Origin: Amylibacter sp.
GTDB taxonomy: Bacteria; Pseudomonadota; Alphaproteobacteria; Rhodobacterales; Rhodobacteraceae
Direction: 5' to 3'
NCBI GenBank assembly: GCA_021775375.1
Contig: JAJFHY010000076.1
Span: 1-45,731, forward strand
DNA length: 45,731 nucleotides
In this document: one piece after another, positions 1-45,731 of the stretch
Layout of the letters: each line of letters opens with the position of its first letter
Position numbering within the stretch: position 1 is the stretch's first letter
Made by a program: the position numbers and the translations under genes
The notes under the pieces: generated by a model
What the model saw: the letters and a program-made list of their open reading frames with translations, nothing else
Database searches by the model: none
What the model was told of the DNA's origin: nothing

Positions 1-321
1 TTACTCATCATTGTACTCCGATCCTCATTAAGCTTGATATACAAACGTTAATGGCAACCTTGTCACGGGTAAGACTTTAAGGTGTCAAGAATAAGGAATT
101 TAAAGTACTTCGGGATACCAGTAAATGACCATGTAGACTAACTATTTGTCAAGTAATACAACAAATTTTAACAATTTTACTATAAGACTGGGGGAGTTAT
201 TGTGCCTAACTTTGTTTAATATGATACTCGCACCCAGAGCGAAGGACTGCGACCTATACTGTTTGCCCTCATAACAAACCTTACTGATATTCACCATGTA
301 GAGACGCCAGATCGCATCCTC

Positions 322-1866
322 CTAAAAATCCGTCGGCGCACCACCCTCTTCTTTGCGTTTGGCAACGAATGCTTTTAGTTCCTCGTCGATGGCAGGATCA
401 ATCGGTGGGGCCTCAAATTCGTTCAGAATATCTTTCCAGATTTTATTGGCCCGCACTTCCGTCGTTTTGGCTCCGTCCAGTTCCCATTGCTCATAGTTGC
501 GCCAGTCTGACAGGAAGGGCGAATAGAACGCGGTTTCATAGCGGTCTTGTGTGTGTTGCACGCCAAAGAAATGACCCGTTGAGCCTACGTCTTTGATCGC
601 GTCCAGCGCAATATCTTCATCCCTTGTTGCCGTTAACACCGGCTCCATATAGCGTTGAATTTGTTGCAGAACTTCGCAGTCCATCACAAATTTTTCATAG
701 GATGCAATCAGCCCGCCTTCCAGCCAGCCTGCGGCGTGGTAGACAAGGTTCACGTTGGATTGCACCGCAGACCAAAGCGAGTTGCAGCTTTCCCACATCG
801 CCTGCCCGTCCGGTGCGTTCGATGCACATGCATTGGTCGCACGCAGCGGCAATCCGTAGTAGCGCGCCATTTGGCCGGTCATTTGGGTGGCACGCATATA
901 TTCAGGTGTACCAAAGGCAGGCGCGCCCGATTTCATGTCCACGTTCGAGGTAAATGTGCCGATAATACACGGCACGCCCGGATTGACATATTGCAACAGC
1001 GCAATTGCTGCCAGCCCTTCAGCAATGGATTGTGCCACGGCACCAGACATCGTAACAGGGGCCATAGCACCTGCCAGTGTAAACGGTGTGACCGTTACGG
1101 GTTGACCGCGCCGTGCCAGACGCAAGGCACCGTCGATCATCGGCTGATCGTGTTTCAGGGGCGAGGTAGAATTGATGTTGGTGTACATGCGCGGGCAGGC
1201 ATCAAACTCTTCATGTGTCAGGCCTGCTGCAATACGCACCATTTCCATCACGTCTTCTACGCGTTCCTTGCCCAAAGAATAGGCATGGGTCACTTTGTCT
1301 GTCAGGGTCAGTTTGGAATAGAGGCAATCAAGGTGGCGCACCGAAGGATGAATGTCCACGGGTTCTACGGGATAACCACCTGCCACATGGATACAGTTAA
1401 AATATTGCGTCAGCTTCATGAAGTTTTCAAAATCTTCAAAATTACCCACGCGGCGGCCCTTATCCAGACACATGGCATTGGGCGGTGAAGAGACGTTGAT
1501 AAACGCCATGTTGCGCCCACCGATTTTTACAGCACGTTCAGGATTGCGCGGCGTGATGGTGAATTCCGATGGGCAATGCCCGATCATTTCCATTACCCAT
1601 GCGCGGTCCATACGCACGTTACTGCCGTTGATGGTGCAACCCGCTTCACGCAGGATTTCCAGCGCTTCTTCATTCAGAAATTCCAGCCCGATTTCCTCTA
1701 GAATACGCATTGCGCCGTCATGGATGGCCTCGACGCCTTCCGGACGCAATGGCTCGGTTGGATTGTCCATGTTTACGATTAGCCGCCATGGCATTTGGTC
1801 GATGGCTTGCGTACCCCCGCGACGTGCATTCCCTGCGCGCCCACCTGCTCTGCTTCGTTTGGCCAT
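322..1866 (-). CDS. Trimethylamine methyltransferase (MttB) family protein, non-pyrrolysine type
   Basis: 514 aa ORF with MttB-like full-length character (LRPEGVEAIHDGAMRILEEIGLEFLNEEALEIL..., NSTSPLKHDQPMIDGAL); continuous ORF with no internal TAG. Confidence 0.9.
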   Translation of the reverse strand: MAKRSRAGGRAGNARRGGTQAIDQMPWRLIVNMDNPTEPLRPEGVEAIHDGAMRILEEIGLEFLNEEALEILREAGCTINGSNVRMDRAWVMEMIGHCPSEFTITPRNPERAVKIGGRNMAFINVSSPPNAMCLDKGRRVGNFEDFENFMKLTQYFNCIHVAGGYPVEPVDIHPSVRHLDCLYSKLTLTDKVTHAYSLGKERVEDVMEMVRIAAGLTHEEFDACPRMYTNINSTSPLKHDQPMIDGALRLARRGQPVTVTPFTLAGAMAPVTMSGAVAQSIAEGLAAIALLQYVNPGVPCIIGTFTSNVDMKSGAPAFGTPEYMRATQMTGQMARYYGLPLRATNACASNAPDGQAMWESCNSLWSAVQSNVNLVYHAAGWLEGGLIASYEKFVMDCEVLQQIQRYMEPVLTATRDEDIALDAIKDVGSTGHFFGVQHTQDRYETAFYSPFLSDWRNYEQWELDGAKTTEVRANKIWKDILNEFEAPPIDPAIDEELKAFVAKRKEEGGAPTDF

Positions 1867-1997
1867 GATGTAATGTCCTTAAAATCCTGATGTCTTTGAC
1901 AGCTTGCGAAATTTCTGTCGTAATTTGCACGATAAAAGCGACAAAGCATGTCGTATCCAACAAGACTAATGTCTTTTACATGGGATAAATTCAGCAG

Positions 1998-3005
1998 ATG
2001 CATACAGCCAAGGACAAGGATGTGATGTCTTTAGAATCAAAATCAAAAGATCAGCCGGCTCAAACGATTGGCATTATGTTAATTGATGGCTTTTCGATGA
2101 TGAGCATCACGACGATGATAAACCCGTTTCGCAGTGCTAATCGGGAATTGAATGCCGAAGCATTCAAATGGGAATTTCTGACACTTGACGACCAACCTGT
2201 AACCGCGTCTGACGGGTTTGAGGCCAAGCCCACTATCAATATCAACAGCACACAAAAATTCGATTATTTTTTCATCTGTTCCGGGCTTAAAACAAACCCA
2301 CCAAATCGGGCCAGGCTGAATGCCGCATTGCAACGTTTCGCAAAACAGTCAAAGATTTTCGGCAGCCTGTCGTCAGGTGCATATATGTTGGCGCGCGCGG
2401 GTTTTCTGGACGGTAAGGATTTCACGCTTCATTGGGAAAACCAAACAGCATTTATTGAAGAGTTTCCCGAACTGCCACCCAGCTCGGCGCTATTTGTAAC
2501 AGACGGCAATCTTTGGACGGGATCGGGGGGCTTATCCAGTATGGATATAGCACTTAAAATTATTGACGATGCATATGGTGTAAAAGTCGCCAATGCAGTG
2601 GGAAATCAATATCAGATAGACCGCATCCGTAAGCCGAATATCAAGCAGCGGCCCTTTTTCATGGCTGAATACGAGACTTTGCCACCTAAACTGCGGGCGG
2701 CTGTTAAATTGATGATCGAAAACCTGGAAAGACCGTTATCTGTCACCGAGCTTGGGGACGCCGCAGGCATCACCGTGCGGTCCTTGGAACGCGGGTTCAA
2801 GCAGCATTTAGGCGTGTCACCGGGCAAGCATTACCGCAAAATCAGGCTTGAAAAAGCCAAGCAACTGTTGTGGCACACCAATATGTCTATTTTAGAGGTT
2901 TCAATCCTGACCGGCTTTCCATCGCCATCTTATCTGTCACGGCTTTATCGTCAGGAATTCGGAATGTTGCCGTCTGATGAACGCAAGCGAAGCGTTTCAG
3001 AATAA
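1998..3005 (+). CDS. GlxA-family transcriptional regulator (DJ-1/PfpI-like N-terminus plus AraC-type HTH)
   Basis: 335 aa; N-terminal IGIMLIDGFSMMSITTMINPFRSANR and C-terminal AraC HTH (SVTELGDAAGITVRSLERGFKQHLGVSPGKHYRKIRLEKAKQLL); divergent from mttB-like gene. Confidence 0.92.
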   Translation: MHTAKDKDVMSLESKSKDQPAQTIGIMLIDGFSMMSITTMINPFRSANRELNAEAFKWEFLTLDDQPVTASDGFEAKPTININSTQKFDYFFICSGLKTNPPNRARLNAALQRFAKQSKIFGSLSSGAYMLARAGFLDGKDFTLHWENQTAFIEEFPELPPSSALFVTDGNLWTGSGGLSSMDIALKIIDDAYGVKVANAVGNQYQIDRIRKPNIKQRPFFMAEYETLPPKLRAAVKLMIENLERPLSVTELGDAAGITVRSLERGFKQHLGVSPGKHYRKIRLEKAKQLLWHTNMSILEVSILTGFPSPSYLSRLYRQEFGMLPSDERKRSVSE

Positions 3006-3689
3006 GCTAGGCAAAGTCGATATATCCGGCAATATAACATCTGCCAGATGCTTGATATCCTCGTGTTTTGCGGGACCCGTCAAAACGCCGACGTTCAGCC
3101 CGACGCCAGCATTGCGCCCCGCTTCCAGATCATGGGTGCTGTCGCCTACCATAGCAACTTGATCCGGTTTCAGTTTCATCTGTTCGCAAAAGCCTAGGAT
3201 CATATCCGCTTCGGGTTTTGGTGTGTAACCGCTGTCAAATCCGCAAATAAAATCAAAGTGGTGATGTACATTCGCGCCCTGCATCTGGTTAACAGCGCTT
3301 TGTTCAAAGTCGTTGGTGGCAATGCCCAGAAGTTTGCCGTTATTTTTAAAGCCGGTAAAAAGTGTATCAAGGTCACACACCGGGATTGCTGTTGTATCTT
3401 GGAGTGCACTAAAAGCAATCTTCTCTATCGCTTTTGCATCCAGTTCAGGGTGTACAGAGGCCAGCAATACGCATTGCTCATCCACTGATGCGTTCACCGA
3501 AATCGAGCCTGTTACAAAACTTTTCGTAGCCCAATTGAACCCAACCAAATCCGCCATTTTCAGACGCAGATTGTGATCATCGGGGGCAAGCGTGGTTAGA
3601 AACGAGACAGACCAATCGGCCCAAGTATCATTGAAACCAAACAATGTTCCGTCTTTATCAAACAATATGCCATGAATATTTGCTGTCAT
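2997..3689 (-). CDS. HAD-superfamily hydrolase (phosphoglycolate phosphatase-like)
   Basis: HAD motif I GILFDKDGTLFGFNDTW and motif IV VAMVGDSTHDLEAGRNAG; start placed at internal ATG 3689 rather than ORF-track start 3851. Confidence 0.88.
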   Translation of the reverse strand: MTANIHGILFDKDGTLFGFNDTWADWSVSFLTTLAPDDHNLRLKMADLVGFNWATKSFVTGSISVNASVDEQCVLLASVHPELDAKAIEKIAFSALQDTTAIPVCDLDTLFTGFKNNGKLLGIATNDFEQSAVNQMQGANVHHHFDFICGFDSGYTPKPEADMILGFCEQMKLKPDQVAMVGDSTHDLEAGRNAGVGLNVGVLTGPAKHEDIKHLADVILPDISTLPSLF

Positions 3690-3744
3690 AAGTGGCCCGC
3701 CTTTGGCGCATATGACCCAGATGAAAGGATTTTGGCAAGTGTTA

Positions 3745-4065
3745 TTAACACCAGTTCGGCAAGCTACCGCCCGGCAAAGCCATCCGAATATGTTGTAGTG
3801 CATCATAGGGCAGAGAATGATCGTCACAAAACATCTTGATCCAGTCGTCATCCATCAGAATGAAATCCATAACAGACGCCAAAAACTCGGCGTCCCCTGC
3901 CCGCTCGCGGACATCGTCCAGCCCTGATCCTGTAGTGCCCAGAAATGTCATCATCAGATCGTCTTGGCCGGAAAGCCAACCTAGTGCTTGAATTGCAATC
4001 AACTCTGCCTGTTCATTTGTATATCGCATTAATCCTTGGACTTTCGAGAGTGTTTTTTGCGCCAT
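3745..4065 (-). CDS. DUF3572 family protein
   Basis: 106 aa, EQAELIAIQALGWLSGQDDLMMTFLGTTGSGLDDVRERAGDAEFLASVMDFILMDDDWI typical of alphaproteobacterial DUF3572. Confidence 0.8.
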   Translation of the reverse strand: MAQKTLSKVQGLMRYTNEQAELIAIQALGWLSGQDDLMMTFLGTTGSGLDDVRERAGDAEFLASVMDFILMDDDWIKMFCDDHSLPYDALQHIRMALPGGSLPNWC

Positions 4066-4523
4066 TTGTGACGTTGTTCTTTCATATTGTCCACATACTC
4101 TGCACGCTCTTTATCTGTCATGCTAGCAATAATAGCGACAAACGCCTGCTGTGCATTTTCTGTCATGGTCACAATATGTGCCCTTTGTGCGCTAAATGCT
4201 TCATTCAATACGTTTGCATCAAACGGTTGTGCGGTTATGGCTGTCGCGATGTTATCAAGAGAGGTGCGCATAACGTCGTCTTTTGCCCGTATTTTATCCC
4301 GGTTTTCGTGAAAGTATTTACGCACATCCGCGCGTTTACTGTTTGGTAAAGCATGCATCAAAGCACGCATACCTGAACCATTCGCATGTGACATCCCCCT
4401 TGGCCCATGGCCAGAGATTTTTGCGCCAATCACCAAACCGACAACCGCAAGGTTCATACCTAGTGAGATTACCAACAGGATTTTCATCCACGGTTTTCCC
4501 TGTTTTATAGATGTATCTGTCAT
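4029..4523 (-). CDS. Periplasmic heavy-metal-sensor/Spy-CpxP-like protein (single N-terminal TM)
   Basis: Start at internal ATG 4523 (MTDTSIKQGKPWMKILLVISLGMNLAVVGLVIG); helical C-terminus with KRADVRKYFHENRDKIRAKDDV; overlaps the DUF3572 ORF by 37 bp. Confidence 0.72.
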   Translation of the reverse strand: MTDTSIKQGKPWMKILLVISLGMNLAVVGLVIGAKISGHGPRGMSHANGSGMRALMHALPNSKRADVRKYFHENRDKIRAKDDVMRTSLDNIATAITAQPFDANVLNEAFSAQRAHIVTMTENAQQAFVAIIASMTDKERAEYVDNMKEQRHKWRKKHSRKSKD

Positions 4524-4524
4524 A

Positions 4525-4905
4525 TCAACCCTCTTGGAATAGTGCTTCAATATCTGAAGCCACTGAAAAACTGTCGTCTGAATAGGTTTCAGCTGTTGTT
4601 TGTGTATTGCCGAAATAATCCAATGCGCTTGGGGCGGCATAGCCTGCGGTGATGCCAAGAAATGCCGAGGCCGTAAGGGCTGCGGCGGATTGCCAACCAC
4701 CTATGTTGCGAAATAATCTGGCCCACCAAGGCTGCGTTGGCGCTGACCGCTGTTTGCTTTGGGTGCGCGTTTGCGTCTGGTTCATGGCGTCTGCCAGAAC
4801 AGCTTCCATAAAGGCCGCAGTTGGTTGCGCATCCGCGTCCTTAGCGGCATCAAAAAATGCCGTTAGATCCGCATCCGGTTTAGTATCAGGTTTCTTTTTC
4901 ATCAT
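4525..4905 (-). CDS. Putative anti-sigma factor-like membrane protein downstream of ECF sigma
   Basis: 126 aa, one TM (SAAALTASAFLGITAGYAAPSALDYFG), overlaps sigma gene stop by 4 bp; position-based call. Confidence 0.6.
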   Translation of the reverse strand: MMKKKPDTKPDADLTAFFDAAKDADAQPTAAFMEAVLADAMNQTQTRTQSKQRSAPTQPWWARLFRNIGGWQSAAALTASAFLGITAGYAAPSALDYFGNTQTTAETYSDDSFSVASDIEALFQEG

Positions 4906-5477
4906 TCCAATCCCAGTTTCTCTTTCTGGCCAAGTAACAGACCGGCTAATGTGCGTTTTCCTCTAGCGGTCAGGCTTTCCACGGCATCGACACTGATATC
5001 CATAATCTGTGCAATCTGTGGATTGGACAGCTCTTCGATATGGCGCAATGTCACCGCCAGTTTTTGCCGCGCGGGCAATTGGGCCATCGCCGCTTGCAAG
5101 GCTGTTGCCCTGTCGTTTGATTGCATCCGGCTTTCAATCGAAGGCTTGTCATCCACAAGTTCCGGTATCTCATCCAGATTAGTCCCTTTTTTCTTGCGCA
5201 TCCGGTCAATGCAAAGGTTGCTTGTGATCCTGTACAGCCATGTCGAAACTTTTGCCTCTCCCTGCCGCCAGTTCGGTGCAACCTTCCATAAACGTAGCAT
5301 CGCATCCTGCGCCACATCTTCAGCCTCGGCCGTATTTTGCAACAACCGCCGTGATAAAGCCAAAACGCGTGGCGCATGACGGTAAGTCAAAGCACGCGCA
5401 GCTTGCGTGTCTCCATTTGCGTAGTGCACCATCAAAGCGTCATCACTGATGTCGTTCATTGCATCCAAAGCCATCAT
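4902..5477 (-). CDS. RNA polymerase ECF-type sigma factor (sigma-70 family)
   Basis: Sigma regions 2 and 4: RHAPRVLALSRRLLQNTAEAEDVAQDAMLRLWKVAPNWRQGEAKVSTWLYRITSNLCIDRMRKKK and LPARQKLAVTLRHIEELSNPQIAQIMDISVDAVESLTARGKRTL. Confidence 0.93.
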   Translation of the reverse strand: MMALDAMNDISDDALMVHYANGDTQAARALTYRHAPRVLALSRRLLQNTAEAEDVAQDAMLRLWKVAPNWRQGEAKVSTWLYRITSNLCIDRMRKKKGTNLDEIPELVDDKPSIESRMQSNDRATALQAAMAQLPARQKLAVTLRHIEELSNPQIAQIMDISVDAVESLTARGKRTLAGLLLGQKEKLGLE

Positions 5478-5551
5478 ATCCCTGCTTTAACGACCAGCCC
5501 GTTATTGGGCAATGCTGATGGCGGACCGGATTTACCGGCCCGCCAAAACAG

Positions 5552-6025
5552 TTAACTTTTATGTTTCTTGTGCCCGCGCATATTTTTGGCTTCGTCTTTG
5601 GATATTTTACCGTCGCCATCCGTATCAACTTTCGGGAACATATACGCACTGCGCGTCTGCATTTCCGTCGCGTCGATTTTACCGTCACCGTTTTTGTCCA
5701 TTTTACTGAATTTATGGTTCAAACGTTTTTCCATTCTCGCGGGATCCGGTGTTTTACCCATTTCCGCCATTCGCGCGGCCATTCCAGTTTGCATTTCTTC
5801 TTTGCTCATTGCACCATCACCGTTTGCATCAATTTCTTTGAAATGTGCGACACGATGTTCTGCCATTTCATCCGCAGTGATAAATCCGTCTGCGTTGGCA
5901 TCGATCTGATCAAACCTTTTATAAAGACCGCCCTTTCCATCATGTTTGCCCTGCGCATAAGTTCCGCTGGCGGCAACTCCGACTGTTATAGCGCTTAAAA
6001 TAACTGTTTTAACGAATTTATTCAT
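5552..6025 (-). CDS. Secreted EF-hand domain protein (four DxDxDG-type loops)
   Basis: Signal peptide MNKFVKTVILSAITVGVAASGTYA and loops DANADGFITADE, DANGDGAMSKEE, DKNGDGKIDATE, DTDGDGKISKDE; start moved to ATG 6025. Confidence 0.85.
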   Translation of the reverse strand: MNKFVKTVILSAITVGVAASGTYAQGKHDGKGGLYKRFDQIDANADGFITADEMAEHRVAHFKEIDANGDGAMSKEEMQTGMAARMAEMGKTPDPARMEKRLNHKFSKMDKNGDGKIDATEMQTRSAYMFPKVDTDGDGKISKDEAKNMRGHKKHKS

Positions 6026-6186
6026 GGTCTTCTCCTGTTTAAGTCCCGGCAGGACTGTCCTGCTTTCATATATAGATACGTTGCCGAACCCGCTTTCCGT
6101 CGCAGTTTTAAAAATTATTTGCGACATCGCGACGCGAGGCAGCAAGTCCCGGTTTATTTTTTCTATAAACAGTCTATCTAACAGCC

Positions 6187-6597
6187 ATGACAGAACAAAC
6201 CGTACCCACAAATGCTGAACGCCCCGTAAAGCCCGCCATTTTTCGCGGCTGGCGCAGGCTATGCCCGAACTGCGGTTCCGGCCCTATGTTCAAAAGTTAT
6301 TTAAGTGTGCGCGATACCTGCCCAGTATGTTCTGAAGAATTATTCCATCACCGTGCTGATGACGGCCCGGCGTATATTACCATCCTGATCGCCGGACACT
6401 TGCTGGCTCCACTTATGTTGATCGCATTCGAAGCCTTCAGGCCTGATCCAATCGTCCTAAGTCTGGTTTTTATCCTGTTTTTTGTGACCTTGGCACTGTT
6501 CCTTTTGCCCCGCATCAAAGGTGGGCTTATTGCCTTGCAATGGGCCAAACGCATGCATGGGTTTGGGACAGAAAGATCCCACGCCCCGGCCGAATAG
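6187..6597 (+). CDS. DUF983 family membrane protein
   Basis: Zinc-finger-like CPNCGSGPMF...CPVCSEELFHHRADDGPAY followed by two TM helices. Confidence 0.88.
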   Translation: MTEQTVPTNAERPVKPAIFRGWRRLCPNCGSGPMFKSYLSVRDTCPVCSEELFHHRADDGPAYITILIAGHLLAPLMLIAFEAFRPDPIVLSLVFILFFVTLALFLLPRIKGGLIALQWAKRMHGFGTERSHAPAE

Positions 6598-6779
6598 GTA
6601 GTTTTGGTTTTTCCAACGCTAATTGTATAAAATCAAAAGTTTAATTATACTTATAAATAACAATATCTTACGATAACTTTCTCGCTATAATATAGTTTAC
6701 CCAAAATTCCTTACATAAAAACCATTTGGTGTTTTGGTCATTCATCTGAAAGGATTGCGTTGTTGGAATCATCGTGCAT

Positions 6780-6830
6780 AGCAATTTTCATTGCTTTGCC
6801 AGTGTGATATCGCACGGTGTGAAAACACTG
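6780..6830. promoter_or_regulatory. Dyad-rich upstream region of tauA
   Basis: AGCAAT-TTTC-ATTGCT (6780-6795), near-palindrome GTGTGATATCGCAC (6802-6815), and outer arms CAGTGT (6800-6805) / ACACTG (6825-6830). Confidence 0.4.
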
Positions 6831-6874
6831 AATAAAATGCCGCATAATTAGCGGTTCACAACAGGGAGACTATA

Positions 6875-7870
6875 ATGAAATTAACGAAAACTCTTACAGC
6901 TATGACTGTGGCACTTGCTGCTTCCACTTCGGCTGCATCTGCTTTAGACGAACTAACAGTCGCATATTTCTTGGAGTGGCCAACGCCAAACCAATTTGCA
7001 CAAACTGAAAAACTATACACAGAAGCACTGGGTATCCCGGTGAAATGGGTATCTTTTGATGCAGGTACTGCAATGTCAGCGGCGATGGCTTCTGGCGACG
7101 TACACATCTCTTTCTCACAAGGCGTTACACCTTTTCTAGTGGCAACAGCTGCTGGCCAAGATTTGCAAATTGTGGACATTGCTGTGTCTTACTCTGACAA
7201 TGACAACTGTGTTGTACATGCAGAACTAGAGATCGACAAAGACAATGCGGCGGCTGAACTACCAGGTAAAAAAGTAGCTGTTCCTTTGGGCACTGCAGCA
7301 CACTCTGGTTTCTTGGCTCAAATGAAGCACCTAGGTATTGACGAAAGTACTTTGAACATCGTTGACATGTCACCATCTGATTCAGCTGCTGCTTTTGGTC
7401 AACCGGGCACTGACCTGGCTATGGTATGTGGTTGGGGCGGTTCATTGCGCGTAATGAAACAACACGGCAACACAATCTTTTCTGGCGAAGAAAAAGAAGC
7501 AATTGTTGGCCAAGTGTTTGATGTGACATCAATCCCAACAGCTTTTGGTGAAGAAAACCCGGAACTTCTAGCGAAATTCCTGAAAATCACTGCTGACATG
7601 AACGCACAGTACTCTAAAGACAGTAGCGCAATGATGGAAAGCATTTCCAAAGCTGCCGGTATGGATCTTGAAGGTACAACAGCTGTTATCGGAACATTCG
7701 TATTTCCATCAATTCCTGAGCAATTATCAGAAAAATGGTTAGGTGGTAATGTTGCTAAATACCTCACAGACAGTGCAGCTTCACTTGAAGCAAGCGGCAA
7801 AATCAAAGCCCTTGGTGACTACAATGCTGTGATCAACACAAGCTTCCTGGAAGCTGCATCAAAAATGTAA
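6875..7870 (+). CDS. tauA: Taurine ABC transporter substrate-binding protein
   Basis: 331 aa, signal peptide plus LDELTVAYFLEWPTPNQFAQ...GDVHISFSQGVTPFLVATAAGQDL; operon with ATPase and permease. Confidence 0.82.
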   Translation: MKLTKTLTAMTVALAASTSAASALDELTVAYFLEWPTPNQFAQTEKLYTEALGIPVKWVSFDAGTAMSAAMASGDVHISFSQGVTPFLVATAAGQDLQIVDIAVSYSDNDNCVVHAELEIDKDNAAAELPGKKVAVPLGTAAHSGFLAQMKHLGIDESTLNIVDMSPSDSAAAFGQPGTDLAMVCGWGGSLRVMKQHGNTIFSGEEKEAIVGQVFDVTSIPTAFGEENPELLAKFLKITADMNAQYSKDSSAMMESISKAAGMDLEGTTAVIGTFVFPSIPEQLSEKWLGGNVAKYLTDSAASLEASGKIKALGDYNAVINTSFLEAASKM

Positions 7871-7894
7871 ATAGCCCTCTTGGGACTTAAAATG

Positions 7895-7921
7895 CGCGTG
7901 GCCTTATTGTTAGGCCACGCG
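7895..7921. other. Intercistronic hairpin tauA-tauB, perfect 10-bp stem
   Basis: CGCGTGGCCT-TATTGTT-AGGCCACGCG; no T-run. Confidence 0.85.
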
Positions 7922-7949
7922 ATCAAAACTCACACAAATGGGGGGCTTT

Positions 7950-8753
7950 ATGTCAGGACTAATCATCGATGATGTGTCCATGACCTTTGAATTGCCGAAT
8001 GGCGGCAAGGTAGAGGCATTAAAGAACATCAATATGGATATTAAAGAAGGCGAGCTACTGTCAGTTCTAGGCCCTTCTGGATGCGGAAAATCAACACTCT
8101 TGAACATTCTTGCAGGCTTTTTGGCCCCGACCGATGGGGTTATGACCCTGTCAGGCGAGCTGATCACAAGCCCAAGCCCTCAGCGCGGGATGGTATTCCA
8201 ACATGGCGCATTGTTTGAATGGATGAACGTATCAAAGAACATCGGCTTTGGCCCTTCTATGAAAGGCACGCCGCAAGCTGAAATTGACGCCAAAGTAGAA
8301 GAACTGTTAGACATCGTTGGTTTGCAAGAGTTTGGCCAAAAAATGATCTATGAAATGTCAGGTGGTATGCAACAACGTGTGGCTTTGGCCCGTTGTCTTG
8401 CCAATGAACCCGATGTTATCCTGATGGATGAGCCATTGGGTGCGTTGGATGCGTTGACCCGCGAAAAAATGCAAAGTCTGGTTCTGGATATATGGAAAAA
8501 AACCGGCAAAACAATTATCCTAATCACCCACTCAGTGGAAGAAGCACTGCTATTGGGCGAACGTCTGTTGGTTATGGCACCACGTCCTGGCCGCGTGCTA
8601 AAAGAATACAGGTTGCCCTTTGCCGAGATGGGCGTAGGCGCAGATCTGCGCGAAGTGAAACAGCATAAAGATTTTGGACCGACACGCGATGAAATCCTGA
8701 ACATGATTTGGGATATGGAAGAAGAAATCATGGGCCGGGCGGAGGAATCATAA
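7950..8753 (+). CDS. tauB: Taurine-type ABC transporter ATP-binding protein
   Basis: Walker A GPSGCGKST, signature MSGGMQQRVALARCLA, Walker B VILMDEPLGALD; ATG at 7950 preferred over 7938 because a G-rich SD (GGGGGG) precedes it. Confidence 0.85.
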   Translation: MSGLIIDDVSMTFELPNGGKVEALKNINMDIKEGELLSVLGPSGCGKSTLLNILAGFLAPTDGVMTLSGELITSPSPQRGMVFQHGALFEWMNVSKNIGFGPSMKGTPQAEIDAKVEELLDIVGLQEFGQKMIYEMSGGMQQRVALARCLANEPDVILMDEPLGALDALTREKMQSLVLDIWKKTGKTIILITHSVEEALLLGERLLVMAPRPGRVLKEYRLPFAEMGVGADLREVKQHKDFGPTRDEILNMIWDMEEEIMGRAEES

Positions 8754-10084
8754 TGGTACAGGAAATTCTAGACGTATTAGGCACCACATTCTGGATGGTG
8801 ATTGGTATCATCGGCATCTTTTGTCTTTATCTGGCCGTAAGTGGCCTGTGTTATTTTGTGCATAATCTATACAATAGAGGACGTGACAAAGCCAAAGGGT
8901 ATTCAAGCCTGAAAACGGTGACATTCGGCGACGAAAGCTCTGTTGTTGCAACACGGGCCGCATCAATTGCAGCCGTGATTACACTGTTTTTATTCTGGGG
9001 CATTGCCACGGGTTCAAAAATACTTCCAATTGGCTTACCAGGCCCATTCGTTGGTGACACATCCTTTGAATACACAGCTACAAATGCTGCTGGTGATACT
9101 GCCGATGCAACCGTTTTTGTGCGCATTCATGAAGCTGACAATAAAGACGCCCCCACACCAGAAGTGTCTGGTGACGGCGGGTTAAGCTTTGCTAAATCTG
9201 ATGTCATTCTATTACCAGAACGGCGCACCAAGATCATCAAAGTGCAAAACAATGATGAAGGCGGTAAAGAAGAAGGCTACAAAATCACTGCTGTAAACGG
9301 TCAAGCGATCAGCCCTAATCAAACGGTTCCGTTTAGTGATGGCGAGGTTTTCATGACCAGCAAAGGCAGCTTATCTGTACGCCCTGCTACGGGTGTGACG
9401 ATGGAAGCGCTATATCTACCACCACCTGAATTGGTTTGGAAACGCTTTGGCAATCTTTGGAATAATGGATATCTGGGTGTAGGCCTTTGGGAAAACGTTT
9501 TCTGGTCACTGATCCGCGTTGTTATAGGCTTTGCACTGGGGTGCCTATTCGGTATTCCATTGGGCTTTGCGATGGGCCTAAACTCATGGCTTCGCGGCTG
9601 GTTTGAACCTATCGTGGAATTCATGCGCCCCGTGCCACCGCTGGCATTAATCCCGCTGATCATCATCTGGTTCGGCATTGGAGAGCAAGGGAAGATCAGC
9701 TTGCTGTTCCTGGCTGCTCTATGGATCATGACAATTGCGGCACGTTCGGGTGTATCCGGTGTGAGTATCGCCAAAATCCACGCGGCTTACAGCCTAGGGG
9801 CCACTAAGAGGCAGATACTATCCAATGTGATCTTACCAAACTCCCTGCCCGAGATATTTACAGGTGCACGCGTTGCGATGGGTGTTTGTTGGGGTACTGT
9901 TGTTGCGGCCGAATTGGTTGCGGCGGAAAAAGGGGCCGGTAAAATGATTATCGCTGCGTCAAAATTCCAGCTTACAGACATCGTGATCATTGGTATCATC
10001 ATCATTGGTATTATCGGCTACGGCATCGACGTTATGATGCGTATTGCTGAAAACAAATTGGTTCCTTGGAAAGGCCGCGGATAA
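8753..10084 (+). CDS. tauC: Taurine-type ABC transporter permease with large N-terminal/periplasmic insertion
   Basis: TAATG overlap with tauB; C-terminal binding-protein-dependent permease domain (EFMRPVPPLALIPLIIIWFGIGEQGKISLLFLAALW); about 140 aa insert between TM segments. Confidence 0.82.
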   Translation: MVQEILDVLGTTFWMVIGIIGIFCLYLAVSGLCYFVHNLYNRGRDKAKGYSSLKTVTFGDESSVVATRAASIAAVITLFLFWGIATGSKILPIGLPGPFVGDTSFEYTATNAAGDTADATVFVRIHEADNKDAPTPEVSGDGGLSFAKSDVILLPERRTKIIKVQNNDEGGKEEGYKITAVNGQAISPNQTVPFSDGEVFMTSKGSLSVRPATGVTMEALYLPPPELVWKRFGNLWNNGYLGVGLWENVFWSLIRVVIGFALGCLFGIPLGFAMGLNSWLRGWFEPIVEFMRPVPPLALIPLIIIWFGIGEQGKISLLFLAALWIMTIAARSGVSGVSIAKIHAAYSLGATKRQILSNVILPNSLPEIFTGARVAMGVCWGTVVAAELVAAEKGAGKMIIAASKFQLTDIVIIGIIIIGIIGYGIDVMMRIAENKLVPWKGRG

Positions 10085-10086
10085 CA

Positions 10087-11013
10087 ATGACATCCCCATT
10101 TTTAACAAACAGAGAGGCCGCTATACCAAGCGGCCTTTTAACTTTGGCACAGTCATTTGGCGCCCCGCGCGTGGCGATTGCGCGCGCTGGTGCGGAGCTG
10201 CCGATGCAGGCAGCTTATGATGCCACGACTGCGGGTATTATGGAGCCTGTTTTCACCGGTGAAGCGGATGCAATCAAGGCCGAAGCGGATAAGCTCGGTT
10301 GGAATATTTCCGGCTTTGAGATTATTGAGACTGTCGGCGAAGAAGCCGCAGGGCATGCCGCCGCATTAGCTTGTGGAGAGGGCCACGCGGATGTGCTGAT
10401 GAAGGGTCATTTGCATACGGATGTGTTCATGAAATCGGCCCTGTCACGCGACAACGGCCTGCGTACGGGCGGACGATTGGTGCATGTGTTCCACATAACG
10501 CACCCCGATGGCGGCAAGCCTTTGATAATATCCGATGCCGCCGTAAATGTGACGCCGGACATGGACACCCGCAAGGCTGCGATTACGAATTGCGTAACGT
10601 TGTTGCGAAAACTGGGGACTGACCAGCCCAAAGTGGCGATGTTGTCGGCCACAGAAAGTGTTCTGCCTGCGGTACCTTCATCTGTTGAAGCCCGCGAATT
10701 ACGTGATTGGGCGCGCGCGGAAATTCCGAACGCGCATTTTTCCGGACCTTTGGCAATTGATTTGATCTTGTCACCCGAAAGCGTTGCAATCAAAGGCATG
10801 GGGGATGACCCCGTTGCAGGCAATGCCGATGCGATTATTGTCCCCGACATCGTCAGCGGAAACACCCTGTTCAAATCGCTTGTCTACCTGTCGGGGGGAT
10901 GTGCTGCAGGTGTGGTCATGGGCGCAAAAGTACCGATCCTGCTGACAAGCCGTGCTGATCCTGCGGTGGCGCGGATCGCGTCGGTTGCGTTGGCTGCGGT
11001 CATTAACGGGTAA
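10087..11013 (+). CDS. pta: Phosphate acetyltransferase/butyryltransferase family protein
   Basis: GEGHADVLMKGHLHTDVFMKSALSRDNGLRTGGRLVHVF and SGGCAAGVVMGAKVPILLTSRAD; follows tauC. Confidence 0.85.
   Translation: MTSPFLTNREAAIPSGLLTLAQSFGAPRVAIARAGAELPMQAAYDATTAGIMEPVFTGEADAIKAEADKLGWNISGFEIIETVGEEAAGHAAALACGEGHADVLMKGHLHTDVFMKSALSRDNGLRTGGRLVHVFHITHPDGGKPLIISDAAVNVTPDMDTRKAAITNCVTLLRKLGTDQPKVAMLSATESVLPAVPSSVEARELRDWARAEIPNAHFSGPLAIDLILSPESVAIKGMGDDPVAGNADAIIVPDIVSGNTLFKSLVYLSGGCAAGVVMGAKVPILLTSRADPAVARIASVALAAVING
10112..10140 (+). terminator. Intrinsic-terminator-like hairpin within 5' end of annotated pta ORF
   Basis: AGGCCGCT-ATACCA-AGCGGCCT followed by TTTAACTTT, at codons ~9-18 of pta. 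Confidence 0.6.
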
Positions 11014-11306
11014 TTCTGTATCGCTTATCATCATATGCAACAACCGTGCGCCCCGCTTACACAATCGCAACCTAATGAAGTGTATAACAGCGCTGTCGAC
11101 AAAAGTGGTTCACGGGTTTTCAAAGATTGCTTTGCAATCTTCTGTCACCCCAGCGGGTTTTCAAAGGGCGGGTAACAACGTCAAATGCGAAAACCACCGA
11201 AACTACCGGTAAGATTAGGTGCAAAGGGTAAAACCTTTGTTCGGCTTTATAACCGCATATGGTGGCGCCACCTTCTTATAATAAACATACCCAATAATAC
11301 ATAAAA

Positions 11307-11333
11307 CCCCGCCACCGATGAACGGCGACGGGG
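11307..11333 (-). terminator. Rho-independent terminator of the Fe-ADH operon
   Basis: On minus strand CCCCGTCGCCG-TTCAT-CGGTGGCGGGG followed by TTTTAT; 11-bp stem with two G-U wobbles, just downstream of the stop at 11360. Confidence 0.82.
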
Positions 11334-11359
11334 CTAAAAGGCGTATTTAAATCAATCCT

Positions 11360-12514
11360 TTATAGGCAAGCTTCAAACAGCGACCGTGTGTTGTCATAGG
11401 TCATCTCTGTCGGATTGCCGCCAACGCTTGGATCGTTCAGGGCTTCCTTGGTCAGTAGATCAATATCAGGGTCTTTTACGCCCAGTTCCGTCAGATTTTT
11501 CGGGATGCCCAAGCTGTCGTTCAGGTCTGACACAAAGTTGTAAAACCCGTCAAAGCCACCTTCTATATCCAAATAACGTGCAGCATCGGTAATCACACCT
11601 TCTATTGCGGATCGGTTGAATTTCAGCACTTCCAGCATCACCACAGCATTTGTTGTACCGTGGTGGGTGTGGTGCATCGCACCGATGGGATGGGACAGTG
11701 CGTGAATAGCGCCCAGACCTTTTTGAAAGCCGGTTGCCCCCATAATAGCCGCTGACATCATGTGACCACGCGCTTCGATATCCGTACCGTCCGCATAGAC
11801 TTTCGGCAGGTTTTCTTTGACCAGACGCATACCTTCCAGCGCCATGCCCTGGCTCATCGGGTGGTAATGCGGTGAACAGAACGCTTCCAGACAATGGGCG
11901 AACGCATCCATGCCTGTACCTGCAGTGATGAAGGCAGGCATGCCCACAGTCAGTTCAGGGTCGCAGATCACAACACTTGGCAAGATTTTGGGATGAAAGA
12001 TGATCTTTTTCTGGTGGGTTTCGGAATTGGTAATAACAGATGCACGCCCCACTTCAGAGCCCGTCCCCGCAGTTGTCGGCACAGCCACAATCGGTGCAAT
12101 CGCGTCGCTGTCGGCACGTGTCCACCAGTCGCCGACATCTTCAAAATCCCATAACGGGCGGGATTGGCCCGCCATAAAGGCAATGACCTTGCCAAGATCA
12201 AGTCCGGAGCCACCGCCAAAGGCAATCACGCCATCATGGCCGCCTGCGCGATAAACCTTCAGACCGGACTCGACATTGTCGCCGGTCGGGTTCGGATCAA
12301 CTTCGGAAAACATCGCGCGGCCAAGCCCTGCTGCATCCATCAGATCAAGCGTGGATTGGGTCACAGGCAGGTTCGCCAAGCCTTTGTCCGTTACTAGCAG
12401 CGGTTTTTTCATGCCAGCGGCAGCACAGGCGTCGGCAATTTCAGAAATACGTCCTGCGCCAAAGCGGATAGCGGTTGGGTAAGACCAGTTTGCGGTAAGT
12501 GTCATAATATTCAA
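11360..12514 (-). CDS. Iron-containing alcohol dehydrogenase
   Basis: Fe-ADH signatures GGGSGLDLGKVIAFMA, PTTAGTGSEVGRASVIT, GLGAIHALSHPIGAMHHTHHGTTNAVVM. Confidence 0.93.
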   Translation of the reverse strand: MNIMTLTANWSYPTAIRFGAGRISEIADACAAAGMKKPLLVTDKGLANLPVTQSTLDLMDAAGLGRAMFSEVDPNPTGDNVESGLKVYRAGGHDGVIAFGGGSGLDLGKVIAFMAGQSRPLWDFEDVGDWWTRADSDAIAPIVAVPTTAGTGSEVGRASVITNSETHQKKIIFHPKILPSVVICDPELTVGMPAFITAGTGMDAFAHCLEAFCSPHYHPMSQGMALEGMRLVKENLPKVYADGTDIEARGHMMSAAIMGATGFQKGLGAIHALSHPIGAMHHTHHGTTNAVVMLEVLKFNRSAIEGVITDAARYLDIEGGFDGFYNFVSDLNDSLGIPKNLTELGVKDPDIDLLTKEALNDPSVGGNPTEMTYDNTRSLFEACL

Positions 12515-13890
12515 GCCTTCTTGATGTGGTAGGATTTAGGGCGTGTCAGGTTATGATAACCTATGATGGATAAGCCGCCGCCGCGTCCGGTGTTTTTGCA
12601 ACCCGTCCAGCAAAGAGCGGGGTCAAGATAATCGCAGCGGTTGGTGAATACAGTACCGGTATCGATTTGATCGGCAATACTTTCCGCACGCGCGTAATCG
12701 CGTGTCCAAAGCGATGCCGTCAGACCGAATTCGCTGTCGTTCATCAGCTTGATGGCTTCTGCATCATCTTTGACTTTCATAATGCCAACAACAGGCCCAA
12801 AGCTTTCGTCACGCATCACGCGCATATTATGGTTAACATCAACCAGTATTTGCGGCATCAGATATGCATCGTGGTCATTCGGGAATAAAGCGGGATCAAT
12901 CAGGGCCGTGGCCCCATCTGCAATAGCTTCGGCGGTTTGGGCGCGCACTTCATCGGCAAAACGCACATGTGCCATAGGCCCAAGCGTGGTTTCAGGGTTC
13001 ATGGGGTCGCCCAGCTTGTATCCGTTCACAATTGCCACAGCTTTTTCAACGAATGCATCAAACAGGCTTTCAACCACATAAATACGTTCAATCCCGCAGC
13101 AACATTGACCCGAATTGAACATCGCACCATCGATAAGCGTGTCTACGGCCGCATCCAGATCGGCGTCTTCCATGACATAACCCGGATCTTTGCCGCCCAG
13201 TTCCAACCCTACCCCCGTGAATGTGCCTGCGGCTGCGGTTTCAATTGCCATACCGCCCCCGACAGACCCTGTGAAGTTCACAAAACCAAAGGATTTAGCC
13301 GCGATAAGGGCCGCTGTCGTGCCGTGGTCTAAAAAAACATTCTGGAACACATCTTCGGGAATACCTGCCGTATGAAACGCCGCGGCCATACGTTCGCCCA
13401 CCAGCAGCGTTTGCGATGCCATTTTCAGCATCACGCTATTGCCCGCGATCAGTGCGGGGACAACCGAGTTCACAGCCGTCATATAGGGGTAATTCCAAGG
13501 GGCGACCACAAGCACAACACCGTGCGGTACGCGTTTGATTTTACGGGTGAATGCATCGCTTTCTTCGACGATGATCGGGGCTAAAGCGTCTACAGCAATA
13601 TCCGCCATATGGCTTGCACGTTCATCAAAGCCGCCGAATTCACCACCATAACGGATCGGGCGGCCCATTTGATGCGCCAGTTCCGGTACGATCTGATCGT
13701 TCATTTCGCCGACCGCAGCTACACCCGCCTGCACTAGTGCTATGCGTTCGGATAAAGGGCGCGCAGCCCATGCAACTTGCGCGGCTTTTGCACGCATCAC
13801 GGCTTCCAGAGCCGCTTCCTGTTGCAACACAGGCCGTTCAGCATAAAGCGACCCATCAATGGGCGAGATACATTTTACAGTGTTTGTCAT
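12511..13890 (-). CDS. Aldehyde dehydrogenase family protein
   Basis: ALDH motifs VVAPWNYPYMTAVNSVVPALIAGN, LELGGKDPGYV, FNSGQCCCGIERIYV; 4-bp overlap with Fe-ADH. Confidence 0.93.
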   Translation of the reverse strand: MTNTVKCISPIDGSLYAERPVLQQEAALEAVMRAKAAQVAWAARPLSERIALVQAGVAAVGEMNDQIVPELAHQMGRPIRYGGEFGGFDERASHMADIAVDALAPIIVEESDAFTRKIKRVPHGVVLVVAPWNYPYMTAVNSVVPALIAGNSVMLKMASQTLLVGERMAAAFHTAGIPEDVFQNVFLDHGTTAALIAAKSFGFVNFTGSVGGGMAIETAAAGTFTGVGLELGGKDPGYVMEDADLDAAVDTLIDGAMFNSGQCCCGIERIYVVESLFDAFVEKAVAIVNGYKLGDPMNPETTLGPMAHVRFADEVRAQTAEAIADGATALIDPALFPNDHDAYLMPQILVDVNHNMRVMRDESFGPVVGIMKVKDDAEAIKLMNDSEFGLTASLWTRDYARAESIADQIDTGTVFTNRCDYLDPALCWTGCKNTGRGGGLSIIGYHNLTRPKSYHIKKA

Positions 13891-13892
13891 TG

Positions 13893-15254
13893 CTATACTC
13901 TTTCAAATCCGCGTGCGATTTCATAATCGGTCACGACCTTGGCAAATTCTTCAAGCTCCCATTCCGCAGCCCGGGTGTAGTGGTCGACCACATCGTCACC
14001 CAAAGCTTCGCGCAGCATTTTCGAGCCTTTCAACGCATCTTTTGCATCCCGCAGGTTTTGCGGGATAAAACCGCCAGTGCCTTCATAGGCATCACCTTCG
14101 GAGGGTGGATCAAGCTTTTCTTTGTCTTCAATCCCTTTGATACCTGCAGCCAATTGTACAGCCATTGCAAGATATGGGTTCATGTCGGAACCGGGGATGC
14201 GGCATTCTATCCGCACGGCTTTACTATCGGCACTGCACAGACGGAAACCCGCTGTGCGATTGTCCACCGACCAGATCGTGCGCGTGGGTGCAAACGAGCC
14301 TTTGGCAAAGCGTTTATAGCTGTTGATGTAAGGGGCGAGGAAATACATGTAATCAGGCGCGTATTTCAGCAGGCCGCCCATATAGGCGCGCATGAGATCT
14401 GACATGCCCAATTTTGCATCTTTATCGTAAAACGCGGGTTTTCCGTCTTTCCAAAGCGATTGATGTACATGCGAGGACGAGCCAACACGGTTCTGATCCC
14501 ATTTCGGCAGGAACGTCACCGCGTGGCCTTGTGACCATGCAATTTCCTTTATCGCGTGTTTTGCGATTGTGTGGTGATCCGCGGTATTGATCGCGGTATC
14601 GTATTTGATATTCAACTCTTCCTGCCCTGCTTCCGCCTCGCCTTTGGTGCCCTCAATCGGCAGGCCGGCGGCGTATAGATGGTTGCGGATCGGGCGCATG
14701 ATATGTTCTTCTTTGGTGGTTTGGAAGATGTGGTAATCTTCATTATAGCCGCTGATCGGCTCCAGATCGCGGAAGCCTGATTTGCGTATCTCGTCAAAGC
14801 TTTTCGCAAACAGGAAAAACTCCAGCTCGGTCGCCATCATCGGGTCGAACCCCATGTCAGCAAGGCGTGCAATCTGCTTTTTCAGCACGGCACGCGGTGA
14901 ATGCGAAATTGGCTCATAGGTGTGGTGATCCAGAACATCACAAAGGATCATGACAGTACCTTCCAACCACGGCACTGGGCGTAATGTGGAAAGATCCGGC
15001 TTCATCACATAGTCGCCGTAACCGCTTTCCCAACTGGTAGAAGCATAGCCGTCAGGTGTCGCCATTTCCAGATCGGTGGCCAGCAGATAGTTGCAGCAAT
15101 GGGTTTCTTCCCAGCCGCCATCTACAAAATGCTGCGCGAGGAAACGCTTGCCCATCAAGCGGCCTTGCATATCGACGATACAGGCCAGAACCGTATCAAC
15201 GGTGCCGTCCGCAACATGTGAATTCAGTGTTTCAAAACTTAGATGACCAGTCAT
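13893..15254 (-). CDS. Glutamine synthetase-like protein (type III GS / gamma-glutamylamide synthetase family)
   Basis: GS fold motifs MMATELEFFLF, GEAEAGQEELNIKYDTAINTADHHTIAKHAIKEIAWSQGHAVTFLPKW, GSSSHVHQSLW, NRTAGFRLC. Confidence 0.9.
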   Translation of the reverse strand: MTGHLSFETLNSHVADGTVDTVLACIVDMQGRLMGKRFLAQHFVDGGWEETHCCNYLLATDLEMATPDGYASTSWESGYGDYVMKPDLSTLRPVPWLEGTVMILCDVLDHHTYEPISHSPRAVLKKQIARLADMGFDPMMATELEFFLFAKSFDEIRKSGFRDLEPISGYNEDYHIFQTTKEEHIMRPIRNHLYAAGLPIEGTKGEAEAGQEELNIKYDTAINTADHHTIAKHAIKEIAWSQGHAVTFLPKWDQNRVGSSSHVHQSLWKDGKPAFYDKDAKLGMSDLMRAYMGGLLKYAPDYMYFLAPYINSYKRFAKGSFAPTRTIWSVDNRTAGFRLCSADSKAVRIECRIPGSDMNPYLAMAVQLAAGIKGIEDKEKLDPPSEGDAYEGTGGFIPQNLRDAKDALKGSKMLREALGDDVVDHYTRAAEWELEEFAKVVTDYEIARGFERV

Positions 15255-15285
15255 TGACGTTCCTAGAAATGTTAAGAGTGTTGAG

Positions 15286-15309
15286 GGGCGCGGATAATCA
15301 CCCGCGCCC
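15286..15309. other. Intercistronic hairpin dctP-GS, perfect 8-bp stem
   Basis: GGGCGCGG-ATAATCAC-CCGCGCCC; no T-run. Confidence 0.75.
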
Positions 15310-15319
15310 GCCTTATTAT

Positions 15320-16354
15320 TTAGCCATAACGGTATGGGCGTCCAGCTTTAACCATATCGGCGTTGTATTTCTTGAAGATATCGACAACTTTCGCCTTGGT
15401 TGGGCTTTCGGCTGCGATCTCGTCCCAGAACTTCACGGCAGCGGCTTCCACTGTATCCCATTCCGCATCCGGAATAGTTGTCAGCTTCATCTTCGGCCCG
15501 TTGACGCGCAATGCTGCTTCACCGCCCCAGTACCACCACTGACGGTAGTAATGCGATTGGTCACAGCAGACGCGGAACAGCGTTTGCAAATCGTCCGGTA
15601 GTTCATTCCAGCGATCCATATTGGCAAAGAATGACCCTGCCCATGCGCCCGAGATATTGTTGGTCAGGAAGTAATCAGTCACATCCGCCCAGCCAACTGT
15701 GTAGTCTTCGGTGATGCCCGACCACGCGATGCCATCCAGCTCGCCGGTTTGTACGGCAACTTCGATGTCTTCCCATGGAAGCGTTACTGGAACCACACCG
15801 AACTGTTCAAGGAAACGTCCCGCAGTCGGGAAGGTAAATACGCGTTTGCCTTTCAGGTCAGCCAGGCTGTGGATCGGATCTTTGGTAGCGAAGTGGCATG
15901 GGTCCCAAGACCCTGCACTGATGTGCTTAACGCCAACCTTGGAATATTCTTCATCCCAAATTTCATTCAATCCATACTGGTTGAACAATACGGGCACATC
16001 AAGGCTGTAACGCGAGCCAAATGGGAAATATCCACCGAAAACAGTGACTTCCGTTGGTGATGCCATGCTGTCGTCATCGGATTGCACCGCATCAATTGTG
16101 CCTTTTTGCATGGCACGGAACAATTCGCCCGTCGGAACCAACTGATCTCCATAAAAAAGCTCGATCTGCATACGGTCACCGGCAATTTTGTTAAACATAT
16201 TTATCGCCGGTGTAACGACATGGTCAGCCAATGCCGCACCTGCATATGTTTGCATACGCCATTTGATCGTGGATTGTGCAAGGGCGGGGGCTGCCAGGCT
16301 TGCACCTACTGCACCCGCACCGGCGGTGGTTAAAAACTTACGTCTAGTTGTCAT
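15320..16354 (-). CDS. TRAP transporter substrate-binding protein (DctP family, Tat-like signal)
   Basis: MTTRRKFLTTAGAGAVGASLAAPALAQSTIKWRMQTYAGAALADHVVTPAINMFNKIAGDRMQIELFYGDQLV. Confidence 0.92.
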   Translation of the reverse strand: MTTRRKFLTTAGAGAVGASLAAPALAQSTIKWRMQTYAGAALADHVVTPAINMFNKIAGDRMQIELFYGDQLVPTGELFRAMQKGTIDAVQSDDDSMASPTEVTVFGGYFPFGSRYSLDVPVLFNQYGLNEIWDEEYSKVGVKHISAGSWDPCHFATKDPIHSLADLKGKRVFTFPTAGRFLEQFGVVPVTLPWEDIEVAVQTGELDGIAWSGITEDYTVGWADVTDYFLTNNISGAWAGSFFANMDRWNELPDDLQTLFRVCCDQSHYYRQWWYWGGEAALRVNGPKMKLTTIPDAEWDTVEAAAVKFWDEIAAESPTKAKVVDIFKKYNADMVKAGRPYRYG

Positions 16355-16428
16355 TTTCAGTCTCCTGGTTGGTTTATATATACCCTGAACGGGCGGTGAA
16401 TTTTATGCTCCTATCGGAGTTCTTCTTA

Positions 16429-17751
16429 TTATTTTCCATAAACATATTCCGGTAGCCAAAGGGCGATCTGCGGGAACATCATGATTAACGACAGTGCGAA
16501 CACCATAATCAATACAAACGGTACGATTGAGCTATATATGTCGCGCAATGTTATTTCCGGCGGTGCCATGGCACGCATCAAAAACAGGTTATAACCAAAG
16601 GGCGGCGTCATATAGGCAATCTGTGTTGTGACTGTATATAGCACACCGTACCAGATCAAATCAAAGCCCAAGGCCCCGACCAATGGTACGTAAAGTGGTG
16701 CGACAATCACCAACATGGCGGTATCGTCCAGAAATGTGCCCATCAAAAGAAATGAAAGCTGCATCAGGATCAGGATCATCCACGGGTCAAGACCCAACTG
16801 TTCGGTGAACAGATAGCGAATAGCGTTCACAGCACCCAAACCGTCAAACACGGCACCAAACCCAAGGGCTGCCAGAATGATCCACATGAACATGCAAGAT
16901 ATAGCCAGCGTTTGGCGCACGGATACTTCCAGCACCGCTTTATTCATCCGCCCCTTCACGATTGCGGCAACAAAAGCGGCCATCGCACCGATAGCGGAAC
17001 TTTCCACCAACGACGTCCAGCCTTTGACGAACGGTACCATCATGGACGCGAAAATGATCAGCGGTAATAGACCTGCCCGCAACAAACGCAGTTTCTCGGA
17101 CAAAGGTACGTTCCGCTCTTCAGGTGGCAATACCGGCCCAAGCGCGGGATTTATTTTACACCGTATTGCAATATAGATGATGAACATACCTGCCATCATC
17201 AGCCCGGGCAGAACACCGGCCAACCACAATTGGCCAACAGGTTGGCGCGCAATCATCGCATAAAGCACCAGAACAACGGAAGGAGGTACAAGGATACCAA
17301 GGGACGATCCCGCTTGGATCACCCCTGTGACCATTTTTTTGTCATAGCCCCGCTTTAACAATTCGGGCAATGCAATGGTTGACCCGATGGCCATACCCGC
17401 CACAGACAAGCCGTTCATCGCCGATATCAGCACCATCAACCCGATTGTACCAATAGCAAGTCCACCATGTATCGGCCCCATCCAGACATGAAACATTTTA
17501 TAGAGATCATCAGCAATTTTACTTTCGGACAGGACGTAACCCATGAAAATAAACATCGGCAGCGTCAAAAGCGGATACCATTTCATCAGCTTCATCGCGG
17601 CCGAGAACGGCATGTCGGAACCACCGATACCCCATAGGCTAACGGCGGCAATCGCACCCACGGCCCCGATGGCAGCAAATACGCGTTGGCCCGTAAACAT
17701 CATCAACATCATTGACGAAAACATCACTATGGCAATCATATTTTGCGACAT
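16429..17751 (-). CDS. TRAP transporter large permease subunit (DctM family)
   Basis: 440 aa, multi-TM, LPMFIFMGYVLSESKIADDLYKMFHVWMGPIHGGLAIGTI...GIL(V)PPSVVLVLYAMIA. Confidence 0.93.
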   Translation of the reverse strand: MSQNMIAIVMFSSMMLMMFTGQRVFAAIGAVGAIAAVSLWGIGGSDMPFSAAMKLMKWYPLLTLPMFIFMGYVLSESKIADDLYKMFHVWMGPIHGGLAIGTIGLMVLISAMNGLSVAGMAIGSTIALPELLKRGYDKKMVTGVIQAGSSLGILVPPSVVLVLYAMIARQPVGQLWLAGVLPGLMMAGMFIIYIAIRCKINPALGPVLPPEERNVPLSEKLRLLRAGLLPLIIFASMMVPFVKGWTSLVESSAIGAMAAFVAAIVKGRMNKAVLEVSVRQTLAISCMFMWIILAALGFGAVFDGLGAVNAIRYLFTEQLGLDPWMILILMQLSFLLMGTFLDDTAMLVIVAPLYVPLVGALGFDLIWYGVLYTVTTQIAYMTPPFGYNLFLMRAMAPPEITLRDIYSSIVPFVLIMVFALSLIMMFPQIALWLPEYVYGK

Positions 17752-18350
17752 TACAATGCCACCCCTTTAATTTTAGCGATATCTTTAATCAGTTCCGAAA
17801 TTGCCTGAAGCAGCATCAAGAAAATACCAATGATCATGGTTACTTTAATTGGCCAGAGGTATGGTCGCCACGCGGTCGCACTGCGCTCCAACCGTCCGAT
17901 AACCTCACTCGCGCCATCAAACCCGCCTGTAATAAAGCCCACGAACAAGTTTTTGAAAAACACAAACGGTTCCATATTATACGGCTTGCCAAGCGAAAAC
18001 GCGGTGGAATCGATAGCGCCATATAAAAGCACACCAAGATAAGCCAGTAAAAACAACACGGTAAGGCTGTCTATTTGGGCCTTACGCCGATCCGTCCACT
18101 CGCCGTAAAACAAATCCATCCGTACATTTGCGCCCAGTTGTATGGAATACGGCCCGCCTAAGATATAATAGGCCACCATAGCAAATTGCGCGACTTCCAA
18201 TGTCCAGCGAGATGGTAAAAACGCGACTTTCGATATTGACGACCACAACAGTATCCCGACCATTACGAATATGCCGTACATCATCACGCGACCGATGCGA
18301 TAGTTGGTTGCATCAACAATGCGCACATATTTTCTGGCGAAACCTAGCAC
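17751..18350 (-). CDS. TRAP transporter small permease subunit (DctQ family)
   Basis: 199 aa, four TM, RWTLEVAQFAMVAYYILGGPYSIQLGANVRMDLFYGEWTDRRKAQID; 1-bp overlap with dctM. Confidence 0.88.
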   Translation of the reverse strand: MLGFARKYVRIVDATNYRIGRVMMYGIFVMVGILLWSSISKVAFLPSRWTLEVAQFAMVAYYILGGPYSIQLGANVRMDLFYGEWTDRRKAQIDSLTVLFLLAYLGVLLYGAIDSTAFSLGKPYNMEPFVFFKNLFVGFITGGFDGASEVIGRLERSATAWRPYLWPIKVTMIIGIFLMLLQAISELIKDIAKIKGVAL

Positions 18351-19183
18351 GGCGACCCCTTTGTAGAGATATCTTCGCTTAACTTGGCCAGGCTTACCGA
18401 TAGCAGTTCTGCCAACATCTGTGAGATTTCATCTTGCTGTTCCGGTGTTTCGATCAAATCATTGCAGACCTCGATCATCACATTGATCAAGCCATTTTTT
18501 GTGCCGTGCATTTCCAGTGTATGGGCCACTTCGTCAGCTTTTGAATAAGGCATGTTCAAAGCGTAATTTAAACCCAGACGTGCGCCCGATAGATCGACCA
18601 TAGTCGCCGCCAGTTTCGCATGTGCATCGTGGATCATGCCAACATCCACTTCACGAACACGGTCGTTATATGTGCGGGTAAAGCTGTGGATAGTGACAAG
18701 TATCGGTGGCGTTTTAAAAGATTTAATCGTGTCTGCCACGGTGCGCGTAAACGGTTCATAAACCGTTTCTACACGCTCTATTTGGTCTAGCGTTGTTAGG
18801 GCCTCGTTACCGGGAACAATGATTTGTTCACTGACGGCGCGTATCGCACCTGACGATGTGGGCGGTCTGTTGCAATCGTAAACCAGACGCGAAACAGTGC
18901 TGACAACCAAAGGCGCATCCAGCAGTGCACTTAATCGCTCGGCTACGGCCTGCGCGCCGGGGTCCCAGGCCGCATGGGAAATCTTAGCAGCATCGGTCAT
19001 ACCCAAACCTGCATAACGCTCCGGTATATGGTTACTGGCGTGCTCGCATACCAACAGAACCCTAGACTGCCCTTCCCCGTTGATAACAAGGGCAGAAGAC
19101 AAAGGTTTATCGATCTTGAGGTCGGACGTGGCAGCGTGCGGCAAAATGATTCCTCTTGGTGGATTTTGTAAAATTCTCTTCAC
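18344..19183 (-). CDS. N-formylglutamate amidohydrolase (FGase) family protein
   Basis: VLLVCEHASNHIPERYAGLGM, AWDPGAQAVAERLSALLDAPLVVSTVSRLVYDCNRP, VTIHSFTRTYNDRVREVDVGMIHD; GTG start; 7-bp overlap with dctQ. Confidence 0.88.
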   Translation of the reverse strand: MKRILQNPPRGIILPHAATSDLKIDKPLSSALVINGEGQSRVLLVCEHASNHIPERYAGLGMTDAAKISHAAWDPGAQAVAERLSALLDAPLVVSTVSRLVYDCNRPPTSSGAIRAVSEQIIVPGNEALTTLDQIERVETVYEPFTRTVADTIKSFKTPPILVTIHSFTRTYNDRVREVDVGMIHDAHAKLAATMVDLSGARLGLNYALNMPYSKADEVAHTLEMHGTKNGLINVMIEVCNDLIETPEQQDEISQMLAELLSVSLAKLSEDISTKGSPC

Positions 19184-19225
19184 TTAATGTCCGCCTGTCA
19201 ATAAGATTGTGTAAATTCCTCTTCA
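19164..19225. promoter_or_regulatory. Two imperfect 19-bp direct repeats in FGase/rpiR divergent region
   Basis: TTTTGTAAAATTCTCTTCA (19164-19182) and TTGTGTAAATTCCTCTTCA (19207-19225), 16/19 identical, 43 bp apart. Confidence 0.5.
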
Positions 19226-19268
19226 ATAAACATGCCGCTGGCGATATGTATACATTGTGGAGGATCAA

Positions 19269-20135
19269 ATGGGTTCAGGGACAATTGCAGAACGCTTGCA
19301 GACGAGAGTTGATACACTTACGCGTGCAGAACGACAACTTGCTGATACTATTATGGAAAACTACCCTGTATCGGGATTAGGCTCTATCACGACTGTTGCT
19401 GAAAAAGCTGATGTGTCTACCCCCACGGTTGCCCGTTTAGTACAAAAACTTGGGTTTAAAGGATTCCCGGAATTCCAAAAACAATTGCGTAAAGAACTGG
19501 AAGCAACCATATCCGGCCCGATTGCAAAGCATGATAAATGGGCGGGGGATGCGCCTGACACACATATTCTAAACCAGTTCACCGATGCCGTGATGAAAAA
19601 TATAAAGAAATCTCTGGCGCAAATCGATCCTGTTATTTTTGATGAAAGTTGTAAATTGCTGGCCGACGATAACCGGTCGGTCTATATAGTCGGCGGTCGT
19701 ATCACCCGTGCATTGGCCGATTATTTTTTCCTGCATATGCAAGTAATCCGCCCGAATGTCACTTTAGTTCAATCAATTTCAAACGCATGGCCGCACTATC
19801 TGTTGAATATGAAAAAAGGTGATGTCATCGTAATCTTTGATGTACGGCGCTATGAAAATGGCACGCTTATGCTAGCCGAACTTGCTGCAAAAAAAGGTGT
19901 AGAGATTATATTGCTGACTGATCAGTGGATTTCACCAATCAGCAAGTTTACCGATTTGGTTTTCGGGTCCAGGATCGTAGTGCCTTCGGCATGGGACTCT
20001 TCTGTAACAAGCCTGCTGCTGTTGGAAACGATACTGGCCGAGGTTCAGGGCATTATTTGGCCCCAAACCCGTCGGCGTATGCAAGAACTTGAAGATATGT
20101 TCGATGAAACCAAGCTTTTTAGAAAATTCACATAA
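19269..20135 (+). CDS. RpiR-family transcriptional regulator (HTH_6 plus SIS domain)
   Basis: LTRAERQLADTIMENYPVSGLGSITTVAEKADVSTPTVARLVQKLGFKGFPEFQKQLRKEL plus SIS domain VYIVGGRITRALADYFFLHM; ATG 19269 preceded by GGAGG (GTG 19257 possible). Confidence 0.9.
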   Translation: MGSGTIAERLQTRVDTLTRAERQLADTIMENYPVSGLGSITTVAEKADVSTPTVARLVQKLGFKGFPEFQKQLRKELEATISGPIAKHDKWAGDAPDTHILNQFTDAVMKNIKKSLAQIDPVIFDESCKLLADDNRSVYIVGGRITRALADYFFLHMQVIRPNVTLVQSISNAWPHYLLNMKKGDVIVIFDVRRYENGTLMLAELAAKKGVEIILLTDQWISPISKFTDLVFGSRIVVPSAWDSSVTSLLLLETILAEVQGIIWPQTRRRMQELEDMFDETKLFRKFT

Positions 20136-20193
20136 AACCCGAAATCTTGCATAACCGTGCCTGACATACCTGCCAAGCCCACGTATATTCATA

Positions 20194-20466
20194 TTAATGG
20201 ACAGTGGCATCCACATTAATTTTTATTGGTAAACGCGCCTTTCCCAAAAACTGCCGAGAATTGCTACGATGATTTTTAAGCCAGAGACCCATTTCATTGC
20301 TTTCCAATGTGACAACACCGTCTTTGGCATAACTTGAAAAATAAGCACAAAGAGTTTGCGCCATATCTTCAGTCAGCTCGATATCGTGGCACTCCATTTT
20401 TCGTGGCATATTTTTTCCCATTGATACTTCCCTTAATCGTAAAGCAGTTTGTTTATTATCCGACAT
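20194..20466 (-). CDS. Hypothetical small protein
   Basis: 90 aa intergenic ORF with no overlap to other strong CDS; start uncertain. Confidence 0.45.
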   Translation of the reverse strand: MSDNKQTALRLREVSMGKNMPRKMECHDIELTEDMAQTLCAYFSSYAKDGVVTLESNEMGLWLKNHRSNSRQFLGKARLPIKINVDATVH

Positions 20467-20909
20467 TCGCTACCCCATTCACCCTGACCAAATATTAACT
20501 TAATCCTATTTAGATCACCAAAAAATGGCGTTATCATGTTGATTTCGGCAAGTTGTTAACATAAGTGCGTAAAATTTTATTAAGTATAAACAATATCTTA
20601 TAAGTTATTTATTGGTAACATCACGGATTCTGCACAAAACAATCATTATTTGGTCACTTTACGGTTTCGAAATAATACAGAAATTTTATATATCCTGTTT
20701 CGTCTGTGAAAAATGATCATTTATTCTACAGGAGCATTATTTATACGGTCCAGGATGACAGATTTTAAAGTACCTGTTGACCTATGGTGCCCATTCGCGG
20801 ATTTAAAGCCGGAAAGTAATATCTTGATAAGTATGAATATTGGCGAGTATATTATTTACGGGGGGTATTTAATGAGAATTTATAGAAATGTATTTAATAG
20901 TGGGGCCTA

Positions 20910-22733
20910 ATGCGAAGCCTTATTGAAACTATATGGCGCTTGCGCAATCCATTATTAGCCGCACATATCATTGTCACAGTGATTTCTGTCGCGGTTGTTT
21001 TGCCGCTTGCACAATTCACGATGTATTCTGCGGTAAAACTTTCCGGTACGCAGGCTTTGACCGATCAGGATATTGCGCGCTTTTTGTTTTCACCTATCGG
21101 TCTTATTGGATTGTTATTGGTGAGCAGCGTTTTGATTGTCGCGGCGGTTCTGGAACTTTCAGTTATGCTGTGGATGATACACGCCGACGCGAAAGGTCAT
21201 CGCACCACCCTTGTTTCTACGCTATCCGCAATTACCATGCGCCTGCCCCGACTAATGGGCTATGCTGCACGGCTTATTTTACGTCTGTTTGTTGTCATCT
21301 TGCCTTTTGCCGCGTTAATTGGCTTGGTCGCGTGGATGTTTTTAACCGAATTCGATATTAATTATTACCTGACATTTCACCCGCCGGAATTTATCCGCGC
21401 CATTGTAATAATTGTACCAATCGCGGTCTGCCTATTTTGTGTATTGCTCTATCTTTTCGTCGGCTGGGCTTTGGCATTTCAGTTAACACTTTTCACCGAT
21501 ACCCCGCTATCAAACGTATTTGCGCAAAGTGTCGCCCATTCACAAGGACTGCGGAAGTATATATTGGGACGGCTCGTTATTTGGGGCGTTTTATCTATAT
21601 TCATTACAATATTCGTCTCAGTCATGTTGCGATGGCTTATAGAAGTTGTCATGCCTGATATTACAGCATCGTTACCGATTATCGCGATTGTTGGAACGGT
21701 CCTGATGTTGATCTGGTCTGCAACATTTATACTTATCGCGGCATTTAACACAGGTACATTGGCCATGACGCTGTCACAAATAGCACAGCGGGCTGATACC
21801 CATTTTCCCGACAGGTTATCCAAGACAACACCGGATAAGTTTCAGTGGCTCGGCTATATTCTGATTGCTTTCGTATTGGCATCAACCGGTGGGTCCGCAG
21901 TTGCCTTATATCAAGGGGCCGGAACGCCTGATCATGTCGCAGTCATTGCCCACCGCGGTGCTGCAGGTATCCGCCCGGAGAATACGATGGCCGCAATGGA
22001 AGCAGCTATTAAAGACGGTGCTGACTGGTTGGAAATTGATGTTCAGGAAACCGCAGAAGGCGAAGTCATTGTCATACATGACAGTGATTTTATGAAAATC
22101 GCCGGAAACCCCTTAAAGGTTTGGGATGCTACTGCTGAAAAACTTGCCGATATTGACATTGGCAGCTGGTTTGATCCTGCATACAGCAATGAAAGAACCC
22201 CGACCCTGCGACAAGTTCTTATGGCAGCACACGGGCGCTCAAATGTACTGGTTGAGTTGAAATACTATGGTCATGACGTTGATCTTGCCGGTCGTGTTGC
22301 AGCGATAGTGGAACAGACAGACATGGTTGCCAACACTGCGTTCATGTCGCTTAACCGCGACCAGATGGTCCGTATGAAAGCGGTCCGGCCTGATTGGCGT
22401 GTCGGGTTGCTTGCCGCAACATCCATCGGTGATCTAAGTAAAGTTGAGGCTGATTTTCTTGCGGTCAATGCATCAAGTGCCAGCACCGGTTTTATTACCC
22501 GGGCACGTAAAGCGGGTAAGGATGTTTATGTCTGGACAGTTGATGATCCACTGACAATGTCCCGCATGATGTCGCGCGGGGCTGTGGGCCTTATAACCAA
22601 TGAGCCGGCTATGGCAGTCCATACAATCACGGTACGGCGTGACACACCTTTAATCGTGCGTATTATGCTTGAAGCAGCAGATATGATTGGTCTTGATGTA
22701 GAACGTAAAAGATACAGAGATAACTCCCCTTAA
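20910..22733 (+). CDS. Glycerophosphodiester phosphodiesterase with N-terminal membrane domain
   Basis: Multi-TM N-terminus plus GDPD motifs VIAHRGAAGIRPENTMAAMEAAIKDGADWLEIDVQETAEGEVIVIHDSDF and YVWTVDDPLTMSRMMSRGAVGLITNEP. Confidence 0.93.
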   Translation: MRSLIETIWRLRNPLLAAHIIVTVISVAVVLPLAQFTMYSAVKLSGTQALTDQDIARFLFSPIGLIGLLLVSSVLIVAAVLELSVMLWMIHADAKGHRTTLVSTLSAITMRLPRLMGYAARLILRLFVVILPFAALIGLVAWMFLTEFDINYYLTFHPPEFIRAIVIIVPIAVCLFCVLLYLFVGWALAFQLTLFTDTPLSNVFAQSVAHSQGLRKYILGRLVIWGVLSIFITIFVSVMLRWLIEVVMPDITASLPIIAIVGTVLMLIWSATFILIAAFNTGTLAMTLSQIAQRADTHFPDRLSKTTPDKFQWLGYILIAFVLASTGGSAVALYQGAGTPDHVAVIAHRGAAGIRPENTMAAMEAAIKDGADWLEIDVQETAEGEVIVIHDSDFMKIAGNPLKVWDATAEKLADIDIGSWFDPAYSNERTPTLRQVLMAAHGRSNVLVELKYYGHDVDLAGRVAAIVEQTDMVANTAFMSLNRDQMVRMKAVRPDWRVGLLAATSIGDLSKVEADFLAVNASSASTGFITRARKAGKDVYVWTVDDPLTMSRMMSRGAVGLITNEPAMAVHTITVRRDTPLIVRIMLEAADMIGLDVERKRYRDNSP

Positions 22734-22794
22734 TAATACCTAAAGAAAATATACAATGAAGGAACTATACTAAAACAGAAAATAGGAGCTCAAA

Positions 22795-23313
22795 ATGAAA
22801 AACTGGTTATTATGGTTAATCGTAGGCATTATTTCTATCATTGGCGGGTTTATGGCATTAGCAAATCCGTTAGCAGCCTCGATAACAGCCGAGCGGCTGG
22901 CTGCATGGACATTTATAATTGTAGGCTGCCTGCAGGTGTTCACTGCATTTCGCACTGAAAGATTTGGTGCAAAATTATGGGCAGCCCTTGGTGGTGCTGC
23001 GGGATTATTTGTAGGAATATCCCTGTTCAACAATCCTATGGCAGGCGTTATTACACTAACAATGATTGTCGGCCTGCTATTTTTCATTGCCGGGATCACC
23101 AAGATACTTATGTCATTCGCATTACGCGGATCGCCATTTTTCATGCCGGTTATGGTGTCGGGGGCTCTTTCTTTGCTGCTGGGTTTCATGATCCTGTCAA
23201 ACTTTCCCGGTTCTGCAGCCGTCAGCCTTGGGCTTTTGCTTGCGGTCGAGTTGATCTCTAACGGTGTTGCACTGATCGCACTTTCCCTGCAGCGAAAGCC
23301 CATACAGAACTAA
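22795..23313 (+). CDS. HdeD/DUF308 family membrane protein
   Basis: 172 aa, six TM, MKNWLLWLIVGIISIIGGFMALANPLAASITAERLAAWTFIIVGCLQV. Confidence 0.85.
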   Translation: MKNWLLWLIVGIISIIGGFMALANPLAASITAERLAAWTFIIVGCLQVFTAFRTERFGAKLWAALGGAAGLFVGISLFNNPMAGVITLTMIVGLLFFIAGITKILMSFALRGSPFFMPVMVSGALSLLLGFMILSNFPGSAAVSLGLLLAVELISNGVALIALSLQRKPIQN

Positions 23314-23381
23314 AGGCATATACGAGAGAATTGTTGTTCAAGTCGACTGTATCCATATATGAAGGTACATTGGCTAACGAC

Positions 23382-23972
23382 ATGCCTTCAAATAACAATA
23401 AGGACGAGTGTGCCAATCCAATGCGCCGCAATGTTATAATATTTACAACAATGGCGGTAATCGCCATGGCAGCTTTGTTCGCTTTTCTTCTAATTGGACG
23501 CAGCAAATCCGGTGGAAATGAAATTGAGCGCCAGACAGAGATTTGGGCGCATCAGCGCTTGATGGCCACACGCATCAATGCAAAGGCTGTGCCCTTTACA
23601 ACAGACGGTTGCAGCGGTGGCATGTCAGCCATATGGAAAGACGCGAGTGATATGTTCCCCGCGCTGCGTGCCAGCATAGGCGACACGCCGCCTTGGGAAA
23701 ACTGCTGTGTCATTCACGACAAAGCCTACTTCGATGCATCCGGTGCAACCGGTGCCAAACAAAGTTTCAATGCACGCATTTTGGCAGACCAGAACCTAAG
23801 CAAATGCGTGGCGAATTTCGGTACGCACGAAACAAAGCCGGTCATGCATCAATATCAACTACTTGCCGATATGATGTATTCGGCTGTGCGATTGGGTGGC
23901 GCACCCTGCTCCGGCTTGCCTTGGCGTTGGGGATACGGCCTGCCAAATTGCTATATCGGGTATTCTCAATAG
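23382..23972 (+). CDS. Membrane-anchored conserved hypothetical with phospholipase A2-like CCxxHDxxY motif
   Basis: N-terminal TM (NVIIFTTMAVIAMAALFAFLLIG), motif PPWENCCVIHDKAYF, conserved C-terminus GAPCSGLPWRWGYGLPNC; ATG 23382 chosen over TTG 23331. Confidence 0.7.
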   Translation: MPSNNNKDECANPMRRNVIIFTTMAVIAMAALFAFLLIGRSKSGGNEIERQTEIWAHQRLMATRINAKAVPFTTDGCSGGMSAIWKDASDMFPALRASIGDTPPWENCCVIHDKAYFDASGATGAKQSFNARILADQNLSKCVANFGTHETKPVMHQYQLLADMMYSAVRLGGAPCSGLPWRWGYGLPNCYIGYSQ

Positions 23973-24125
23973 TAAGGGTAAAACATAAAACGCATTGCGC
24001 TTTATAGGCACACGAAACAAGCGTCAGACCATCCGGTTACATTTACCGAGATGCTCAGTTCCCTGACGTAATTTTGACCACACAATCCTATATATGATAG
24101 CCAGCAGATCACAGCGGGAGTCGTT

Positions 24126-25538
24126 ATGACTAAAAATGATTTGATGAATACTTTGGAATCGCAACGCTTGGCGTTTAATCAAAACCCATATCCATCATGG
24201 GCCGCGCGTAAATCAAAGCTTATTAAGCTTGGTCAGGTTATCGCCGCCCATGAAAAAGAGTTTCAAAAAGCCATATCGCACGACTTTGGCAACAGGGCGG
24301 TGCAGGAAACAACCTTGACGGAAATGCTGGTTATCAAGGCCGGTATCAGTCACGCACTGAAGCACACGAAACACTGGATGCGCAGGCGTAAAGTTGCAAC
24401 TGCATTGCCGTATAAAATGGGCTCCAGTCAAATTGTGCCGCAACCGCTAGGTGTTGTCGGGATCATCAGCCCCTGGAATTATCCCTTGCAGCTTGCGATC
24501 ATGCCGCTGATCGGTGCTTTGGGGGCAGGTAACAGGGTTATGATAAAGCCCAGTGAATTTACGCCTGAATTATCTAAATTGATGAAGAAGGTTCTAGCGA
24601 CCGTATTCACCGATGATGAGGTTTATGTTGCTATTGGCGGTGTTGATGTGGCCAAAACGTTTTCAAGCCTGCCATTCGATCATTTAGTGTTTACCGGATC
24701 AACGGACGTTGGCCGCATGGTGGCCGGGGCCGCTGCTAAGAACCTGACACCTGTGACACTTGAACTAGGCGGAAAATCCCCTGTGATCATTGATGACACT
24801 GCGGATATGGATTTAACGACAACGCGCATTGCCAATGGTAAATTAATGAATGCCGGGCAAACCTGTGTGGCACCGGATTACATTTTGATGGCAGCTGATA
24901 AGATTGACGGCTTTACCAAATCAATGATCAATAAAGCAGAAACATTTTACCCGACGATTGCGGCAAACCCGGACTACACATCCATAATATCGGACGGCCA
25001 TTATGCAAGGCTTCAGGATTTACTGGAAGACGCGGAAAACAAGGGTGCAAGAATACATACTGCGGGCTCTGATGATAAACAACAACTGGCAAAAGAACGC
25101 CGCGTGCCACTTTCGATTGTCACGAATACCGCGCCCGATATGCGGATTATGCAAGAGGAAATCTTTGGGCCGCTTTTGCCGATAGTTGCAAGCGATAGTC
25201 TGGAGCATGCCATGGATTACATCGGGGAAAAGGCGCGTCCATTGGCGCTTTACTGGTTTGGTAATGACCGCAAAAAGCGTGAGCGTGTTCTGACCGAAAG
25301 TATTTCGGGAGGCGTTTCAATCAATGAGATTGCATGGCATCTTGTGCAGGAGAATTTGCCATTTGGGGGCGTCGGGCCGTCGGGGATGGGGGCATATCAT
25401 GGTGAGCACGGGTTCAAAACGTTTTCCCATATGAAAGGCGTATTTATTCAAAGCCGCTTCAGTGCTGGAAAAATGTTGATGCCGCCATATACAGATAAAA
25501 CGTCTATGATATTCAAATTAATGAAAAAAATAATGTAG
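24126..25538 (+). CDS. Aldehyde dehydrogenase, coniferyl-aldehyde-dehydrogenase-like
   Basis: QIVPQPLGVVGIISPWNYPLQLAIMPLIGALGAGNRVMIKPSEFTPELS, LELGGKSPVIIDDTADM, NAGQTCVAPDYIL. Confidence 0.88.
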   Translation: MTKNDLMNTLESQRLAFNQNPYPSWAARKSKLIKLGQVIAAHEKEFQKAISHDFGNRAVQETTLTEMLVIKAGISHALKHTKHWMRRRKVATALPYKMGSSQIVPQPLGVVGIISPWNYPLQLAIMPLIGALGAGNRVMIKPSEFTPELSKLMKKVLATVFTDDEVYVAIGGVDVAKTFSSLPFDHLVFTGSTDVGRMVAGAAAKNLTPVTLELGGKSPVIIDDTADMDLTTTRIANGKLMNAGQTCVAPDYILMAADKIDGFTKSMINKAETFYPTIAANPDYTSIISDGHYARLQDLLEDAENKGARIHTAGSDDKQQLAKERRVPLSIVTNTAPDMRIMQEEIFGPLLPIVASDSLEHAMDYIGEKARPLALYWFGNDRKKRERVLTESISGGVSINEIAWHLVQENLPFGGVGPSGMGAYHGEHGFKTFSHMKGVFIQSRFSAGKMLMPPYTDKTSMIFKLMKKIM

Positions 25539-25573
25539 ATTTGGTTGCTTTTGAAGCATATCAACTAGGCTTT

Positions 25574-26479
25574 TTACGATGCTGTAGGCTTGAAGTTACG
25601 CTGTTTCAACACATCCAGCAATTCACTAAGCGATGCGTTCACCGCTTTTCCAGAGGTGTCGATTTGTGCCGTGGCTTTTCCATAAAGGATCTCGCGGTTG
25701 GCAAGGATTAACTTTAATTGCTCCATGGCTTCGGGGTTCCCCGCCATCGGGCGTTCGTCCCCTTGCGCACGTACGCGCGCCATGTGTTCTTCGGGGCTGG
25801 CTTTCAGCCATATGGTTTGAAAGTTATTCAGCAGTAGATTGTACGTGTCGGGGGCAGCAACGATACCACCGGAAACAGCGAGAACCATAGTGTCATAGGT
25901 TTCCATGATGCGGTTTATAGCTTGCGCTTCCAGCTTGCGGTAGCCTTCCTGCCCATAGAGAGCCATCACTTCGGCTATGGCCATGCCGCTTTGCTCTTCG
26001 ATTTTGCGGTTAAGCTCGACAAATGGCACGCCCAGTGCATTGCCTGCCAACGCGCCAAGTGTTGATTTACCGGCACCGCGCAATCCGACAAGACAAATGC
26101 GGTTTGCATGTGTGACAAGCAATGTATCAGGGTTTAAAATCTGTAGAACCTGTTTTTGAGTGTCTGTATCTGCCGCGCGGTACATTTTTAACATGCGTAA
26201 ACTATCAGCATCCCAAGGGTCATCATCGCCCATTATCCATTCTATTCGGTGATCAAGTGCTGTGGCAATCTTTTGCAATAGCCCGATGGAAATATTTCCA
26301 TCGCCTGCTTCAAGCTGTGCCAGATAGCGCGGTGATACGCCGGATATTTCTGACAGCACACGACGCGGGATGCCTTTGCGCTCTCTGGCTATGCGAACAC
26401 GTAGTCCAACCCTTATAATCAGGGATGAAACAAGCGCATCATCAGCTGTTTCGGCTTTATCGTGGGTAATTTCATCCAT
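25574..26479 (-). CDS. boxR: BoxR/BzdR-type regulator (XRE HTH fused to shikimate-kinase-like domain)
   Basis: HTH (GLRVRIARERKGIPRRVLSEISGVSPRYLAQLEAGDGNISIGLLQKIATAL) plus P-loop SK-like domain (RICLVGLRGAGKSTLGALAGNALGVPFVELNRKIEE); next to box genes. Confidence 0.92.
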   Translation of the reverse strand: MDEITHDKAETADDALVSSLIIRVGLRVRIARERKGIPRRVLSEISGVSPRYLAQLEAGDGNISIGLLQKIATALDHRIEWIMGDDDPWDADSLRMLKMYRAADTDTQKQVLQILNPDTLLVTHANRICLVGLRGAGKSTLGALAGNALGVPFVELNRKIEEQSGMAIAEVMALYGQEGYRKLEAQAINRIMETYDTMVLAVSGGIVAAPDTYNLLLNNFQTIWLKASPEEHMARVRAQGDERPMAGNPEAMEQLKLILANREILYGKATAQIDTSGKAVNASLSELLDVLKQRNFKPTAS

Positions 26480-26493
26480 TTGACCAACTTTTA

Positions 26494-26507
26494 TGCAATA
26501 TAATGCA
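26494..26507. promoter_or_regulatory. Putative BoxR operator upstream of boxR
   Basis: TGCAATATAATGCA (TGCA-N6-TGCA), 15 bp upstream of the boxR start. Confidence 0.65.
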
Positions 26508-26550
26508 CATATAAATGGTTGGCGTCAGAACTCAACCAAAATTGACTGAC

Positions 26551-27741
26551 TTAATAGGTTTCCACATGATAACGGCCCTCTTCGCGCATTGCATTACGAA
26601 GCGTGGCCCAGTTCAGATCAACACTGTTTGCAATATCGCCCATTGCCTGTTCAACACCTTGTTCCATTGCTTTTAACCCGCAGATGTAAATATAGGTGTC
26701 CGGATTTTGCAAAAGCCGGGCAATACTGTCTGATTCATTTTGTAACGTGTCTTGAACATACTGTTTAGGTGCGTTTTCTATTCTGCTGAAAGCAAAATAA
26801 GTTTTCATGAACGTTTCGGGTATTTTCTTAAGCGGGCCGAAATACGGCAGGTCATCGGGGCGGCGCGCGCCAAATACTAATGTCAGGGCATTTTTTATTG
26901 TCGGGTTTTCGCGTTGGCGCCGCATTGTAAAGCCGCGAAACGGTGCAGAACCGGTTCCGGTGCATATCATCAAAAGATTTGCCTGTGGATCTGCGGGCAA
27001 CAAGAATGTAGCACCAAAAGGCCCTGTCAAAAGCACTTCATCGCCCATTTCAAGGTCGCATAAATAGTTAGAGCAAATACCATGTTCTTCACGCTTAACA
27101 GTCAGTGAGATGTTATTGAAATTGGGCCGCTCACCGTCGCGCGGACTGGACACGGAATACAACCTTGAAAGATGTGCGTTGCCGTTGGCATCTGCGCCGG
27201 GCGCAAGCACACCGACCGACTGACCTTCCAGAACCGGAAAAGGCAGACCGCCTAGATCAAGTATGATATGGCGAACATCTGTATCGCTGTCTGCGGCGGT
27301 TAATCGGTAGTTTCCCTGCACGGTAGCAGTAGCGGGTTTACCCGGCGTATAGAGGTTTACTGAAGCTTTTGATGCGGTTTTCGGTGCATTAGGCTTACCA
27401 CCTGTACCCTTGTGAGCCTCTGCAAGAAGGGCTGCAACGGCTTCATCATGCGCTTCGATATCTATATCCGCATCGGGCGATTTAATGTCGGCCTGTTCAG
27501 GCAAATCCATCCAACCAAGCTGTTCTTCCAGCGTATAGGGCACATCAACGACACGCCATTCGTCGATAGACCCCGTTGGGCAAACCGGAATACAATCCAT
27601 ACAAACATTGCACTTCGAGGCATCAACAACGACATTATTGTCGTCATGGCTGATCGCCCCGATTGTGCAGGTCATTTCGCATGTATGACACCGAATACAT
27701 ATCTCGGGGTCAATCAGGTGCTGTTTCGTAGGTTTGTTCAT
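26551..27741 (-). CDS. boxA: Benzoyl-CoA 2,3-epoxidase subunit BoxA
   Basis: Two 4Fe-4S motifs (CIRCHTCEMTC, CNVCMDCIPVCP) plus FNR-like reductase domain (RLYSVSSPRDGERPNFNNISLTVKRE, LMICTGTGSAPFRGFTM); adjacent to boxB. Confidence 0.93.
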   Translation of the reverse strand: MNKPTKQHLIDPEICIRCHTCEMTCTIGAISHDDNNVVVDASKCNVCMDCIPVCPTGSIDEWRVVDVPYTLEEQLGWMDLPEQADIKSPDADIDIEAHDEAVAALLAEAHKGTGGKPNAPKTASKASVNLYTPGKPATATVQGNYRLTAADSDTDVRHIILDLGGLPFPVLEGQSVGVLAPGADANGNAHLSRLYSVSSPRDGERPNFNNISLTVKREEHGICSNYLCDLEMGDEVLLTGPFGATFLLPADPQANLLMICTGTGSAPFRGFTMRRQRENPTIKNALTLVFGARRPDDLPYFGPLKKIPETFMKTYFAFSRIENAPKQYVQDTLQNESDSIARLLQNPDTYIYICGLKAMEQGVEQAMGDIANSVDLNWATLRNAMREEGRYHVETY

Positions 27742-27761
27742 TCAATTATCATTCCGAATAT

Positions 27762-29213
27762 CTACGCCATATGCAATTTGACATATTCAAAATCACCGGG
27801 CTGGTTGTTTATACCAACCTTTGGCGGCGCAATCCAACCTGCGTATTTCCCGGGCTCGGACACCGGTATCATCAACGATTGGATAAAATCGCCATCGGCC
27901 TTGGTCGGCAGCCAGTCTTTTACATTTGCATCCCATTCTTCTTTGCTGATGATATTACCTGCGGGATCAACGGAAACGGCCGCAAAAACACCTATCTGGC
28001 GGTGAAAGCCTTCATGCGGCATGACCATTTCGAATTGAACGCCCAGTTTTTCGATTATTTTGTTCCAACGGCCAACACCACCTGCGGCGTCACGCACATA
28101 ATCATCACGCAATCGCATGTTGATCGCCGTCAATGCAGGCGCGTCTTGTAAAATTATATGATTATCGACAACGCTGCGCACCGGATAAATCGCATCATTC
28201 AATTTGTGATCATCTTCTATCCGGCCCTCCAGATAACGCCCCTTGATACCTGCGTTAAAAGCATTTGCCGCATTGGTCGACACTTCACTGCCAAACAGAT
28301 CAAGCGACAATGTGTAATGCAGGTTCAGTTTTTTCTGGATGGTCGGCAGATCAATCACACCAAGTGCGCGGACTTTTTCGATGTCATAAGGATCATCGAT
28401 ACCCGCATCCTTCATTGCCTCACATGTGCGTTGAATGGTGCGTCCGACACCGGTTTCACCGACAAACATATGGTGGGCTTCTTCGGTTAACATAAAACGG
28501 CATGTGCGCGACAAAGGATCAAATCCGGATTGGGCCAGACTTTCCAGCTGCATCTTGCCATCGCGGTCTGTGAAGTAGGTGAACATAAAGAATGACAGCC
28601 AATCCGGCGTTTCTTCATTAAATGCCCCCAGCATGCGCGGTGCCTCTTCCGAGCCTGATGATCTGCGCAACAGATCATCGGCTTCTTCGCGACCATCAGC
28701 ACCGAAATATTTCTGTAAAAGATATACCATTGCCCAAAGATGGCGGCCCTCTTCCACATTCACCTGAAACAAGTTGCGCATGTCGTAAAGTGAAGGCGCG
28801 GTAATGCCCAAAAAGCGTTGCTGTTCAACGGACGCAGGCTCTGTATCGCCTTGTATCACGATCAGGCGGCGTAGCATGGAACGATATTCACCGGGAACTT
28901 CCTGCCAAGCAGGGTCGCCTGCATGTTCACCAAATGGGATGCGGCGATCTTCTACAGCGGGTGCCAAAAGAATACCCCAGCGATACTCGGGCATTTTCAC
29001 ATAGTCGAATTTAGCCCAACCCTTTGGGTCAACACTTACGGCTGTACGCAAATAGATAGCACTTTTTTGAAACTTGTCAGGCAGCAGTTCTGTCCACCAG
29101 TTAATATAGCCGGGGTGCCATTTTTCCAGAGCTTTCAAAACGCGTTTATCCGAGGATAATCCCACATTATTCGGGATTTGCGTGTCATAACTGACATTGA
29201 CGAGATCGTTCAT
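27762..29213 (-). CDS. boxB: Benzoyl-CoA 2,3-epoxidase subunit BoxB
   Basis: Diiron oxygenase motifs NVEEGRHLWAMVYLLQKYFGADGREEADDLL and LTEEAHHMFVGETGVGRTI. Confidence 0.95.
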   Translation of the reverse strand: MNDLVNVSYDTQIPNNVGLSSDKRVLKALEKWHPGYINWWTELLPDKFQKSAIYLRTAVSVDPKGWAKFDYVKMPEYRWGILLAPAVEDRRIPFGEHAGDPAWQEVPGEYRSMLRRLIVIQGDTEPASVEQQRFLGITAPSLYDMRNLFQVNVEEGRHLWAMVYLLQKYFGADGREEADDLLRRSSGSEEAPRMLGAFNEETPDWLSFFMFTYFTDRDGKMQLESLAQSGFDPLSRTCRFMLTEEAHHMFVGETGVGRTIQRTCEAMKDAGIDDPYDIEKVRALGVIDLPTIQKKLNLHYTLSLDLFGSEVSTNAANAFNAGIKGRYLEGRIEDDHKLNDAIYPVRSVVDNHIILQDAPALTAINMRLRDDYVRDAAGGVGRWNKIIEKLGVQFEMVMPHEGFHRQIGVFAAVSVDPAGNIISKEEWDANVKDWLPTKADGDFIQSLMIPVSEPGKYAGWIAPPKVGINNQPGDFEYVKLHMA

Positions 29214-29238
29214 TTTAGGTCCCCCTTATCACGCATCA

Positions 29239-30900
29239 TCAGACACGTTCCATGTTGTATTTACCGCGGCGCCCTGTGCCATAACTTTGTAAAGCGCCGT
29301 CTTCGCCAACGGCATTCGGGCGTTGAAATACCCAGTTTTGCCACGCAGTCAGGCGGCCGAATATGCGGGTTTCCATTGTTTCAGGCCCGGCAAAACGCAG
29401 ATTTGCTTCCATTGCCGTCATTGCATCAGGGGAAAAACTAGCGCGTTCTTCCATAAAGATGCGAATTTCATCTTCCCAGTCAATATCGTCCAACGCATAT
29501 GTAACCAGCCCAAGTGCATAAGCGTCTGTGGCTTCTAACGGTGTGTTCAGTTTTTCGTTCAGGGCATCCACAATCGCGGGGTCACCCAAGAAACGGGTTT
29601 GCAAGCGTGTCAGACCATTGCTCATCGGGTATTGGCCGAAATTGGAAGCAGACAGGCTAATCGCACAGATTTTCCGGTTATCGCCTTCAAATTCGTCTTC
29701 CATCATATAGCTGCGATCTACGCTGAACAGTAATTCCGCAAGAATACCTGTAAAACACGAGCCATGTTCAACAAGGGCCACAAGTGAACGCGAGGTCATG
29801 TCGATGCGTTTTAAAATGCGTTTCCAATATTGCAGAACTTCATTTGCTAGCCAGTGATCCTTGTTGTTCAGCAATAAATCTTCATGTGCTTGCACGCGTT
29901 CCGGGTCGCCCTGCGTTTTGAACACGATCAGGCCAAGTTCCAATTCATTAAGCCGTAAATGCAATATCGCGTCGTCCAATTCGCGTGCCATACGTAGCAT
30001 ATATGCGTTTGCACCCTGTTCCTGAAATGCATCCATTGAGGCGGGCGCGTCTGTATCCGGCCCTGATATCGTGATTGTTACACGCTTGTTTGAGCGGTCA
30101 ACTGACACATCGACGGTTGAATAAGATACAGAGCCGTCTTTTGCAAATTTTCGATCTAACGGCGTCAATGTAATGCCAATTGCATCTTTTGGCCGTGTGG
30201 ATTTCTGTGCAAACTCTTTGGCGCGTTCTTGTACGACTGCATCGAACTTGGAATTCGGGATCACCTCATCAACAAGGTTCCAGTCTTTGGCGCGGTTGCC
30301 TTTGACGCCCTCTTCCAATGAGCAAAACACATCCGCCAAATCGCGACGCATTTTGCGCTTGTCGGTTATACGCGTAAGCCCACCGGTTCCGGGCAGAACC
30401 GCAAGCAAAGGCACTTCTGGTAGCGCAACCGCAGATGTGCTGTCATTCGTCAGCATGATATAGTTGCATGCCAAAGCCAGTTCGTAGCCGCCGCCCGCAC
30501 AGGAGCCTTTTACAGCGCAGATATACATCTGGCCTGAATCCGCTTCCGCAGCTTCTATACTGTTGCGGGTTTCGTTGGTGAATTTGCAGAAATTAACCTT
30601 ATGCGCGTGCGTTGCACCGCCCAGCATCCTGATGTTGGCGCCTGCGCAAAAAACCTTTTCCTTGCCCGACTGCATAACAACTGTTTTCACTTCGGGATGT
30701 TCAAAACGTAGTCTTTGAACCACATCAGCCAGCTCTATATCAACGCCCAGATCATATGAATTCAGTTTTAGCTCGTAACCATCGAAAAGGCCGCCCTGCT
30801 CATCGACATCCATATAGAGATTGGCAATCTCGCCATCATATTCGATCCGCCAATGGCGGTATTTCGATGGGCCAGTCTGGAAATCAATATTCTTTGTCAC
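29239..30900 (-). CDS. boxC: 2,3-epoxybenzoyl-CoA dihydrolase BoxC
   Basis: 553 aa enoyl-CoA hydratase-family protein (VKTVVMQSGKEKVFCAGANIRMLGG, VKGSCAGGGYELALACNYIML); GTG start; third in box operon. Confidence 0.94.
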   Translation of the reverse strand: MTKNIDFQTGPSKYRHWRIEYDGEIANLYMDVDEQGGLFDGYELKLNSYDLGVDIELADVVQRLRFEHPEVKTVVMQSGKEKVFCAGANIRMLGGATHAHKVNFCKFTNETRNSIEAAEADSGQMYICAVKGSCAGGGYELALACNYIMLTNDSTSAVALPEVPLLAVLPGTGGLTRITDKRKMRRDLADVFCSLEEGVKGNRAKDWNLVDEVIPNSKFDAVVQERAKEFAQKSTRPKDAIGITLTPLDRKFAKDGSVSYSTVDVSVDRSNKRVTITISGPDTDAPASMDAFQEQGANAYMLRMARELDDAILHLRLNELELGLIVFKTQGDPERVQAHEDLLLNNKDHWLANEVLQYWKRILKRIDMTSRSLVALVEHGSCFTGILAELLFSVDRSYMMEDEFEGDNRKICAISLSASNFGQYPMSNGLTRLQTRFLGDPAIVDALNEKLNTPLEATDAYALGLVTYALDDIDWEDEIRIFMEERASFSPDAMTAMEANLRFAGPETMETRIFGRLTAWQNWVFQRPNAVGEDGALQSYGTGRRGKYNMERV

Positions 30901-30928
30901 GACCCGAATTCCTCTGTAAGTTTAATGT

Positions 30929-30946
30929 TATGCATTATAATGCATA
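30929..30946. promoter_or_regulatory. Putative BoxR operator upstream of boxC: 18-bp perfect palindrome
   Basis: TATGCATTATAATGCATA; contains TGCA-N6-TGCA and an embedded TATAAT. Confidence 0.72.
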
Positions 30947-30947
30947 T

Positions 30948-30961
30948 TAATGTCGACATTA
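30948..30961. promoter_or_regulatory. Second perfect palindrome in boxC promoter region
   Basis: TAATGTCGACATTA, 14 bp, perfect. Confidence 0.5.
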
Positions 30962-31008
30962 CCCAATATATGCGTTATATTGCCATCGCTTGCAAGATGC
31001 ATGCACCA

Positions 31009-31836
31009 TTAAGCTATAACCACTTTGGCCATCTCAATATCCTGCAGGCGTTTCGTAAAATCGGCAATAACGGCACAGGTTTTTTCCGGTTGATCAATAT
31101 GAGGCGCATGATGACACTCATCCAGAATTGCCACATCTATTGGCGCATAAATACGATCTTCGATTTCCTGAATTTGTGCATATGTTCCATATTCATCGCC
31201 ACGACCCTGTATCGCCAGAACCGGAATGCGCAGATAATCAATAACATCAGCCACGTTCCAATGTTCAAAATCCGGATGCAGCCAGCTATCGTTCCAACCG
31301 CGAAATGTATTATCGGGGTCGCGGTGATATTTCGCCATCCGCGGCTTAAGATCGCCGGTATCATAGGCCAGTTTGGCTTTGGCGATTGCAGCTAAGCCCA
31401 TGCGCTCTGTAAAGAAATGCGGCGCCATCAAAACCAGCCCACGAATACGATGGTCTTCGATGCTGCCGGCATAAATGGCGGCAATTGATGCGCCATCACT
31501 ATGTCCCAACAATATACAGCGATGAATGCCTATTTGGTTCAGCACATCGGGCAGGACATCCACAGCTTCGCGTGTCATGTAATCCAGTGGCCTTGGCATG
31601 TCTGCAAGATCAGATTGCCCATACCCCGCACGTGAGTAAGCAAAGACGCCAAAACCCGTTGCATCGGCCAGTTTTTGCGGAAAATCGCGCCATAAAGCCA
31701 GACACCCCAGACCTTCATGCAACATGACAATCGTCGGGGCTTTATTTGGGGGTGGCCCGAAACAAGCGTATTCCAAGGCTTTGCCACCTGCAGTTATTTT
31801 GGCCACTTCTTGATTTTGCCACTTAAATTTACTCAT
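31009..31836 (-). CDS. Alpha/beta hydrolase in benzoate operon
   Basis: TIVMLHEGLGCLALWRDFPQKLADATGFGVFAYSRAGYGQS, nucleophile GHSDGAS, C-terminal DECHHAPHIDQPEKT; ATGA-type overlap with benzoate-CoA ligase. Confidence 0.9.
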   Translation of the reverse strand: MSKFKWQNQEVAKITAGGKALEYACFGPPPNKAPTIVMLHEGLGCLALWRDFPQKLADATGFGVFAYSRAGYGQSDLADMPRPLDYMTREAVDVLPDVLNQIGIHRCILLGHSDGASIAAIYAGSIEDHRIRGLVLMAPHFFTERMGLAAIAKAKLAYDTGDLKPRMAKYHRDPDNTFRGWNDSWLHPDFEHWNVADVIDYLRIPVLAIQGRGDEYGTYAQIQEIEDRIYAPIDVAILDECHHAPHIDQPEKTCAVIADFTKRLQDIEMAKVVIA

Positions 31837-33407
31837 GCTTCTGCCCTCAATTTAAATCGCTGGATTTTACCGGTCGCGGTTTTCGGAAGATCCGGTACAA
31901 TTTTTATCCAGCGCGGGTATTTCCACTTGCCGACTTTATCTTTTACATATTCTTTCAGCTCTGCTTGCAACGCTTCGCTATCCTGTCCTGATTTCAGCAC
32001 AGCAAATGCCTTTGGCTTTTCCAATCCCTGATCATCCCGTGCCGCAACAACTGCCGCTTCCAAGATCGCAGGATGGGAGGCTAGCGCTTGTTCAACTTCA
32101 AACGGAGAAACCCAGATACCTGATACCTTGAACATATCATCCGTGCGGCCACAGTATAAATAGCGACCATCTTCGGTCAGTTCGTATTTGTCCCCTGTGC
32201 GTGTCCATTCACCTTCAAACGTTACCCGGCTTTTACCCCGTTGGTTCCAGTATCCGTCGGCGGCAGAAGCACCGCGCACAAGCAGTTCACCTATTTCATC
32301 TGTGCTGGCGATATCCTTGCCGTCATCATCTACCAGCCGAAGATCGTAACCGGGAACCGCTGTACCGGACGTTCCGTAAACAACATCGCCGTCACTGTTG
32401 GACAGAAATATATGCAGCATTTCGGTCGATCCGACACCGTCCAGAATATCTGCGCCCCAAATTTCATGCCACCGTTTTCCGATATCTTCAGGCAAGGCTT
32501 CGCCTGCGGAAATACAACACCGCAATGTGCTGTTGATTGGCATATCACCGTTTTCGATATGGGCGATTATTGCGGCGTATAATGTAGGCACCCCGCAAAA
32601 AACAGTCGGGTGTTCTGTTTGAATTATATCAACTGAAATTGCGGGCGTCGGTCGCCCTTCAAATAATACTGTCGTGGCGCCAACCGACATCGGAAACGTC
32701 ATCGCGTTACCCAGACCGTAGGCAAAGAAAATTTTCGCTGCGGAAAAAACCACATCGCCCTCTTTTATATTCAACACTTGTTGGCCGTATGTATCCGAGG
32801 TTGCCTTTAAGCTTTCGTGGACGTGGCGCACCCCTTTGGGCAAGCCTGTTGTCCCCGATGAGTACAGCCAAAATGCAATCTCATCACCGGCAACATTCAA
32901 AGTCTCGGCAGGCGCACACCCGTTCAGAAAATCAGAATAAGTATCCGCTTCTTTTGGGGCATCACCCCCCACAACGACAACCTTGCGCAGGTAAGATGCA
33001 GCCTGAATTGCAGGGCCAACAACAGGCAAAAGCTCGGTGGAAACAAACAGGCAGGCTGCACGGCTGTCATTAAGAATTGCCTCATAGACCGATGTAGATA
33101 ACAGTGTATTCAGGGGAACCGGTACAACGCCCGCTTTCAGACAGCCCCAGAAAATCTCGGGAAATTCTATTTTATCGAGAACCAGCATCAAGGCGCGTTC
33201 TTCACGGTGAATACCAGCACGTGACAATGCGCTGTGAACGCAAGCCGACCGATTGGAAAGTTCACCATATGTAAGTGTTCTTTTATTTCCAGCGGCTTCA
33301 CGAAAGGCAATCTTATCACCGCGCCCTTCATCGATATGCCTATCGACAAAGTATAATGCCGCATTTCCTTTTGATGACATTCCCGGCCTCCCGCCCTGCA
33401 TGATCAC
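31833..33407 (-). CDS. bclA: Benzoate-CoA ligase family protein
   Basis: AMP-binding motifs FWLYSSGTTGLPKGVRHVHESL, DGVGSTEMLHIFLSN, LYCGRTDDMFKVSGIWVSPFEVEQAL, PKTATGKIQRFKLR. Confidence 0.92.
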   Translation of the reverse strand: MIMQGGRPGMSSKGNAALYFVDRHIDEGRGDKIAFREAAGNKRTLTYGELSNRSACVHSALSRAGIHREERALMLVLDKIEFPEIFWGCLKAGVVPVPLNTLLSTSVYEAILNDSRAACLFVSTELLPVVGPAIQAASYLRKVVVVGGDAPKEADTYSDFLNGCAPAETLNVAGDEIAFWLYSSGTTGLPKGVRHVHESLKATSDTYGQQVLNIKEGDVVFSAAKIFFAYGLGNAMTFPMSVGATTVLFEGRPTPAISVDIIQTEHPTVFCGVPTLYAAIIAHIENGDMPINSTLRCCISAGEALPEDIGKRWHEIWGADILDGVGSTEMLHIFLSNSDGDVVYGTSGTAVPGYDLRLVDDDGKDIASTDEIGELLVRGASAADGYWNQRGKSRVTFEGEWTRTGDKYELTEDGRYLYCGRTDDMFKVSGIWVSPFEVEQALASHPAILEAAVVAARDDQGLEKPKAFAVLKSGQDSEALQAELKEYVKDKVGKWKYPRWIKIVPDLPKTATGKIQRFKLRAEA

Positions 33408-33410
33408 ATT

Positions 33411-33481
33411 GGAGCATATAATTTATGTTTTATAATGCACTATCCCCGTTAACGCGCAAGATATTGCGTTAATATTAACGC
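33411..33481. promoter_or_regulatory. bclA upstream regulatory region
   Basis: BoxR-like half-site (minus strand TGCATTATAAAACA around 33426-33439) and perfect 16-bp palindrome GCGTTAATATTAACGC (33466-33481), with another inverted TTAACGC at 33449-33455. Confidence 0.5.
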
Positions 33482-33486
33482 TTTAC

Positions 33487-34191
33487 TTAGACCCCAAGGT
33501 AGCGGTGCAATGCGTCCCTGTCTTTGCGTAACGCATCGGATGTACCATCCCAAACAATTTTACCGCGCTCGATAATGAAATTGCGATCCGCGATGCGCAA
33601 TAGATCACTGAGGTTTTTATCCACCACCAAAATGGACATACCTTCATTTCTGATCAGGGTCAGGGCCGCCCAGATTTTCTGACGGACCAAGGGGGCAAGC
33701 CCTTCGGTTGCTTCGTCCAAGATCAGCAATTTGGGGTTGGTCATCAAAGCGCGGCCGATTGCCAGCATTTGCTGCTCGCCGCCCGACAAAAGATTACCCA
33801 TCGAACTTTGCCGGATTGCCAGTTCCGGAAACAATTCGAACACACGCTCCACCGTCCATGGATTTGACACTTTCAAATGATTGCTGGTCGTGGCAATCAG
33901 GTTTTCCATCATCGACAGGTTTGGAAATATCTGGCGGCCTTCGGGCACCAATCCCAAGCCTAGATTAGCGATCTTAAAGGATGGGCGACCAACCAGTTCC
34001 GTGCCTTCAAAACTGATCGCGCCACCACTTGCAGGTACAATTCCCATAATCGAGTTGATCGTCGTGGTTTTACCCATCCCGTTGCGCCCTAAAAGAGTTA
34101 CCACCTGCCCTGCGGCAACTTCTATATCAATTCCGAACAGGGCCTGTGATGCGCCGTAATGGGTTGTAAGGTTTGATATTTTCAGCATCAT
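33487..34191 (-). CDS. Branched-chain-type ABC transporter ATP-binding protein (LivF family)
   Basis: GRNGMGKTTTINSIMG, LSGGEQQMLAIGRALMTNPKLLILDEATEGLAP. Confidence 0.92.
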   Translation of the reverse strand: MMLKISNLTTHYGASQALFGIDIEVAAGQVVTLLGRNGMGKTTTINSIMGIVPASGGAISFEGTELVGRPSFKIANLGLGLVPEGRQIFPNLSMMENLIATTSNHLKVSNPWTVERVFELFPELAIRQSSMGNLLSGGEQQMLAIGRALMTNPKLLILDEATEGLAPLVRQKIWAALTLIRNEGMSILVVDKNLSDLLRIADRNFIIERGKIVWDGTSDALRKDRDALHRYLGV

Positions 34192-34931
34192 TCCTCTCCC
34201 AGATACGCGTGGCGCACAGCGTCATTGCTGCGAATTTCATCCGGCAGCCCTGTCGCAATGATCCGCCCGTAAACCAGCACCGATATGCGATCAGCCAAGG
34301 CAAAGACCGCGTCCATATCATGTTCGATCAACAAAATGCTACGTTGGCCTTTCAGTTCTTTCAAAAACGCAACCAGCGAGGCGCTTTCATTTGGCCCAAG
34401 CCCTGCCATCGGTTCGTCCAGTAACATCAGCTCTGCGTTTGAGGCCAGAGCAATTGCTATTTCAATCTGGCGGTGCTCGCCATGTGACAGTTCCGATGTA
34501 AGATCATGCGCCCGTTTAGCCAGGCCAACTTTGGCCAAATTCAACATCGCTTCTTCGCGGATATGGGCAATTTTGCGGGCAGGTTTCAGGAACCTGTAAG
34601 AGTGCCCGTCACGCGCTTGAACGGCCAGCGCCACATTGTCCAGAACCGACATGCCCATGACCAGTGAGGTGATCTGAAAAGAGCGGGTAATCCCCAGTTT
34701 GGCGCGTGCATATGCAGGCTTATCAGTGATGTCTGAACCGTTTAACAAAACCGTGCCGGCGTCAGGTTTTAACGCCCCTGACAGTTGTGATACCAACGTG
34801 GTTTTGCCAGCCCCGTTCGGGCCGATGATGGCGTGGATTTCGCCCTTGATCACATCGAGATGCACATCATCCGTAGCGATAACACCACCGAAGCTTTTCT
34901 TTAGACCATTTATTTCCAGCAAGGGCGTCAT
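34188..34931 (-). CDS. Branched-chain-type ABC transporter ATP-binding protein (LivG family)
   Basis: GPNGAGKTTLVSQLSGALKPDAGTVLLNG, LSHGEHRQIEIAIALASNAELMLLDEPMAGLGP. Confidence 0.92.
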   Translation of the reverse strand: MTPLLEINGLKKSFGGVIATDDVHLDVIKGEIHAIIGPNGAGKTTLVSQLSGALKPDAGTVLLNGSDITDKPAYARAKLGITRSFQITSLVMGMSVLDNVALAVQARDGHSYRFLKPARKIAHIREEAMLNLAKVGLAKRAHDLTSELSHGEHRQIEIAIALASNAELMLLDEPMAGLGPNESASLVAFLKELKGQRSILLIEHDMDAVFALADRISVLVYGRIIATGLPDEIRSNDAVRHAYLGEE

Positions 34932-34932
34932 A

Positions 34933-35898
34933 CTATTTTCCCTTGCCTTTAAGCAGGCCCATCAGCCCGCCGCGCACAAACAGAACCAACCCGATCAGCA
35001 TCAAACCGAACGGCAAGTGCCAGAAAATGGTAAAGGATGACAATATCTCTTCCATTAAAATAAACACGGAAGAACCCAAAATTGGGCCTAATGCTGTAGA
35101 TGCACCGCCCAGTATAACCATAAACATCAACTCGCCCGAGCGCGTCCAGTGCATCATGTCAGGTGAAATAAACGTGGTGAAGTTGCCTAACAGAAAGCCG
35201 GCATAGCCACACATGGTACCCGAAATAACATAGGCGGTCAGGCGATAAAAATAGGTATTATAGCCCAATGTCACCATACGCTCGTTATTGTCTTTGGCCC
35301 CTTGCAACACCATGCCAAACCGCGAATTTACAATGGTTTTGACCAGCAACATTGCCGCGACAAGTGAACCATAACTTAGCCCGTAAAGCTGCATAGGGCT
35401 ATCCAGATTGATGAATGGAAATTCGGAACGCACGTCAATCGTCAGCCCGTCATCGCCGTTATAAACATCCAATGACTGGAACAAAAAGAACGCCATTTGG
35501 CTGAATGCCATGGTGATCATAATGAAATATACGCCTTTGGTGCGCAAGCTGATCGCACCCGTGATCAGCGCGAACACTGCGGCAATCACAATGGCCAATG
35601 CCAGTTGAAACAGGCCGTTGTAGCTGGCTATCAAATCAAATCCGCCCCATGTGGCGTGATGCGACGGAATGCCTACGGCATAGGCACCAAGCCCGATAAA
35701 TGCGGCGTGCCCGAATGACACCATACCGCCATAGCCAAGGATAAGGTTCAGGCTGACCGCGGCAATACCCAAGATCACAAGACGCGTCGCAAGATCCATA
35801 TAAAACGCCTGACCATGCAACAGAAAATACGGTGGAAAAACGGCCAGTACCACCATACAGATCAGGGTTGCCCAACTGGTTTTTGTCATGTTTTTCAT
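34933..35898 (-). CDS. Branched-chain-type ABC transporter permease (LivM family)
   Basis: LGYGGMVSFGHAAFIGLGAYAVGI, LRTKGVYFIMITMAFSQMAFF. Confidence 0.92.
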   Translation of the reverse strand: MKNMTKTSWATLICMVVLAVFPPYFLLHGQAFYMDLATRLVILGIAAVSLNLILGYGGMVSFGHAAFIGLGAYAVGIPSHHATWGGFDLIASYNGLFQLALAIVIAAVFALITGAISLRTKGVYFIMITMAFSQMAFFLFQSLDVYNGDDGLTIDVRSEFPFINLDSPMQLYGLSYGSLVAAMLLVKTIVNSRFGMVLQGAKDNNERMVTLGYNTYFYRLTAYVISGTMCGYAGFLLGNFTTFISPDMMHWTRSGELMFMVILGGASTALGPILGSSVFILMEEILSSFTIFWHLPFGLMLIGLVLFVRGGLMGLLKGKGK

Positions 35899-36821
35899 CA
35901 GCGCACCTTGGGTGGGAACAAGCCCTGCGGTTTGACCGCCAATATGATCGCCATCAAAATATAAATCATCATGGCCGATACTGCGGGGGCTGCTGTCTCG
36001 GCTGCATTTTCGCTCATGACCAGTTCAAACAATGAGTCCAGAAATGACCGTCCCAATGTATCGATCAATCCGATCAGAACCGCTGCAATAAAAGCGCCTT
36101 TCATCGAGCCGATACCACCGATAATGATCACAACAAATGCAGTGATAATAATTTGCCCACCCATCCCGATAGTGGCACCGGTAATCGGTGAGATCAGCAT
36201 ACCTGCAAGGCCTGCCAGCATAGCGCCTAAAGCGAATACCAAGGCAAATAGCGTCTGAATATCAATACCCAGCGCAGACACCATCGTGCGGTTTGATGCA
36301 CCTGCCCTGATAAGCATGCCTAGTCGTGTATAGTTCACCAACCAGAACAATCCCGCAGCCACAGCTAGACCTGTACCAATGATAAGCAGCCGGAAAACTG
36401 GAATATTCGCCCCTTCAAACAGCTCTATCTGTCCGTCAAGCCAAGCAGGCAGAGGTACGGTTATTCCCGCTGGCCCCCAAATCATATGGGCCAATGTATC
36501 CAGCACTAACAGCAGACCAAATGTTCCCAGCACATGATCAAGATGATCTTTATCGTATAATCTGCGTGCGACCAAAAGTTCGACGGCATATCCCACCAAC
36601 CCTGTGAGCGGGAGTGCGACCAGAACTGCCCAAAGAAAATTGCCCAGAACAAATGTTAAAGACGCACAAATAAACGCCCCGATCATATAGATCGAGCCAT
36701 GTGCAAGATTTACAAAGTCAAGAATGCCAAAAACAAGTGTCAGGCCGGACGCCACCAGAAACAGCAGCAACCCAAGTTGCAAGCCGTTTAATACCTGCAC
36801 AAATAGAAGTGTATAATCCAC
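35898..36821 (-). CDS. Branched-chain-type ABC transporter permease (LivH family)
   Basis: VLNGLQLGLLLFLVASGLTLVFGILDFVNLAHGSIYMIGAF; 1-bp overlap with LivM. Confidence 0.93.
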   Translation of the reverse strand: MDYTLLFVQVLNGLQLGLLLFLVASGLTLVFGILDFVNLAHGSIYMIGAFICASLTFVLGNFLWAVLVALPLTGLVGYAVELLVARRLYDKDHLDHVLGTFGLLLVLDTLAHMIWGPAGITVPLPAWLDGQIELFEGANIPVFRLLIIGTGLAVAAGLFWLVNYTRLGMLIRAGASNRTMVSALGIDIQTLFALVFALGAMLAGLAGMLISPITGATIGMGGQIIITAFVVIIIGGIGSMKGAFIAAVLIGLIDTLGRSFLDSLFELVMSENAAETAAPAVSAMMIYILMAIILAVKPQGLFPPKVR

Positions 36822-36849
36822 GAGGGTAATTTCCGCTTGGCGTTACGTG

Positions 36850-36880
36850 AATATGGCCGGGTTATTTCCCCGGCCATATT
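36850..36880. other. Intercistronic hairpin livK-livH, perfect 12-bp stem
   Basis: AATATGGCCGGG-TTATTTC-CCCGGCCATATT; no T-run. Confidence 0.85.
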
Positions 36881-36900
36881 AATATCAAAACCGTCTGAGT

Positions 36901-38076
36901 TTATTTCAGAGCACAATCTTTTGCATAAATATCCTGATGCGCATCATAAACCGTTTGTACGATTTTTGTTGTCCAGTTACCGTCGCTGTCTTTCACAACT
37001 TCACGTAGGTAATATGCCTGGATTGGCATATGGTTGTTGCCGTAAGTATATTCGCCGCGCACAGATGGATAGCTTGCTGATTTCATTGCAGCACGCATGC
37101 CATCCATATTTGTCAGATCACCACCAACGGCTTCCACGGCTGATTTTATCAGGAATATGGAATCGTATGCTTGGGCTGCGTAAAACGATGGGTAGCTGCC
37201 GTGTTTGGCACGGAAGTCTGCAACGAAGCGTTTGTTTTGTGCGTTATCAATCGTCGGATCCCATTGCTGGGTGAATTGTGACCCCAGAACATCAGTGAAA
37301 TCGGCTGCCTGGAATTTTGGCAGTGACAGTGCATCAACGGTGAATGTTGTATAAAGCGGCAAGCTGTCTTTTAGACCCGCCTGTTGGTACTGTTTCATGA
37401 ACGCACCACCGGCTTTGCCGGGGTAAAACACGAATAGGCCTTCAGCGCCTGATGCTTTGGCTTTCGCCAGTTCAGCCGAGAAATCCAACTGGGTTGGCCA
37501 TGTTGTCATGTCCGTGCCCATAATTTCACCCTTAAAGGTACGTTTAACACCCGCAACCATGCCTTTACCTGCGGCATAGTTTGGCGCGATGATATAAATC
37601 GATTTCACACCCTTTTGGTTCAGCACTTCACCCATCGCCATTGGGGTTTCATCATTCTGCCAACTAGAGGAAAAGAAGTTTTCGTGACAAAGCTTACCTG
37701 CAACAGGACCCGGGCCTGCATTGGCTGTAATCAGAAATTTGCCTGCATCCAGTACGGATTTGCGCGACGCCAGTAAAACGTGGCTCCAGATATAGCCTGC
37801 AACAATATCGACATTGTCCTGTTTGACCAGCTTGTCCGTGACCTGCTTGCCCGTTTCAGGCTTAAATCCATCGTCGGCAAAAATCAGATTAATATCCAAG
37901 TCACCCATTTTGCCGCCCATATGCTCTATCGCAAGATTGACAGCTTTTTCCTGATCTTTGCCAATAACAGCTGCACCTGTAGTCAATGTGGTGACAAAGC
38001 CGATTTTCACTTCCGCTGCCTGTGCAAGGCTGGTTAGCATGGTTGCAGCTAACGCTGCCCCTAATAGTTTTTTCAT
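36901..38076 (-). CDS. ABC transporter substrate-binding protein (Leu/Ile/Val-binding family), probable benzoate/aromatic acid uptake
   Basis: Signal peptide MKKLLGAALAATMLTSLAQA plus AEVKIGFVTTLTTGAAVIGKDQEKAVNLAIEHMGG; operon with Liv-type permeases next to box genes. Confidence 0.9.
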   Translation of the reverse strand: MKKLLGAALAATMLTSLAQAAEVKIGFVTTLTTGAAVIGKDQEKAVNLAIEHMGGKMGDLDINLIFADDGFKPETGKQVTDKLVKQDNVDIVAGYIWSHVLLASRKSVLDAGKFLITANAGPGPVAGKLCHENFFSSSWQNDETPMAMGEVLNQKGVKSIYIIAPNYAAGKGMVAGVKRTFKGEIMGTDMTTWPTQLDFSAELAKAKASGAEGLFVFYPGKAGGAFMKQYQQAGLKDSLPLYTTFTVDALSLPKFQAADFTDVLGSQFTQQWDPTIDNAQNKRFVADFRAKHGSYPSFYAAQAYDSIFLIKSAVEAVGGDLTNMDGMRAAMKSASYPSVRGEYTYGNNHMPIQAYYLREVVKDSDGNWTTKIVQTVYDAHQDIYAKDCALK

Positions 38077-38423
38077 GGTATTCCTCCCTAGAACCCTTAT
38101 TTACTTTTGAACCCGTCCTAATTGGATAAAGAATTGATTATATCGCAGAACTATTCAAATAATGAACAGCGTATATAAAGAAAATCCTTTGTTCGGATGG
38201 CACATTAGCATCATAGTAGGGGGCATGTTGGAATATATCAATTCAATAAGCAATCCGTAAACAGACACTTTATCATCAACAAACGCCGCCTTTAATCGAA
38301 GCCACCAAAAATTTGGAGCGATCCTATAAAACGTACAATATCCTCTTTCATATGGAAAAACCCAAAGCGTGCGCAATTGGTGTTGTGTTGCATCTTTTCC
38401 ATCTTCATGCGGGATGTCTTTGG

Positions 38424-39332
38424 ATGAACTCCCATGGCTCTGACAAAATTGTACCTGCTATTCTACTGAGTTTATTCGCTATTGTTCTGTTCGATTTGAT
38501 GGGGTTGATAATTAAGCACCTATCTGAAAATTATAACGCCGCCGAGTTAAGTACCTATCGCAACTTTTTTGGGCTGATACCCAGCGCGATTGCCCTATGG
38601 TCCTCTCGTCAATGGCATCAAAAAGGACGTATATTGCGGATGCGACAGTGGCGGCTTGCATGTCTGCGCGGTCTGATTACGACATTTGCACAATTTTTGT
38701 TTTATCTGTCACTAGGACGGCTGGCGTTTGCCACAGCTACGACCGTTACCTATTCCAACGCGTTGTTCATGACCGCCCTTGCAGTCCCTCTGCTTGGAGA
38801 ACGGGTCGGAATTGCACGGTGGCTTGCTGTTGGTATCGGTTTTTTAGGTGTGGTTATGATCGTGGGGCCAACGGGTGACAGTTTTTCCTATGACGCATTG
38901 TTGCCGTTAGGTGCCGCGTTTCTATATGCGTTGTCAGGTGTAATGTCGCGAATGCTAGACCTTGATGTGCCAAGCCCGCTTATCAATCTCTATTCTACAG
39001 TTGTATCGTTTATGGGCGCGATAATGCTTACATTTATAGCGGGCGGCTTCTCGGCGTTGAACGATCCCGCGGATTTGGGGTGGATCTTCGCGATGGGGTG
39101 CCTTGGCGGATCGGCTGTGTTGGTGTTGGTCATATCATTTAGAATGACCGAGCAGAGCAATCTGGCACCGTTCAACTATTTCGGCATTCTAAGTGCATTT
39201 ATCTTTGGTTGGATGTTTTTTGGCGAAACTCCGATTGATGATCTCTTTCCGGGGGCATTACTGATCATATTTGGCGGCCTGTTGATAATTTGGCGCGACC
39301 GGAGAGTGCGTCGCAATAGAGCGCAGAAATAG
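38424..39332 (+). CDS. DMT/EamA family transporter
   Basis: Ten-TM EamA repeats (LYALSGVMSRMLDLD, GRLAFATATTVTYSNALFMTALAVPLLGERVGIARWLAVGIGFLGVVMIV); start uncertain (ORF extends to 38313). Confidence 0.85.
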   Translation: MNSHGSDKIVPAILLSLFAIVLFDLMGLIIKHLSENYNAAELSTYRNFFGLIPSAIALWSSRQWHQKGRILRMRQWRLACLRGLITTFAQFLFYLSLGRLAFATATTVTYSNALFMTALAVPLLGERVGIARWLAVGIGFLGVVMIVGPTGDSFSYDALLPLGAAFLYALSGVMSRMLDLDVPSPLINLYSTVVSFMGAIMLTFIAGGFSALNDPADLGWIFAMGCLGGSAVLVLVISFRMTEQSNLAPFNYFGILSAFIFGWMFFGETPIDDLFPGALLIIFGGLLIIWRDRRVRRNRAQK

Positions 39333-39582
39333 TGACGTTGACACAAATGAGTTAATAGAAAATAGCGATAAGCATAGCCATCAGGTCAGTTATTTTGGGT
39401 GCTGTTTTATATCTAGTTTTTTAACCTTCAAAGCAATGAAACTATACGCAAACCTTCCAAAATCGCTTCTTCGACAGAGCGGGCGCAAAGGCAATCCCCT
39501 ATATGTATCGTGATCATACATTGATTGTATCAGTTCATTAAACTATCAATTTAAATAATTGACACTATTGGGGATTCCGCAA

Positions 39583-40893
39583 ATGGATAAAAGGCATTTT
39601 CCGTGGTCACGGCTCCTATCGTCTTTACTGTTTATCCCCCTACTCATAAGCCTTTCGGCGTGCGGTGAAGCTGTTTACAACCAGATTGAGTTAATGCCGT
39701 CCCCTGAAATTTACAGAGACGGTGCAGTTGATCCTTTTCCGGATTTGAAGAAAGCTACCTTTGAGGAACAGACAAAGCTTTTTTACGTGACGGATCGCGA
39801 ACCTGCTGCAATTGGAAAAGGCCAAACCTTCTATGCGAATGCACGTGGGCATTTGTTACGAGCAGGTACAGCCGACGTAAAAATATCACCGCCAGTTAAT
39901 GATTGGGAAAGCATTAGGCAGATTACGATTTCAGCCGAGCGGGATAAAAAATACATACTCAAGGTGGCAAATACAGATGAAATTGGTGTACTGCCAATTA
40001 GCTTAACATCCTTTATAGACAATCCACCTGCTAAAAATACAATTGACCAAGCTGGGCGGGATTTTGCAAAGCAAATCGATAGGCAGCTTTCAATCTCTAA
40101 GAACAAGGATATTTTTATCTATATCCACGGTTACAATGTTGATTTCGATTATTCGGTATTGGTTTCGAAAGAGTTGCAACATTTCCTTGGCTACCAAGGT
40201 GCATTTATCAGTTACAGTTGGCCATCGACCCCAAATCGTTTTGCTTATTTCAAGGACGCAGAAACCGCCAATGCGACAAGGCGTAATTTGCGTGAACTGT
40301 TACAATTTCTATCAGACAACACAAAAGCTAGACGCATTCATCTTATAGGTTATAGTGCCGGTTCCCGGTTGGCATTCGAAGTTACATATCAAATCGCATT
40401 GATGAATAAGTTTAGAAATGGTTCCTCACCTGCAAAAAGCCCGCGTATTGGAAATGTCATACTGGTTGGAAGCGATATGGACCGCAACTTTTTTGGTCAA
40501 ACTCTGACTGATGGGATATTGGATGCGGTGGATCACATGTCAATCTACATGTCAAAGTCAGACTCTGCTCTTAACATCTCAAAACTGTTTTACGGCGATC
40601 ACAGACTGGGCCAAATCTGGGTAAACGATAGCCGCTCGAGCGAAGTGGAGCAAAGACTGATAAACATGAAGAAACTCTCACTTATCGATGTTTCAGAGGC
40701 TGAGAATTCCGCTACTGGCAACGGACATTGGTATTTTCGATCCTCACCGTGGGCGAGTAGCGATATCTTTGTCTCTATGCTTTATGGCTTATCTCCATCA
40801 ACCAGAGGATTGGTTAGGCCTGAAGGTCAATCCATCTGGATGTTTCCGACTGATTACCCTGAACGGCTTTCTTCTGCACTGCTATCCAACTGA
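39583..40893 (+). CDS. Lipoprotein alpha/beta hydrolase (DUF900-like)
   Basis: Lipobox LSAC after signal peptide; KDIFIYIHGYNVDFDYSVLVSKELQHFLGYQGAFISYSWPS and nucleophile elbow IHLIGYSAGSRLAFEV. Confidence 0.87.
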   Translation: MDKRHFPWSRLLSSLLFIPLLISLSACGEAVYNQIELMPSPEIYRDGAVDPFPDLKKATFEEQTKLFYVTDREPAAIGKGQTFYANARGHLLRAGTADVKISPPVNDWESIRQITISAERDKKYILKVANTDEIGVLPISLTSFIDNPPAKNTIDQAGRDFAKQIDRQLSISKNKDIFIYIHGYNVDFDYSVLVSKELQHFLGYQGAFISYSWPSTPNRFAYFKDAETANATRRNLRELLQFLSDNTKARRIHLIGYSAGSRLAFEVTYQIALMNKFRNGSSPAKSPRIGNVILVGSDMDRNFFGQTLTDGILDAVDHMSIYMSKSDSALNISKLFYGDHRLGQIWVNDSRSSEVEQRLINMKKLSLIDVSEAENSATGNGHWYFRSSPWASSDIFVSMLYGLSPSTRGLVRPEGQSIWMFPTDYPERLSSALLSN

Positions 40894-40899
40894 AAACGG

Positions 40900-41628
40900 T
40901 TATTGGGGCTGCTGTTTTGTCATATACCTTGCCCCATCCAGTATTGAATAGACGGGTCGTTTAGTGGCCTCTTCTATGGCCTTTGCATAGGGGGGTAAAT
41001 TTCCACATTCCAATAGAAACGCACAGATATCGGGATCAGCTTTCAGCAATGACATCGCTTTTTCTATGGCTCCAGTTTCGATAGCCCGTGAATCAATTTT
41101 TTCTGACTGTTGATCTTTCGGCCTTAAGATTGCATCCGCAAACTCCGCACAATCGTCCATACCTATGATACGGACATCATTACGTTTAATCCCTGCCGCT
41201 TGCAATGCGGTGGCCCCCAGACTTTTGTATGATGCAGTCAGGATACCTATGGGGCGACTAGGGAATTTATCACGAATTCCAGCGTAATGTGATAGTGCTG
41301 ACATCATCACAGGGATACCGACTGCACCGGATATACGATCTTGAACAGAAATCAAAAAACCGCATGTCGACACAATTCCGTATGCGCCTTCAGCCTCTAA
41401 CTCTCTGGCAGCCTGACAGAATGCTTGGATCAGTTCTTCTTCCGGCAACCCATCCTTGACGATATCCAAACTACCGGCACCACTGACAACGCGTATGCGT
41501 GCCAGTGTGTCGTAGCTGTCTATATTGCCTGCATCGCCCAAAATTCTTGTGAATTTTGTATCCAGCATCAAGATACCAAGGAAAGGCCCTTCATCTTGTT
41601 CTTTAGAATTGCTGCGCGTCATTGTCAT
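40900..41628 (-). CDS. Aspartate/glutamate racemase family protein
   Basis: LGILMLDTKFTRILGDAGNID, catalytic-Cys-like GIVSTCGFLIS and AFLLECGNLPPYA. Confidence 0.78.
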   Translation of the reverse strand: MTMTRSNSKEQDEGPFLGILMLDTKFTRILGDAGNIDSYDTLARIRVVSGAGSLDIVKDGLPEEELIQAFCQAARELEAEGAYGIVSTCGFLISVQDRISGAVGIPVMMSALSHYAGIRDKFPSRPIGILTASYKSLGATALQAAGIKRNDVRIIGMDDCAEFADAILRPKDQQSEKIDSRAIETGAIEKAMSLLKADPDICAFLLECGNLPPYAKAIEEATKRPVYSILDGARYMTKQQPQ

Positions 41629-41650
41629 TTTAGAATTCCAAAATCAGAAA

Positions 41651-42568
41651 TCACCTAGGCCTTTTTCGCCCAAACAAAGCCGGTGTTGCATACATCGGGA
41701 ATTGGCTGGCCGCGACAAAGATACTTAGAAGCGGATTAATAGGCAAAACCGCAAGGAAAAGCGAAAGATTACGGTTGCCGAACATCAGGCCCAAAGCACT
41801 GGCGGTCTGCGGCGACGAAAAGCGCTGGCTGATCCAGCGCGTCACTATATTACCGCCAAGATTCAATATGATTGCCAAAAGCAAGACCGCAAAGGATTGC
41901 ATGGGAGCATTACGTATATAATTAATAACCCCATCAAAAACAGGAAAGAGGAATAAGACCATAGACAAAGCAACTATGCCGTTAAAAACATGCGGGTTTC
42001 GTGCGATTGCAGATGCCCCGAACACAGCTTGCACCAGTATGCCAAGCCCAAAGCCGCCTGCAATCATCATTGTAATCCGTGATGCCATCGAAACCATATC
42101 AATGTCAGTTACAAAACCCGCCAAGGCGAAACAGAGGGGCCCAAGAATTGGTGATGCAAGAGTAGCCAGCAAGGTTACCTGTAATGTAATGCGGGCGTTA
42201 TAACCCAATAACAAGCTCAGGCTAGTAGCGGAACTTAGTGGTGGGGTTGCTGCAAATACGATTAATAAAAGTACACCATTTTCATCCATATGGAGCATGC
42301 GCCAGAACGAAACCAAAATAAGACAAGTGATTGGCATGAATAAAAGAACAAGGCAGAACAGCAGTAATAATTTACGCACATCGACAAATTCGCGCATCAC
42401 GTTTAACAGATCAAGCCGCGCGATTGCCAAACCCAATACCAGCGACACCAATAATGGAAGTACCGGGCGCAAGGCACTGGAAACTTGCGGTAACAGGGCA
42501 ACTAAAAACAATCCTAATATCATCACCGACGATGACCGTTGCCCTATATAAGTCAGGATTCTTATCAT
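41651..42568 (-). CDS. Bile-acid:sodium-symporter-like (BASS/SBF) membrane transporter
   Basis: 305 aa, about 10 TM; AATPPLSSATSLSLLLGYNARITLQVTLLATLASPILGPL resembles BASS core region; 1-bp overlap with dctM. Confidence 0.65.
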   Translation of the reverse strand: MIRILTYIGQRSSSVMILGLFLVALLPQVSSALRPVLPLLVSLVLGLAIARLDLLNVMREFVDVRKLLLLFCLVLLFMPITCLILVSFWRMLHMDENGVLLLIVFAATPPLSSATSLSLLLGYNARITLQVTLLATLASPILGPLCFALAGFVTDIDMVSMASRITMMIAGGFGLGILVQAVFGASAIARNPHVFNGIVALSMVLFLFPVFDGVINYIRNAPMQSFAVLLLAIILNLGGNIVTRWISQRFSSPQTASALGLMFGNRNLSLFLAVLPINPLLSIFVAASQFPMYATPALFGRKRPR

Positions 42569-43875
42569 TAATTATTGCTGCGAATGTTATCAGGCAGCCA
42601 TGTCGCAAGTTCCGGCCAGACCACAAGGATAACAACCATCAAAAGCATCAATCCAACCATTGGGATAGCCGTTTTCGCAATATAAGAAATCTCATGTGTG
42701 GTCATGCCCTGCAGTACGAATAGATTAAATCCGATCGGCGGTGTCACTTGGGCGGTTTCAATCACCACAACAAGAAAAATACCAAACCAAATAACATCAA
42801 TCCCGGCTTGGCGTATCATGGGTTCTACAATCGCCATTGTTAACACCACCGAAGACAAACCGTCCATGAACATTCCCAAAACAAGATAAAATACGGTAAG
42901 AACGGCGATCAAAACGATTGGGGAAAGGTTCATCGTGTCGATCCATGTCGCAAGTGCCCGCGGTAATCCGGTAAACCCCATTGCCAAAGACAAAAAAGCG
43001 GCCCCCATCAAGATGAGTGCAATCATGGCAGAGGTACGTGTGGCACCCATCAGACTGGCACTAAAGGTTTCCCAGGTCAGTGAACGTTGAAGCGTAGCCA
43101 ATGCAAGTGAGCCCAACACACCCACAGCGGCTGCTTCGGTAGCTGTCGCCCATCCAAAGTACATTGATCCGATTACAGTGAATACCAACATCAAAACAGG
43201 TATCAAAAAACGGCTTTCAGAAAACATCTCCGATAGCGGCATTGATGGCTCCGGGGCGGGCCGTTCATCTTTACGTAGAAAATGCCATCCAATAATATAT
43301 GCCATAAATAAGCTGGATAAAACCAACCCCGGCAATATTCCGGCCATGAAAAGCTTTGTAATAGACTCGTTGATGGTCACGCCATAAACAATCAAAGTCA
43401 AAGATGGGGGGATCATTAAACCAAGCGTCGCCGCCCCGGCCAATGTCCCGATTATCATATATTCCGGGTAACCGCGTTTACGCAGCTCCGGTATCGACAT
43501 TTTACCTACTGTTGTAAGTGTTGCAGCAGACGATCCCGACACAGCGGCAAAGAGTGTACAACCAGCAATATTGGTGTGCAGCAATCCGCCCGGCAACCAA
43601 CGCATCCATGGTGCAAGCCCGCGAAAAAGATCCTGTGATAATCGCGTTCGAAACAAGATTTCACCCATCCAAATAAACAATGGCAGGGCCGTTAATGTCC
43701 AACTGGAAGCACCTGTCCAGATTGTCGTAATCATAGCATCACCGGCCGGCCTTGTTGTGAATAGTTCCATACCAACCCAAGCGACACCCATAAGCGCCAG
43801 ACCTATCCAGACGGAACTGCCCAGAAGTGCAAAAAGCACAAAAAGAAAAATTGCGGTTGCATAAAGTTCGGTCAT
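42568..43875 (-). CDS. TRAP transporter large permease subunit (DctM family)
   Basis: LPLFIWMGEILFRTRLSQDLFRGLAPWMRWLPGGLLHTNIAGCTLFAAVSGSSAATLTTVGKMSIPELRKRGY. Confidence 0.94.
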   Translation of the reverse strand: MTELYATAIFLFVLFALLGSSVWIGLALMGVAWVGMELFTTRPAGDAMITTIWTGASSWTLTALPLFIWMGEILFRTRLSQDLFRGLAPWMRWLPGGLLHTNIAGCTLFAAVSGSSAATLTTVGKMSIPELRKRGYPEYMIIGTLAGAATLGLMIPPSLTLIVYGVTINESITKLFMAGILPGLVLSSLFMAYIIGWHFLRKDERPAPEPSMPLSEMFSESRFLIPVLMLVFTVIGSMYFGWATATEAAAVGVLGSLALATLQRSLTWETFSASLMGATRTSAMIALILMGAAFLSLAMGFTGLPRALATWIDTMNLSPIVLIAVLTVFYLVLGMFMDGLSSVVLTMAIVEPMIRQAGIDVIWFGIFLVVVIETAQVTPPIGFNLFVLQGMTTHEISYIAKTAIPMVGLMLLMVVILVVWPELATWLPDNIRSNN

Positions 43876-44585
43876 TCTACTGCCTCGCCTTTAATGTTGC
43901 TTTTACCATTGATCAAAAGCCGGAAAAGATTATCCCACAGCGCAATTGCTAAGAGCGTTGATCCTATGGACATCGGTAGTTGAGGCAGCCAAACGGGCGT
44001 ATATACCCATGCATCCCCGACATTAGCCCATAGCTCACCCCAATCTGTAGGCCATGTACCGAACATGCTAATGAATGCGATAAACCATTCCGGAACTTGG
44101 TCTTGCCCCTGCGTTCGATCATTCAGCATGTCGGACATGAAGTTTGTTTTCACAGCGTATCTTGCGAAATATGTGGCTGTGACGGCGGCTATCAGCATCG
44201 CATATGCATCCACCCACTTACGTGTGAAATTATTGATATTCAATAAAATCGAAACTCGGATATGGGCGCCGTTGTTTAGAGCATAAGCGAAAGCAAAGAA
44301 TGACGTGGCCGCCATTGCATAACCTGCAAACTCGGTAGAGCCCTGAAAGCTAACACTGCTCCAGCGTGCAATCATTTGAAGTACGATGATCACTAAAATT
44401 ATAACCATAAACACTGCAGCCAATACACCGCTGGCTAAATAAACGCGATCCAACAAGTGCCATACGGGTGTTAACAACCGCTTTCCTGTTGTGCGAAAAA
44501 AGAAACAAAGGGTTGCAAAAATTATAGGCATAACGAACAACCAAGCCCATAATGGAATGCCCAACAGTGATGCCCAATCATTCAT
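43872..44585 (-). CDS. TRAP transporter small permease subunit (DctQ family)
   Basis: 237 aa, SFQGSTEFAGYAMAATSFFAFAYALNNGAHIRVSILLN; 4-bp overlap with dctM. Confidence 0.88.
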   Translation of the reverse strand: MNDWASLLGIPLWAWLFVMPIIFATLCFFFRTTGKRLLTPVWHLLDRVYLASGVLAAVFMVIILVIIVLQMIARWSSVSFQGSTEFAGYAMAATSFFAFAYALNNGAHIRVSILLNINNFTRKWVDAYAMLIAAVTATYFARYAVKTNFMSDMLNDRTQGQDQVPEWFIAFISMFGTWPTDWGELWANVGDAWVYTPVWLPQLPMSIGSTLLAIALWDNLFRLLINGKSNIKGEAVE

Positions 44586-44606
44586 TGTATTCTCCCCTTA
44601 AATCAA

Positions 44607-44633
44607 CGCGGCCCTCTTTCTTAGAGGGCCGCG
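44607..44633. other. Intercistronic hairpin dctP-dctQ, perfect 11-bp stem
   Basis: CGCGGCCCTCT-TTCTT-AGAGGGCCGCG; no T-run on minus strand. Confidence 0.87.
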
Positions 44634-44651
44634 CAATAGTGTAAACTGAAA

Positions 44652-45626
44652 TCAGTTAGCTTTGTATGCGTCAAGAATAGCTTGACCGTCAGCACCAACT
44701 TCTTTCAGCCAGTCATCAGTCATTTTTGCACCGATGGCTTTCAATTCAGCCAAGAAATCCGGGCTGGCCGGCTCCACGGTCATGCCGCCTTTTTCCAATT
44801 CCTCAAAGTAGAAGCTTGCAAGATCAGCAGATTTTTGTGCACAGGCCGCGCCGGTTTCGTCACCTGCTTTTTGCAAAGCCGCCTGAGTGTCTGCGTCCAA
44901 TCCGTCCCAAACGCCTTTGTTTACCATCACATAATTGCGCGGCAACCATGCATTCACTTTGTAGTAGTGGCTTAGGTGTTCCCAAACTTTGCGGTCATAA
45001 CCGGTTGATCCGGATGAGATGAAGGATTCAGCTACACCCGTTGCCAGTGCCTGGCTAAGTTCAGCAGCTTCAACCTGTACGGGGATCATGCCCAAACCTT
45101 CGGCGAATGTTGCCGTGGCAGAGTTATATGAACGGAATTTAACGCCCTTGGTATCGGCGCTGGAATTCACTGCCTTGTTGAAATAGAACCCCTGACCCGG
45201 CCACGGACATGTATAAATCGCAACCAGATTCTGGCCAGCCAGTGCTGCGTTCACTTTGTCCTTTGCCGCGGCCCAAAGCTTATCATTTTCCTCATAAGTC
45301 GTTGCCAGAAATGGCAGGTTGTCCCAACCCAGAATAGGGGCTTCATTCGCATGTGCCGACATGAAACGTTCGCCGATTGGTGCCTGACCGGTTTGAACGG
45401 CACGCTTTATCTCGCCACCTTTGAACAATGAGCCACCCGGATGCACTGTAATTTCCAGCCCGCCATTGGTGTATTCTTTCACTTTATCAGCGAAGATCAC
45501 ACCGTGTTCAGAGTGAAAATTTGTTGCTGAATAGGCCATTGGCATATCCCATTTTTCGGCCATTGCGGAACCCGCAAAACCTACAGTGGCCAATGTGGCG
45601 CATAATGTGATGTTTATTGTCTTCAT
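44652..45626 (-). CDS. TRAP transporter substrate-binding protein (DctP family)
   Basis: MKTINITLCATLATVGFAGSAMAEKWDMPMAYSATNFHSEHGVIFADKVKEYTNGGLEITVHPGGSLFKGGEIKRAVQTGQAPIGE. Confidence 0.94.
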   Translation of the reverse strand: MKTINITLCATLATVGFAGSAMAEKWDMPMAYSATNFHSEHGVIFADKVKEYTNGGLEITVHPGGSLFKGGEIKRAVQTGQAPIGERFMSAHANEAPILGWDNLPFLATTYEENDKLWAAAKDKVNAALAGQNLVAIYTCPWPGQGFYFNKAVNSSADTKGVKFRSYNSATATFAEGLGMIPVQVEAAELSQALATGVAESFISSGSTGYDRKVWEHLSHYYKVNAWLPRNYVMVNKGVWDGLDADTQAALQKAGDETGAACAQKSADLASFYFEELEKGGMTVEPASPDFLAELKAIGAKMTDDWLKEVGADGQAILDAYKAN

Positions 45627-45656
45627 TTTATTCTCCCTGGTTTTCATTATAGTCAG

Positions 45657-45731
45657 TTAAATTCGCCGATTTGCGGCATATGCAGACAAATCGGTATTCA
45701 TTGGAGCGCCTGTCACAAGCTTTGCCAGCCA
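45657..45731 (-). CDS. C-terminal fragment of a truncated CDS running off the window; possibly an FAD-dependent (DAO-family) oxidoreductase
   Basis: Minus-strand frame reads WLAKLVTGAPMNTDLSAYAANRRI-stop; this xxDLSxYxxxR ending resembles DAO-family C-termini; only 24 aa visible. Confidence 0.5.
   Translation of the reverse strand, partial: WLAKLVTGAPMNTDLSAYAANRRI

Follow-up and report, generated by a model that had tools for sequence, protein, structure and literature searches.

In Phaeobacter sp. MED193, an RpiR gene stands beside genes for GGAH, EtoV, EtoW, EtoX, an ethanolamine gamma-glutamylase, a gamma-glutamyl-aldehyde dehydrogenase and a gamma-glutamylethanolamide dehydrogenase, in that order (Westermann et al. 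2023, PMC10132767). MED193 EtoX binds ethanolamine with a Kd of 7.9 uM, the operon is induced and its proteins go up on phosphoethanolamine, and etoX is found in about 5-10% of ocean bacteria (PMC10132767). The FGase-family enzyme of this operon has already been named gamma-glutamylglycine amidohydrolase (PMC10132767). The pathway in Chromohalobacter salexigens and Agrobacterium tumefaciens is credited to Vetting et al. 2015 (as cited in PMC10132767). Csal_0678, from C. salexigens, binds ethanolamine and is devoid of the carboxylate-binding arginine seen in other TRAP binding proteins (PMC4646407). For Streptomyces coelicolor, the last step was assigned to a member of the formylglutamate-amidohydrolase family as a prediction (Krysenko et al. 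2019, PMC6529630).

Here we examine a 45,731-nucleotide stretch of DNA from an Amylibacter sp. (the window), which carries a member of this published system and not a new one. A sequence-only reading of the locus had proposed import of an amine, gamma-glutamylation, two oxidations and deglutamylation, with ethanolamine as a candidate substrate. That reading was essentially right and is already in print, because the MED193 operon has the same order, orientation and pathway (PMC10132767, PMC6529630). It overstated one point in calling an FGase-family deglutamylase unusual, since this step had been proposed in 2019 (PMC6529630) and again in 2023 (PMC10132767). What the window sequence adds is confined to promoter and gene-start details, and the promoter and operators are the only part for which we found no published description.

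Layout and conservation of the operon

Seven genes form one minus-strand run at 11360-19183. In a Pfam search all of their families score above the cut-offs, including FGase (PF05013, about 114-115 bits), Gln-synt_C (328 bits), Aldedh (370 bits) and Fe-ADH (167 bits) as well as DctQ, DctM and DctP. The features of the run and its divergent regulator are as follows.

11305..11335, minus strand: intrinsic terminator (terminator scan)
11360..12505, minus strand: Fe-ADH, probable gamma-glutamylethanolamide dehydrogenase (PF00465; 74% to the MED193 orthologue)
12511..13890, minus strand: ALDH, probable gamma-glutamyl-aminoacetaldehyde dehydrogenase (PF00171; 74% to the MED193 orthologue)
13893..15254, minus strand: predicted ethanolamine gamma-glutamylase, GS-like (identity to 5dm3 and the MED193 enzyme; clade support)
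15286..15309, minus strand: GC-rich hairpin, probable 3'-end protector or attenuator (MFE against shuffles; folds in relatives)
15320..16354, minus strand: EtoX, predicted ethanolamine-binding TRAP protein (PDB 4uab match; orthology to MED193 EtoX; Phe replacing Arg)
16429..17751, minus strand: EtoW, TRAP large permease, DctM (Pfam; order as in MED193)
17751..18350, minus strand: EtoV, TRAP small permease, DctQ (Pfam; order as in MED193)
18344..19144, minus strand: FGase-family hydrolase, probable gamma-glutamylglycine amidohydrolase, GGAH (PF05013; PDB 2odf; MED193 orthologue)
19257..20135, plus strand: divergent RpiR-family regulator, HTH_6 + SIS (Pfam; placement in relatives and MED193)

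The seven-gene run that the sequence-only reading described is therefore borne out by the Pfam matches. The strong terminator said to close it ranks first in the terminator scan (11335-11305; 13 pairs, 9/13 of them G-C). Three of the reported junctions also stand, namely a 7-bp overlap between FGase and DctQ, a 1-bp overlap between DctQ and DctM, and a 2-bp gap between the GS and ALDH genes. The fourth, a 4-bp overlap between ALDH and Fe-ADH, falls because it rests on TTG 12514. The Fe-ADH frame is open from this codon, which lies inside the ALDH stop, but we dropped it in favor of the start that matches homologues, ATG 12505 (M-x-L-x-x-NWSYP), and this leaves a gap of 5 bp.

Wider gaps precede dctP (74 bp) and the GS gene (65 bp), and the second of these holds the hairpin. 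Its MFE is -22.3, whereas shuffled versions average -11.8. A strong fold is present in the etoX/ligase gap in 80/80 relatives with no evident sequence conservation, and host GC content contributes to it. Judging from its predicted folding, the hairpin probably serves as a 3'-end protector or attenuator. In some Ruegeria the same gap contains a Na/Pi cotransporter-PhoU gene (L041, 11184-12869; similar proteins in L038 and L053), hinting that ethanolamine and phosphate use are coupled.

We compared the locus with its relatives, defined as the 80 closest EtoX loci. The co-localisation on which the earlier reading depended is well kept: all eight genes occur in the same order and orientation in 65/80 relatives, and several others are cut by contig ends. 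The best relative is an Amylibacter MAG (98%), and the MED193 operon itself (MED193_10021-10056) was recovered as locus L021. Five loci with largely intact flanks have the transporter but neither ligase nor dehydrogenases, two with FGase (L012, L065) and three without it (L032, L075, L087). When we looked over their ORF lists, no replacement catabolic module (eutBC etc.) was obvious beside any of the five.

EutB gave no match in the 3.2-Mb host bin of 264 contigs, with the positive control detected in E. coli, and missing eutBC could be a gap because the bin is only 91% complete. The published trait is thus extended to an Amylibacter-like bin without an EutB match. Phospholipid head groups supply the sea with ethanolamine as a plentiful source of nitrogen and carbon, and the eto operon gives access to it with no need for an ammonia-lyase or a microcompartment.

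A membrane-anchored glycerophosphodiester phosphodiesterase (GDPD, 20910-22733) adjoins the RpiR gene and could release ethanolamine from glycerophosphoethanolamine. We rejected it as part of the system and treat the adjacency as chance, because it lies beside the operon in 0/80 relatives. A TauC-like ABC permease (8708-10084) carries about 230 extra N-terminal residues, the TauC model matching residues 232-457 only; an NMT1-type binding protein and then an ATPase are encoded ahead of it, and it overlaps a phosphotransacetylase gene (10066-11013). The stretch 25574-33407 resembles the aerobic benzoyl-CoA (box) pathway, with a shikimate-kinase-like HTH regulator, BoxA/B/C-like proteins and an acyl-CoA ligase, after which comes a branched-chain-type ABC transporter. 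A trimethylamine methyltransferase (MTTB) family gene (322-1866) lies beside an AraC-type regulator with a DJ-1/PfpI domain. Finally, 40900-45647 holds a second TRAP transporter (DctM, DctQ, DctP) and, after it, one protein that weakly matches Asp/Glu racemase and another, of 305 aa, without a Pfam match.

Hydrolase, substrate and ligase

Orthology of the binding protein and ligase to solved Chromohalobacter proteins, the gene order shared with MED193 and with 65/80 relatives, the missing carboxylate-binding Arg, a ligase unlike GlnA and PuuA, the lack of an EutB match and the operator statistics leave us highly confident that the locus would act as an inducible eto-type ethanolamine catabolic operon using the gamma-glutamylation route. 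EtoXVW would import ethanolamine, which the GS-like ligase would join to glutamate at the expense of ATP to give gamma-glutamylethanolamide. Fe-ADH and then ALDH would convert this through the aldehyde to gamma-glutamylglycine, and the FGase-family hydrolase would release glycine together with glutamate, which is recycled. We infer the order of the two oxidation steps and their cofactors. Ethanolamine binding and induction have been shown on orthologues by others.

The hydrolase matches PDB 2odf/Atu2144 (E=1e-53). It is the fastest-diverging member of the operon: most relatives with an EtoX identity of 85-92% show 37-53% for the hydrolase, and in L012 it is 54% identical against 95% for EtoX. 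L090 lacks it in an otherwise complete operon. Because it is the least conserved member and is missing in L090, its role is the weakest assignment. This divergence and occasional absence would fit an enzyme that acts on N-formylglutamate or another amide while a housekeeping peptidase cleaves gamma-glutamylglycine, and the hydrolysis proposed for S. coelicolor is itself a prediction (PMC6529630). We consider this unlikely, since the gene heads the operon in most relatives and the MED193 protein goes up on phosphoethanolamine (PMC10132767). Furthermore, the host bin encodes three FGase-family genes in all, and one of the other two scores 229 bits compared to 115 for that of the operon. Being nearer the family model, this second gene is the better candidate for N-formylglutamate. 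Together, these data make it likely that the FGase-family member of the operon carries out deglutamylation of gamma-glutamylglycine to glutamate and glycine.

EtoX begins with a Tat-like signal (TTRRKF). It is 90-91% identical to MED193 EtoX and matches PDB 4uab/4xf5, a solved ethanolamine-binding protein, with E=4e-191 over 319 residues. We take 4uab to be Csal_0678, which agrees with PMC10132767. In an alignment, the position of the carboxylate-binding arginine is Phe in EtoX and Arg in 7/7 other DctP proteins of the genome. By these comparisons EtoX matches the ethanolamine-binding TRAP proteins of the Csal_0678 / MED193_10041 type. Alternatively, the pathway could serve another or a broader range of small amino-alcohols, such as alaninol or isopropanolamine, in the manner of IpuC, and its main natural substrate would then be something other than ethanolamine. 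Specificity has been measured for the binding protein only, on orthologues, and 4xf5, which has the same sequence as 4uab, presumably holds an amino-propanol. Nevertheless, EtoX identity in the 80 relatives is 84-97%, and in MED193 the EtoX protein binds ethanolamine and the operon is induced when phosphoethanolamine releases ethanolamine (PMC10132767). A main substrate other than ethanolamine is therefore very improbable.

The ligase is 77% identical to the MED193 enzyme and 73% identical to PDB 5dm3 (E=7e-237), presumably the product of the gene neighboring Csal_0678. Our tree contained 5dm3, MED193, L056, 11zs, E. coli PuuA and five GS paralogues of the host. The window's ligase forms one clade with the first four at support 1.00. 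PuuA and the host GS paralogues, GlnA among them, fall outside this clade, and each is 22-28% identical to the ligase. In addition, CNYLL takes the place of the GlnA-type FDGSS motif. A ligase for ammonia or polyamines, in a cluster for nitrogen storage or putrescine, would share the catalytic domain common to this protein, GlnA and PuuA, but is scarcely credible: the ligase falls well below the cut-offs of the GlnA model (246 bits, cut-off 429), the type III GS model (229, cut-off 470) and the PuuA model NF045547 (195, cut-off 650), is only 26% identical to E. coli PuuA and to host GlnA, and shares its operon with an ethanolamine-type importer.

Promoter and candidate operators

The RpiR gene has the same position and orientation in most of the 80 relatives and in MED193. 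Between it and the hydrolase gene lie the following elements.

19173..19201, minus strand: operon promoter, TTGACA (19201-19196), 17 nt, GAGAAT (19178-19173); conserved in relatives
19210..19225, minus strand: candidate upstream RpiR operator, TGAAGAGGAATTTACA (TGWA-N8-TWCA; dyad maximum at -25 from TTGACA)
19167..19182, minus strand: candidate downstream RpiR operator, TGAAGAGAATTTTACA, overlapping the -10 (TGWA-N8-TWCA; dyad maximum at +19)

The promoter bears on where the hydrolase starts. Its frame is open from GTG 19183, but this codon sits between the -35 and the -10, upstream of the latter, and on that ground we rejected it as the start. Translation probably begins at TTG 19144, which has AAGAGGA in front of it.

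We searched 73 RpiR/FGase intergenic regions for the promoter and operator motifs. T(A/T)TTGACA is present in 51/73 regions compared to 2.3 in shuffles, and TGWA-N8-TWCA in 38/73 compared to a shuffle mean of 1.1 (max 3), counts that are inflated by relatedness. The A-tract ahead of TTGACA is also conserved in relatives. Among 46 less related sequences, outer dyad symmetry peaks at +19 and -25 relative to TTGACA, with a slight bias in this test because, in regions that held several TTGAC(A/G), the one with more dyad nearby was taken.

These data suggest that the two pseudo-palindromes, about 43-44 bp apart with one over the -10, are a probable RpiR operator pair. The simplest reading of the operator statistics is that the divergently encoded RpiR probably represses the operon promoter through both. 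More tentatively, and with slightly less than even confidence, we suggest that an RpiR regulon is read via the TGWA-N8-TWCA pair and that the SIS domain senses ethanolamine, a gamma-glutamyl intermediate or an ethanolamine phosphate. If true, such a circuit would control a trait widespread in the sea, and the operator pair would offer a simple handle on its switching-on.

Comparison with known systems

The Puu pathway of E. coli follows the same logic, in which the substrate is glutamylated, oxidised and deglutamylated. It differs in its substrate, putrescine, in its oxidase and in its hydrolase, PuuD, which is of the class-I amidotransferase type, and PuuA is a distant relative of the window's ligase at the 26% identity given above. 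The S. coelicolor GlnA4 cluster has the same proposed chemistry, including an FGase-family gamma-glutamylglycine hydrolase, but uses a short-chain dehydrogenase where this locus has Fe-ADH, along with another transporter and another regulator (PMC6529630). The C. salexigens pathway (PDB 4uab, 5dm3) has an orthologous binding protein and ligase, the two genes that the comparison covered. The MED193 operon is the same in order and orientation throughout (RpiR / GGAH-EtoV-EtoW-EtoX-ETAGA-GAADDH-GETADH). It differs from the locus in the window by sequence divergence only, with protein identities of 44-90% that are lowest for the hydrolase (44%) and RpiR (48%).
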